IMG/VR virus record: IMGVR_UViG_3300021061_000036
Coordinates: 1 to 38,687 of that record
Direction: 5' to 3' (one strand)
From: a virus
Length of the DNA stretch: 38,687 nt
In this document: positions 1-38,687 of the stretch, in pieces
Numbering within the stretch: the stretch's first letter is position 1
How the letters are laid out: the number at the start of each line of letters is the position of its first letter
Made by a program: the position numbers and the translations under genes
Notes under the pieces: model-generated
Seen by the model: only the letters and a program-made list of their open reading frames with translations
The model's database searches: none
Told to the model about the DNA's origin: nothing

Positions 1-1
1 T

Positions 2-226
2 GACAGCCAAAAGCGCGTCGCGGCTGAAACCGCCGAGCAGCTTGCGCGCACCGAGAACGCCCGGCCTACCCCGAGCCAGGAAGAGAATGACCGTGCGAAG
101 CTTGGCGTCGACAGCCTGTCCGAGCTGGACAACAAGGATGATGACGGCGGCGAGGAAGAGAAATCCTCCTCTGCATCTGGCTCGTCATCCTACCAGACCC
201 GCGCTTCGACCGCGAAGAAGTCGTAA
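2..226 (+). CDS. C-terminal end of an unidentified head or packaging protein (partial)
   Basis: Only the last 74 residues are present, read in the frame that opens at base 2 and stops with TAA at 224-226. The visible part is strongly hydrophilic: an Ala/Glu/Gln-rich stretch, then an acidic run (DNKDDDGGEEE), then a Ser/Thr/Lys-rich tail. No catalytic motif is visible. It ends nine bases before the portal gene, which in HK97-like phages is usually preceded by the large terminase. However, protease and major capsid genes are not found downstream of the portal here, so this could equally be the end of one of those. The identity cannot be decided from the window. Confidence 0.6.
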   Translation, partial: DSQKRVAAETAEQLARTENARPTPSQEENDRAKLGVDSLSELDNKDDDGGEEEKSSSASGSSSYQTRASTAKKS

Positions 227-235
227 GCGCGACCG

Positions 236-1627
236 ATGGGGTTCCTGTCCCGCGTACTCTCAGCTGTGGGGATCAAGTCCCATGAAGGCGAGTACCGGGA
301 AGGGCCTTATTACCTTCCTGCGAGCGGAGGTTGGCTTCCTTCCGGAAGCGCCTGGAACTTCTGGCAGCAGGGGTACGACGTAGACGGAGGCGGAAGCTCA
401 GCCATCGTGCAAGCTTGCGTCTCCGCATACGCTCAAACAACGGCTATGTGTCCTGGATCTCATTGGCGTGTGAAGGCTGACGGTGGGCGTGAAAGGGTGA
501 CGAACTCGGCCCTATCCCGCGTTCTCCACAAGCCGAACGCCTATCAAACACCCAGCGACTTCACTCTGAACCTGGTGAGCAAGCTTTACCGCACAGGGAA
601 TGCTTACGCGCTGGCGATCCGGAACAACCGCTTCGAGATCGCTGAGCTCCACCTGATGAACCAGGGCGAGGCGATGGTCGCTGTCACTGGCGACGTTTTC
701 TATTCTCTCAGTGGCAACGAAGTTATCGAACGCCAGATTGGCGCTAACGCTCTCAACGGTGTGCCTGCCCGAGAAGTGCTGCATGTCAGGCTAGAGACGC
801 CGCGGCATCCGTTGCAGGGCGAAACTCCGCTGACCGCTGCCATGCTGGATCTTGCAGCTTCCAATGCGATGGCACGACAGGCCATTTCGTTCTTTGACCG
901 ACAAGCGCGGCCATCTGGCACTCTCAACACCGATGGCCATTTGTCGGAAGAGCAGGTTGCAGCGCTGAGGGCACGCTGGAACGAGCAGTCTCGAGGCTTG
1001 AATGCTGGCGGGACACCGATCCTGACCCACGGCCTCAAATGGAACCCCATGACGGCAACGGCGAAGGATACGCAGTTCGCCGAGATCATGAAGATGACTG
1101 AGCAGAACGTGGCCCTAGCCTACCGGGTGCCGCTTCAGGTTCTGGGCATCGGCAACAACACCTATTCGACCACTGAGAGCCTGATGCAGTCCTGGATTGC
1201 TTCCGGCCTTGGTTTTTGCCTTAATCATATCGAACTCGCGTTCGACCAGCTTTTCGGGCTTTCTCCGACTGCGGACGAGGCGTCTGCCTACAAGTCCGAA
1301 TATACCGAGCTCGACACCTCCATCCTTCTGCGTAGCAACTTCAAGGAACGCATGGAGGGCCTTGCGGCCGGCGTGGTGGGGGGAATCCTGTCTCCGAACG
1401 ATGCTGCGGCAGAGGAGGGCCTGCCAACTCGGGGAAGTGCTGGCAGCGAACCGCGCGTTCAGATGCAGCTCGTCCCGTTGAGTTTCAATGAGAAGCCTCC
1501 TGAGCCGGTGGCCCCGCCCGCTTCAGCGGCTGCGCCAGAAGGGGAAGAAGATGCAGAGCGAGCTTTCGTCGACTTCAGTAGAGCCATCGACGCAGGCGTC
1601 GCGAAACATGCTCAAAGCCTTCACTGA
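236..1627 (+). CDS. HK97-family phage portal protein
   Basis: The portal forms the dodecameric ring at the capsid vertex through which DNA enters and leaves and to which the tail is joined. The 463-residue length is typical of the HK97 portal family. Family-like stretches include HKPNAYQTPSDF (about 102-113), YRTGNAYAL (about 118-126), the hydrophobic/helical core with LTHGLKWNPMTATAKDTQF (about 264-282) and YRVPLQVLGIGNNTYSTTES (about 296-315). The last 50 residues are Pro/Ala/Glu-rich and probably disordered. The ATG at 236 follows the previous stop by nine bases. The 3' end overlaps the collagen-like gene by 77 bases in another frame. The assignment rests on sequence pattern and position. 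Confidence 0.93.
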   Translation: MGFLSRVLSAVGIKSHEGEYREGPYYLPASGGWLPSGSAWNFWQQGYDVDGGGSSAIVQACVSAYAQTTAMCPGSHWRVKADGGRERVTNSALSRVLHKPNAYQTPSDFTLNLVSKLYRTGNAYALAIRNNRFEIAELHLMNQGEAMVAVTGDVFYSLSGNEVIERQIGANALNGVPAREVLHVRLETPRHPLQGETPLTAAMLDLAASNAMARQAISFFDRQARPSGTLNTDGHLSEEQVAALRARWNEQSRGLNAGGTPILTHGLKWNPMTATAKDTQFAEIMKMTEQNVALAYRVPLQVLGIGNNTYSTTESLMQSWIASGLGFCLNHIELAFDQLFGLSPTADEASAYKSEYTELDTSILLRSNFKERMEGLAAGVVGGILSPNDAAAEEGLPTRGSAGSEPRVQMQLVPLSFNEKPPEPVAPPASAAAPEGEEDAERAFVDFSRAIDAGVAKHAQSLH

Positions 1628-2426
1628 CGCGGCTACGGACGCCGTCGCTAAGGCGATCGCCACCGTACACCGAGAGGCAGAAAGGTCCGAGCAACTAAGG
1701 CAGGCCGAGCATCGCGCTTTCATGGCGGAACAGCGGGAAGCCATGGGATCTCTCATGCGCCGCATCGAGGAGCGCCTGGCGTCCGTAAAAGACGGCAGAG
1801 ACGGAAAGGATGGAGAGCCTGGCCCGCAGGGGGAACAAGGCCCTCCGGGTGAGCGCGGAGAACAAGGCATTCCAGGCGAGCGCGGCTTGGATGGGAAGGA
1901 CGGGGAGCCAGGACCCCAAGGGGAGCGTGGGGAACCAGGCCCGGCTGGCGAAAAGGGCGAGCAAGGCGAACAGGGGCTGTCAGGAGCCCGCGGAGAACAG
2001 GGAGAACCTGGTGCTCAGGGCGAGCGCGGCGAACAGGGTCCTCCGGGAGAACGGGGCGAGCCGGGCGAACGGGGCCTTGACGGCAAGGATGCCTATCCCG
2101 GTGAGGCGAAAGGCCTATTCGATCCCGAGGCTGACTATCGCGCGCTCGACGTTGTGAGTTTCAACGGTTCCGAATGGCGCGCCAAGGTCGACAACCCAGG
2201 ACCTCTTCCGGGCGAAGGATGGATGCTTTCGGCCAGCAAGGGCAAGCGCGGAGAACGGGGGGAAAGGGGCGAGCGTGGTCTCCAAGGCCTTGAAGGAGGT
2301 CCCGGCCTCGGCATCCTCGAAGGCCACATCGACACGGAAGAACTCAAGCTCAAGTTCACCAAAGAGGACGGGTCTGAGCTCTCAGTCGACCTCTACGACC
2401 TTGCTACCGTTATCCGCGGCGGTTGA
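1551..2426 (+). CDS. collagen-like fibre protein with carbohydrate-binding-type module
   Basis: The N-terminal 80 residues look helical and coiled-coil-like (AVAKAIATVHREAERSEQ). They are followed by 33 uninterrupted Gly-X-Y triplets (bases 1794-2092), rich in GEQ, GER and GEP. Next comes a module of about 45 residues (DYRALDVVSFNGSEWRA, PGEGWML) resembling CBM5/12-like binding modules. Eight more Gly-X-Y triplets and a short C-terminal domain complete the protein. Collagen repeats in phage proteins form trimeric rods. I chose ATG 1551 because GGGGAAG lies just upstream; an in-frame ATG at 1488 lacks such a site and would deepen the overlap with the portal. Its position between portal and a spike-base-like gene suggests a head fibre, but a tail or adhesion role is possible. 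Confidence 0.85.
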   Translation: MQSELSSTSVEPSTQASRNMLKAFTDAATDAVAKAIATVHREAERSEQLRQAEHRAFMAEQREAMGSLMRRIEERLASVKDGRDGKDGEPGPQGEQGPPGERGEQGIPGERGLDGKDGEPGPQGERGEPGPAGEKGEQGEQGLSGARGEQGEPGAQGERGEQGPPGERGEPGERGLDGKDAYPGEAKGLFDPEADYRALDVVSFNGSEWRAKVDNPGPLPGEGWMLSASKGKRGERGERGERGLQGLEGGPGLGILEGHIDTEELKLKFTKEDGSELSVDLYDLATVIRGG

Positions 2427-2442
2427 AACAGAAGGGTATCAG

Positions 2443-2703
2443 ATGGCCAGTTATCCGATCTATCCAGCCACTGAAAACGGGCTGGGGAACCGCGGCGCTG
2501 TTATCGTTCCGAGCGATAGCAACATCGCTGGCGGCCCAAAGGCGATTGTTTGCCTCACCTCTGGCAACTTGACCATCGTTCCGACTGGCAACGCTGACGG
2601 TGACACGCTTACCTTTACTGGCGTCTATCCAGGGTTCGTGCCTCCGTACCGGGTTCGGCGCCTAACCGCAGCGACTGCCACGGTCGCGGCTGTGTACGAC
2701 TGA
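2443..2703 (+). CDS. head-spike base-like protein (RcGTA Rcc01079-type family)
   Basis: An 86-residue protein, all beta by appearance. The pattern VIVPSDSNIAGGPKAIVCL, then DGDTLTFTGVYPG, then YRVRRLTAATATVAAVYD matches my recollection of the small family typified by Rcc01079. In the Rhodobacter capsulatus gene transfer agent that protein forms the base of capsid-vertex spikes. AGAAGGG upstream of ATG 2443 is a good ribosome-binding site. It follows the collagen-like gene by 16 bases, so base and fibre may be a pair. The family match is from memory of sequence patterns and should be treated as probable. Confidence 0.62.
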   Translation: MASYPIYPATENGLGNRGAVIVPSDSNIAGGPKAIVCLTSGNLTIVPTGNADGDTLTFTGVYPGFVPPYRVRRLTAATATVAAVYD

Positions 2704-2708
2704 CTGAC

Positions 2709-3209
2709 ATGGCCGAGCCCGTGAGCGTCGAGCTCGTCAAACAACAGATCGAGTTTTTCGAGACTGACCGCGACGACCTGATTGCCCAGAAGATTACAGC
2801 CGCTCGGGAGTGGGTTGAGGACGAGACCGGGCTGATCCTGGTCCGCCGTTCCTTCACTGAGCAGCACAAGCCGTGCCACGCGGGCCATATTTACCTCTAC
2901 AAGCGGCCGATCGTTTCAATCACATCGGTTAAGTACCTCGACAGCGATGGGGTGGAGCAGACGTTCGCGGACCACCATGTCATTGGCGGTCGTGTGAAGG
3001 CGCTGTCCGGTTCCTACTGGCCTTCAGCGACGGACGGCTTTGAGATCACCTATGAGGCGGGGTTGGCGGACGATGAGACACCGCGGCGACTGATTGAAGC
3101 GATGCTGGTCCTCATCGGCGGAATGTTTGCTGAGAGGGAAGGGGCTTACGACAGGTCGGAAGAGGCCGCCCGATCGCTGGTTCAGAAGCACATGCGGTAT
3201 TCCGTATGA
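2709..3209 (+). CDS. head-tail connector protein (phage gp6-like)
   Basis: 166 residues. The opening segment (VSVELVKQQIEFFETDRDD) followed by ITAAREWVEDETGLIL is the recognisable start of the gp6/YqbG-like connector family. Its members assemble as a ring beneath the portal. A central YLYKRPIVSITSVKYLDSDG strand region and a C-terminal helical part with RRLIEAMLVLIGGMFAERE complete the usual pattern. The ATG at 2709 lies five bases after the preceding stop, and the gene's last four bases overlap the head-closure gene, as expected for a co-translated connector block. Confidence 0.85.
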   Translation: MAEPVSVELVKQQIEFFETDRDDLIAQKITAAREWVEDETGLILVRRSFTEQHKPCHAGHIYLYKRPIVSITSVKYLDSDGVEQTFADHHVIGGRVKALSGSYWPSATDGFEITYEAGLADDETPRRLIEAMLVLIGGMFAEREGAYDRSEEAARSLVQKHMRYSV

Positions 3210-3553
3210 AGGCCGGCAGGTTCCGACATCGGATCACGTTCCAAAAGCCTGGGGTTACGAAAGATCCTCGTCTTGGTACCGCGGTGAAAGGCGGATGGGC
3301 GAATTACGCCGAGAACATCCCAGCTGAGGTTCAGGACATCCTCCCCAGCCGCTCGGAGCGCGTCGACCAGACGATCAACATCGCCCGACGCCCGGCGCGC
3401 ATCCGTTTGCGGCGCCGAAGTGACATAACTCCAGACATGCGGATTATCTTCGGGACGCGAGTTCTGCACATCGTTGCAGGCCCTGCCGATCTAGACCGCA
3501 TCGACATGGAGCTGATGGCCGAAGAGTACACGAGCGGGGAGGCGACAGCGTGA
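3206..3553 (+). CDS. head closure protein (head-tail adaptor, SPP1 gp16/HK97 gp7-like)
   Basis: 115 residues. RFRHRITFQKPGVTKDPRLG at the N-terminus, W and YAEN in the middle, and RIIFGTRVLHIVAGPADLDR near the C-terminus form the usual head-tail adaptor pattern: a small beta-barrel that plugs the connector after packaging. The start overlaps the previous stop (ATGA at 3206). It sits between the connector ring protein and a gp10-like protein, the standard order. Confidence 0.88.
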   Translation: MKAGRFRHRITFQKPGVTKDPRLGTAVKGGWANYAENIPAEVQDILPSRSERVDQTINIARRPARIRLRRRSDITPDMRIIFGTRVLHIVAGPADLDRIDMELMAEEYTSGEATA

Positions 3554-4113
3554 AGCTGAAAGGCGGCCCTGAGCTTCTGGCTCTCCTGGATCAAATACCG
3601 CCCAAGATCGGACGGAATGCCGTTCGTGGCGGCGGCAGGGCTGGTGCAGTAGTCGTCCGCAATGATGCGAAAAGTAGGATCAGGCGCCGCTCTGGCAGGG
3701 CAGCAAAAAGCCTGAAGGTTAGTTCGCGCATAGATGGCGATCTCGTCATCGCGAAGGTCAAGATGAAGGGGCCACATAGCTTCGTCGGGGTCTTTCTCGA
3801 GTACGGGGTTAAGCCGCACCTTATCTCAGTATCTGATGAAGATCGGCCAACCACAATGACGCGTCGCGGGGAGCGCAAGGTCGGCATTGGCACAATGAAC
3901 AAGATGGTGGAGCGCGGTAGTCTCGTCATCAATGGGAAATTCGTCGGCCCATACGTCCAACACCCCGGCCACGGGGCCTTCCCGTTCATGCGTCCTGCTC
4001 TCGATGCGAAGGCCGCAGAGGCTGTTAACGCGATGGGAGAGTATATCCGGGCTCGCCTCAGCTGGGGGCAACTTCAAGCCCCAGCTGTGGCTGTGGAGCC
4101 TGACGAAGAATGA
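3550..4113 (+). CDS. HK97 gp10-like tail-completion/minor structural protein
   Basis: 187 residues starting at GTG 3550, which overlaps the previous TGA (GTGA). The pattern of HK97 gp10 family proteins is visible: an N-terminal helix (LLALLDQIPPKIGRNAVRGG) with a basic segment (DAKSRIRRRSGRAAKSLKV), then HSFVGVFLEYGVKPHLISV, and near the C-terminus HPGHGAFPFMRPALDAKAAE. The last resembles the FMRPA motif of the family. These proteins join the tail tube to the connector. The gene is followed by an ATGA overlap with the DUF3168-like gene. Confidence 0.87.
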   Translation: MKLKGGPELLALLDQIPPKIGRNAVRGGGRAGAVVVRNDAKSRIRRRSGRAAKSLKVSSRIDGDLVIAKVKMKGPHSFVGVFLEYGVKPHLISVSDEDRPTTMTRRGERKVGIGTMNKMVERGSLVINGKFVGPYVQHPGHGAFPFMRPALDAKAAEAVNAMGEYIRARLSWGQLQAPAVAVEPDEE

Positions 4114-4514
4114 GCGGGATAGCGGTGGTGCAGCAACTTCTCGTTGCTTATGCGCCGCTCACCGCCGTTGTCCCAGCAAGCAGGATTGTCGCGGAGGATT
4201 TGCCCCTCGATATGGATCTGCCGGCTATCTCAATAGCGCAGATCAGTTCCGTCGATCGCAAGGTTCTCAAGCGTGGCGACAAGCGTCGGGTTACTGATCG
4301 TGTTGAAGTGGCGGTGCTCGCCAGAGACGCTTCCGAGCGTCTCCTTCTGGTCGGTCTCGTTCGTCGTGCTGCAGCCGATTTCATCGGAGACCTAGACGAA
4401 GTGACTGAGGTTTCCATCACCACTGACGGGCAAGGCCCCGACGTGACGATCGAGCCTCCGGGCATCCGGACACGAAGCCAGGATTTGCTCGTCTCCTACA
4501 ACGAACTCGTCTGA
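4110..4514 (+). CDS. DUF3168-like tail terminator protein
   Basis: 134 residues. The arrangement of an N-terminal helix with LLVAYAPLTAVVPASRI and DLPLDMDLPAISIAQISS, a beta segment with VEVAVLARDASERLLLVGLV, and a closing strand (RSQDLLVSYNEL) is that of DUF3168/gpU-like tail terminators, which cap the tail tube at its head end. The ATG overlaps the gp10-like stop. Recognised by pattern and by its standard place after gp10. Confidence 0.8.
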   Translation: MSGIAVVQQLLVAYAPLTAVVPASRIVAEDLPLDMDLPAISIAQISSVDRKVLKRGDKRRVTDRVEVAVLARDASERLLLVGLVRRAAADFIGDLDEVTEVSITTDGQGPDVTIEPPGIRTRSQDLLVSYNELV

Positions 4515-4527
4515 ATCCGGAGCAGTT

Positions 4528-4992
4528 ATGCTGACAATCAAGGCCCATGGCTCCCCGGGCATGGATCTGCGTGAGCAAATGCTTCCGGAGATGCTCTCAC
4601 TTGCCAAGGCAACTGGATGCAGGGTTGAAGTTTCGGCCAACGAGACACTGTTTTGGGCGCATCCGACGGATTTCCTCCCGGACCTGCAGGGCGCTTACGA
4701 TCGGCTTTATCCGGATAGCAGGATTGTCGCAGTCCAGATTGCTTCCCCCGTCAATGCCAGGGGCGCTGAACCGATCACGTCCGAGAATGTAGAAGATCGG
4801 CGCAAGGCCCTGGAGCGCGAGATCAACGAAGCCATCGCCGCCCAAGAGGATTGGCCTGAGATCGGTCAAAAGGAAGCCGCGAGACAGATCGTCGATGAGA
4901 TGGCTGGCGACGACTGGAACGTCACTGTCCACGCCTCCCACAGCAAGAGGCCGCAGGTCTTCGTCGGCAAGTATGTCGGCGAGTTTGGCTGA
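4528..4992 (+). CDS. hypothetical phage structural-region protein
   Basis: 154 residues with no family I recognise. The N-terminal half (LREQMLPEMLSLAKATGCRV, EVSANETLFWAHPTDF) looks like a compact alpha/beta unit. The middle (RRKALEREINEAIAAQED) is a charged helix, and the C-terminus (VTVHASHSKRPQVFVGKYVG) is beta-like. It has its own ribosome-binding site (CGGAGC) before ATG 4528. Lying between tail terminator and tail tube genes, it may be a minor tail protein or a cargo gene. Unlike the preceding block it does not overlap its neighbours. Confidence 0.75.
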   Translation: MLTIKAHGSPGMDLREQMLPEMLSLAKATGCRVEVSANETLFWAHPTDFLPDLQGAYDRLYPDSRIVAVQIASPVNARGAEPITSENVEDRRKALEREINEAIAAQEDWPEIGQKEAARQIVDEMAGDDWNVTVHASHSKRPQVFVGKYVGEFG

Positions 4993-5015
4993 GAAACCCA
5001 AGCAAGGAGCATAAG

Positions 5016-5201
5016 ATGAGCAAGAGTGGCGTTGCGCTGCGGCGTTTTTCGTATGGAGACAACACTGTCGCCAAGGGCGATGTGGTGAAGGGCCTTCCAG
5101 CCAATCAGTTCGCTGACTTCGAAGCAGCCGGCCTCATTCGCCCCGCCTCCAAGGACGACCTTGGCAGCGATGAACCGAAGAAGGCGTCCGACAGCAAGTA
5201 A
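5016..5201 (+). CDS. small acidic hypothetical protein
   Basis: 61 residues. It starts at ATG 5016 behind a clear AAGGAG site. The N-terminal half, with YGDNTVAKGDVVKGLPANQF and FEAAGLIRPA, resembles short phage proteins with an SH3-like turn. The last 15 residues are a Lys/Asp/Ser-rich tail. A terminator-like hairpin follows 35 bases after the stop. Function unknown. Confidence 0.7.
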   Translation: MSKSGVALRRFSYGDNTVAKGDVVKGLPANQFADFEAAGLIRPASKDDLGSDEPKKASDSK

Positions 5202-5236
5202 TCCCATCCCCTGATTTGCCCGCAAGGCAAAGACGC

Positions 5237-5260
5237 GCCCGCAATTCCGCGGGCTTTTTT
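5237..5260 (+). terminator. intrinsic terminator before the tail tube gene
   Basis: GCCCGC (5237-5242) pairs with GCGGGC (5249-5254) across a six-base loop and is followed directly by six T residues. It would end or attenuate transcription of the connector block before the tail tube gene. Confidence 0.75.
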
Positions 5261-5280
5261 GTGCAGAAAGGACCGTTCTA

Positions 5281-5745
5281 ATGGCAGTTCGTACCTCTGC
5301 GGGCACGACCATCGGCATCTCGTCGGCGGCGCCCGCCACTTTCAACTCGGCTGGCTATACCGCGTTGACGTTCACCAACATCGGCGAAGTCACCGACCTC
5401 GGAGAGTTTGGGCGTGAATATGCGCTCGTCACTCATAACCCGGTGGCCAATCGTTCCACGGTCAAGCGGAAGGGTTCCTACAACGAGGGTGCGATCACTC
5501 TCGCCCTGGGCCTCGACACCGATGACGCAGGCCAGATCCTGCTTCGCACCGCCAGCCTGAGCGACAGCGACTATTACTTCCAGATCACGCTTCAGAACGG
5601 GGACAAGTATTTCTTCCCCGCTCAGGTGATGAGCTTCAAGATCGGGGTCGGCGGGGTGGACACCATCACCGCAGGCACCGTCACGCTCGAGATCACCAGC
5701 GCCGGCACAGCTGGCGTCGGCGTCGTGGAATCGCTCGCCGCCTAA
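5281..5745 (+). CDS. major tail tube protein
   Basis: 154 residues, mostly beta. It begins with VRTSAGTTIGISSAAPATF and has FTNIGEVTDLGEFGREY, a common opening of phage tail tube proteins. Next come VKRKGSYNEGAITLALGLDT, DDAGQILLRTASLSDSDYYF and a C-terminal strand with DTITAGTVTLEITS. Tube proteins stack as hexameric rings around the tape measure. AGAAAGGA precedes ATG 5281, and the gene starts after an intrinsic terminator, so strong separate expression is plausible for this high-copy protein. Confidence 0.88.
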   Translation: MAVRTSAGTTIGISSAAPATFNSAGYTALTFTNIGEVTDLGEFGREYALVTHNPVANRSTVKRKGSYNEGAITLALGLDTDDAGQILLRTASLSDSDYYFQITLQNGDKYFFPAQVMSFKIGVGGVDTITAGTVTLEITSAGTAGVGVVESLAA

Positions 5746-5849
5746 CAAACTTCCGGCACCTAGCTGGTCAACGAGTATCGGCCCGTCGCTTCTCGTGCGG
5801 TCGCGGCGGGTCGGTACACCTTTCATCCGCGCACGAAGGATAAACCCTC

Positions 5850-6278
5850 ATGGTTGATATTACGAAGTACGCTGTCTCTGAAACCTCTACGCTGCACCTG
5901 AAGGATGCGGCCGGCAATCTTCTCTTTGAGAAGGATGCTGAGGGCAGGGACGACCCCAGCAAGCCTGTGGAGGTTGAGCTTTACGGCCCCGGCTCGAAGG
6001 AGCATGCCCAGGCGAATGCCAAGCGTTCGAGCCGCAACATCCAGCGGCTCCGCAAAAAGGGCAACATGGAACTTTCTGCCGACGACATGGCCACTGAGGG
6101 CGCCGAGTATCTGGCGGCCATCACCAAGGGCTTCAACAACCTCGAATACCCCGGCAAGACCGGCGTGGAGATGTTCAAGGCCGTCTATAGCAACCGTCAG
6201 CTGGGCTTCATCGCTGACCAAGTGCAAGAGCATATCGGCGACTGGGAAAATTTCACGAAAGGCTCGGCGACGAGCTGA
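5850..6278 (+). CDS. tail assembly chaperone, short product (lambda gpG analogue)
   Basis: 142 residues. Located between tail tube and tape measure, the position of lambda G. The charged, helical composition (EHAQANAKRSSRNIQRLRKK, ADDMATEGAEYLAAITKGF) fits tail assembly chaperones that coat the tape measure before tube polymerisation. ATG 5850 has AAGGA upstream. Near its 3' end a slippery heptamer and hairpin allow a -1 shift into the following frame, which would give a longer gpGT-like product. The normal stop at 6276-6278 lies in the hairpin. Confidence 0.85.
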   Translation: MVDITKYAVSETSTLHLKDAAGNLLFEKDAEGRDDPSKPVEVELYGPGSKEHAQANAKRSSRNIQRLRKKGNMELSADDMATEGAEYLAAITKGFNNLEYPGKTGVEMFKAVYSNRQLGFIADQVQEHIGDWENFTKGSATS

Positions 6279-6282
6279 GCCT
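6248..6282 (+). promoter_or_regulatory. programmed -1 ribosomal frameshift signal
   Basis: A AAT TTC (6248-6254) fits the X XXY YYZ slippery pattern exactly in the frame of the chaperone gene. Five bases downstream, AGGCTC (6260-6265) is the perfect complement of GAGCCT (6277-6282), giving a six-base-pair stem that includes the zero-frame stop. The -1 frame is open from here to 6736. This is the arrangement known for lambda G/GT. Confidence 0.8.
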
Positions 6283-6295
6283 GGGGGTCCGTCAG

Positions 6296-6736
6296 TTGGC
6301 GTGGCTCAACACTGCGCCGCGGGACGAAAAAAAGCAATCGCTTAACTCAGAGCAGGTGGCAGAACCCGTCACTAGGCTCGAGAAGATGCAGGAGGACGGC
6401 ATTGTCCCTCCCATGCCGATCCTTCCTGCAACTTCCTACATCGAATGGCTCATGGATCTTGGTCCTGCGGACCCAGAAGGTGCGCCGATCGGATGGCGCA
6501 CCCTCCAGGCATGGCAGGAATGCACAGGCATCCGGCTTCAGCCCTGGGAAGCAAAACTGCTTCGAAGCCTGTCAGGTGACTGGCTTGCTGAGAAGGATCG
6601 CGCGAAAAAGCCAGATTGCCCAGCGCCATGGACACACATTGTGGACAGCAACCGTGAAGCCGTTGAACATAAAATCCGTGCCGCCTTCAGCGGGTTTGCG
6701 CTGGGGCCTAAGACAGAGGGGTTGAGGCGAGGCTGA
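6296..6736 (+). CDS. tail assembly chaperone, frameshift extension (gpT-like part)
   Basis: The coding frame is open well upstream of 6296 and joins the short chaperone at the slippery site, so the real product is most likely a 5850-6736 fusion. A TTG at 6296 behind GGGGG could alternatively start it independently. The sequence AWQECTGIRLQPWEAKLLRS with a following D-W-L is characteristic of tail assembly chaperone C-terminal domains, in which a Trp-Glu-Ala motif and a Leu-rich helix are conserved. The C-terminus is basic. The coordinates give the independent-start version. The fusion would be about 295 residues, reading ...DWENF then HERLGDELSLG. Confidence 0.8.
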   Translation: MAWLNTAPRDEKKQSLNSEQVAEPVTRLEKMQEDGIVPPMPILPATSYIEWLMDLGPADPEGAPIGWRTLQAWQECTGIRLQPWEAKLLRSLSGDWLAEKDRAKKPDCPAPWTHIVDSNREAVEHKIRAAFSGFALGPKTEGLRRG

Positions 6737-6756
6737 CGCTGTCGCATTATGTGCCG

Positions 6757-6984
6757 ATGCGGATGGTGTTAACAGCTCTCGCCCTTGCCCTGCTCGCAGG
6801 CTGCGGGTCTTACGAGTGCGACGACAATGGCTTGATCATAGTCGACAAAGTGAAGGGCGACCAAGCAGAAGCGGCTATCCGAAATGTCGAGCTTCTATCT
6901 CGTCGCTCCAAAGTAGACTCAGGCGAGGTCGATATCCGCTGGGTTGACCGAAAGAAGCTCGAGAAGGCCGAAGGCTGCCCCTAG
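6757..6984 (+). CDS. small lipoprotein in the tail operon
   Basis: About 75 residues from ATG 6757 (an in-frame GTG at 6751 is possible). A hydrophobic signal peptide with a lipobox (LLAGC, then GSYECDD) predicts lipid attachment at Cys and location in the cell envelope rather than the virion. The mature part is short and charged, with two further Cys residues. No strong ribosome-binding site is seen, so the start is uncertain. It sits between the tail chaperone and the tape measure and is followed by an intrinsic terminator. Phage lipoproteins of this size can block superinfection, but no family is recognised. Confidence 0.65.
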   Translation: MRMVLTALALALLAGCGSYECDDNGLIIVDKVKGDQAEAAIRNVELLSRRSKVDSGEVDIRWVDRKKLEKAEGCP

Positions 6985-7011
6985 CCGCTTAGCCAAAGTG
7001 TTGGATCTATC

Positions 7012-7035
7012 AGGCGCCTTCCCGGCGCCTTTTTT
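7012..7035 (+). terminator. intrinsic terminator before the tape measure gene
   Basis: AGGCGCC (7012-7018) and GGCGCCT (7024-7030) form a perfect seven-pair stem with a five-base loop, followed by a run of T to 7035. It lies between the lipoprotein and tape measure genes. Confidence 0.8.
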
Positions 7036-7058
7036 GCGCCCCGAGGAAGGAGGCTCTT

Positions 7059-10000
7059 GTGAAAGCTGGCAGCCTCGAGATCGAAATTTTGACGAATATT
7101 TCTCGCTTACAAAGTGAGATGGCTCAGGTCAAAAAGTCGGTCGGTGGCGCGATGGGATCTGTCACCACCGATCTGGAAAGGGCCGCATCTGCAAGCTCCC
7201 GCTTCGTGCGGGGTCAAACCGCCGTGACTGCCAGTGCTGGGCAGCAGCGCGCAGGAATGCAGCAACTCTCCTATCAGATCGGCGACGTGGCCACCCAATT
7301 CGCCTCCGGTACGCCGGCCATGCTCATCTTTGCTCAGCAGGGCAGCCAGGTGGTCCAGTCACTGTCTTTGATGCAGGGCGGTGCTAAAGGGTTCATCGGT
7401 TTCCTATCCGGACCTTGGGGCGCCACTGTGATGGGCGCAGTCACCGTGCTTGGGATGCTGATCACGAGGAAGAAGGACGCCAAGAGCGCGTCCGATGGTC
7501 TGACGACGGCGCTTCAGTATCAGAAGATGACCACGTCGGAACTGACTGCGGCGATTCACGAAAACCTGAAGGCCTCAGAGAAGGCTATCCAGAGCAGTTA
7601 CGCTATGGAAAGGGCGCACCTCGCTAGCGCCGAAGCGGCACGTGTTGAGACGGTGCGAAAGCTTAATCTTGCGAAGGCAAACCTGGAGGCAGCACAATCC
7701 GCTCAGCAGGCGCACGCTGCACAAAGCCCCGGCGATCCGGGAGCGACGGGTGCTGGCGGCGCCCTAGCACTTCGCACCGGTCTCCACGAAATGGCCATCA
7801 AGCGTCTGAATACTGCGATTGGCGAGGCCGATAAGACAATCCGCCAACGCCAGATCCCGCTCATCAGGCGTGAGGTTACTGCGGCAACAGACGAGGCTGC
7901 TGCGGCGACCTTGCGTTACGACAAAGCTGAGGCCGGTCTTACCAACCGCTTCAGCGAAGGGCGGTTGAACGCCGTCAGCTATCAGCGGGAGCTTCAGAAG
8001 CTCACCGGCATCCGCGATCGCGAAGTTGAAGCCGTTAAAGAGGCCGAGAAGGCGCAAAGCCGCGCCGAAGCTGCTGCTCGTGCTGCCGACAAGAAGGCTG
8101 AGGCCAAAGCTCGCGCTGAAGCCAAGGCGGCAGAACGCAGGGCGGCTCAGGAGGCCAAGGCTGCGGCACGCATAGAGGCTCGCTTGGCTCTGGAGTCCTC
8201 CGCTGCGGAAGCAACGATTGGCGGAATAAGCCGAGTGGCAGCCGCTTACTTGGAGAGCGATGCGGCCGGAATGATTGCCGAGGCTCGTGCAAACTCAGTC
8301 GCGAACTCCATGAAGCGGGGCGCCGACATAGAGGCGGCTGCCGCGCAGGAACTCCGGAAGAATATCGTCCAGCGTGGCGAAGACGCGGCCAAACAGATAG
8401 CGGACCTTCAGGCTAGCACGCGGGCGCGTGAACTCGCGAACACCGCTGTGGCTGCTGGCACCATGACAGTCGAAGAGGCGAACGCTGCCATTCAGGACGA
8501 GATGGCGCTTAGGCCAATCGCCACCGCGCTCGCTGCTGCCCAAGCCAGGGGGTACACTGATCTAGCCGTCGAGCTGGAGCGCATTATTGGCCTGATGAAG
8601 CAGGCAAGGGTTGCCGACCGCGGCTCTGCCAATCAGCTGGCGACCCAATCTGATATCGAGAAGAACAAGCAGCAGATTGATCAGCTCAAGCTAGAAACGC
8701 AGCTTCTCGGCGTTGGCAACCGGGAACGGGCAGTCAGGCTCGCCCAACTTGCTGCCGAGCAGAAGCTCAAGTCGCGACCTGGGCTAGACCCGAACGAGCG
8801 GGCTGCATTCATCAAGTCGGAAATCGACCTCGCCAATGCCCAGGAGGACAACCGCGAGGCCGCAGACGCATTCAACGCCTCACTCGAAGCTCAACTAGGG
8901 CTGATGGAGCAGATCGACGAGCGCGCCAACATCATGGCGGACGTTCTGGAGTCTGCGTTCGGTCGTGCAGGTGCTGCCCTTGGGGATCTCCTCGTCACCT
9001 TCAGCGAATACGGGGTCAAGCAGGAGCAGATTGCGCTCGAAGAGGAGCGTCGGACCAGGGCCGCTGGCAGCAATCAGGAAGAACTCGCCCGCATAGCAAT
9101 CTGGTCTGCCCGTGAAAGGACGATCGCTGAGGAGCGCTTCTACGGCGACGCGATTGGCGCGGCGAAGGGGCTCTTCAAGGAGAACAGCACCGGCTACAAA
9201 GCGATGGTCGCGCTCGAGAAGGTTCTCGCGGCCATTCGCATCGCCAACATGATAAAGGCAATTGCGGTCGACCTGGGCATGACGGCCAAGAGCGTGGCGA
9301 ACGCAGGTGTCCGCGGAAGCGCAGACGCAGCTGCCGGCGCGGCCAAAATGTTCTCCTTCCTCGGGCCGTTCGCCTTCCCGGTTGTTGCCGCAATGGTTGC
9401 TCTGCTCGCGAGCATGGGCCTCAAGGGCTTGGGCGGTGGCAGCAAAGGCCCGTCCATTCCCACGGCGGAAGAGCTTCAGGAGCGGCAGGGCACCGGCTCT
9501 GTCCTCGGCGACACCAAGGCCAAGTCAAACAGCATCGAGAACTCGCTTGCCCTGATGCTCAAGAACACGAACCGCGACCTGGAATATTCCAACCAGATGG
9601 TTCGCTCGCTGCGTGCCATAGAGAGCAGCATCGGCAACCTCGCGTCTCTCATTGCCCGTCAGCTTGGCGTCGGCGGTGGGTTGGACGCTTCCAGTCTGAA
9701 CCTCGGCACGGTTACGAAGGGTGGGCTCCTTGGTGGCGTCCCGGTTGTCGGCGCTCTCATCGGCGCGCTCTTCGGTAAGAAGACGATCACCCGCGAGCTC
9801 CACGACCAGGGCATTGAGTTCGATCCCGGCACCGTGGGCACCATCATCGCCAATGGGATCACTGCCGACCTCTACCAGCAGGTTCTGAAGACCTCGAAGA
9901 AGAGCGGCTTCCTCGGTCTAGGTAAGTCCACCAAGACGAGTATCGAGACGAGCACGAGCGCGGCCGACGCTGACCTGACCGGCCAAGTTGCGTTGCTCGT

Positions 10001-12422
10001 GGGGAGCATGCGGACTTCGATCGTCGAAGCAGCCGGCATCATTGGTGTCGAAGGCGCCGGAGCCATGCTGGACGCCTTTAACGTCAACATCGGCAAGATC
10101 TCCTTCAAGGACCTGACTGGCGAGGAGATCGAGAAGGAGCTTGCGGCGGTCTTCTCCAAGCTCGGCGACGACATGGCAGCGGCTGCTGTCGCTGGCCTGG
10201 CCGAGTTCCAGAAGGTCGGGGAAGGGCAGTTCGAAACGCTCGCCCGCTTGGCCCGTGAGTACATGACCATCGATTCTTCGCTGAAGAGCATCGGCATGAG
10301 CTTCGGCGCAGTGGGTACGGCTTCGGTCGGTGCGCGTGCGGCTCTCATCGACTTGTTTGGTGGGTTGGACGCATTCCAAGAGCAGACAAGCTTCTTCCGC
10401 GAAAACTTCCTCTCCGAAGCCGAGCAGATGGCGCCGATTATCGCCGCCGTCGGTGCCGAGATGGCGCGGCTCGGTCAGTCGGGTGTGGATACCAAAAACG
10501 AGTTCAAGAACCTTGTCCTCGGGCTCAACCTGTCCACCGAAGCCGGTCAGTCCATGTACGCATCGTTGATGAGCGTGGCGCCAGCTTTCGCCAAGACGGT
10601 GGAATATACGGCCAAGCTCAACGGCGAAATGGGCAACACCGCCAAGACTGCCGAGCAACTGGCGCAAATCGAGAAGCAGCGCCGCTCGCTGGAAATCCAG
10701 CTGATGGAGGCACAGGGCGACGCACAGGGCGCTTTGAATGCTAAGCGGGCTGATGAGCTTGCTGCGCTCGATGAGACCCTGAGAGCCCTTCAGGCGCAAG
10801 TCTGGGCGGCTCAGGATGCGGCACAGGCACAGCGGGAACTGGCAGCGGCTCAGGAAGCCTTAAGCCGGCAACGTCGGGATCTCGACATTCAGCTCATGGA
10901 AGCGCTGGGCAACAGCACGGCTGCCCTCGCTGCCCGTCGCCAGGATGAGCTTGCCGCATTGGACGCCTCCCTTCGTCCTATTCAGCAACAGATTTGGGCG
11001 GCTCTCGACAACAAGGCGGCACAGGAAGCACTCGCCGCGGCTGAGGCACAAGCGGCGCAGGTTGCGGAGGAAGCAGCTGCGGCTGTCCTGGCCCTCGCTC
11101 AGCAAAGGCGCACGCTAGAGATTGAGCTGATGGAGGCTCAGGGTCTCACCACTGAAGCCCTTACCGCACGCCGTCGCATGGAACTGGAGGCGATGGATGC
11201 CAGCCTCCACGCCTTGCAACAGCAAGTCTGGGCCGCTCAGGACGCAGCAGTCGCCAATGCGGCTCTCGCACAGGCTCAGGCTGACGCGGCGGCAAGGGCG
11301 GAAGAGATTGCACGTCGTCGAGCAATCTTGGAAATCGAGCTTCTGCGGGCAACCGGACAGGAAGTCGAAGCGGTTGCCCGTGAGCGGGCTGCCGAGCTCA
11401 GTGCATTGGATGCAAGCCTTCATGCTCTGCAGCAGAATGTCTGGGCAGCGCAGGATGCCGCTAAGGCTCAGCAGGACTACGCATCTTCAGTCGACGACGG
11501 GGCACGGGCCGCGGAGGATCTTCGCCGCGCCCGTGTGTCAATGGAGGTTCGCCTTCTCGAACTAAGCGGCAACGCAGCAGCGGCGACGGCCTTGCGTCGG
11601 CAGGAAGAGCTCGCTGCCCTGGATGCAAGTCTGAGACCGCTCCAGCAGTCCATCTGGCATTTGGAGGACATTGCTGAGGCTGCCGAACGTGTCGGTAAGG
11701 CCAGAGACGTTCTGACGGACGCTTACAAGCGCGAGAGTGGGGCGCTTCAGGATACCATCGACAAGTTCAGCGGCTTCGGGGACAGCCTCCGCAAGTTCCG
11801 CGGCACGCTCGGGGCAACGGCGGACGGTGCAGCCGACATCTATCGCCAGGCACAGGCCCGCTTCGTCGACACAAGCTCACTTGCTCGCATGGGCAACGAG
11901 AAGGCTCTGGGCGAACTGGAGAACGTTGCACAGGACTTTCTCACTGCCAGCAAGAACCAGGCGGGGTCGCTTCAGGATTATCAGCGCGATGTTGCTCGGG
12001 TCATGCGCTCGGTGGACCAGGCTATCGGCTCCACGGATGAGGCGGTAGACTATGCTCAGGCGCAGCTGGACGCGCTGGACCAGTCAGTCGCCGGCCTAAT
12101 CGAAATTAACCAGAGCGTACTTTCCGTCCGCGATGCGATCGATGCGCTTGAGGCTGAAATGGCTTCCAGTGGGATCGTCCAACCGCAGGTCACGCAGGTT
12201 CCTTCGACGGCTTTCATGGCCAATAGCCAATCGGTGCAGGTGGATAACACGGCTGTCGTCAGTCAGCTTTCGAATATCGGTTCGGACGCTCGAGTTCACG
12301 CCGCCTCAATCGCCGAGATGCTGGGCAAGGTGGTTCGCTGGATTGATCGGATTGAGGGCGATGCGTTGCCCGTCAGAACCCTCGACGGTGACGTGATCGC
12401 CACTCGCGAAGTCTGGCCGTAA
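7059..12422 (+). CDS. tail tape measure protein
   Basis: 1787 residues from GTG 7059, with GGAAGGAGG just upstream. The N-terminus has the usual tape-measure pattern LQSEMAQVKKSVGGAMGSV, then YQIGDVATQFASGTPAMLIF and SQVVQSLSLMQGGAKGFIGF. Hydrophobic segments near residues 115-137, 765-795 and 888-908 may form the membrane-active part. Long Ala/Glu/Lys/Arg-rich stretches (about 330-390) are coiled coil. Residues about 1207-1548 hold five degenerate repeats. The tape measure fixes tail length; at about 0.15 nm per residue this predicts a tail near 270 nm. No lysozyme or peptidase motif was recognised. Confidence 0.92.
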   Translation: MKAGSLEIEILTNISRLQSEMAQVKKSVGGAMGSVTTDLERAASASSRFVRGQTAVTASAGQQRAGMQQLSYQIGDVATQFASGTPAMLIFAQQGSQVVQSLSLMQGGAKGFIGFLSGPWGATVMGAVTVLGMLITRKKDAKSASDGLTTALQYQKMTTSELTAAIHENLKASEKAIQSSYAMERAHLASAEAARVETVRKLNLAKANLEAAQSAQQAHAAQSPGDPGATGAGGALALRTGLHEMAIKRLNTAIGEADKTIRQRQIPLIRREVTAATDEAAAATLRYDKAEAGLTNRFSEGRLNAVSYQRELQKLTGIRDREVEAVKEAEKAQSRAEAAARAADKKAEAKARAEAKAAERRAAQEAKAAARIEARLALESSAAEATIGGISRVAAAYLESDAAGMIAEARANSVANSMKRGADIEAAAAQELRKNIVQRGEDAAKQIADLQASTRARELANTAVAAGTMTVEEANAAIQDEMALRPIATALAAAQARGYTDLAVELERIIGLMKQARVADRGSANQLATQSDIEKNKQQIDQLKLETQLLGVGNRERAVRLAQLAAEQKLKSRPGLDPNERAAFIKSEIDLANAQEDNREAADAFNASLEAQLGLMEQIDERANIMADVLESAFGRAGAALGDLLVTFSEYGVKQEQIALEEERRTRAAGSNQEELARIAIWSARERTIAEERFYGDAIGAAKGLFKENSTGYKAMVALEKVLAAIRIANMIKAIAVDLGMTAKSVANAGVRGSADAAAGAAKMFSFLGPFAFPVVAAMVALLASMGLKGLGGGSKGPSIPTAEELQERQGTGSVLGDTKAKSNSIENSLALMLKNTNRDLEYSNQMVRSLRAIESSIGNLASLIARQLGVGGGLDASSLNLGTVTKGGLLGGVPVVGALIGALFGKKTITRELHDQGIEFDPGTVGTIIANGITADLYQQVLKTSKKSGFLGLGKSTKTSIETSTSAADADLTGQVALLVGSMRTSIVEAAGIIGVEGAGAMLDAFNVNIGKISFKDLTGEEIEKELAAVFSKLGDDMAAAAVAGLAEFQKVGEGQFETLARLAREYMTIDSSLKSIGMSFGAVGTASVGARAALIDLFGGLDAFQEQTSFFRENFLSEAEQMAPIIAAVGAEMARLGQSGVDTKNEFKNLVLGLNLSTEAGQSMYASLMSVAPAFAKTVEYTAKLNGEMGNTAKTAEQLAQIEKQRRSLEIQLMEAQGDAQGALNAKRADELAALDETLRALQAQVWAAQDAAQAQRELAAAQEALSRQRRDLDIQLMEALGNSTAALAARRQDELAALDASLRPIQQQIWAALDNKAAQEALAAAEAQAAQVAEEAAAAVLALAQQRRTLEIELMEAQGLTTEALTARRRMELEAMDASLHALQQQVWAAQDAAVANAALAQAQADAAARAEEIARRRAILEIELLRATGQEVEAVARERAAELSALDASLHALQQNVWAAQDAAKAQQDYASSVDDGARAAEDLRRARVSMEVRLLELSGNAAAATALRRQEELAALDASLRPLQQSIWHLEDIAEAAERVGKARDVLTDAYKRESGALQDTIDKFSGFGDSLRKFRGTLGATADGAADIYRQAQARFVDTSSLARMGNEKALGELENVAQDFLTASKNQAGSLQDYQRDVARVMRSVDQAIGSTDEAVDYAQAQLDALDQSVAGLIEINQSVLSVRDAIDALEAEMASSGIVQPQVTQVPSTAFMANSQSVQVDNTAVVSQLSNIGSDARVHAASIAEMLGKVVRWIDRIEGDALPVRTLDGDVIATREVWP
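10677..11700 (+). repeat. five degenerate repeats within the tape measure gene
   Basis: Units begin near 10677, 10869, 11103, 11313 and 11523, with periods of 64, 78, 70 and 70 codons. Each has the plan RR-x-LEI-x-LMEA-x-G, then an Ala-rich segment, then ELAALDASL-x-LQQ-x-W-AAQDA. The DNA copies have diverged while the protein pattern is kept, so this is an old, selected duplication in the helical rod rather than a recent repeat. Confidence 0.85.
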
Positions 12423-13465
12423 TGAGGATTATTCGGCCGGCGACAATCAACGACGCCGCCCTGACCGCCAGCACCGTCCCGGAGACGGCTCCTGCTGCCT
12501 ACGCAGGGGGAACGACCTACGCCTTGGGCGCTCGGGTGTCGGTCTTCAGCGGCACTGTGGCGACAGTCTACGAAAGCCTCCAGGCTTCGAACACCGGGCA
12601 CACGCCAGCTTCTTCTCCAACATGGTGGGCGGAAGTCGGCACAACCTATTCCACTTATTCAACGGTCACCACTTACGCTCAGGGTGCCATTGTAATCGAT
12701 CCCGTGGCCCATCGGGCATACGAGAGTGTACAGGCGAGCAATCTCAATCATGCACTGACGGACCCCACGTGGTGGCTGGATCTTGGCCCGACGAACCGTT
12801 GGCGCATGTTCGACCAGAGCAACAGCAGCCAGACGACTGCCGAAGAGGTGATCCAGGTCCAGCTGCTTATTCCGGGTCGTGTGAATGGCTTGGCTTTGCT
12901 CAACATCGAAGCAGAGACGGTTGATGTTGTCGCTTCGATCGGCGCCACGGAAGTCTACAACCAGAGCTTCACGATGTCGTCCTCCACCGGGATCGCCGAC
13001 TGGTACGACTACTTTTTCGAGGAAATCGTTCGCAAGCCAGACCTCGTGGTCGCCGATATGCCGAACTACTCGAACATGGCGATCACGGTAACGATCTCCC
13101 GTCCTGGCGGCACAGTTCGCACCGGAGTCTTGGTTGTCGGGCAGACCAAGGACCTGGGCATGACGCTCGCTGGCATGGGTGCCGGCATCATCGATTTCAG
13201 CCGCAAAGAGACTGACGACTTCGGCAACGCGCAGCTTGTGGAGCGCGCTTTCGCAAAGCGGCTTGATGCGCGGGTGGTGGTGGAAAACTCGGCCGTCGAC
13301 TCAGTCACGTCCATCCTTTCGCAGCTGCGCGCCACGCCAACCGTCTGGATCGCTGCCAGTCAGTATTCAGCCGCCACGATCTTCGGCTTCTACCGCAACT
13401 TCAGCGTGACCTTTGAATATCCGACCCAATCAATCTGCCTGCTCGAGATCGAGGGACTTACCTGA
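12422..13465 (+). CDS. tail tip/distal tail protein with two CBM5/12-like modules
   Basis: 347 residues; the ATG overlaps the tape measure stop by one base. Two consecutive modules (about residues 28-75 and 80-125) share the plan YxxGxxV, YES-L/V-QASN, TWW, as in small carbohydrate-binding modules of the CBM5/12 type. The middle is a beta-sandwich-like region (LLIPGRVNGLALLNIEAETV, VASIGATEVYNQSF). The C-terminus (FGFYRNFSVTFEYPTQS, LLEIEGLT) resembles the last strand of phage distal tail or hub proteins. Position directly after the tape measure supports a tail-tip role with surface-glycan contact. The exact family is uncertain. Confidence 0.75.
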   Translation: MRIIRPATINDAALTASTVPETAPAAYAGGTTYALGARVSVFSGTVATVYESLQASNTGHTPASSPTWWAEVGTTYSTYSTVTTYAQGAIVIDPVAHRAYESVQASNLNHALTDPTWWLDLGPTNRWRMFDQSNSSQTTAEEVIQVQLLIPGRVNGLALLNIEAETVDVVASIGATEVYNQSFTMSSSTGIADWYDYFFEEIVRKPDLVVADMPNYSNMAITVTISRPGGTVRTGVLVVGQTKDLGMTLAGMGAGIIDFSRKETDDFGNAQLVERAFAKRLDARVVVENSAVDSVTSILSQLRATPTVWIAASQYSAATIFGFYRNFSVTFEYPTQSICLLEIEGLT

Positions 13466-14718
13466 TGCCCCTACCTACCGTGACGCCGCTACCGACGCCG
13501 CCTCAGCGGGGACAGGAGCCGGGAGAGTTCGTCCTGAATGCAGACACTTGGGTGGATGCCGTCACCACGTTTTCTAACCAATTGAATGTCTTCGCCCCTG
13601 CGCTTGTCTCGGAGTTTACCGCAATCGCGGTCGCAGCTGCAGCATCGAACGCGGCTGCCGCCCAGGCTGCTGAGGACGCAGCTGAGGCCGCCCGTGACCA
13701 GGCAGTAGCCGCAGCATCGTCGGTCAACGATGCCAATCTCGTCCACAAGACGGGTGCGGAGACGGTGGGAGGGTTGAAGACCTTTTCAGACGGCATCAAG
13801 ATCAACAACCAAACCCTGGACGGCCTCACTGCTGCCGGCCTCGCTCTAATCGAGGCAGCTGACGCACCAGCGCAGAGAGCCCTGCTGAATGCTTCCGGCT
13901 ATACCGTTGTTGCCCAGGCAACGAGCTTCACAATTGCGTCTGCCGATGCCGGCAAGATGTACGATGTCACGACAATGGCGGCGCCAATCACCGCCACGCT
14001 TCCAGCTGCAAGCTCGGTGAATGCCGAATTCTCAATCAAGATCATCAACCGCGCCTTCGACCAGAGCACGATCCGCTATGTCACTTTGACGCGGAACGGC
14101 TCGGACACCATCGACGGAACCGCAGCTAACCTCATCATCTACGGGGAGAACGTGACGCTGCGGCGCAATGCTGCCGGAACAGGATGGCTCGTTGAAAAGA
14201 GCAGGGAGGCACTTTGCTGGGACTTTGTCGCAGGCTCAACCGCAAGCGCCTTCGACTTCACCGTGCCCTTCAGCGACACGCAATTCGAAGCTTACATGAT
14301 CGAATATGCGCTGACCAACGGAGGCACGCAGCAGGAACTGGCTTTCAGGCTTGGCATCGGTGGGACGGTCATCACCACCAACAGCTATAATGTCGGCCAC
14401 ATGTACACCAACGCGGGTGCTACACCGACCGCGATCGCCGGCACCGCGAGCTCTTTCGCGTCAGTGAGGCCGCTGTTTGCTGCTGGCGCCAGTGTGTCCG
14501 GTATCATCATGATTGAGAATGCGCGGGGAACGGGCGGGGGAATGAGCGGTCCTCGCCTCAAAGGCCGTCATGACATGGCCCACGACTCAATTGGGTTGTG
14601 GTCAGCTAATTGCTCAACAGCTGGAGCGCTCAGCTCGTTTCGCATCTTCGCAGGCAGCGCTATCGATTTCACGGCTGGGTCGCGGTTCCGGATCTTCGGC
14701 TTAAGGAAGGGCAGCTAA
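13465..14718 (+). CDS. tail fibre protein
   Basis: 417 residues; the start overlaps the previous stop (TGATG). The Pro-rich beginning is followed by a segment of Ala-rich coiled coil (about 50-95) typical of trimeric fibres. Then comes LVHKTGAETVGGLKTFSDGI, a repeat motif common in phage fibre shafts, and beta-rich sections (TATLPAASSVNAEFSIKIIN and others). The C-terminal domain (about 245-417), with many Gly/Ala/Thr, may be the receptor-binding head. A small chaperone-like gene follows immediately. Confidence 0.8.
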   Translation: MPLPTVTPLPTPPQRGQEPGEFVLNADTWVDAVTTFSNQLNVFAPALVSEFTAIAVAAAASNAAAAQAAEDAAEAARDQAVAAASSVNDANLVHKTGAETVGGLKTFSDGIKINNQTLDGLTAAGLALIEAADAPAQRALLNASGYTVVAQATSFTIASADAGKMYDVTTMAAPITATLPAASSVNAEFSIKIINRAFDQSTIRYVTLTRNGSDTIDGTAANLIIYGENVTLRRNAAGTGWLVEKSREALCWDFVAGSTASAFDFTVPFSDTQFEAYMIEYALTNGGTQQELAFRLGIGGTVITTNSYNVGHMYTNAGATPTAIAGTASSFASVRPLFAAGASVSGIIMIENARGTGGGMSGPRLKGRHDMAHDSIGLWSANCSTAGALSSFRIFAGSAIDFTAGSRFRIFGLRKGS

Positions 14719-14719
14719 G

Positions 14720-15037
14720 ATGGCCACCATCATCATCGACGGCGAGCGGCACGAAGTTGATGCCGAAGACCTCGTCCTCGTCGACCAGGCTCCTTCCGTT
14801 CCTAACTCCGTCACGCCGCGCCAGCTTAAACTCGCACTGCTCGCCTCGGGGGACCTTGACCGGATCGAAGCCTTCGTTGCGAGTCCTGCAGTGCCGCGGG
14901 ACGCTCAGATCTCCTGGAACAATGCGATTGAGTATCGCCGCGACGACATGATGCTGAACAGCATGGCTGCGGTGCTCGATCCTCCGATGTCGCCCGAGCA
15001 GATCGACAACATCTTCCGAGCCGCGGCCGAGCTCTGA
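14720..15037 (+). CDS. small tail-fibre-associated protein, possible fibre assembly factor
   Basis: 105 residues from ATG 14720 behind GGAAGGGC. The sequence contains VTPRQLKLALLASGDLDRIE, ISWNNAIEYRRDDMMLNSMA and a closing EQIDNIFRAAAEL. This helical plan (TPRQ-x-x-x-AL, a W-x-x-A-x-E/x-R segment, ID-x-x-F-x-x-A) is common in short phage proteins encoded just after fibre genes. It probably acts in fibre assembly or attachment; no direct proof is visible. Confidence 0.7.
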   Translation: MATIIIDGERHEVDAEDLVLVDQAPSVPNSVTPRQLKLALLASGDLDRIEAFVASPAVPRDAQISWNNAIEYRRDDMMLNSMAAVLDPPMSPEQIDNIFRAAAEL

Positions 15038-15119
15038 CGCTCCCGATAATTCCAAGACTCGCACGACGAAAGGTGCAACCGATGGCTGACGCCTGCTCTT
15101 CAAACATGGTGGCTTGCTG

Positions 15120-17339
15120 ATGATCGGCGTCGGTCTCTTCTACTGGGGCAGGCTCATGGCCGGTGGCATTGGCGCGGCACCTCCGCCGCCACCTCCTCCG
15201 CCTCCACCACCGCCCCCTCCGCCACCACCGCCCCCGCCACCGCCTCCACCGACGACCATGCTCTCGTCGGTTAATTCGGATGGCTGGTCGGCGCAGCATG
15301 ACGGTACGCCTCCATCACTCAACCCCCTCACGTCTGAGACGGTCAGCCGACAAGGGTTTGACGCGACGGGCGCGGCGACGACATATTCAGAGACGCTGAC
15401 GATCACGCAGCGGGTTCGGGAAGCCTACCCGAACCAGGCCACCATTACGGCCGCTCGCGTCGCTCTCTCGGATTATGTCTACGCCACCGACACGATCCTT
15501 ACGGTGGCGAACAACAGCACCGAAACGAGCCCCAAGCCAGTTGCCAACTGGATCATGCCACATCGTCTGGTGGTAGGTAATACGATCGAACTTGAGGTCA
15601 TTGCCGCCCATCGAAACGCCAGGTCCGGCAAGCAGGTGGCTTGCGTCGTTTTCCGCGCAACCGATGGCACGAATACCGTCACGCAGACCGTCGCCGCTAC
15701 TGCCGTTTCCAATCGCGCCGGGGATCGGAATGCCGTCGTCAGCTACAAGGCCTCCCTAGACGTATCGACGCTGACTGCCGGCCTCATCACCTGCAATGCC
15801 AAGGTCTATCCCTGGATCGGTGCAGCCGCATCGGTTCTGGACAGCGCGGACAGTTCGGTCGCTCGTGAGTTCAGCCCTCGCTACTTCCTCAAGAATACGG
15901 GTGCCAAAACTCTCTACTACGTCAAGACAGCCGCGAACGGTGGCAATGACGGGACTGGTGCCGGCAGCACGAACGCTGCCACTGCTTCGGGCACGCCTTT
16001 CGCCACCATTCTTGCGGCGATCAACAAGGCGCATACCGACCTCGGGGCAACTTCCGGCGTCGACATGGCCGAGATCCGTATCGGTGATGACGGGGGGACT
16101 CCGTTCGTCCTCGGCTCCACGGCAGCCACGCGGACACAGAAGGTTGCCGCGATCACGATCACTCGCGATCCGACCGTTGCGCGTGCAAACGCCCGGGTGT
16201 CCTTCGGGGCTGCGGCGTTCAGGCCTCGCCTCGGCGGCTCGATCACCGCGCCCCTGACGAATGGCGCGCTGCGATTCCATGACGTTGGTGTCATCAGGAC
16301 GGGGACGCTCAGCATTGTCGGCGAAGCAGCGCCAGCGCAACTCGAGGTCATCTTCGACGATATCACATACGACAACGGCGCTACGTCAAACGCGGCGATG
16401 TTCACGAACGCGCATGGCTATTGGTATGGCGCCACCTGTTCGAACATGGGCGCCTCTACCCTGAATGCCTCTGCCTCTTTCGAGCATCGTATTTTCCGCG
16501 GGGTGGACATCACCTTCGCCGCGCACAGTCCCGTTGAAGGCTGGCTGATAGTTGGCAGCTCGATCGAGAGGCCGAGCCAGCTTCCGCGGGGCGGACGGAC
16601 TCTCACTGGGTCTATCATTGCCTTCAACCGCTTCGGAAGGATTGGCGCGGCATCCTCGCCTCTCGGCCCGGTCCAGCTTGGGTCGGACACGACAGGAACG
16701 CTCGTGGACGTGAATGGCGCGGCAGTTCTCCAGAACGTCTTCGAATGGACCTCGGCCGCAACAGGTCCAGCCATTCGCATCTCTTCGGACAATGCGATCG
16801 GCAGTAACAGCCACGTCATTCTTCACAACAACACTTTCGCGGGCTGGGGGCTCTGTGGACGCGGCAACATCTTCTACGACGAAGGCACAACGCCCCGGAC
16901 CTCGAAACTCATGTCGTGCAAGGGCAACATCCACGTCGGCGTCTTCACAAAGAGCGACGTTTTCGCGCTGAACGGGGCGAGGCAGGGCAACTGGCCTTAC
17001 GAGTATGGCGTCGGCTGTCAGGGGGAACTGTCACCCTTCCGCGCTGCGACGGCTCTCGGTGGTAATGAGGCTCAGGAATATCCTGGTCTTGGTGCGAAGT
17101 TCAACAACGTCAGTGAGCTGAGCTACAGCGACGGATCGACGAACTTTGATCCGAAGTTCACGACACCCGCTCACACGACCCATAACGGCTCTGCTTATGT
17201 TGCTGGCGCTGGAGGCGGCACATACACGGTGCAGAGCGGTTCGCCGGCCAAGAGCATGGTTTCGGCCGCGGTCCTGTCTCACGATCTCGCAGGTACTGCC
17301 CGGACTACCTCGAACGACACGGCAGGTGCCTACGCCTAA
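15120..17339 (+). CDS. large beta-helix spike-like protein with 24-residue polyproline tract
   Basis: 739 residues from ATG 15120. A hydrophobic N-terminus (MIGVGLFYWGRLMAGGIG) is followed by 24 consecutive prolines (15180-15251), two beta-sandwich-like domains (about 45-245) and a long C-terminal region. That region begins with YYVKTAANGGNDGTGAGSTN and continues with repeated short strands, typical of a right-handed parallel beta-helix. Such proteins serve as phage tailspikes that bind or cleave polysaccharide. No certain catalytic residues are seen. The ATG overlaps the stop of a 12-codon mini-ORF (15082-15120), and the frame upstream reads on in a related way, suggesting the N-terminus may be frameshifted. 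Confidence 0.75.
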   Translation: MIGVGLFYWGRLMAGGIGAAPPPPPPPPPPPPPPPPPPPPPPPPTTMLSSVNSDGWSAQHDGTPPSLNPLTSETVSRQGFDATGAATTYSETLTITQRVREAYPNQATITAARVALSDYVYATDTILTVANNSTETSPKPVANWIMPHRLVVGNTIELEVIAAHRNARSGKQVACVVFRATDGTNTVTQTVAATAVSNRAGDRNAVVSYKASLDVSTLTAGLITCNAKVYPWIGAAASVLDSADSSVAREFSPRYFLKNTGAKTLYYVKTAANGGNDGTGAGSTNAATASGTPFATILAAINKAHTDLGATSGVDMAEIRIGDDGGTPFVLGSTAATRTQKVAAITITRDPTVARANARVSFGAAAFRPRLGGSITAPLTNGALRFHDVGVIRTGTLSIVGEAAPAQLEVIFDDITYDNGATSNAAMFTNAHGYWYGATCSNMGASTLNASASFEHRIFRGVDITFAAHSPVEGWLIVGSSIERPSQLPRGGRTLTGSIIAFNRFGRIGAASSPLGPVQLGSDTTGTLVDVNGAAVLQNVFEWTSAATGPAIRISSDNAIGSNSHVILHNNTFAGWGLCGRGNIFYDEGTTPRTSKLMSCKGNIHVGVFTKSDVFALNGARQGNWPYEYGVGCQGELSPFRAATALGGNEAQEYPGLGAKFNNVSELSYSDGSTNFDPKFTTPAHTTHNGSAYVAGAGGGTYTVQSGSPAKSMVSAAVLSHDLAGTARTTSNDTAGAYA

Positions 17340-17431
17340 TAGGGCGGCGGATTGTCCAACATCATGCCGAAGATGATGAACGCGACTATGGCGATGATCG
17401 CGAGCGCGGACTTCCAGTTCAGTGCCTTCAT
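17336..17431 (-). CDS. possible 31-residue single-span membrane peptide
   Basis: On the minus strand an ATG at 17431 opens a 31-codon frame: a basic N-terminus (MKALNWK), about 18 hydrophobic residues (SALAIIAIVAFIIFGMM), then LDNPPPY. The charge pattern is that of a one-span membrane peptide, and it occupies the only longer gap (17340-17507) in the tail/lysis region. There is no good ribosome-binding site, the strand is opposite to its neighbours, and chance cannot be excluded. Confidence 0.3.
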   Translation of the reverse strand: MKALNWKSALAIIAIVAFIIFGMMLDNPPPY

Positions 17432-17507
17432 AGCCGAAGGCTGAACGGCGAACATTCTTAAAACAATACCGTAAGAGCCGGCAATTGCGTCCATTTTGGA
17501 GAAACGC

Positions 17508-18311
17508 GTGTTAGAATTGATTGCCCTAGCGGCGCTCTCAGCCACACCGACGACCATCCAATCCGCTCTGTCGGAAGCCAAGCCCGGCGACTCGATCACG
17601 TTGGCGCCTGGCGACTATGGAACGGTTATCATCAGAAACCGTCATTGGCCGCAGCGGGTCACGCTCAACGCTTTCGGTGCGCGGCTCAGGCTGGTCATCC
17701 AGAACTCCAGCGGGATTCACGTCAACGGAGGCACCTTCGGGCCGAGCATGGACGGTTCGGGATATGCAGCTCAGGTCCAGGCGTCGAAGGACGTGACCTT
17801 CTACAAGTCGGCATTCGTGAAGAGCAAACGCGGCCTGGTCATCGACCGTTCGCAACGGGTGAAGGTCAGCCACTCCCGCTTTTCCGGAATGATTATCGAC
17901 GGGGTAAATATCGCATCGTCGCAGCATGTGACCGTCTCAAACGTCGTCTGCGACGGCTTCACGACGGGAGAAGCTCATCCCGATTGCGTGCAGGGCTGGT
18001 CCCGTCCAGGCGGGATCACCTCCGATATCCTGGTGGAAAAGGTCACTCTGAACGGCGCCGGCGTCCAGGGCATCTTCTTCGGCAATCATGTTCGCAACGG
18101 CGTCAATGACGGCGGCTACGATCGCATCGTGATCCGGAACAACTCAATCACCGGGTCCTATCCGCAGGGCATCGGCCTCTACGAGTGCCGCAACTGCGAG
18201 GTGGCGGGAAATCGTGTTGTGACGCTTCCCGGCTCCAAGCACCGGGTGAGCATCAACATCGTTGGCGGGTCGGTGAAGGCCGAGAACAACACGGTCGGCG
18301 CCAAGCCCTAG
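17508..18311 (+). CDS. secreted or virion beta-helix (pectate-lyase-like) protein
   Basis: 267 residues from GTG 17508, six bases after GGAGA; a TTG at 17496 is in frame but lacks a site. The first residues (LELIALAALSA) may be a short signal peptide. PTTIQSALSEAKPGDSITLA and GDYGTVIIRNRHW are the classic opening of pectate-lyase-like right-handed beta-helices. Successive rungs follow (GIHVNGGTF, DVTFYKSAF, RVKVSHSRF, HVTVSNVVCDGF, IVIRNNSITG, NCEVAGNRV). AHPDCVQGW may be near the active groove. It probably degrades or binds surface polysaccharide. It lies between the large spike gene and the lysis genes. Confidence 0.8.
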   Translation: MLELIALAALSATPTTIQSALSEAKPGDSITLAPGDYGTVIIRNRHWPQRVTLNAFGARLRLVIQNSSGIHVNGGTFGPSMDGSGYAAQVQASKDVTFYKSAFVKSKRGLVIDRSQRVKVSHSRFSGMIIDGVNIASSQHVTVSNVVCDGFTTGEAHPDCVQGWSRPGGITSDILVEKVTLNGAGVQGIFFGNHVRNGVNDGGYDRIVIRNNSITGSYPQGIGLYECRNCEVAGNRVVTLPGSKHRVSINIVGGSVKAENNTVGAKP

Positions 18312-18367
18312 ATAGCTTCGCGGGGTTCTGCTGCCCGCACACACGGACTTATGAGCGGAGGCAGGGG

Positions 18368-18712
18368 ATGGTTCGGCTTGTTTTGCCGCTGGGCCTGCTG
18401 TTGTCCTTGGGGGCTTCAGCGCCGCCTTCAGCAATGCCCGACGTGGCAGAGGTTGGGCGGGCAGCTGCTGGCCTGCCTCAAGATCAGATCCCGCTCTACT
18501 TCCTCATGGTCGTCATCGCCATGATGATCGTGGAACGCGGCCTCGCTGCCTGGAACATGAGCAAAGAGCGCGAAAAAATGTGGGCCGTTGCCGACAAGTT
18601 CGGAGACGCTGCGGACAAGCTCGGTGAAGCAATGGGGGAGCTTAAGACCGAGTTAGCTGTGCTCCGAGCCGTCTCGGCTCGTGTGGAGAGCACGACCTAT
18701 GCCGAAAGATGA
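18368..18712 (+). CDS. small membrane protein of the lysis region
   Basis: 114 residues; ATG 18368 follows a GGAGGCAGGGG site. The N-terminal hydrophobic segment (VLPLGLLLSLGASAPPSA) looks like a signal peptide. A second segment (IPLYFLMVVIAMMIVERGLA) is a membrane span. The rest is a charged helix (MSKEREKMWAVADKFGDAAD, KLGEAMGELKTELAVLRAVS) with coiled-coil character. It may be a holin partner or an envelope-spanning lysis accessory, but no family is recognised. Confidence 0.7.
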   Translation: MVRLVLPLGLLLSLGASAPPSAMPDVAEVGRAAAGLPQDQIPLYFLMVVIAMMIVERGLAAWNMSKEREKMWAVADKFGDAADKLGEAMGELKTELAVLRAVSARVESTTYAER

Positions 18713-18725
18713 AAGGGGCTTTTGG

Positions 18726-18914
18726 ATGAGCATGAAAGCTGTCCTGAAGACGGCCTTCGGCACCGACGAGCGGATGCGCCGGGAGACGCCAACCGACCGG
18801 GCCGCAGCCGCCATCGATCGTCTTCAGTCCGTCCTAGCCGAAGAGGAAGCCGCGGTCCCTGCAAAGACCGTCGATGAAGCAATCCGCCAGCTTGTAGGTG
18901 ATCGTAATGCGTGA
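18726..18914 (+). CDS. small charged hypothetical protein
   Basis: 62 residues from ATG 18726 (AGGGGC six bases upstream). ATG 18699, inside the previous gene, is an alternative start preceded by GGAGAG. It is helical and charged (TPTDRAAAAIDRLQSVLAEE, KTVDEAIRQLVGDRNA) with no membrane span. Its end overlaps the start of the next membrane protein gene, so the set is translationally coupled. Function unknown. Confidence 0.65.
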   Translation: MSMKAVLKTAFGTDERMRRETPTDRAAAAIDRLQSVLAEEEAAVPAKTVDEAIRQLVGDRNA

Positions 18915-19311
18915 GTTCCTGTTCTTCTTTCTCTATGGGATGCTCACCGTCACCGGGTTGTTCCTGAGTATCTTCTGGACACGTCTCGCTGCTCATCGTC
19001 TCACGGCAATAGACGGAGCTTGGCGGCACGACCGCTATTTCTGGCTCGCTGCGGCGCTCGGCTTCAACTCAATCGGCTCGGTCGTGCTCTTTGGAGCTCG
19101 GGCATGGGGCAACATCCATTACGGCCTCTCCCGCCAGCTGTTCGGATGGGAGGGGCTGGTAATCGGCTTTGGTCTAGCCGTCATTCTCGGGGCGAAAGTG
19201 ATGATGGTCTGGCTTGCCGACCTAGAGCGTCCAAAGCCACGCTGGCTGTGGGGCATGGGCGCAATCACCCTTGCCTGGTCGGCCATCTGCCTCTGGCTTG
19301 CTGACATCTGA
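18907..19311 (+). CDS. four-span membrane protein, holin candidate
   Basis: 134 residues. Hydrophobic segments near residues 4-24 (FLFFFLYGMLTVTGLFLSIF), 45-65 (YFWLAAALGFNSIGSVVLFG), 80-100 (GLVIGFGLAVILGAKVMMVW) and 113-131 (WLWGMGAITLAWSAICLWLA) are separated by short charged loops. ATG 18907 has AGGTG six bases upstream and overlaps the previous stop. Multi-span small proteins directly before an endolysin are often holins, but this is longer and has more spans than usual, so holin identity is inference. Confidence 0.72.
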   Translation: MREFLFFFLYGMLTVTGLFLSIFWTRLAAHRLTAIDGAWRHDRYFWLAAALGFNSIGSVVLFGARAWGNIHYGLSRQLFGWEGLVIGFGLAVILGAKVMMVWLADLERPKPRWLWGMGAITLAWSAICLWLADI

Positions 19312-19324
19312 GGGGGAGGGGAAG

Positions 19325-19717
19325 ATGAAACCACAATGGCCTGACGCCCGCGGATGGATCGGGATCGGCGTGTTCGCGATCAGCATCATGCTGCTCTGGA
19401 TGATGAAGGAAGACAGGTCGCTGCGGGAAGACGAGTTCTTCCAGACGATCGCGACTGTAATCATCTCCAATGGTCTGGTCGGCGGCCTTATCGCTTGGGC
19501 CTACGCCTCAACCAAGAACGGCGGCGAACTGGCAGAGAAGAACGCCACCATCGTCCATGAGAGCGCCACAGCAACGGCAGCGCTGGCATCGAGTGCGGCG
19601 ACGGGACCGCAGCAAGTCGAGGTGGTTAACCCGCCTGAGAATCCTGCCAACGTCATCGAGGCCGTCCCTCATCCTACGCCGTGGCCTGACGAAGAACTCC
19701 CCGAGTACGCCCGGTGA
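19325..19717 (+). CDS. two-span membrane protein, probable holin
   Basis: 130 residues from ATG 19325 behind a very strong GAGGGGGAGGGGA site. Two hydrophobic segments (WIGIGVFAISIMLLWMM, about 11-27; and TIATVIISNGLVGGLIAWAY, about 41-60) flank a short charged loop with EDRSLREDE. The rest is a hydrophilic, Ala- and Pro-rich tail of about 65 residues. Its last bases overlap the endolysin start (GTGA). The topology resembles class II holins or the small membrane proteins encoded before alphaproteobacterial phage endolysins. Confidence 0.72.
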   Translation: MKPQWPDARGWIGIGVFAISIMLLWMMKEDRSLREDEFFQTIATVIISNGLVGGLIAWAYASTKNGGELAEKNATIVHESATATAALASSAATGPQQVEVVNPPENPANVIEAVPHPTPWPDEELPEYAR

Positions 19718-20547
19718 AAATCGACCGGGCCAAAATCTTCGCCGCGGTGAAGGTGCTGCGGAACGGGCATCCCTTCACACTGGCGGAAGTGCGGGTTCTT
19801 GACGCCGCCATTGACGAGGCTTTCAGGACAGGGGCTTCCGTCACCATTGACGGGGCGGTTGATGATCACCCGTTAAACACAAATCCCGTTGTTGTTCACG
19901 AAACGGGTGTTCGTGAGAAACAAACCGGCCTCCGCTTCGCCCAAGGCTTCTTCGACGCGCTCCGCACGAACAAGATGCTTGGGCCTTCGCTCTCCACCGA
20001 CGAGGTGGATGGCTGCTCAGCAATCACCTCCGCATGTGGCGCTGCGAATTGGCCAATCAGCTGGACGGCTTATGCCCTCGCGACTGCCTACCACGAGACA
20101 GCGCACACAATGCAGCCCATCAAGGAATATGGCGGGGAAGCCTATTTCACGCGCCGCTATGGAATTGAAGGCCAGCGACCGGACAAAGCAAAGGAACTCG
20201 GTAACACCGAGCCGGGTGACGGCTGCCGGTTCTGTGGACGCGGGTTCGTCCAGATAACGGGCCGCCGAAACTATATGAAGGCGGGGCAGGCGTTAGGCAT
20301 CGACCTCGTCGGCAATCCTGACCTCGCCCTGCAGCCCGATGTTGCGGCCGACATCATGGTCAAAGGCATGGAAGGTGCTTGGTTCACTGGAAAGAGCCTA
20401 GCCAATTACCTGCCGAGGGTCGGCTACGCGGGCGTCGGTCCCTTCAAGAACGCTCGCCGCATCATCAACGGCACCGACAAGGACGAGCTTATCGCTGGGT
20501 ACGCCCTGGATTTCCAGAAGGCGCTCGGCGCCGGGCAGTGGGGATAG
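19714..20547 (+). CDS. endolysin, glycoside hydrolase family 19-like
   Basis: 277 residues; GTG 19714 overlaps the previous TGA. After an N-terminal region of about 65 residues that may position or bind, the catalytic part has ALATAYHETAHTMQPIKEYG with the catalytic-type Glu in HETA. It continues with YFTRRYGI, then GDGCRFCGRGFVQITGRRNY, the GH19 signature with G-R-G-x-x-Q-x-T-G-R-x-N-Y, and finally NPDLALQPDVAADIMVKGM. GH19 phage enzymes cut the glycan strands of peptidoglycan as muramidases or chitinase-like hydrolases. There is no signal peptide, so release would depend on a holin. The N-terminal region is unrecognised. Confidence 0.9.
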   Translation: MKIDRAKIFAAVKVLRNGHPFTLAEVRVLDAAIDEAFRTGASVTIDGAVDDHPLNTNPVVVHETGVREKQTGLRFAQGFFDALRTNKMLGPSLSTDEVDGCSAITSACGAANWPISWTAYALATAYHETAHTMQPIKEYGGEAYFTRRYGIEGQRPDKAKELGNTEPGDGCRFCGRGFVQITGRRNYMKAGQALGIDLVGNPDLALQPDVAADIMVKGMEGAWFTGKSLANYLPRVGYAGVGPFKNARRIINGTDKDELIAGYALDFQKALGAGQWG

Positions 20548-20550
20548 ACC

Positions 20551-20730
20551 ATGCACTTTGAACTGTATCGCCAGCTGACGCTCGGCGGCAAGAAATGGGC
20601 ATGGCGTCTGCGTGCTGACAACGGCGAGATAATCGCATCAGGCGAAAGCTACAGCAGGCGCATCGATGCTGAACGCTCGATTGAGCTTGTCCAGGCATCC
20701 GGCATTGCCGAGGTGGTGGAGAAGAAGTGA
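20551..20730 (+). CDS. DUF1508 (YegP-like) small protein
   Basis: 59 residues from ATG 20551, three bases after the endolysin stop. FELYRQLTLGGKKWAWRLRA, then DNGEIIASGESYSRR and AERSIELVQ, is the DUF1508 single-repeat pattern: F-x-x-Y, W-R-W-R-L, N-G-x-I-I-A-x-G-E-x-Y. YegP-like proteins are small alpha/beta proteins of unclear role. The stop overlaps the next gene's GTG start. It is short and easily missed, but the family pattern is clear. Confidence 0.75.
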   Translation: MHFELYRQLTLGGKKWAWRLRADNGEIIASGESYSRRIDAERSIELVQASGIAEVVEKK

Positions 20731-21152
20731 ACGTGATGGACATGGCTCCCGCTGCGGAGCCGGTCATCATTCTTCGCTATGCGTCGGTAGAAGCGCACGA
20801 TTGGGGCTGCACCTCCCGCTTCCTCGACGGGACCAGCGTTCCCGCCGTGCCCCATCCTTGGGACCACTGCTACAGCGTGATTGCTCACAGGTGCGGCTAC
20901 GGCTTCGACCAGTGGCGATACTGCATTGAGCATGAGATTGCCCACCACGTCGTAAGCGAGTTCCTGCTGGATAGGCCTAGCCCGATCCTCTGGGGCTTGG
21001 CGCACGATAAGCCAATCCCTGCCCATGAGGCCGCATACGAGGAGCTGATGGCGCAAAGCCTCCAGCGCTTCGCCCGAGCTGCTGAACGCCCCATCATCGG
21101 CGGTGTGGACTGGTCGGCAATGCGCCACCGTTTCTTGGAGGTTGTCCCATGA
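20727..21152 (+). CDS. hypothetical protein with an HEXXH motif
   Basis: 141 residues; GTG 20727 overlaps the DUF1508 stop. HEIAHH at about residue 71 satisfies the zinc metallopeptidase HEXXH pattern and is preceded by FDQWRYCIE. Several other His, Cys and Trp residues are nearby (HPWDHCYSVIAHRCGYGF). The C-terminal half is helical. A metal-bound fold is plausible; protease activity is not shown and a downstream third ligand is only guessed (possibly an acidic residue near EAAYEE). It lies between endolysin and spanin genes in one coupled unit. Confidence 0.7.
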   Translation: MNVMDMAPAAEPVIILRYASVEAHDWGCTSRFLDGTSVPAVPHPWDHCYSVIAHRCGYGFDQWRYCIEHEIAHHVVSEFLLDRPSPILWGLAHDKPIPAHEAAYEELMAQSLQRFARAAERPIIGGVDWSAMRHRFLEVVP

Positions 21153-21526
21153 TCTGCGGTCTATCCACAATGGCGACACGCATTGTCGTGGCCGTCGTTT
21201 TCGTCATCTGCGTGCTGGGGCTCCTTCAGGTCCAGTCCTGCCAGCGGTCGAAGCAGAAGGCCGCTGAGAGCCGCCTAGAGCGCGCCCAGGGCAAAGCGGT
21301 CGTGGAGTCCGCCAAGGATGCGATTGCCACTCAGGGAGCCGCCCAGGAGCGCGAGAGAGCATCAGACGAGCTTACCGTCCAGAATGAGAAGGAAATCCGC
21401 AATGCGACTGGCGCTGATGTGCAAATCCATCCCCACGTGTCTGTTGCTACTCTCCGCGGGCTGTGCAGGAGGGACGCATATCGTGACAGCGAGCGCTGCC
21501 GGCTGCTCGTCGCTAATCCCCGGTAG
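21149..21526 (+). CDS. inner-membrane spanin (Rz-like)
   Basis: 125 residues; ATG 21149 overlaps the previous stop (ATGA). One N-terminal membrane span (IVVAVVFVICVLGLLQVQ, about 12-29) is followed by a long charged helix (KQKAAESRLERAQGKAVVES, AAQERERASDELTVQNEKEI) and a Cys-containing C-terminus. This is the topology of i-spanins, which cross the periplasm to meet an outer-membrane lipoprotein. The second spanin gene starts inside this one in the +1 frame, as for lambda Rz/Rz1. Confidence 0.82.
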   Translation: MICGLSTMATRIVVAVVFVICVLGLLQVQSCQRSKQKAAESRLERAQGKAVVESAKDAIATQGAAQERERASDELTVQNEKEIRNATGADVQIHPHVSVATLRGLCRRDAYRDSERCRLLVANPR

Positions 21527-21728
21527 CTGGAGGGAAGGTGTCGCGCCTGTTCCCTTGCCTGCTGGCGATAGCGTGGGCGAGTGGTTATCGTTCGGGGAGG
21601 CTCAGACGGGAAAGCTCGAGGTGGCTAACGGCCGCACGAAGGACACAATTGCTCTTGTCGAGCGGTGTGAAGCAAGGGACGCCGCCGCGGCAAAGAAGGC
21701 TCGGCCGAAGTTCCTCGGTATCTTCTAA
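21402..21728 (+). CDS. outer-membrane lipoprotein spanin (Rz1-like), nested start
   Basis: 108 residues from ATG 21402 with GAAGGAAA upstream, in a frame different from the overlapping i-spanin gene. The signal peptide MCKSIPTCLLLLSAGC carries a lipobox (LSAGC). The mature part is Pro- and Gly-containing with a charged C-terminal helix (IALVERCEARDAAAAKKARP). It is longer than lambda Rz1, and the coding overlap is partial (125 bases). The stop meets the convergent nuclease gene with a four-base overlap. Confidence 0.8.
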   Translation: MRLALMCKSIPTCLLLLSAGCAGGTHIVTASAAGCSSLIPGSWREGVAPVPLPAGDSVGEWLSFGEAQTGKLEVANGRTKDTIALVERCEARDAAAAKKARPKFLGIF

Positions 21729-22075
21729 CGACACAGCCGCCGATTACGGTCGAACTGCTCCAGCCTTACCGCATATCCACCGCGGTACATGGCGCAGCTC
21801 AGATCCCTCCCATCGGCCGAGCAATAGGCGGTTACTCTCTCCCAGCTGGTTCCGGTCTTCTGGCATTTGAGCGTCTTGCCAGCAGCGAGCTTCACCAGGG
21901 CCGCCCTAGCTTGATGCGGATTGCCTGGGGCGCAGACACGGCCTTGCCGGCACGCTCCCGGCATTTCAGGCGTATCGATCGCGTGCAGGCGAACGCGGGT
22001 GCCGTCAGTGCAGCGCAGAGAGTCGCCATCCGTCACGGCCGATACTGTACATAGGAACAGGGCGGCAGCGATCAC
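21725..22075 (-). CDS. exported thermonuclease-like (SNase) protein
   Basis: 116 residues from GTG 22075, which overlaps the preceding TGA. The N-terminus (MIAAALFLCTVSA) is a short signal-like segment. VTDGDSLRCTDGTRVRLHAI and DTPEMPGAC reproduce the staphylococcal-nuclease pattern, with the DGD metal-binding region, R-V-R-L-x-x-I-D-x-P-E, and an ARAAL helix with KTL following. The C-terminal part with Cys residues is typical of small alphaproteobacterial SNases. The expected second Arg is probably within SWERV. It is last in a leftward gene set and convergent with the spanins. Confidence 0.82.
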   Translation of the reverse strand: MIAAALFLCTVSAVTDGDSLRCTDGTRVRLHAIDTPEMPGACRQGRVCAPGNPHQARAALVKLAAGKTLKCQKTGTSWERVTAYCSADGRDLSCAMYRGGYAVRLEQFDRNRRLCR

Positions 22076-22254
22076 TTCGGGTTCATCTCCATCCTCGGTA
22101 TCCAGACGATCTCATCGCCCTCACGCATGGATACGTTCTCCAGGTCTTCTCTCATCTGATGAAGCATGGCTGTTGCTCTTGATTCATCATCAGTGGAAAA
22201 GGTGTGGAGGTCTCCATAAGTGTCTGTGCCGGTTATGTGGTACTTCTTGGGCAT
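22072..22254 (-). CDS. small hypothetical protein
   Basis: 60 residues; ATG 22254 is preceded by GGAG at the right distance. It is acidic, with a beta-like start (KKYHITGTDTYGDLHTFSTD), a helix (ESRATAMLHQMREDLENV) and a final strand (DEIVWIPRMEM). It overlaps the nuclease start by four bases, so it is co-translated with it. No family recognised. Confidence 0.7.
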   Translation of the reverse strand: MPKKYHITGTDTYGDLHTFSTDDESRATAMLHQMREDLENVSMREGDEIVWIPRMEMNPK

Positions 22255-22296
22255 GGGGACTCCGATAAAGGTTGGGCGATTGGCTACGCCACCGGG

Positions 22297-22692
22297 CTAG
22301 TCGGGCTTCGCCCCGAGCCCTTCGGTCTCGGCCATTCGGCGACTATCCCTATCGCGGTTCGCTACATCATGGCTGAGCGAGTGGTAGATGATACCCGCCA
22401 GCGCGTACTCGTCCCATGCGCAGTTGACGGGCGACACGTTGAGGCAACCACATAGCAGCTCTGTTTGCTCCCGGTCGCTCATGAGCGCCATCCGTTCTTC
22501 AACGACGTCGAGCAAAACGCGAAGTAGCCTGCGCTCGTTCTTGGGAAGCCATCGAGGCTTGCCATCGTAACGTTCAGGCTCGAAGCGCGAGGGATCGAAG
22601 CGGGAACCGCCAAGACCCGCAGGGGCTTGGTCCGAAGGACGAGAGCCCGGTGCCCCTGGCACGCGCCCAGAAACATCGTCTATCGCGTCCAT
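22297..22692 (-). CDS. hypothetical protein with repeat-element tail
   Basis: 131 residues from ATG 22692; GAGGGAG lies eight bases upstream, favouring this start over GTG 22701. The N-terminal 40 residues are Gly/Pro/Arg-rich and probably disordered. The middle is helical (NERRLLRVLLDVVEERMALM, REQTELLCGC, WDEYALAGIIYHSLSHDVA). The C-terminal RRMAETEGLGAKPD is encoded by a copy of a palindromic element also found at the ends of two other minus-strand genes. Function unknown. Confidence 0.68.
   Translation of the reverse strand: MDAIDDVSGRVPGAPGSRPSDQAPAGLGGSRFDPSRFEPERYDGKPRWLPKNERRLLRVLLDVVEERMALMSDREQTELLCGCLNVSPVNCAWDEYALAGIIYHSLSHDVANRDRDSRRMAETEGLGAKPD
22301..22345 (-). repeat. palindromic element, copy A
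   Basis: It shares GGCTTCGCCCCGAGCC and, after a short variable part, GTCTCGGCCATTCGG with copy B (27141-27214), in the same strand and reading frame. It encodes the last dozen residues of the overlapping gene. GGGCT and AGCCC can pair. It lacks the first hairpin found in copies B and C. Confidence 0.7.
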
Positions 22693-22695
22693 TCT

Positions 22696-22914
22696 ATGCA
22701 CTCCCTCTCATACCTAGACTCTCTTATTCCTCTATCTAAAGAGGATAAGGTACAGACCCCTGAGCTACGTGAGGCCTTGAAGAGCCTCTTACCCCACGTA
22801 ACCAACAGAGCCTTCCTGGATAACTTCTGGGACGCAGCAGGAGCGAGCTGCGCGGTCGGGCGCTCACAGGGGATGCGAGCCGCTATAAATGGAATTCGGC
22901 GGCACCTGAAATAG
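22696..22914 (+). CDS. possible small plus-strand gene between minus-strand genes
   Basis: 72 codons from ATG 22696. The product looks like a compact helical protein: TPELREALKSLLPHVTNRAF, LDNFWDAAGASCAVGRSQGM and INGIRRHLK. The opposite strand also has an open frame here (22680-22949) that would overlap the methyltransferase stop by ATGA, but its product is a basic, irregular sequence. I prefer the plus-strand reading from amino-acid pattern alone; no good ribosome-binding site is seen. The choice is uncertain. Confidence 0.45.
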   Translation: MHSLSYLDSLIPLSKEDKVQTPELREALKSLLPHVTNRAFLDNFWDAAGASCAVGRSQGMRAAINGIRRHLK

Positions 22915-22945
22915 CCGTGGAGAAGCTTGGGAAGCTTACGGCGGG

Positions 22946-24106
22946 TCATGCTGCCTCCGCTCGCGTCTGGAGCGCTTCCACGGCGGCGATACGCTGGCCT
23001 ATCCACCTCACCACCGGCACAGCCATGCTGTTGCCGAGCATCTTGTAGCGAGGCCCGTCAGCCATGAGCTTGCCGCGATAGGGGACTAGGGTGAAGTCCG
23101 GCGGAAACCCTTGAAGGCGTTCGCACTCACGGGGGGTAAGGCGACGAACGGCTGACGCAGTCGCAATGCCGTTGTGCCGGCGACTTCCCATGTTAGCGTC
23201 TAGCGTGGCGTGGGTTTCAACCTCGCGAACACCACTCTGCGAGCTTTGGAAGGCAACGTAGTTCTGCTGCTGCGCGCCAGCATCCGCTGCTATCGCGCCG
23301 ACGATCTGCCCATCCCCCCCAATCTGCCGCACCTCGGATCGACTATTCTGGGTGAAGGCGAGCACAGTGCTGTTCGGGTCGGTGTTCGTGTCCAGAGCGC
23401 CTGTGATTTCCCCTGTTTCCCAAGCCCCGCAGTTGCCGCTCGTTTGAAAGGCTGTGGCGACTAAGCCGCCATCGCAGTCGAAGTCGGTTCCGAGGCCACC
23501 GCCTGCAGAGCGGCGGCTAGGGATGGTGGGAGCTGCTTGCCCCTTTTCTCGGCGCGGCGCAGGATGCCCTTGCAAGCTGTGGCGCTCAAATAATACCGCT
23601 GCGGCACGTCGCCAGTCTCCAAGATGTCCGACAAGGAAGACGCGGCGGCGGCGCTGTGGAACTCCAAAGTGCTGAGCGTCAAGAACTCGGTAGGCGAACC
23701 CATACCCGAGTTCGACCAGGCCCCCGAGTATGGAACCAAAGTCCCTTCCTCCGTTCGACGACAGGACGCCGGGGACGTTCTCCCAAACCAGCCATCTGGC
23801 CCGCGTCCGGTCAGCAAGCCTAAGAAACTCGAGCGCCAGGTTGCCACGGTCGTCATCCAAGCCTCCTCGGAGGCCTGCAACGCTGAAGGATTGGCAGGGG
23901 GTGCCTCCGACAAGAAGGTCAATTGGCCCATATTCGTCGCCTTGAATGGTGGTGAAGTCGCCGTGCAGCGGGACGTGCGGATAGTGGTGAGCGAGAACGG
24001 CTCGCGGCGCTGCATCGATTTCCGAGAAGAACGCGGGCTCAAAGCCCAAGCCATGCCAGCCCATCGTTATGGCTTCGATGCCGGCGCAGACGGAGCCGTA
24101 TTTCAC
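22946..24106 (-). CDS. DNA (cytosine-5-)-methyltransferase, orphan
   Basis: 386 residues from GTG 24106, with GGAG seven bases upstream. The C5-methyltransferase motifs are in order: YGSVCAGIEAITMGWHGLGF (I, SAM binding), GGTPCQSFSVAG (IV, with the catalytic PCQ Cys), WENVPGVLSSNGG (VI, ENV), FGVPQRRRRVFLVG (VIII), then a variable target-recognition region of about 140 residues. RRLTPRECERLQGFP (IX) and YKMLGNSMAVPVV (X) follow. No restriction enzyme gene is adjacent, so it probably protects phage DNA from host restriction or marks it. It lies immediately beside attP, a usual place for late-acquired genes. Confidence 0.93.
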   Translation of the reverse strand: MKYGSVCAGIEAITMGWHGLGFEPAFFSEIDAAPRAVLAHHYPHVPLHGDFTTIQGDEYGPIDLLVGGTPCQSFSVAGLRGGLDDDRGNLALEFLRLADRTRARWLVWENVPGVLSSNGGRDFGSILGGLVELGYGFAYRVLDAQHFGVPQRRRRVFLVGHLGDWRRAAAVLFERHSLQGHPAPRREKGQAAPTIPSRRSAGGGLGTDFDCDGGLVATAFQTSGNCGAWETGEITGALDTNTDPNSTVLAFTQNSRSEVRQIGGDGQIVGAIAADAGAQQQNYVAFQSSQSGVREVETHATLDANMGSRRHNGIATASAVRRLTPRECERLQGFPPDFTLVPYRGKLMADGPRYKMLGNSMAVPVVRWIGQRIAAVEALQTRAEAA

Positions 24107-24125
24107 GCGAACGCTCCACGAACAT

Positions 24126-24166
24126 CGTGTGCCCGAAATTGTGACTCTCGTGTGCCGCCGTGTGCC
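24126..24166 (+). other. attP arm: CGTGTGCC repeats (left cluster)
   Basis: CGTGTGCC occurs at 24126-24133, 24149-24156 and 24159-24166. The first is followed after four bases by ATTGTGAC (24138-24145), exactly as in the right arm copy. Such clustered direct repeats beside a recombination core are expected for integrase arm-type sites; binding is inferred. Confidence 0.55.
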
Positions 24167-24233
24167 CGATGGCTCCGCTTTGTTCCGGATTGCCGAAACG
24201 GCCCAATCGCTGTAACCCGCAGAAATCCTAGGA

Positions 24234-24274
24234 GACCCCGTAGCTCAGCAGGATAGAGCATCAGATTCCTAATC
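24234..24274 (+). other. attP core: 5' half of a tRNA-Arg(CCT) gene
   Basis: The 41 bases read as the first half of a tRNA. They comprise acceptor strand GACCCCG, TA, D-stem GCTC, loop AGCAGGATA, D-stem GAGC, A, anticodon stem TCAGA, loop TTCCTAA with anticodon CCT, and TC. After that the sequence no longer matches a tRNA and no T-arm or acceptor 3' strand follows. Half a tRNA beside a tyrosine integrase is the standard sign of an attachment site, here probably crossing over at the anticodon loop. The stop codon of the minus-strand XRE gene lies inside it. Confidence 0.75.
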
Positions 24275-24499
24275 ATCTGCTTTTTCCCTTGATTCTGCGC
24301 TTTTTGCGCGTCGTGTGCCACGGATTGTGACTAAAAGCAGTTCGATGGCCACAGAAGCAGGGCCGCTGACAGGCGTTTCGCCTTGTTCCCAACGGCGCAC
24401 CTGACGCTCGCCATTCGGCCCCATACGGAGGCGCGCAGCAAGCTCAGCTTGTGAAAGACCAAGCCTCTGACGCGCTTCCCTGACTTCGGTAGGGGTCAT
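24269..24499 (-). CDS. XRE-type helix-turn-helix regulator
   Basis: 76 residues; ATG 24499 overlaps the upstream stop. EVREARQRLGLSQAELAARL is a typical first half of an XRE/Cro helix-turn-helix, followed by RQVRRWEQGETPVSGPASVA. This is the variant in which the recognition helix is short and ends in W-x-x-G. It is the last gene of the leftward operon, and its stop lies in the attP core, so integration changes what lies beyond its 3' end. It may control integrase or the adjacent methyltransferase. Confidence 0.82.
   Translation of the reverse strand: MTPTEVREARQRLGLSQAELAARLRMGPNGERQVRRWEQGETPVSGPASVAIELLLVTIRGTRRAKSAESREKADD
24312..24331 (+). other. attP arm: right copy of the 20-bp repeat
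   Basis: CGTGTGCC, four bases, ATTGTGAC: the same 20-base plan as 24126-24145 with 16 fixed positions identical, in the same orientation, on the other side of the tRNA half. Probable arm-type integrase binding site. Confidence 0.55.
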
Positions 24500-24729
24500 T
24501 TGCTAATTGGCTCAACGATCACGCTGATGACGCGCACGGTCTCACCAGTCTCGCGGTCGATCAGATCTTTCCCAATCTTGCGACGCTCGCCGATGGCGTG
24601 CATTTCAGCTGTCTGTTCGCTGCGGGTCTGATGAGTGCGAACCTTGCCGCAGGCATAGCTTGTGATGACCTGATGGGTCTTCGGCGCTGCAAGAGCGGAG
24701 TTGATAAGGTCCATCGCGTTCATCTTCAT
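24496..24729 (-). CDS. hypothetical protein between integrase and XRE regulator
   Basis: 77 residues from ATG 24729, GGGAGA upstream. It is basic and probably mixed alpha/beta: MDLINSALAAPKTHQVITSY, then KVRTHQTRSEQTAEMHAIGE and a C-terminal strand ETGETVRVISVIVEPIS. It starts 18 bases after the integrase stop and overlaps the XRE gene by four bases. No family recognised. Confidence 0.68.
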   Translation of the reverse strand: MKMNAMDLINSALAAPKTHQVITSYACGKVRTHQTRSEQTAEMHAIGERRKIGKDLIDRETGETVRVISVIVEPISK

Positions 24730-24747
24730 TCTCCCGTGTCCGGTGGG

Positions 24748-25782
24748 TCACTGACCCGATGCACTCTTGTCGGACATTTTGTCCGGTTTGTCAAGCGTCA
24801 AAGTTGTCGAAACGCGGTCAAATGCGGTCACGGCCTCGTCAGGTTTGATGTGCGCGTACCGCATCGTCATGCTGATGCTGGAGTGCCCCAGAGCCTCACA
24901 GACATCAGCAATATCAGCGCCCGCCTGACGCGCCCATGATGCGAAGGTGTGACGCAGGTCGTGAAACTTGAAGTTCTCGATCTCCGCAGTCTCAAGCGCC
25001 TTTTCCCAACGCTTCCTGAAATTGGTGGTGTCGAACACCTTGCCCCTGCGCTTGTCAGCTGGCGTGGTGGATAGCATCGCCATCAGTACGGGCGTAATCC
25101 GCACGGTGTGCTCCTTGCCGCCCTTAATGCCGAGCAGGATCAACTTGCGGTCGAGCTTGATTTGCTTCCAGTCTAGATTGAGCACGTTGGCCTTGCGAAG
25201 CCCCGTCAGCACCGCGCAGAGCATAATAGGCACCAAGCGAGGTTCGGCCGCCTTCAGCGCCTCCCATTCCTCGATCGACAGGAACCTCTTTCGCCATGCG
25301 GCCTCCTTCGCTTTCAGCTTCTTCCAGGGGATCGCCGGTAGCGGCTGGGCGTGAAGCTCATGGCAATGCTCCAGAGCCGCCCGCAGCATGGCAAAGTCCC
25401 TGTTGACAGTCCGCTCTTCAATCTTCCGGCCTGGCGGTGGAGATGCGCGGCGTTTTGCGCGGTAGTCGATAAGCTTGTTCGCAGTGAGCTCGGTGACGGG
25501 AGTGTCGGCGCCGATGATGTCGGACAGGCATTCGAACTGCTTGAACACCGTACGCCACCCTCTCTGGTGCTTCCCTTTTGCTTCCCAGTAGGTTCCGAGG
25601 ATCTGGCGCAATGGCCAGACGGGCACCTGCTTGAAAGATTGCCGCGCCTTATGCTTTTCGTCTTCCTCGACTAGCTTGGCTTTTGAGAGCGTAGTCTCGC
25701 CCGTGCTGCCTCGAAATCGCTGACCGTTGATGGTGAAGCTGTACCAGAGGTACGGCGAGCCCTTCCGCGGCTTGCATGACAT
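24748..25782 (-). CDS. int: tyrosine-type phage integrase
   Basis: 344 residues. The N-terminal arm-binding part (KGSPYLWYSFTINGQRFRGS) is followed by a core-binding SAM-like domain (about 80-150) and the catalytic domain. Visible catalytic features are the first Arg in LTGLRKANVLNLDW, a Lys-containing beta turn around GGKEHTV, HDLRHTFASW with the His-x-x-Arg pair, LGHSSISMTMRYAH with the conserved His, and the nucleophile Tyr. It would integrate the phage at the adjacent attP with a host tRNA-Arg. The start overlaps the excisionase-like gene by 112 bases, a long overlap for this operon. Confidence 0.95.
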   Translation of the reverse strand: MSCKPRKGSPYLWYSFTINGQRFRGSTGETTLSKAKLVEEDEKHKARQSFKQVPVWPLRQILGTYWEAKGKHQRGWRTVFKQFECLSDIIGADTPVTELTANKLIDYRAKRRASPPPGRKIEERTVNRDFAMLRAALEHCHELHAQPLPAIPWKKLKAKEAAWRKRFLSIEEWEALKAAEPRLVPIMLCAVLTGLRKANVLNLDWKQIKLDRKLILLGIKGGKEHTVRITPVLMAMLSTTPADKRRGKVFDTTNFRKRWEKALETAEIENFKFHDLRHTFASWARQAGADIADVCEALGHSSISMTMRYAHIKPDEAVTAFDRVSTTLTLDKPDKMSDKSASGQ

Positions 25783-25958
25783 TGACGAGCGCCTTCTACG
25801 AACGAGTTGAGGTCATCGGGCGTGTACCTAACACAGCGCCCGTATTGGATGTAAGGAAGGTGCCCCGCCTGCCGTGCTTTGCGGAGGGTGCGGGTGCATA
25901 GCCCCAGCTTCTCTGCTGCTTGGGCCTCGGTCAGAAGGGTAACAACCTCACGCGCCAT
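25671..25958 (-). CDS. excisionase-like helix-turn-helix protein
   Basis: 95 residues from ATG 25958 (a longer frame to 26087 is open but runs through a repeat element and is unlikely). VVTLLTEAQAAEKLGLCTRT, then LRKARQAGHLPYIQYG and RCVRYTPDDLNSFVEG, matches the HTH_17/excisionase (MerR-like winged helix) family. Its basic tail overlaps the integrase start. Position directly upstream of int supports a directionality factor. A palindrome lies 33-63 bases upstream. Confidence 0.85.
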   Translation of the reverse strand: MAREVVTLLTEAQAAEKLGLCTRTLRKARQAGHLPYIQYGRCVRYTPDDLNSFVEGARQCHASRGRARRTSGTASPSTVSDFEAARARLRSQKPS

Positions 25959-25990
25959 GGGACGAGCGCCTTCGGTCAAGACGCTGCCTA

Positions 25991-26021
25991 GCATCCATGT
26001 TAGCACGCTTAGCATGGATGC
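25991..26021. promoter_or_regulatory. inverted repeat upstream of the excisionase gene
   Basis: GCATCCATG (25991-25999) is the exact complement of CATGGATGC (26013-26021); between them TTAGC occurs twice as a direct repeat. It could be an operator or an RNA hairpin for the excisionase/integrase pair. Confidence 0.5.
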
Positions 26022-26029
26022 TTGCCTTG

Positions 26030-26085
26030 GCAGCGGCTTGAGGGCGAAGCCCCGCCGGCCCGGTGCTGCGAAGCAGCAGGCGCAC
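26030..26085 (+). repeat. palindromic element, copy D (inverted, intergenic)
   Basis: Read on the minus strand it contains GCGCCT-x-CTGCTTCGCAG-x-ACCG, matching the first hairpin region of copy C, then GGCTTCGCC and AAGCCGCT as in the second part. TGCTGC and GCAGCA pair around GAA; GGGC and GCCC pair around GAA. Its orientation is opposite to copies A-C and it lies outside a convincing gene. Confidence 0.6.
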
Positions 26086-26096
26086 ATCTTCTTTCC

Positions 26097-26345
26097 TCAT
26101 CCTCCCTGTCCCTCATTAATAAGGGAACGGATGGACTTGGGTTTGGTCCAGCTAATGTCATCAACGAGCGCACACGCACCGCACATCCGCTCCCACGCCA
26201 CGGTGGTCCCAATCGTGACCTGCTTCCACGGCTGCCATCGATGTCGCTTCGGCAGCGACGGATGCTGGCCGCAACTCATCGCGGTTCCCCCCATGTAGGC
26301 TAGAGGCTGTTTGGGTTCCTCTGGCCGCCGTCTAAACTGAGCCAT
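26097..26345 (-). CDS. small hypothetical protein with Cys pairs
   Basis: 82 residues from ATG 26345. The sequence is Pro/Arg-rich at the start (FRRRPEEPKQPLAYMGG) and has a first Cys/His segment (MSCGQHPSLPKRHRWQPW), a strand (KQVTIGTTVAWERMCGACAL) and a C-terminal basic part. The Cys-x-x-x and Cys-x-x-Cys (CGAC) arrangement suggests a possible metal site. No family recognised, and no clear ribosome-binding site was seen. Confidence 0.58.
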   Translation of the reverse strand: MAQFRRRPEEPKQPLAYMGGTAMSCGQHPSLPKRHRWQPWKQVTIGTTVAWERMCGACALVDDISWTKPKSIRSLINEGQGG

Positions 26346-26382
26346 GAAATCGGGCTTCACTGTTCAGCACTCCTAAGCCCGG

Positions 26383-26610
26383 TCATGCTGGTGAACCTCC
26401 GCGTGCCATCGCCTTTCGCCACCTTGCCAAGAAGTCGGTCAGTTCTTCGCACCGTTCGACTACCGCATCCGGATAGTCCGTTTCGCTGTTGTCGCACCCA
26501 ATCTCGTCGGTCATCGCGGCGAGCAGGTTTTCGGCTTTCGTCTGAAGCGTGATGGCTCGGCGTTCCCATTGAGCAAGACGCCGCTGCGGGACTTTGATGA
26601 AATCAGTCAT
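26383..26610 (-). CDS. small helical hypothetical protein
   Basis: 75 residues from ATG 26610, overlapping the preceding stop by four bases. FIKVPQRRLAQWERRAITLQ is followed by TKAENLLAAMTDEIGCDNSE and CEELTDFLARWRKAMARGG. It is predicted to be all helix and resembles the short phage proteins that begin with a VP-x-x-x-L-x-x-W-x-R segment. Function unknown. Confidence 0.75.
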   Translation of the reverse strand: MTDFIKVPQRRLAQWERRAITLQTKAENLLAAMTDEIGCDNSETDYPDAVVERCEELTDFLARWRKAMARGGSPA

Positions 26611-26951
26611 CGCCCCTTCCCCTGTCCCTGCATGGCAACCGCAAGCGTCTGGACAGGCGAGGCGGTCCGCACGGCGTGACCTCGCTCGATCTCGATTGTT
26701 GGCCCGTAGGTTCTGAGCAACTCGTCGCGATACGACTGCCAAGTTCCCTCGATCTCAAGTGGAAAGTCCGGTCTCTGAGCTGCGACCGCCTCCCGAATGC
26801 GATCCACCGCGTCGGGTAGCTCATGCGTCCAGACGGCATGGCCGAGCACCCATTCGGCGGCCTCGTGAACTCCCGCGAAACGCTCTACGAGTGAAATCCC
26901 GCTCGCCAGGGTTCCGAGAGCAAGCGTTGAGATCGGCTTCGTCTCGCTCAT
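26607..26951 (-). CDS. hypothetical phage protein (DUF7736-like pattern)
   Basis: 114 residues from ATG 26951. The N-terminal part STLALGTLASGISLV, VHEAAEWVLGHAVWTHELPD resembles a small phage family in which EAAE-x-V-L-G-H-x-V-W/Y-T-H-E is conserved (I recall it as DUF7736; the name should be checked). A helix (AVDRIREAVAAQRPDFPLEI) and a C-terminal region follow. Both ends overlap neighbours by four bases. Function unknown. Confidence 0.75.
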   Translation of the reverse strand: MSETKPISTLALGTLASGISLVERFAGVHEAAEWVLGHAVWTHELPDAVDRIREAVAAQRPDFPLEIEGTWQSYRDELLRTYGPTIEIERGHAVRTASPVQTLAVAMQGQGKGR

Positions 26952-27139
26952 TTCCACTGTCCCTGCATGGAGGAGATTGCTGCGTCTCGACGAGCTTGCC
27001 GACACTGGTCGCAAGTGCAGCCACCAAGACACGTGCATGTTTCTCTGAAGCCGCATGAGCCGGGCTTCTGTGGAGGGTGTGCCTCAAATGGCGCCAGTGC
27101 TTCCAGTTGTGGGGATATACTGGATAGGGATGTGCTCAT
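26948..27139 (-). CDS. small cysteine-rich protein
   Basis: 63 residues from ATG 27139. A compact cluster, CGFRETCTCLGGCTCDQC (about 32-49), has seven Cys in eighteen residues, as in a zinc or iron-sulfur knuckle. The N-terminus is Ser/Pro-rich and the C-terminus basic. Start and stop overlap neighbouring genes (ATGA at both). No family recognised; metal binding is inferred from Cys spacing only. Confidence 0.72.
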   Translation of the reverse strand: MSTSLSSISPQLEALAPFEAHPPQKPGSCGFRETCTCLGGCTCDQCRQARRDAAISSMQGQWK

Positions 27140-27486
27140 TGGGCGTCTCCCTTCGGGACCGCGCCACTCAGGCTTCGCCCCGAGCCGGTTCCCGTCTCGG
27201 CCATTCGGTGAGTGTCGACTGACGCAGGAGGCCACGGCTCACCAGCATCACGCGCCAGGTCAGGAAGCTCATAGAGCATCCACGCCTCATCGTATCCGAG
27301 ATGCCCGTTAACGAAGAGACGCCCAACGAGGTCATGGCAGGGGATACACTGACGGTAGGAATTGAATTCCCCGTCTGACAATCCAGCCTCGTCATAGCTG
27401 CGCTCTCCTTTTTCTACGGCACGTCCACACGTTGCACAGAAGTGCGGTGTTCGGCGCGTGCGAAGGATTGACCGCCAGAAACTCAC
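27136..27486 (-). CDS. zinc-ribbon-like hypothetical protein with repeat-element tail
   Basis: 116 residues. FCATCGRAVEKGERSY and QCIPCHDLVGRLF give a CxxC...CxxC metal-binding plan, with LGYDEAWMLYELPDLARDAG in the second half. The last 25 residues (from HRMAETGTGSGRSLSG to GDAQ) are encoded by palindromic element B and look unrelated to the folded part. Overlaps by four bases at both ends. Function unknown. Confidence 0.78.
   Translation of the reverse strand: MSFWRSILRTRRTPHFCATCGRAVEKGERSYDEAGLSDGEFNSYRQCIPCHDLVGRLFVNGHLGYDEAWMLYELPDLARDAGEPWPPASVDTHRMAETGTGSGRSLSGAVPKGDAQ
27141..27214 (-). repeat. palindromic element, copy B
   Basis: The plus strand has GGGCGTCTCC, a short hairpin (TCCC-TTC-GGGA), ACCGCG, GGCTTCGCCCCGAGCC and GTCTCGGCCATTCGGTGA. 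It aligns with copy C through the first hairpin and with copy A through the second part. It encodes the C-terminal tail of the overlapping minus-strand gene and ends beside its stop codon. Confidence 0.75.
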
Positions 27487-27908
27487 GCCGCCTCTCCTTC
27501 GCGACGCAGGTCAGTGACATCGCAGCCTAGCCAAGAGGAAACCGTGCTCAGCGCCCAATCGATGAAGGCGGCACGCTCCGGCTCCGTCATCCGTGAGAAA
27601 GACGTGGACTCGTAGTCCTTGACCTGCTCACCGCTCGGCAGCGTCACCACACGGACAAGGCCGTAGCGGTCCTTCAGAACCTTGTGCAGCAGGTCCACGG
27701 TTAGCCCAGGTGCCTTCTCGTCCAGCATGGGAACGGCAACCCCGAGGCAGGCCCAATACAAGCCATTGCGCCTGACGTTACCCCGCATGGACTTGAACTC
27801 GATGCGGACCTGGCCTTCGATAGCTGCCAAGGCTTTCGTTGCTGCCTCGTTCGCGGGGCGAAGGCTGCCGAGCACCTTCTTAAAGAGGAGGGGAGGGGCA
27901 TCAGGCAT
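27483..27908 (-). CDS. DUF1367-like phage protein
   Basis: 141 residues from ATG 27908. FKKVLGSLRPANEAATKALA and GQVRIEFKSMRGNVRRNGLY are typical of DUF1367-like phage proteins. So is the pattern LLHKVLKDRYGLVRVV, then SFSRMTEPERAAFIDWALST. It is about the usual length. Members lie in recombination/replication operons, and the role is unknown. It overlaps the HNH/Ref-like gene by eight bases. Confidence 0.75.
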   Translation of the reverse strand: MPDAPPLLFKKVLGSLRPANEAATKALAAIEGQVRIEFKSMRGNVRRNGLYWACLGVAVPMLDEKAPGLTVDLLHKVLKDRYGLVRVVTLPSGEQVKDYESTSFSRMTEPERAAFIDWALSTVSSWLGCDVTDLRREGEAA

Positions 27909-28272
27909 CAAAGCTTTCCTTCCAGAGCCTGTCTGATTCCGCGTACAGATCCACCCCATGCACACGATAGAACCCGCCGTGGCCCAGGCGCTCTACTGAC
28001 AGCTTGCCGAAGTCGTGCTGGTGACATGCAGGACACAGAGGCACTATCCGCCGCTCCGATCGCCTCAATCGCCCGCCGTGAATGGTCGCCGTCACGTGAT
28101 GGATGGACACCGGACGTGCTCCGCAGTTGATGCAGGGCATCTCCCGCAGCCGCAGCTCGTGCCGCTTCTCCTCGGCCGTCTGCCCCGGCTTGCGGCGCGG
28201 TTGCGGGCAGCGTGACGGGTCTTTCCGCCGCGGTGTTTCGCGTTTGCGCTTCAGGGGCAAGCTTCTGAGCAT
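27901..28272 (-). CDS. HNH-type nuclease, Ref/DUF968-like
   Basis: 123 residues. A basic N-terminus is followed by PCINCGARPVSIHHVTATIH, then RRIVPLCPACHQHDFGKLSV. This gives a CxxC...HH...CxxCH plan as in HNH proteins of the P1 Ref/DUF968 group. FYRVHGVDLYAESDRLWKE at the end also fits that group, in which an F-x-x-x-x-G-x-D segment follows. Ref is a RecA-dependent nuclease; the same activity here is inference. It lies among recombination genes. Confidence 0.8.
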   Translation of the reverse strand: MLRSLPLKRKRETPRRKDPSRCPQPRRKPGQTAEEKRHELRLREMPCINCGARPVSIHHVTATIHGGRLRRSERRIVPLCPACHQHDFGKLSVERLGHGGFYRVHGVDLYAESDRLWKESFDA

Positions 28273-28286
28273 TCACGGTGCCGAAC

Positions 28287-28532
28287 CTAGAACGGCACGT
28301 CGTCGTCGAGGCCAACAGGCTCAGGCGCTCGTGACTGATGGCGAGCCTCCCCAGGCTGGCGGGGTTCAAACAGGTTCGCCACAACCCGTCCCTCTGCATC
28401 CGGAATGGGCAGGGCGTCGAACACCAGCTGCGTCCCTCCGTTGTCGTTCAGCCAAGCCGTGCCGACCTTGACCCAATAGGTGGTCCCGTCCTTCTTCTTG
28501 CGCGGGGCCATGATGTCTTTGCGAGTGCTCAT
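28287..28532 (-). CDS. small protein with SSB-like acidic C-terminal tip
   Basis: 81 residues; ATG 28532 overlaps the exonuclease stop. After a basic start (APRKKKDG) come strands YWVKVGTAWLNDNGGTQLVF and DALPIPDAEGRVVANLFEP, then a disordered linker and a final GLDDDVPF. That ending closely resembles the DDDIPF tip by which bacterial SSB recruits partners. The body is too short for a full SSB but could be a small OB-like fold. It may bind single-stranded DNA or mimic the SSB tip beside the exonuclease and annealing protein. Confidence 0.78.
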   Translation of the reverse strand: MSTRKDIMAPRKKKDGTTYWVKVGTAWLNDNGGTQLVFDALPIPDAEGRVVANLFEPRQPGEARHQSRAPEPVGLDDDVPF

Positions 28533-29161
28533 GCTGCTTCCTTCTGTTCGTAGATGTTGAGGAGGTCGGAGACGGTCGCATCGACGTCCGCCAGGAACTC
28601 GGAGACGTCGGCCTCGAGCTGTTCGATTGCTTCGTCATCACGCGGCACTCGTTGGACAAAGAGCCGCATCGCCTCGGGCAGCCGGGGATCGTAAGACACG
28701 AAGTCACACCATTGCCGGCCTGTGCAGGCCATCTGCCAAAGCATCTGCGTGACGTATTTCTCAGGCACCTTCTGCCCGAGCAGCGTGTCCAGATGGCTTG
28801 CCGTATTCGGACACTTGATTTCGACCAGGCCATCTTCACCGACCAGGCCGTCAGGAGACGCGCCGCTCATGGGGATGGTGGGGTGGTCCACAAAGGCAAC
28901 CTCCTCCACATCCACGTTCCGGCGAAACTCATAGGCGCGGCGAGCTTCTGGCTCCTTGTCTGTGCCCCATTGCATGGCCGAATTGCTGAATGTCTCAGCG
29001 GGGGTGCCAGTAAGGCGCTCGGCAATCAGGCGAGCCTTGTAGTTGGCACGGGATGCTCCCCAGCCAGACTTTGTGCGGGCAATGATGTCCGCAATGCAGG
29101 AAGCCGTTGCCTTGCCGCACCTGGCGGCGAACCACTCCGGAGACCTTTGCTCGAATGTCAT
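28529..29161 (-). CDS. lambda-exonuclease-like (YqaJ) recombination nuclease
   Basis: 210 residues. QRSPEWFAARCGKATASCIA is the standard N-terminal motif of YqaJ/lambda-Exo nucleases (S-x-E-W-x-x-x-R-x-G-x-x-T-A-S). GASPDGLVGEDGLVEIKCP carries the catalytic Asp and Glu-x-Lys. YVTQMLWQMACTGRQWCDFV follows as expected. It degrades one strand from DNA ends 5' to 3' so the annealing protein can act. It is separated from the ERF-type gene by an HNH-AP2 gene. Confidence 0.92.
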   Translation of the reverse strand: MTFEQRSPEWFAARCGKATASCIADIIARTKSGWGASRANYKARLIAERLTGTPAETFSNSAMQWGTDKEPEARRAYEFRRNVDVEEVAFVDHPTIPMSGASPDGLVGEDGLVEIKCPNTASHLDTLLGQKVPEKYVTQMLWQMACTGRQWCDFVSYDPRLPEAMRLFVQRVPRDDEAIEQLEADVSEFLADVDATVSDLLNIYEQKEAA

Positions 29162-29649
29162 GCGAATTCTCCCATGTACTGAATACGAGCGATGTCGTAG
29201 GCCGCAGCCGCTTCCTCGGGCGTGTCAAAGGTGCCGACCTGCTTTTGCTCGCCACAGACAGTGATGCGGGCGGAATAACGGCCTGACTTGTTCCTCCGGA
29301 CGCCCATCGGCAGATCCCGCTTGCGTGGGTTCTTGATGTTCTGCGCGTTCTGGGTTGCATTCGCCGGACGAAGATTGACCCACCTATCATCGGTGGAATC
29401 ACCGTTCGCGTGATCAATCATGTCCTCGGGGTCTCGGCCGGTCATGTAGAGGTAAGCCAAGCGAGAGCGGCGATACTTAATCCCACCTATTTGGATGAGG
29501 TGGTAATGCTTGCCGCTCGGATTTGTTTGAAGCGTGCCAGCCTCTTCTCCAAGAAGCTCAGCATGACCGGCTGGAGGTTGAATCCAGTAGAACACGCCGC
29601 GTCTAGGTGCATAGAGAAGGATGGTTCTCAGATAGATCGCATCCATCAT
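29158..29649 (-). CDS. HNH endonuclease with AP2 DNA-binding domain
   Basis: 163 residues. The HNH part includes YRRSRLAYLYMTGRDPEDMI, DHANGDSTDDRWVNLRPANA and TQNAQNIKNPRKRD, with D-H-x-N-x-x-x-x-D-N/D-R-x-x-N-L-R. The C-terminal part (MGVRRNKSGRYSARITVCGE, then GTFDTPEEAAAAYDIARIQY) is an AP2 domain. Such proteins are free-standing homing endonucleases. It sits between exonuclease and annealing genes with four-base overlaps at both ends, so an insertion has been neatly fitted to the operon. Confidence 0.92.
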   Translation of the reverse strand: MMDAIYLRTILLYAPRRGVFYWIQPPAGHAELLGEEAGTLQTNPSGKHYHLIQIGGIKYRRSRLAYLYMTGRDPEDMIDHANGDSTDDRWVNLRPANATQNAQNIKNPRKRDLPMGVRRNKSGRYSARITVCGEQKQVGTFDTPEEAAAAYDIARIQYMGEFA

Positions 29650-30248
29650 GCAGCCTCCTTCTCAACGGCATTGAGGCTATCCACCGCGTCCTTGAACAGG
29701 CGAGACGGCAGCTCCTTGACGCTCTGGATCTGATACTTCTTGCAGAACCGCTGGGCAGAGACGCCCTTCGACTGCATCAGCGTTGCGATCGTTGCCCACT
29801 GAGCGTCGTCGATCTTGCCGTTGTTGTTCTGTGCGCGGGGTGCGGTATCATGCGGCTGTCCGCTGGCGACCGTGCCGTCATCGTCTTCCTCGGCTGCGAT
29901 GCCGAATGCGGCGCAGAGCGAATAGCGCTTGAAGTAGGTGAGAAGCGAACCCGCTTCCTGCGGCTTGGCCGGCAACTGCGGCATGGGCACGGAGCAGTCC
30001 AGGTGCTCGCCGCTGACGTGAATAATGCGGGTCAGCAGTTCACCGTTCGTGGCGGATTGGATGAACCAGAGGCCGTGCCTGGTGAGCACTGGCCGCAGCA
30101 TTTCGATGATGCTGTCCAACGTGGCGTAGTCGAAGCTGTACTTACCGGGCACGCGCACGGTGCGGTTCTTCGTGGGAGCATGGAGCTCAGCCTGTGCAGC
30201 CACGAGCGCGGCGGCGAGTGTTTCCTGCTTGGCGGCGGTGGCCATCAT
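29646..30248 (-). CDS. ERF-family single-strand annealing protein
   Basis: 200 residues from ATG 30248 (the ATG at 30245 is also possible), with CGGAGAAG upstream. The ERF signature is clear: LAAALVAAQAELHAPTKNRT at the start, FDYATLDSIIEMLRPVLTRH, and GSLLTYFKRYSLCAAFGIAA followed by EEDDDG. It pairs complementary single strands and partners the exonuclease encoded downstream. The C-terminal 60 residues (DDAQWATIATLMQSKGVSAQ) form a helical accessory domain. It is the one gene in this stretch preceded by a gap (30249-30309). Confidence 0.93.
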   Translation of the reverse strand: MMATAAKQETLAAALVAAQAELHAPTKNRTVRVPGKYSFDYATLDSIIEMLRPVLTRHGLWFIQSATNGELLTRIIHVSGEHLDCSVPMPQLPAKPQEAGSLLTYFKRYSLCAAFGIAAEEDDDGTVASGQPHDTAPRAQNNNGKIDDAQWATIATLMQSKGVSAQRFCKKYQIQSVKELPSRLFKDAVDSLNAVEKEAA

Positions 30249-30309
30249 CTTCTCCGTGTTGGAATGGAAAGGGGTTGGGTGAACCTCTGCTGGTTTAGGT
30301 GAAGGGAGG

Positions 30310-30510
30310 TCATGACTGGGCGCCTCCTGCTTCGCAGGACCGCGTGCTATTCGCTTCGCTCACCGAGCCGCTTTGCGTCTCGTCCCTATCGGGTGACGCC
30401 CGCATGGCGCGGTCTCGCCCATCAAGAAGACAGGGTGCGCAGAAATACCCTAGAGTGCGGCAATGGAGAGCAGCTGAATACTCGCCACAAGACCAGCATG
30501 GCCTCATCAT
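30310..30510 (-). CDS. zinc-finger-like small protein with repeat-element tail
   Basis: 66 residues from ATG 30510, which overlaps the PAPS-reductase-like stop. RPCWSCGEYSAALHCRTLGY and FCAPCLLDGRDRAMR give two Cys-x-x-Cys pairs with an intervening Cys. The last about 25 residues, through ETQSGSVSEANSTRSCEAGG, are encoded by palindromic element C and are Ser/Gly/Glu-rich. A folded body of about 40 residues plus this tail is unusual. Function unknown. Confidence 0.65.
   Translation of the reverse strand: MMRPCWSCGEYSAALHCRTLGYFCAPCLLDGRDRAMRASPDRDETQSGSVSEANSTRSCEAGGAQS
30318..30397 (-). repeat. palindromic element, copy C
   Basis: The plus strand has GGGCGCCTCC, hairpin TCCTGC-TTC-GCAGGA, ACCGCG, a CGCTTCGCT part, CCGAGCCG, GTCTCG and ATCGGGTGA. 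It aligns with copy B along its whole length. The first hairpin is longer than in B and differs on both arms while still pairing. It encodes the tail of the overlapping minus-strand gene. Confidence 0.72.
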
Positions 30511-31367
30511 GCTGCTTCTCCGGCGCACCAGAGGCCGCATTCAGCGTCGAACTCGTCATCGTCTCCGACCTCGAGCGGGAGCAGGGGAGACAAGGCCACA
30601 TCTTGCACTAGGTCGCTGATGCTACGCTCGGTGACGAACCGCCCCTTGCCGATCGTCTTTTCCATCCGGTCCCACCAGACAGCACTCGCGGGATTATCCC
30701 GGATGATGCGCTTCAGAATACGCTCACCCTTCAAGAAGCAGAGGTCGCAGTTGCCCTCCCATCCCTTGATGCCAAGGTCGAAGGACTGTGCTGCCCAGAA
30801 AGCGAGCACATCATTTCTCCGAACCATAGTCGCTAGGCGGGCCATCGGCATGATGGTAGTCCAAGGGAACTCACCGCTCTCGTTTTTCGCTACCTGAGTC
30901 AGAACACGCCGCTGTTCATCCCAGCGGAGGCCGATGACGTTGTTCCATGCGACGTAACCTTGCGCTTCCATGAAGTCGGCACACACTTGCATCTTCAGAT
31001 GCTCGGTGCAGAAACGCATCGCCTGGTTAGGGGTGAACTTCTTGCTCTCGATTAGAGCCTCGAACGGCTCACCGTTACGCGCTGCGCTGTTGTAGCCGAC
31101 CTCTTCGAACCGCTCCGCAACTGGTGTCCGCTTCAGCCGGGAGCGCCACTCCAGCCACCGCACCCGCACGTTCCACTGGGTCGCGCAATCGTGCACGAAG
31201 CGAAGCGTCTCTTCTCGCTCCTTGCCCGTGTTCGCGAAGCAGACATGCACGTCATCGGGCAGCTTGCCGTCATAGGCATCTAGGATATGCCAGAGCATGT
31301 AGCCGCTGGTTCGGCCGCCGCTGAAGCTAATGAGCGCTGGACCGTCTATGCGATAGGGGTTGGTCAC
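30507..31367 (-). CDS. PAPS-reductase-like (PP-loop) phage protein
   Basis: 286 residues from GTG 31367 (GTGA with the previous stop). ALISFSGGRTSGYMLWHILD holds the SGGxTS PP-loop for ATP or adenylyl substrate binding. DDVHVCFANTGKEREETLRF, a Cys-containing segment AMRFCTEHLKMQVCADFM and GNCDLCFLKGERILKRIIRD are typical of phage members of the phosphoadenosine-phosphosulfate reductase/DndC superfamily. Substrate is unknown; such genes are common beside phage recombination genes. No phosphorothioation partners are nearby. Confidence 0.88.
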   Translation of the reverse strand: MTNPYRIDGPALISFSGGRTSGYMLWHILDAYDGKLPDDVHVCFANTGKEREETLRFVHDCATQWNVRVRWLEWRSRLKRTPVAERFEEVGYNSAARNGEPFEALIESKKFTPNQAMRFCTEHLKMQVCADFMEAQGYVAWNNVIGLRWDEQRRVLTQVAKNESGEFPWTTIMPMARLATMVRRNDVLAFWAAQSFDLGIKGWEGNCDLCFLKGERILKRIIRDNPASAVWWDRMEKTIGKGRFVTERSISDLVQDVALSPLLPLEVGDDDEFDAECGLWCAGEAA

Positions 31368-31600
31368 TTGCCCGCCCCCCTACGCCCGATGCCATGCGAG
31401 CACGAAGACGCCGCAGGCGGCTGAGCCCCGTAAGGGGTGGCAGCGGGTTGCCCCGTAAGGGGTCGTCCAACTTCCTCCTCCAAAGCCCATTCAAGAAACC
31501 TAGGAGACATAGGAATAACCGATGAAGGTCTACCGATGACATCGAGAGCTTGAGCGAACAGCATTGCTCTACGCTCTTGAGCGCGTTCCAGATTGCTCAT
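31364..31600 (-). CDS. small hypothetical protein, paralogue of the next upstream gene
   Basis: 78 residues; the ATG overlaps the upstream stop. The N-terminal ERAQERRAMLFAQALDVIG is helical and resembles ARRAMLLELAERAD of the upstream gene, with a 15-base identical stretch in the DNA. MSPRFLEWALEEEVGRPLTG follows. The C-terminal third is Pro/Ala/Gly-rich and contains two palindromic GCCCCGTAAGGGGT copies. It ends overlapping the PAPS-reductase-like start. Function unknown. Confidence 0.7.
   Translation of the reverse strand: MSNLERAQERRAMLFAQALDVIGRPSSVIPMSPRFLEWALEEEVGRPLTGQPAATPYGAQPPAASSCSHGIGRRGAGK
31425..31463. repeat. two direct copies of a 14-bp palindrome
   Basis: GCCCCGTAAGGGGT occurs at 31425-31438 and 31450-31463. 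Each copy can pair CCCC with GGGG around GTAA. They lie in the C-terminal coding part of the overlapping gene. Confidence 0.75.
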
Positions 31601-31797
31601 GAGGATTGCTCCTGAGATGCACGAGCGCGGAGCTCACGGGCAATTGTGAAGAAGTTTGCGGCTACAGCTGCGTCGTCCCAATACATGCCCACCTCGCGGG
31701 CGAATGTTCGGCTAACCGCCTCCATCGCGTGGCGATCGGCGCGTTCCGCCAGTTCAAGCAGCATTGCTCTACGTGCTTCAGCTTCTTGAAGAATCAT
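31597..31797 (-). CDS. small helical hypothetical protein
   Basis: 66 residues, overlaps of four bases at both ends. EAEARRAMLLELAERADRHA, then FAREVGMYWDDAAVAANFFT and IARELRARASQE, indicate a helical protein. The beginning is related to that of the next gene downstream, and the shared CAGCATTGCTCTACG (plus strand, near 31559 and 31759) suggests tandem duplication. Function unknown. Confidence 0.72.
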   Translation of the reverse strand: MILQEAEARRAMLLELAERADRHAMEAVSRTFAREVGMYWDDAAVAANFFTIARELRARASQEQSS

Positions 31798-32120
31798 GAT
31801 TGCTCTCCACCGTCGTTGTTAGGGGGAGCAATCAGGAGCGCGATGTGATTGATCTTCTGCGCTTCCGGCAGATCTCTAACCCACTCTGTGGCGCCACTGT
31901 CGTAAGAGATACGGCCGTCGAGAACGCGAGCCGTGCGCGCCTTAAATCCATCCGTCGCGGGATGTGAGACGCCCGTATTCGCGTTGATGTGTGCCCAGTA
32001 AGACCCATCCTCAAGACGGCAGACTGAGACCACTCCACCTGGGAACTCGATGTGATGCTCGGCGCTCTCTGGCTTGCGCTTGTCGCCTTTCAGGACGATC
32101 ACTTTCGCGGTGGCGCCCAT
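31794..32120 (-). CDS. hypothetical beta-rich protein
   Basis: 108 residues from ATG 32120. AKVIVLKGDKRKPESAEHHI, FPGGVVSVCRLEDGSYWAHI and NANTGVSHPATDGFKART alternate strands and turns. EWVRDLPEAQKINHIALLIA is a C-terminal helix and strand. It starts in the stop of the upstream gene (TGATG). No family recognised. Confidence 0.75.
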   Translation of the reverse strand: MGATAKVIVLKGDKRKPESAEHHIEFPGGVVSVCRLEDGSYWAHINANTGVSHPATDGFKARTARVLDGRISYDSGATEWVRDLPEAQKINHIALLIAPPNNDGGEQS

Positions 32121-32281
32121 CAGAGCAGCACCGCAGCAGCAAACAGCCCCGCCAGAAACACCAAGGCTCCAAAGGTCCCTGCACGAGGTCTCATTGCCTC
32201 ACGGAATGCTGATTGGGCCGGAACATGTTGGCCCATCGGAACCACCGTCCCGTGCTTCCTAATTCTCTGCCACTCGGTCAT
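32120..32281 (-). CDS. small tail-anchored membrane protein
   Basis: 53 residues from ATG 32281. The first half is charged and His/Arg-containing (TEWQRIRKHGTVVPMGQHVP). The C-terminus is one hydrophobic span (TFGALVFLAGLFAAAVLL) ending at the stop, so it would be tail-anchored in the inner membrane. Start and stop overlap neighbours. No family recognised. Confidence 0.62.
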   Translation of the reverse strand: MTEWQRIRKHGTVVPMGQHVPAQSAFREAMRPRAGTFGALVFLAGLFAAAVLL

Positions 32282-32538
32282 GTCCGGTACTCCAGGACGT
32301 AAGCCTTCGCTTCGTCCTTGCTCATGGTTTCGCCCGACCAGTCGTTGGTGATTGGCCCATCGATCGCGTCGATCAGGTCGCAAAGGGCTTGCTTCTGTTC
32401 GGGCGTGTCTTGCTGCGCCATTGCGCTCATCGACACGCCGCCTTCAGCGTACCTCTTGGCAGCTGCGAGGGCGGCTTCGCTCTGGATGTTCCAGCCCTTC
32501 AGCGTACCCCACTTGAGGAGGAGATATTCCTCGCTCAC
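32278..32538 (-). CDS. hypothetical protein
   Basis: 86 residues from GTG 32538 (GTGA overlap). EEYLLLKWGTLKGWNIQSEA is a distinctive start. It is followed by ALAAAKRYAEGGVSMSAMAQ, QKQALCDLIDAIDGPITNDW and a closing helix (MSKDEAKAYVLEYR). The W-G-T-x-K-x-W motif recurs in short phage proteins of unknown role. Confidence 0.75.
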   Translation of the reverse strand: MSEEYLLLKWGTLKGWNIQSEAALAAAKRYAEGGVSMSAMAQQDTPEQKQALCDLIDAIDGPITNDWSGETMSKDEAKAYVLEYRT

Positions 32539-32735
32539 GCCGCAGCCCTCCTCTGAAAGCTCGCCTTGTGCTCGGCGTTCATCCGCTTGAGCATGATGGC
32601 ATCAGCCGCATACCGAACGAGGTCTTCGCGGCGATTGGCTATCCATGTCGGACAGGCAGCCGGGTTGCTGTCGTAAGTCTCTCGGACGAACGCCTCGGCA
32701 GCAGCCTTGTCTTCGGCTGATGGAAGCGGGGTCAT
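32535..32735 (-). CDS. small hypothetical protein
   Basis: 66 residues from ATG 32735. It is helical throughout: DKAAAEAFVRETYDSNPAAC, PTWIANRREDLVRYAADAIM, KRMNAEHKASFQRRA. It overlaps both neighbours by four bases. No family recognised. Confidence 0.72.
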   Translation of the reverse strand: MTPLPSAEDKAAAEAFVRETYDSNPAACPTWIANRREDLVRYAADAIMLKRMNAEHKASFQRRAAA

Positions 32736-33001
32736 GCTGACACCTGTGGCTTCGGATGAATAATCCGAACGTGGGGGTAGCGATGGCTATGAAACTCAGC
32801 TTCCCGCTGAATGTCCTGCAGTCGCTCGCGGATAATTGGACGGCGCCGGAACGGACTTCCCACCGGAGCATCAGCGCAGTGATACTTCTCCTGCACCATC
32901 CGCCACGTTTGGCCATCCTCGCTGTATTCGAGACTATAGCCGCCCAATTGGACGCCCATATCGGGTCCAGCCTTGTCAGCTTGGGAAGGGGTGGGGCGCA
33001 T
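32732..33001 (-). CDS. hypothetical protein
   Basis: 89 residues; the ATG overlaps the upstream TAA by one base. GGYSLEYSEDGQTWRMVQEK and YHCADAPVGSPFRRRPIIRE form a beta segment like small domains with a S-x-D-G-x-x-W turn. A helix (LQDIQREAEFHSHRYPHVRI) and a Pro-rich end follow. No family recognised. Confidence 0.74.
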   Translation of the reverse strand: MRPTPSQADKAGPDMGVQLGGYSLEYSEDGQTWRMVQEKYHCADAPVGSPFRRRPIIRERLQDIQREAEFHSHRYPHVRIIHPKPQVSA

Positions 33002-33183
33002 TAGGCTGCAACCCGTTCTGCGCTGTAGTAAGCCACCGCATCAAAGAAGCCGTCGCGGAAGGCGACATGCTCCTCCTGAGTATCTTCAAGGTTCGTGTAA
33101 GGCGCGTGGTAGCCTGCGGCCACCGCGTCGGAAACGACGTTCCAACCGCGGTTGTAGGCGATCTGTTCTTGCTGGTGAGCCAT
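33001..33183 (-). CDS. first gene of the leftward early operon, hypothetical
   Basis: 60 residues from ATG 33183, CGGAG upstream. QIAYNRGWNVVSDAVAAGYH is followed by QEEHVAFRDGFFDAVAYYSA. The A-x-N/F-R-D/G-G-x-x-x-A pattern appears twice and suggests two similar helices. As the first gene after the leftward promoter it occupies the place of lambda N, but it is acidic and lacks an Arg-rich motif, so an N-like antiterminator is unlikely. Confidence 0.74.
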   Translation of the reverse strand: MAHQQEQIAYNRGWNVVSDAVAAGYHAPYTNLEDTQEEHVAFRDGFFDAVAYYSAERVAA

Positions 33184-33208
33184 TGGGCATCTCCGCTGTG
33201 GATGCCCT

Positions 33209-33237
33209 TACCTACAAAAGTGCTGTACGACAGTCAA
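33209..33237 (-). promoter_or_regulatory. leftward early promoter (PL)
   Basis: On the minus strand TTGACT (33232-33237) is separated by 17 bases from TAGGTA (33209-33214). The rightward early promoter has the same -10 sequence and spacing. Transcription would start near 33202, about 20 bases before the first early gene. A 7-bp inverted repeat (33185-33191 and 33201-33207) lies at the start region. Confidence 0.7.
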
Positions 33238-33271
33238 CAAGAATATTTGTAGTCTACAGAAATTCTTCGGG
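33212..33271. promoter_or_regulatory. left operator cluster (OL)
   Basis: Three sites resemble the palindrome CTACAG-N5-CTGTAG found in the right operators. They are 33212-33228 (CTACA...TGTAC, overlapping the PL -10), 33235-33252 (CAACAAG...TTGTAG, next to the -35) and a weaker one at 33255-33271. Offsets of the first two from the -10 equal those at the right promoter. Confidence 0.65.
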
Positions 33272-33661
33272 CGGCTCCTCGTCGGGATAGAAGCCGGGGT
33301 CCCAATCTGCGCCGGGTTCAGGAGGCTCTTTGACCGGGGGGAGGGTAGGGGGAAGCCCGTCCAAGTGAGCCCGGATGTAGGCCCCGAAGGGCGTCTCTTG
33401 CTGGAATACCGCCACGATGGGCCGGCCATTCTTGAGCATCGCGCCAATCCATGGCGCACGTTCTGCCGTGAGATAACCAATCTGGAAATTACGGGCGCTA
33501 AGCACCTTCACGGCCTGGGGATCTACAGGGTTCTTGGGCTCGGGAACGAGGTAGACAGGCTCGCCGGGCGTGCAGAAGATAATCTCAGAGCGGCGATTGC
33601 CGCCATCTTTGTTCGCGTGAGCCGCGCCGACGACTGCTAGGGACAGCTCGTTGATCGGCAC
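33254..33661 (-). CDS. HIRAN-domain protein co-oriented with the repressor
   Basis: 135 residues from GTG 33661, directly after the repressor's stop, with GGAG eight bases upstream. LAVVGAAHANKDGGNRRSEI, GEPVYLVPEPKNPVDPQAVK and FQIGYLTAERAPWIGAMLKN follow the HIRAN plan (conserved Asn-Pro-x-D-x-x-A-V-x-V, then G-Y-L/I). HIRAN domains bind 3' ends of single-stranded DNA in Rad5/HLTF-like enzymes and occur alone in bacteria. The C-terminal 30 residues are Pro/Glu-rich. It should be expressed with the repressor in lysogens, and its stop overlaps the left operators. Confidence 0.85.
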   Translation of the reverse strand: MPINELSLAVVGAAHANKDGGNRRSEIIFCTPGEPVYLVPEPKNPVDPQAVKVLSARNFQIGYLTAERAPWIGAMLKNGRPIVAVFQQETPFGAYIRAHLDGLPPTLPPVKEPPEPGADWDPGFYPDEEPPEEFL

Positions 33662-34345
33662 CTACATGCTCCGAGCGATCCAGACCACCTTGCCGACAAT
33701 GTGAATGTCGCCGGGATCAGCGACCATCGGCGGGACAGCGGCATTATCGGACAGGATTTCGACTATCTCTTTGCCCTCCCGCTTCACTCGCCGGAGCCGC
33801 TTTATATAGCCCGCACCGGCATATTCGAAGGCCCAGAGCAGATCACCGAACGTGGAGCGGGTTTCGGAGGTGTCAATTAAGACTAGGTCGTCTTTGAGAA
33901 GCGTCGGCTCCATGCTGTTTCCGATACCGGAAGCCAGAAACAGGCGCTCGACGGGTGCGCGAGACAATCGCTGGATGAAGCCCAGATTGAACGGGACCAG
34001 CGACACAGAAGGATAGTCGTCGATCGCGGCACCGTCTCCCATAGCGTAACGAATGTCGACCTGACGAATGTACACGACATCATCACGCGGGCTTGTGTCC
34101 TGAGCGGCAGCCGGAGCGCCTTCCTCAAAGGCCATCTCAACATAGCGGAACCACTCTGGCATGCGCTTGGCATCGCCCTGCTCGAAGCCTGAGACGGTCT
34201 GCTGGGTGAGCTTCGCCGCGCTACCCTCCCGGCGCGCTATCGCTCTAGCATAGTCAGCGAGGTTCGTGGTCGACCAACCTCGCTTGCCGCGCTCCCGCTT
34301 CATGAAGGCGGCAGCCGCGGCGGGGTCGCTCCGATGAGATGTCAT
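33662..34345 (-). CDS. CI-like phage repressor, LexA/S24 family
   Basis: 227 residues from ATG 34345; a longer frame to 34402 would run through the operators. The N-terminal helix-turn-helix is around KLTQQTVSGFEQGDAKRMPE. The peptidase part has IGNSMEPTLLKDDLVLIDTS with the catalytic-type Ser in GNSMEPTL and the Lys in GYIKRLRRV. The region RYAMGDGAAIDDY is a likely place for the self-cleavage site. It would maintain lysogeny and be inactivated by RecA during SOS. No ribosome-binding site precedes the ATG, and a TAGGCT (34354-34359) suggests a nearly leaderless message as in lambda cI. Confidence 0.92.
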   Translation of the reverse strand: MTSHRSDPAAAAAFMKRERGKRGWSTTNLADYARAIARREGSAAKLTQQTVSGFEQGDAKRMPEWFRYVEMAFEEGAPAAAQDTSPRDDVVYIRQVDIRYAMGDGAAIDDYPSVSLVPFNLGFIQRLSRAPVERLFLASGIGNSMEPTLLKDDLVLIDTSETRSTFGDLLWAFEYAGAGYIKRLRRVKREGKEIVEILSDNAAVPPMVADPGDIHIVGKVVWIARSM

Positions 34346-34356
34346 AGGCAATGAGC

Positions 34357-34422
34357 CTACAAACAATCTTGTCGCTGTAGGGGTACAAAACTCCTGTTGC
34401 ATAGACTACAGGACTTCTGTAG
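34357..34422. promoter_or_regulatory. right operator cluster (OR)
   Basis: Three palindromic sites lie between repressor and cro-like genes. They are 34357-34374 (CTACAAA...TTGTCG), 34383-34399 (GTACAAAACTCCTGTTG) and 34406-34422 (CTACAG-GACTT-CTGTAG, perfect). Starts are 26 and 23 bases apart. The last overlaps the rightward -10, and the middle one abuts the -35. Confidence 0.75.
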
Positions 34423-34425
34423 GTA
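34397..34425 (+). promoter_or_regulatory. rightward early promoter (PR)
   Basis: TTGCAT (34397-34402), 17 bases, TAGGTA (34420-34425). Transcription is expected near 34432, two bases before the ATG of the cro-like gene, so the message would be essentially leaderless. Confidence 0.68.
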
Positions 34426-34433
34426 TTGGGCTC

Positions 34434-34664
34434 ATGAAGAACGACCCACTTCACAGCGCATTGCGTGACGCGCTCGGCAAGGCCGGGAATAACCAATCGC
34501 GCTTTGCCGCAGCCATTGGCACCTCGCAACAGCTCGTCTCGTACTGGCTTTCTAAGCGGAGGCCTCTGCCCGCGGAGTACGTTTTGGCGGCCGAGCGAGC
34601 GGGCTTTGGTTCCCGCCACGACCTGCGCCCCGACCTGTATCCACTTGAGGAGAAGGCGGCATGA
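34434..34664 (+). CDS. Cro-like (YdaS-type) regulator
   Basis: 76 residues. LHSALRDALGKAGNNQSRFA, AAIGTSQQLVSYWLSKRRPL and PAEYVLAAERA make a YdaS/Cro helix-turn-helix, with the recognition helix around SQQLVSYW. It is divergent from the repressor and the first gene after PR, the place of lambda cro. Start ATG 34434 lacks a separate ribosome-binding site, which agrees with a leaderless message. Its stop overlaps the next gene by four bases. Confidence 0.88.
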   Translation: MKNDPLHSALRDALGKAGNNQSRFAAAIGTSQQLVSYWLSKRRPLPAEYVLAAERAGFGSRHDLRPDLYPLEEKAA

Positions 34665-34993
34665 CCCGCATGGGCGTCACGAAGCGTCAAGGGCAGCTGC
34701 TCACCCTTCTCCAGAACAGCGAAGAGACACCCTCTTACGAGGAAATAAAAAACGCACTCGGCTTGTCCAGCAAGAGCGGCGTTCACGCGCTCGTTCGGGC
34801 ACTTGAGGAACGAGGCTTCATCCGCCGGGTGAAGGGCAGGGCAAGAGCAATACAGCTGATTGAGCGGCCTCCGGTGGACGCCGTGGAAATCCGCCACGCG
34901 CCTTGCATAAGCACGGCAGACACAGACGCCCTGATTGCCGAGCTCAGTGCACGGGGCTTCCTCATCTCCCGCCCGCTCGATCGGGTAGCCTAA
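34661..34993 (+). CDS. free-standing LexA-type DNA-binding domain protein
   Basis: 110 residues. TKRQGQLLTLLQNSEETPSY, EEIKNALGLSSKSGVHALVR and ALEERGFIRRVKGRARAIQL match the winged-helix domain of LexA closely, including the SKSGVH recognition helix. The C-terminal 40 residues do not contain the Ser/Lys protease motifs, so it should not self-cleave. It could bind host SOS boxes or phage sites as a non-inducible regulator. ATGA overlap with cro. Confidence 0.85.
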   Translation: MTRMGVTKRQGQLLTLLQNSEETPSYEEIKNALGLSSKSGVHALVRALEERGFIRRVKGRARAIQLIERPPVDAVEIRHAPCISTADTDALIAELSARGFLISRPLDRVA

Positions 34994-35140
34994 ATGCTCA
35001 CCGCTCTCCTCATCGCCACCCCTATCCTCTGGCTCCTCTGGCACGTCGCCACGGCCCCCGTTGGCTATGAGGACGAGCAGGGCTTCCATGAAGGCCAGCC
35101 CCTTCAAAACATCACCGATGCTTCGGAAGGGAGACTCTAG
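34994..35140 (+). CDS. 48-residue single-span membrane protein
   Basis: ATG 34994 follows the previous stop at once, and TAG at 35138-35140 abuts the next ATG. The N-terminus LTALLIATPILWLLWHVATA is one membrane span; the rest (YEDEQGFHEGQPLQNITDA) is acidic. Tight packing between two good genes supports it; function unknown. Confidence 0.6.
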   Translation: MLTALLIATPILWLLWHVATAPVGYEDEQGFHEGQPLQNITDASEGRL

Positions 35141-36004
35141 ATGAGTGTCCCTCGTCTCACCTTCTGGACGGATGCTCAGGCAGTCGGACTGGAGGCTCTG
35201 CGAGAGCGCCTTAGCCAAGCTGTTCACAGGGCAGGGCCGGATGAGTGCTGGCTCTACACGGGCAAGACGACCCGCGGATATGGCCGGATCACCGTTAAGG
35301 GGAAACAGTTCCTCACCCATCGGCTGGCTTGGACGCTGGCAAACCAGTCTGATCCTGGGCCGCTCCTGGTCTGCCACACCTGCGACAACCCGCCCTGCTG
35401 TAATCCGAAGCATCTCTTCCTCGGTACGGTTCTCGACAACTCCGCTGACATGAAGGCGAAGGGTCGCAGCGCGGTCCGCCTGGGAGAGACTCGCAAGAGG
35501 AAGCGCGGGCTTAAACTCACTGTCGAGCAAGTTGCTTCGATCCGCCGCGATGTTCGTCCGGACCGCATCGTCGCCGAAGAGTACGGCGTCAGCAAAGGAA
35601 CGATCTGGAAGATCCGCTCCGGCTTTTCTTGGACGGGCCGTTACTCCGGCTCTCTCGTTCGCCAGCCCAAGGGCGGGTTTAAGGTGGGTGAGGATTCCTA
35701 CCAAGCCAAACTGACCAACGAACAGGTTCTCGCCATCGTTGGCGATAATCGGTCTCTGCGAGAGATCGGTCTGACTTACGGCGTCTCTGATGGCGCCATT
35801 CAGGCCATCAAGTGCGGCCGAACTTGGTCGAAAATCACAGGTATCAAACAAGATCGGGCGTGCAAGGTTCAGCCCACCCCGCACGTCCGCCTCTCCGGCG
35901 CCAGTTACTACCTCCCAAGTGAGGGCGTCGGAGAGGGTCACTTCTCGGACAGTGATGTCCGCTTGGCCAATGTTCTCAACTTCCCTCATATCGAACGGAG
36001 CTAA
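35141..36004 (+). CDS. HNH endonuclease with two helix-turn-helix repeats
   Basis: 287 residues. The HNH domain (about 30-115) has CWLYTGKTTRGYGRITVKGK, HRLAWTLANQ, and VCHTCDNPPCCNPKHLFLGT followed by DNSADMKAKGR, a common phage HNH arrangement. Two C-terminal repeats follow: KLTVEQVASIRRD with EEYGVSKGTIWKIRSGFSW, and KLTNEQVLAIVGD with LTYGVSDGAIQAIKCGRTW. Each is a helix-turn-helix unit. It is probably a free-standing homing endonuclease inserted in the early rightward genes. The final 40 residues are unrecognised. A long antisense frame covers it and is rejected. Confidence 0.87.
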   Translation: MSVPRLTFWTDAQAVGLEALRERLSQAVHRAGPDECWLYTGKTTRGYGRITVKGKQFLTHRLAWTLANQSDPGPLLVCHTCDNPPCCNPKHLFLGTVLDNSADMKAKGRSAVRLGETRKRKRGLKLTVEQVASIRRDVRPDRIVAEEYGVSKGTIWKIRSGFSWTGRYSGSLVRQPKGGFKVGEDSYQAKLTNEQVLAIVGDNRSLREIGLTYGVSDGAIQAIKCGRTWSKITGIKQDRACKVQPTPHVRLSGASYYLPSEGVGEGHFSDSDVRLANVLNFPHIERS

Positions 36005-36007
36005 ACT

Positions 36008-36472
36008 GTGACTTCCACACAGTCAGCGAACAATCAGCTTCTCGTTTCCCGCATCGAAGCCCGTGCCGCTTTCGGCAATGCCCTGCGCCTCTATGTGGGT
36101 CGTGGCCGACGTTACTCGGTGAAGCAGCTGTCGAATGCCACTGGCGTTCCTGACCGCACCATCGAGAGCGTGATGGCCGACCCGCTGAGCGGGGAATATC
36201 GCAAGCCTGACCTGGGCGAGATCCTTTCCCTGACCTCGTTCCTTGGCGCCGAGTTCACGTCCGAATGGCTCAGCAGGGCGGGCCAGGCCGCGTTTGACCT
36301 GCCGGAGCAGGATGACACGCCTCCGGGTGCCTTAGCTGCTGACGAGGCTGAAGATGCCGCCCAGCTGGCCCGCTGTGCCGCTGATGGCGACTTTACCGGC
36401 GATGGCCCCGTTCTTCGCCCTGTAGCTCTCCGCATGGTGGCGCGGGGCATGAAGCTCGCCCGCGTCGCATGA
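36008..36472 (+). CDS. helix-turn-helix-type early regulator, CII-position
   Basis: 154 residues from GTG 36008. LVSRIEARAAFGNALRLYVG and RRYSVKQLSNATGVPDRTIE, then SVMADPLSGEYRKPDLGEIL, form a likely helix-turn-helix (residues about 35-75). The rest includes an acidic linker (PEQDDTPPGALAADEAEDAA) and a C-terminal helix (RPVALRMVARGMKLARVA). It lies between cro and replication genes, as does lambda cII; no direct CII similarity is seen. Function is inferred from position only. Confidence 0.75.
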   Translation: MTSTQSANNQLLVSRIEARAAFGNALRLYVGRGRRYSVKQLSNATGVPDRTIESVMADPLSGEYRKPDLGEILSLTSFLGAEFTSEWLSRAGQAAFDLPEQDDTPPGALAADEAEDAAQLARCAADGDFTGDGPVLRPVALRMVARGMKLARVA

Positions 36473-36660
36473 GCAGTCGTTTCATCTTGGCTTATGACCC
36501 GGATGCCGATGGGGACAAGTGGTTCCTCTTCGACCGGACAAGCGCATTGGAAACCGCGTCCGACTGGTGCGGCGTCGATCGCGCTCGCAAGTCAATGTCT
36601 GCCAATGAGTCCAACACCGAAAGCGCTCCCGCTTGGACGCCCAAGAGCGGGGGCTACTGA
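36469..36660 (+). CDS. small hypothetical protein
   Basis: 63 residues; ATGA overlap with the upstream gene. SSRFILAYDPDADGDKWFLF, then DRTSALETASDWCGVDR, suggests a small alpha/beta unit with a disordered Ser/Glu/Lys-rich end. The stop overlaps the methyltransferase start (TGATG). No family recognised. Confidence 0.7.
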   Translation: MSSRFILAYDPDADGDKWFLFDRTSALETASDWCGVDRARKSMSANESNTESAPAWTPKSGGY

Positions 36661-37364
36661 TGCGCGTCGAAACCATCGGGCCCGCTACCCTTTACCTTGC
36701 GGATTGCCGGGAGGTTCTGCCGACGCTTGAAGGCATTCATGCGCTCATCACGGACCCGCCTTACGGCGTGGACTTCAAGGGTAAGGCGACTAAGCACACC
36801 ATCAACCGCCCTGAGCTAGTCTACGAGGACGGAGAGACAGAGTTTCGGTCCGGTGTGTTGCCTGCGTTCAAGATGGCGCTGGAGCGCGTTGAACGCTGCC
36901 TAGTATTCACGGGCACTCGAAGGCTGCATGAGTATCCACAGCCTGACGACATCGGCGGTATAGTGTGCCCCAACGGCGGCGGACGCAGCGCATGGGGTTT
37001 CGGCTGTTATCACCCCGCGCTCTATTACGGACGCTCGCCACATATCGCCAAGGGGATGGGCGCAAGGCCTACCGCTAAGGTCATCTACCATCCTGGGATG
37101 CATGTTACCGGCGAAGCAGTGGGGAACGACCACCCCTGTCCTAAGCCGATCGCGTTCATGAATTGGGCCGTCGACCTGGCGTCATTCCCGGGCGAAACAG
37201 TTCTAGATCCCTTCATGGGCTCTGGCACGACTGGCGTGTCTGCTGTCCAGCTTGGCCGCAACTTTGTCGGCATCGAGCGTGAGCCGCGGTTCTTCGACAT
37301 CGCTTGCCAGCGCATCGAAGACGCTCAACGCCAAGGGGATATGTTCCGCGAGGTGGCGGCATGA
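36660..37364 (+). CDS. DPPY-type DNA methyltransferase (probably N6-adenine)
   Basis: 234 residues from ATG 36660. ALITDPPYGVDFKGKA is motif IV (DPPY) near the N-terminus, and DPFMGSGTTGVSAVQLGRNF followed by VGIERE is motif I near the C-terminus. This is the motif order of beta-class methyltransferases, many of which modify adenine N6. The protein is short and no separate target-recognition domain is obvious beyond the central 100 residues. No restriction partner is adjacent. It would mark phage DNA or affect its replication or transcription. Confidence 0.9.
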   Translation: MRVETIGPATLYLADCREVLPTLEGIHALITDPPYGVDFKGKATKHTINRPELVYEDGETEFRSGVLPAFKMALERVERCLVFTGTRRLHEYPQPDDIGGIVCPNGGGRSAWGFGCYHPALYYGRSPHIAKGMGARPTAKVIYHPGMHVTGEAVGNDHPCPKPIAFMNWAVDLASFPGETVLDPFMGSGTTGVSAVQLGRNFVGIEREPRFFDIACQRIEDAQRQGDMFREVAA

Positions 37365-37594
37365 CCTTCAAGCCCATCATCGTCACAATCGACGGACAGA
37401 AGGTCTATGGAGAGACGCTTGGCCCTGACAAGCTCCGAGCGCGCTTCGACGTTCTGGACGCGCTCAGCCGCACCCGCGCCCTTACGGATGCGGAGAGCCA
37501 CGAGCTTGAGAAAGTAATCTACGAGCTGGACAGGCGTTCACGAAAGCCCGCTGGTTACGACGCTTGGTTGAAAAGCGGAGGCCGGATCGGATGA
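37361..37594 (+). CDS. small hypothetical protein
   Basis: 77 residues from ATG 37361 (ATGA with the methyltransferase stop). PIIVTIDGQKVYGETLGPDK, LRARFDVLDALSRTRALTDA and ESHELEKVIYELDRRSRKPA suggest a short beta hairpin followed by two helices. Overlaps the next gene by four bases. No family recognised. Confidence 0.72.
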   Translation: MTFKPIIVTIDGQKVYGETLGPDKLRARFDVLDALSRTRALTDAESHELEKVIYELDRRSRKPAGYDAWLKSGGRIG

Positions 37595-38163
37595 GCCTCC
37601 AATGCTCCGACTGTCACGGCCCCATTTCAACGCAGAGCAAGACGGGCCGTTGCCGTCGCTGTGCTGTAAATCACAGCAATGCTGACCCCGCCATTCGCGC
37701 TCGGAAGGCAGAAGCCAACCGCAGGAAGTCCCAAGATCCGGCTTTCGTTCAGCGAGCAGTCCGCCACCTCCAAGCCGGCCAGAAAGCGGCACGAAGCGAC
37801 CCGGAAAGAGCAGCCAAACTGGTCGCAAAGGTTCAGGCCAACTTGGCTTTGGCGTGGAGCGTAGAAGCCAGGCGCAAGTGGTACGCGGGACGCAAGGAAG
37901 CGGCTCGGCGACGTACCGAAACGATGCTTGGGTGGTGCCCGCCGCGCTGGCGCGATGAATATCGCCGCCTCCGGAATTGTTGGGGACGCGGGGCCGCCGA
38001 AGCGCGCAGGATGATTGAGGAGAAGATGGCGATCGAACGGGCGAACATGACGCCTTTCGAGCGCCAGATGGAAGCTCTTCGCAACGGCGCAAGACTTATC
38101 GAGAAGCCACGTTTCAGGTCCAGGGAATACGATTTCACGCTTGGTGGAGTATCCGACCTGTGA
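37591..38163 (+). CDS. zinc-ribbon basic hypothetical protein
   Basis: 190 residues from ATG 37591. The start CSDCHGPISTQSKTGRCRRC is a CxxC...CxxC zinc-ribbon plan. A long Lys/Arg/Ala-rich helix follows (RARKAEANRRKSQDPAFVQR and onward). Then comes MLGWCPPRWRDEYRRLRNCW with AAEARRMIEEK, a pattern common in alphaproteobacterial phage proteins near replication genes. Nucleic-acid binding is likely but not shown. GTGA overlap with rusA. Confidence 0.78.
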   Translation: MSLQCSDCHGPISTQSKTGRCRRCAVNHSNADPAIRARKAEANRRKSQDPAFVQRAVRHLQAGQKAARSDPERAAKLVAKVQANLALAWSVEARRKWYAGRKEAARRRTETMLGWCPPRWRDEYRRLRNCWGRGAAEARRMIEEKMAIERANMTPFERQMEALRNGARLIEKPRFRSREYDFTLGGVSDL

Positions 38164-38510
38164 GCGGAACCGTCACCTTGCCTTGGCCACCCAAGGAGCT
38201 CAGCCCGAACGCGCGCATCCACTATCATGCCAAGGCGCGCTCGGCGAAGTCGTACCGGGAGCATGCATATTGGCTCACCAAGGCCGCAGGAGCCCTCGCA
38301 CCGGCTGAAGGCGGCATTGCGCTGCGCTTCGACTTTCACCCGCCTGACAAGCGCAAGCGTGACCTGGACAACATGCTAGCGAGCATCAAGGCCGGCGTGG
38401 ACGGAATCGCCGACGCCCTCGAGGTGAATGACCAGCGCTTTGGCTTCTGGCTGTCCCGTGAAGAGCCTGTGAAGGGCGGCAAGATTGTCGTCACGGTGGA
38501 CTACAGGTGA
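38160..38510 (+). CDS. rusA: RusA-type Holliday junction resolvase
   Basis: 116 residues from GTG 38160. LPWPPKELSPNARIHYHAKA is the typical N-terminal RusA motif. KRKRDLDNMLASIKAGVDGI carries the conserved acidic D-x-D-N and K-x-x-x-D residues needed for metal-dependent cleavage, followed by ADALEVNDQRFGFWL. It resolves four-way junctions formed in phage recombination and replication. Overlaps of four bases upstream and downstream. Confidence 0.93.
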   Translation: MSGTVTLPWPPKELSPNARIHYHAKARSAKSYREHAYWLTKAAGALAPAEGGIALRFDFHPPDKRKRDLDNMLASIKAGVDGIADALEVNDQRFGFWLSREEPVKGGKIVVTVDYR

Positions 38511-38687
38511 ACTTGCTTGAGCGCCTTATCGCCTCTGGAGCACCTGCGGACATTATTGCCGACGTCGCTCGGCTCGAAGCGCGCGTGGAGATCGCCGAAC
38601 GGACCATTGAAGGTCGTCGTGCGAAGGACAGGGAGCGCAAGCGTCCACGGAATTCTGCGGAATCCGAGGAAATCGCGGAATTCCAGG
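38507..38687 (+). CDS. start of a probable replication-region protein (partial)
   Basis: GTG 38507 overlaps the rusA stop; 60 codons are present before the window ends. NLLERLIASGAPADIIADVA, then RLEARVEIAERTIEGRRAKD, is a helical, charged N-terminus of the sort that opens phage replication or primosomal proteins. The last part (RPRNSAESEEIAEF) is encoded by four spaced GGAAT-like repeats. The main domain is missing, so identity is not decidable. Confidence 0.7.
   Translation, partial: MNLLERLIASGAPADIIADVARLEARVEIAERTIEGRRAKDRERKRPRNSAESEEIAEFQ

Follow-up and report, generated by a model that had tools for sequence, protein, structure and literature searches.

Palindromic elements of Rickettsia are dispersed and are read in frame in unrelated proteins. 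The PeSL cassettes of phage T4 and the SAS/ESAS sequences of mycobacteriophages are gene-boundary stem-loops that are tied to the shuffling of small genes. Triloops of the C-GNA-G type, found in the hairpin promoters of the N4 virion RNA polymerase and in d(GCGNAGC) minihairpins, are very stable in DNA. Frpo/ssi, the single-strand promoters of F-like conjugative plasmids, were reportedly described by Masai and Arai in 1997. On the F plasmid, Frpo2 and Frpo1 are needed in vivo for the early expression of the genes next to them, ssbF and ygeA/B, from single-stranded DNA (PMC9849209). Frpo, also named ssi, additionally primes complementary-strand synthesis (PMC7690428, PMC7736820), and a published survey counts Frpo homologues in the leading regions of conjugative elements (PMC11541004).

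The window, i.e. the whole 38,687-nt stretch of viral DNA that was analysed, is a temperate siphophage that encodes a portal, a tape measure, an integrase, an exonuclease and an Erf protein; its matches to phage DNA are confined to methyltransferase and recombination genes. When IMG/VR was searched with a 16-base and then with a gapped core pattern, the same layout of about 90 nt was obtained from dozens of phage contigs. A covariance model, R1, was seeded on the window elements A and B and built from 51 related viral sequences. Read along the element strand, the ~90-nt element comprises a terminal stem (P1), a two-pair helix, an inner stem (P2) and the hairpins P2a, P3 and P4, followed by a side hairpin (P5). 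P1 occurs as GCGAT/ATCGC, GCGTC/GACGC and GCGCC/GGCGC, among other variants; the only pattern in its flanks is YC ahead of the stem and CCAA behind it. P2 is either Watson-Crick or carries tandem G-A, P2a is CC..GG or CCC-GNA-GGG, P3 is CCGAGAC..GGCTCGG including an A-G mismatch, and P4 is GGC-GNA-GCC; the hairpin loops are of the C(GNA)G type. The invariance of P3 and P4 is partly imposed, since these two served as search seeds; P1, P2 and P5 did not. The copies in the window and the genes around them are as follows.

Element A, 22268-22357, minus strand: P1 GCGAT/ATCGC; R1 score 93.8 bits (an identical copy, L045, is in the training set); the DNA fold agrees with the model.
Element B, 27135-27227, minus strand: 93 nt, P1 GCGTC/GACGC; R1 score 96.1 bits (in the training set).
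Element C, 30312-30412, minus strand: P1 GCGCC/GGCGC; R1 score 44.2 bits, E 1.2e-8 (outside the training set).
Element D, 25950-26091, plus strand: about 47 nt additional in the P3 loop; R1 score 44.2 bits, E 1.1e-8 (outside the training set).
Element E, 22583-22674, plus strand: inverted relative to A; R1 score 60.5 bits, E 1.3e-12 (outside the training set).
Small ORF with an N-terminal tail from E and a C-terminal tail from A, 22297-22701, minus strand: body at 22358-22582, no known family.
Small ORF with a C-terminal tail from B, 27136-27486, minus strand: tail from about residue 87.
Small ORF with a C-terminal tail from C, 30310-30540, minus strand: its stop overlaps the next start (ATGA).
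Tyrosine integrase, 24748-25782, minus strand: phrog_1, E 2e-56.
YqaJ/RecE-like exonuclease, 28529-29161, minus strand: phrog_149, E 3e-50.
Erf-like single-strand annealing protein, 29646-30248, minus strand: phrog_2324, E 3e-37.

The initial annotation of this DNA had recognized A, B, C and D as homologous copies and had overlooked E. R1 finds all five, with a GC content of 0.65-0.70 in their cores; C, D and E were outside the training set and are thus independent confirmations. The four loci had been placed correctly, but the coordinates given for them covered only the inner parts of the ~90-nt elements. The DNA fold of B equals the model structure exactly (-24.1 kcal/mol, vs -18.5 for its complement), and some P2 pairs are disrupted in C. 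Among the 51 sequences, 91.8% of the cells were paired, with 1335 Watson-Crick, 16 G-T and 23 A-C cells. Double changes were found in 248 cells, compared with 78.7 +/- 6.7 in shuffles (0/500 reached the real value), and one-sided changes in 14. The compensatory exchange of TCCC-TTC-GGGA for TCCTGC-TTC-GCAGGA, first noted between B and C, corresponds to hairpin P5. As far as our literature searches show, no family of scattered palindromes that have compensatory changes and run in frame into unrelated proteins had been described from such phages.

In-frame C-terminal tails on three unrelated proteins had also been proposed for A, B and C, and these are confirmed. However, tails occur at both protein ends, so that the element is better described as a gene-boundary bracket than as a C-terminal tail. 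E and A bracket ORF 22297-22701 with 225 bp in between, and the complement of E encodes the N-terminal tail. In ORF 27136-27486 the conserved domain is confined to residues 10-54 (phrog_19515, phrog_7314), and no relatives of this ORF were found in viral contigs. Element C extends to the start codon of the following gene. D had been taken for an inverted intergenic copy; it is indeed inverted, but it overlaps, in antisense, the beginning of the gene that lies upstream of the integrase (ORF 25671-26087). Beside the integrase, at 24238-24280, lies GTAGCTCAGCAGGATAGAGCATCAGATTCCTAATC, which resembles part of a tRNA and is a likely attP core, although a complete tRNA is not predicted by ARAGORN.

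R1 searches of phage and sphingomonad genomes, a check that the initial annotation had suggested, revealed copies in 48 IMG/VR records, with 1-18 copies per phage, and in 13 of 120 Sphingomonadaceae genomes (at E 1e-6), where some bracket pairs look like prophage. Other hosts include Acetobacteraceae, Hyphomonadaceae, sponge-associated Gammaproteobacteria and Chloroflexi, and Bacteroidales. Neighbouring copies at most 1.5 kb apart alternate in orientation (108 vs 24 of 132 pairs, p 3e-14), with their 3' ends outward. Pairs of the (-)(+) type commonly enclose one small ORF, and tight (+)(-) pairs, 36-95 nt, enclose a stop/start junction; the 5' side of the element thus faces the gene and its 3' side the gene boundary. 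Since the copies lie at the very gene edges, reading frames run through them. Many enclosed ORFs start immediately beyond one element and stop immediately beyond its partner, which gives them both N- and C-terminal tails, and known domains are located between the element-encoded tails. In the cultured Sphingopyxis phage VSN-002, the annotated gene_19 spans exactly from element to element, and gene_29 has an N-terminal tail. GC-rich DNA also contains random open frames. In one phage (G039, L235), two bracketed genes at 1370-1800 and 9947-10363 encode closely related proteins, a possible duplication of a cassette.

The family had been likened to the palindromic elements of Rickettsia. It shares with them that it is palindromic, dispersed, in frame in unrelated proteins and absent from homologues; it differs in that the phage elements lie at both gene ends and are homologous to a plasmid single-strand site. 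The R1 matches point instead to the Frpo/ssi core of conjugative plasmids as its relative. On 18 kb of the F plasmid leading region, R1 gave two matches only (E 7e-8 and 4e-6), upstream of ssbF and of ygeA/B and about 5 kb apart, which are the Frpo2 and Frpo1 sites (PMC9849209). A weak match (E 0.015) was found in ColIb-P9, a plasmid that also has ssi sites. The bacterial-type copy was found by BLASTN in 4314 plasmids of PLSDB, 3252 of them conjugative and most of them F-like. The plasmid cores lie 470-760 nt from gene starts, and in five multi-copy plasmids every copy is on one strand. In bacterial genomes, R1 matches also occur near conjugation, ArdC and resolvase-like genes, these proteins having been judged by reading their sequences. 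We found no report of Frpo-type elements in phages in the literature searched.

In common with Frpo/ssi, the phage element has a homologous core, a folded single strand and an intergenic position, and is linked to early accessory genes (methyltransferases, SSB, anti-defence genes). These sequence comparisons give good support for placing the phage copies in the family of Frpo/ssi cores. They differ from Frpo/ssi in consisting of the core alone, in occurring many times per genome and on both strands, and in lying at immediate gene edges, where they are translated. The window cores contain no -10/-35-like sequence, and no promoter was predicted at the elements in a scan. In the five multi-copy plasmids, every copy is on the template strand of the genes of a conjugative leading region, whereas orientation alternates in the window and in other phages, and the fold of A, B and C is on the coding strand, opposite to the plasmids. 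The phage copies therefore fall short of complete Frpo promoters: they lack both the promoter part and the strand arrangement. In L231, 5' of the core at 13474-13563 (minus strand), F Frpo has a second stretch, CCGCCGCAACGACGTGAAGCGCGGTTTGCGAAACGGCGTTGCCC, which resembles the outer stem and P5 in reduced form.

Copies are also present in single-stranded DNA phages. Two circular microviruses with a Phage_F capsid (L290 and L298) have an intergenic copy on the coding, i.e. virion, strand (E 1e-8 and 4e-8). On the coding strand, too, lie a copy between VP1 and VP2 of the gokushovirus KT264808, a copy after VP2 of MG945815 and a partial match in MH572438; in microvirus MW202568 the fold is on the non-virion strand. 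A fold that lies between genes on the packaged strand resembles what a complementary-strand origin would be expected to look like, and the same position on the virion strand is a likeness to the G4-type complementary-strand origins. However, the classic G4 and alpha3 have no R1 match, and the gokushovirus copies are putative origins. In a further microvirus (L232, 5280-5417), a different hairpin of about 70 nt replaces P3 and P4, and P1, P2a and P5 are kept.

We also considered whether the fold is one of DNA or of RNA. The element strand is better folded than its complement in 48 of the 51 sequences when DNA energies are used, compared with 28 of 51 when RNA energies are used. Minimum-energy DNA folds are close to the model for window elements A, B and E, F Frpo2 and one microvirus copy, and partly so for C. 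The N4 promoters and minihairpins have in common with the element the C-GNA-G triloops that are so stable in DNA; the phage element differs from them in its multi-branched 90-nt fold and has no known dedicated polymerase. C(GNA)G was found in 148 of 192 P5 triloops vs 59 of 3058 other triloop hairpins of the same genomes, a count that is supporting and not independent, since R1 itself somewhat prefers such loops. The C(GNA)G loop of the d(GCGNAGC) type is an exceptionally stable DNA minihairpin (PMC4686876). Sense frame 2 is open in 205 of 262 elements, where about 163 are expected; the bias is modest, and we therefore make no claim that the element is designed for translation. From the strict covariation with almost no G-T, the C(GNA)G loops and the strand preference under DNA energies, we conclude that the element probably acts as folded single-stranded DNA and would fold in this way in vivo, and that the evidence points away from coding as its function. 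A structured RNA that works in the phage mRNA, as a ribosome-binding or stability element between genes, seems very improbable to us. The sense copies B and C do end genes, with a purine-rich site just 5' of the next start codon, but G-U pairs are no commoner than A-C, the strand asymmetry is seen with DNA energies only, numerous copies run antisense to the bracketed gene, and no relevant Rfam match was obtained for the window or the related loci. HEARO/IscB guide RNAs, riboswitches and terminators were also tried as candidates, and were rejected for having no match or no associated gene.

Sequence is exchanged at the element edges. Identical elements with unrelated flanks, the homology stopping at P1, occur twice in phage L010 and also between L025 and G016, and in L013, L019 and L046 the element and its 3' flank are common and the 5' genes are different. 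The DUF1643 gene of G016 has an element-encoded tail, and its homologue in G008, 81% identical and free of elements and tail, ends where the G016 element starts; a comparison with homologues lacking the tail had been suggested in the initial annotation. These events would also be produced if the elements were recombination linkers, i.e. short common sequences at gene borders that let Erf-type annealing exchange small genes; the structure would then serve solely to expose or align single strands, without priming. Gene bodies that exist both with and without brackets, and an exonuclease and an Erf protein encoded in the window, fit such linkers as well. Nevertheless, annealing needs sequence identity, and copies in one genome diverge widely while keeping the structure; the two copies of a bracket resemble each other no more than other pairs do (0.189 vs 0.175, p 0.17); and single copies are found in microviruses and plasmid leading regions. 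We regard linkers as a possible but doubtful account; together with an element moved by a transposase, they are the chief competitors of the reading preferred below. The movement of copies with exact P1-to-P1 borders, including the two identical copies in L010, might suggest a MITE-like or palindromic mobile element that is moved by a transposase and tolerated at gene ends. Such an element is improbable, since no target-site duplication is visible at copies with unrelated flanks, orientation is bound to gene boundaries, and the flanks of P1 show just YC and CCAA. Bracket partners show no special likeness and no terminal-repeat pairing, which speaks against a transposon of the classical, terminal-repeat kind. 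Integron attC sites were rejected, because one site per cassette in the same orientation is expected there, whereas here orientation alternates and sites lie at both gene ends. The T4 PeSL and SAS/ESAS sequences are likewise stem-loop elements at gene boundaries connected with the shuffling of small phage genes; they have a promoter or ribosome-binding motif and one orientation, whereas the phage elements described here have no promoter and an orientation mirrored at the two gene ends.

On balance, we lean towards an Frpo/ssi-core element that brackets exchangeable genes in phages and that likely primes complementary-strand synthesis. Once a single strand is exposed, the ~90 nt would form a closed structure of several hairpins, next to which a conserved 3' flank (CC, A-rich) stays unpaired. 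In plasmids and single-stranded DNA phages, this would most likely be the site at which the host RNA polymerase or primase lays RNA, and synthesis from the fold would then proceed into the 5' side. In double-stranded temperate phages, repeated copying would have turned the core into a gene bracket, and the two strands of each small accessory gene could have one copy apiece at their 3' ends, with its 5' side geneward. Either gene strand, when single-stranded during Exo/Erf recombination or replication, could be restored to duplex, and the brackets would thereby favour gene exchange. Frpo RNA runs from the fold into the 5' side, which in the phages is the gene on both strands, and a priming site therefore fits. 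Against the priming bracket, the phage copies abut genes without the promoter part (-10/-35) of Frpo, and double-stranded DNA phages have no obligatory single-stranded stage. A bolder scheme, speculative and in our opinion unlikely, is that small accessory genes travel as single-stranded cassettes, both strands of which have a folded priming site at their 3' end; a strand captured by an annealing recombinase would be copied to duplex, and the same site would be the core of the plasmid single-strand promoter and the complementary-strand origin of gokushoviruses. One searchable motif would tie together plasmid entry (Frpo), that origin and the shuffling of small genes in temperate phages. The R1 covariance model detects the site across several phyla, the Frpo core becomes directly testable through compensatory mutation, and the element may help to pick out candidate cassettes of anti-defence genes in phages.

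Two observations concern copies in other hosts. Bacteroidales phages and a prophage (L072, L076, L078, L090, L095, L110, L129) differ from the multi-copy phages of Alphaproteobacteria: they have a single copy that is less rich in GC (0.53-0.59) and lies close to genes of the peptidoglycan-binding or lysis type. In a betaproteobacterial MAG, a C4 antisense RNA of the type found in phages P1/P7 (L177, 3428-3511, minus strand) is 1.3 kb away from an element.

Follow-up and report, generated by a model that had tools for sequence, protein, structure and literature searches.

A probable viral attachment site combining the 5' half of a tRNA-Arg(CCT) gene with a conserved arm-site array and a promoter-like element

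The window analyzed in this study comprises all 38,687 bases of an IMG/VR virus record that is classed as linear. Its positions 24126-24331 are read, with a probability of about 0.9, as the attP site of a temperate tailed alphaproteobacterial phage, in which the host tRNA-Arg(CCT) gene is rebuilt from a 5' half carried by the phage and is most likely driven by a promoter-like element in front of that half. The host group is most likely the Sphingomonadales. Most tRNA-targeting phages carry the 3' half of the gene, which leaves the host promoter in charge. Here, the left arm of the phage holds both the 5' half and the promoter-like element, so the phage probably supplies both for a gene that its insertion disrupts, expression of the rebuilt gene being judged from the sequence. 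The host would then depend on phage DNA for a single-copy tRNA whose promoter and front half are replaced.

In the proposed scheme, the integrase probably binds TGTG(A/C)C sites, four in the P arm and two in the P' arm. Recombination would take place between attP and a host tRNA-Arg(CCT) gene at its anticodon region, with the crossover presumably located in the anticodon loop, as suggested by the point at which identity ends and by what is known of comparable sites. Since phage and host share the 5' half as their core, the host copy of that half would stay with its promoter at the integrase end, and a complete tRNA would be rebuilt at the other end from the phage 5' half and the host 3' half. 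Everything in front of the rebuilt gene would then be phage DNA, in which the promoter-like element is the most likely driver of transcription. In a lysogen, the host promoter would drive the displaced 5' half towards the convergent integrase gene. The features on which this scheme is based are listed in Table 1.

Table 1. Features of the putative attachment region and its neighbours in the window.
Feature	Coordinates	Strand	Basis
P-arm putative integrase site 1 (CGTGTGCC)	24126..24133	+	Four-site array with 12-11-10 spacing, 7/7 left arms
P-arm putative integrase site 2 (ATTGTGAC)	24138..24145	+	Array conservation
P-arm putative integrase site 3 (CGTGTGCC)	24149..24156	+	Array conservation
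P-arm putative integrase site 4 (CGTGTGCC)	24159..24166	+	Array conservation
Conserved block CCGCTTTGTTCCG between arm sites and promoter-like element	24175..24187	+	CCGCNNNGTTCCG in 7/7 aligned arms
Promoter-like TTGCCG-N17-TAACCC reading into the tRNA half	24190..24218	+	Conserved in 7/7 left arms
attP core: 41-nt 5' half of tRNA-Arg(CCT), acceptor strand to anticodon stem	24234..24274	+	Matches to intact genes
P'-arm putative integrase site 1 (CGTGTGCC)	24312..24319	+	Two P' sites 12 nt apart, 9/9 arms
P'-arm putative integrase site 2 (ATTGTGAC)	24324..24331	+	Same 9/9 integrase-side arms
Tyrosine integrase, 344 aa	24748..25782	-	PF00589 E 8.8e-27, Int_N, phrog_1 integrase
HTH protein beside the integrase gene, candidate excisionase (role inferred)	25671..26087	-	HTH_17 E 1.5e-10

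The core reads GACCCCGTAGCTCAGC...TTCCTAATC and is exactly the 41-base tRNA-Arg(CCT) 5' half of the original prediction, of an alphaproteobacterial type. No complete tRNA was found in the window by ARAGORN, and no tRNA was found in 23000-26000 by Rfam at E values of up to 1; the RNA fold of a transcript of the half is unremarkable (z -1.39). A 35-nt core of the half matched at least 120 genome loci, nearly all of them alphaproteobacterial by title. Of the loci listed, 119 hold an intact tRNA-Arg(CCT) gene, and the remaining one (L061) has just a half; in every case, the identity to the window breaks off in the anticodon stem, at ...CTAATC, and all 41 nt are identical in six of the 120. A host gene with a matching 5' half, which had been expected among sphingomonads, is present in two of 397 Sphingomonadaceae genomes, where all 41 nt are exact and the tRNA genes are intact and unoccupied. 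Full pairing of the phage acceptor strand with the host 3' strand is seen in just 28 of the 119 tRNA-Arg(CCT) genes listed, which provides a testable host-range rule.

The window integrase was compared with the 397 Sphingomonadaceae genomes, and five genomes were obtained at E values of up to 1e-30, two of them with integrases of 30-36% identity. The integrases of Sphingomonas cavernae (G001), G074 and G372 are 45-53% identical to that of the window (about 47-50% in a second comparison), and in these relatives the predicted sphingomonad prophages joined at the anticodon region were found, with the site at both ends: a 5' half lies beside the integrase gene, and an intact tRNA-Arg lies 38.6 kb away in S. 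cavernae, 40.3 kb away in G074 (with the anticodon TCT) and 5.0 kb away in G372. At the S. cavernae K2R01-6 locus (L061), the tRNA 5' half is followed by ATTGTGACCGTGATTGTGAC and then by an integrase gene that points at the half. The integrase reading frame is intact in the S. cavernae and G074 lysogens. S. cavernae gives 48 tRNA hits above the Rfam cut-off, with the half as the 49th, below the cut-off; exactly one of the 48 is a tRNA-Arg(CCT), namely the rebuilt gene with phage DNA upstream. The window phage would be expected to behave like these relatives.

The direction of the exchange was read from the flanks. The sequence upstream of the displaced half has 28 (S. cavernae) and 25 (G372) matches to sequence upstream of intact tRNA genes among the 119 listed loci, and the same comparison gave 31 matches for L149, four for L147 and none for G074. 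By this homology to the tRNA upstream regions of other species, the DNA upstream of the displaced half is host DNA. Upstream of the rebuilt tRNA in S. cavernae and G372 there is no match among the 119 listed loci, and the host flank downstream of the rebuilt tRNA likewise has no match among them at the same setting. The claim that the phage carries the 5' rather than the 3' half holds: the core in the window is a 5' half, and the relatives have a host-like flank upstream of the displaced half.

Among viral contigs, relatives were found neither by a single-protein integrase search nor by the exact 41-mer; an alignment of four integrases gave eight loci. Two viral records (L142 and L145) have an internal attP as in the window, with arms on both sides. 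In L146, the contig ends 51 nt from the integrase gene and there is no core. Left out of the counts were L143 and L144, which repeat the G074 and S. cavernae junctions, respectively, G087 and G137 (integrases of 30-36% identity, with a tRNA-Met near the integrase gene), and G411 and G529 (profile matches at loci L152 and L151, with no tRNA found). The more distant integrases of L131 and L132 (30-36%) lie near an intact tRNA-Met(CAT), which suggests a different target in that branch.

The integrase residues R196, H274, R277, H300 and Y309, which we take to be the catalytic-type residues of a tyrosine integrase, are invariant in four homologues. The best solved relative is HP1 integrase (1aih, E 3.3e-13), followed by 5c6k, listed as Integrase and presumably the P2 integrase; both belong, like the window integrase, to the tyrosine recombinase family. 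The HTH protein is matched in nine of the ten loci that have an integrase match. Two small reading frames on the minus strand, 24269-24499 and 24496-24729, separate the integrase gene from the P' sites in the window, whereas in the relatives the P' sites are right beside the integrase gene. The first of these frames is a small HTH_3 gene (76 aa) that spans the P'-arm sites and whose stop codon, within the tRNA half, belongs to the anticodon region. In the phage collection, the best integrase match (46%) was to Microcystis phage Mvi-Yong1342-1, which has no tRNA half or paired arm sites beside the integrase gene and was rejected.

The direct repeats at 24126-24145 and 24312-24331 were confirmed, together with the additional copies of CGTGTGCC at 24149 and 24159. 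On the plus strand, CGTGTGCC occurs in the whole window only at 24126, 24149, 24159 and 24312; the looser motif [ACG][ATG]TGTG[AC]C occurs 20 times on both strands, and six of the 20, all on one strand, lie within 24126-24331. Seven left arms were compared, namely those of the window, L142 and L145 and the rebuilt junctions of G001, G074, G372 and G782. In all seven, four sites of the form NNTGTG(A/C/T)C with spacings of 12, 11 and 10 are followed by CCGCNNNGTTCCG and then by the promoter-like element, which first-order shuffles of the arms contain in a mean of only 0.0095 of seven; shared ancestry of the arms, which are otherwise poorly alike, inflates these conservation counts and is not removed by the shuffle control. 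The integrase-side arms have two sites 12 nt apart in 9/9 cases. The strongest evidence against chance is that relatives have this array with identical spacings, and conservation of the TGTG arrays on both sides supports the assignment, made earlier from the repeats and the extra copies, of putative integrase arm sites. In L142 and L145, the motif GCAGAANTCCTAG or a near copy of it also flanks the core, immediately ahead of the tRNA and again in the P' arm. No description of such a sphingomonad attP was found in a non-exhaustive search of titles and abstract openings, and a conserved cassette common to otherwise unrelated sphingomonad phages is new as far as this literature was searched.

The promoter-like element, generalized as TTG[AC]CG-N17-TA.C, is found just upstream of the tRNA in 7/7 left arms and has a single occurrence when both strands of the whole window are counted, and the same two boxes at other spacers from 10 to 25 are found in none of the seven. 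These results support the suggestion that the rebuilt tRNA might use a phage promoter. The alternative that survives best accepts the attP with its 5' half and proposes that TTGCCG-N17-TAACCC is not the tRNA promoter, transcription instead starting from another upstream phage promoter. This is considered unlikely: the element in the window is indeed the weakest of the seven (its -35-like box is TTGCCG, compared with TTGACG in the other six arms), a generic sigma-70 scan found no promoter in 23900-25000, and between 44 and 61 nt separate the start of the element from the tRNA in the different arms, but the 17-nt spacing is exact in every arm, and similar elements (TTG[AC]-17 nt-TA) precede intact host tRNA genes in 22 of 118 upstream regions of the listed loci compared with eight of 2400 random 80-nt windows. 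A further point against this alternative is that the gene to the left of attP (22946-24106) lies on the opposite strand. This gene, which adjoins attP and is transcribed opposite to the tRNA half, encodes a C5-cytosine methyltransferase and has 79.6% nucleotide identity over 573 nt to a gene of Caulobacter phage DMCA; the remainder of the 23000-26000 query has no match to this phage.

The gene layout agrees with the original prediction of an integrase side with early genes and an opposite side with structural and lysis genes. According to PHROGs, the portal, connectors, major tail protein, tape measure and endolysin lie to the left of the attP region, and the integrase, a RecE-like exonuclease, an Erf-like protein, a phosphoadenosine phosphosulfate (PAPS) reductase, a repressor, an HNH protein, a methyltransferase and RusA lie to the right. 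The reductase-like gene (phrog_424) occupies 30507-31367 on the minus strand, among the early genes. No terminase was found with PHROGs among the 28 distinct window reading frames scanned, and the two ends of the window share no exact repeat of 9-200 bases. Starting at window position 2, the contig of G784 (L159) is 100% identical to the window over the 11,623 nt compared, its far end is 100% identical to window positions 22500-22822, and it extends 4,370 nt to the left of the window into TerS, TerL and fused protease-capsid reading frames, names that were read from translations and are supported by TerS/TerL homologues before the portal in relatives. In L161, homologues of three right-end window genes (HNH, 37564-38163 and the methyltransferase 36633-37364) stand just before homologues of TerS, TerL and the portal, which indicates that a single kind of phage joins the two ends of the window through the terminase genes. 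On the basis of this extension and gene order, the window represents a single phage genome that measures at least 43 kb and is opened close to the terminase genes; its att site is internal. The internal position supports the earlier view that the molecule is not integrated; its form would be a circle, linear virion DNA or a concatemer.

The same two loci largely answer the objection, raised with the prediction, that the tRNA half is the junction of two tandem prophages sharing a tRNA gene, the left part and the integrase part then belonging to different phages. The middle of such a tandem would show the same gene order, the window lacks a terminase and is not closed, and integrase modules clearly move between unrelated phages, since few window genes beyond the integrase gene and its HTH neighbour match the relatives. 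However, the left part runs on directly into TerS in G784, homologues of the right-end genes are linked to those of TerS, TerL and the portal in L161, and the window holds one set each of late and early genes, so that the tandem arrangement is regarded as very improbable. Least credible of all, and hardly to be entertained, is that the phage once picked up a host tRNA whose decayed remainder, the half, has lost its use in attachment: neither the viral contigs nor the two Sphingomonadaceae genomes with the 41-mer yielded a lysogen of this exact phage, but all 41 nt are intact and end where the relatives recombine, the arm arrays and promoter-like element are conserved around the core, and the integrase retains its catalytic-type residues.

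With attP and a phage-driven rebuilt gene as the preferred reading, a further and rather doubtful proposal is that the only tRNA-Arg(CCT) of the lysogen, which reads AGG, comes under phage control. As the putative promoter lies between the arm sites and the crossover, binding of the integrase or excisionase at attR could lower or raise the tRNA during induction. If this were true, the prophage would set the tRNA supply of its host, beyond merely restoring it, and loss of the element without precise excision would remove the tRNA.

The 5'-half arrangement is already known, as a minority one, from several precedents. Table 1 of Islander counts 159 islands with a 5' fragment and 3760 with a 3' fragment, of 3919 (PMC4383910), and Zhao and Williams (2002) are cited for 5'-distal recombination (PMC6563490). 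The 5' islands, as that table presents them, carry the 5' part of the tRNA gene and displace that of the host, as in the window phage; in contrast to those islands as tabulated, the present case is a phage family with one attP cassette, a conserved arm array and a promoter-like element. For archaeal pTN3-like integrases, attB is the tRNA 5' half and the rebuilt tRNA is expressed from a promoter on the element side, a situation seldom met in bacteria according to the relevant part of the review (PMC8371274). In the archaeal case as outlined there, integration splits the integrase gene, and the promoter of that gene serves the tRNA. The window integrase gene, by contrast, is intact, lies outside the core and faces the tRNA half from the opposite side, with the promoter-like element being distinct from it. 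In the tRNA-dependent lysogeny of phage Fionnbharth, the phage provides the tRNA function, with a promoter, for a disrupted host gene (Guerrero-Bustamante and Hatfull, 2024; PMC10865867). In that account, a separate full tRNA is carried and the host gene is not rebuilt; here, the gene is rebuilt at the junction in the relatives, and there is no complete tRNA in the window, which lacks at least 4.4 kb of the genome. The contribution of the present analysis is the conserved phage cassette, the candidate dedicated promoter and the documented single-copy tRNA case, and the system opens direct questions about the evolution of such an attachment site and the limits on its host range.

The layout with a 5' half only is not universal, since two elements have a complete tRNA at the integrase side. 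In G782 (L158 and L157), both junctions are present in the record, each with a complete tRNA-Arg(CCT), so that this lysogen has two tRNA-Arg(CCT) genes, both chimeric. The displaced host 5' strand reads GCACCCA (A3) and the rebuilt one reads GCGCCCA (G3), which indicates that the rebuilt 5' half came from the phage. In the rebuilt tRNA, the phage 5' strand pairs with the host 3' strand through one G-U, and at the other junction of the element the acceptor stem has an A-C mismatch. L149 similarly has a complete tRNA, not a half, beside the integrase gene. The G782 and L149 elements appear to carry 3' sequence as well and to represent a variant of the scheme. A related element, L155 (G783), has a complete tRNA-Arg(CCT) at its integrase end.
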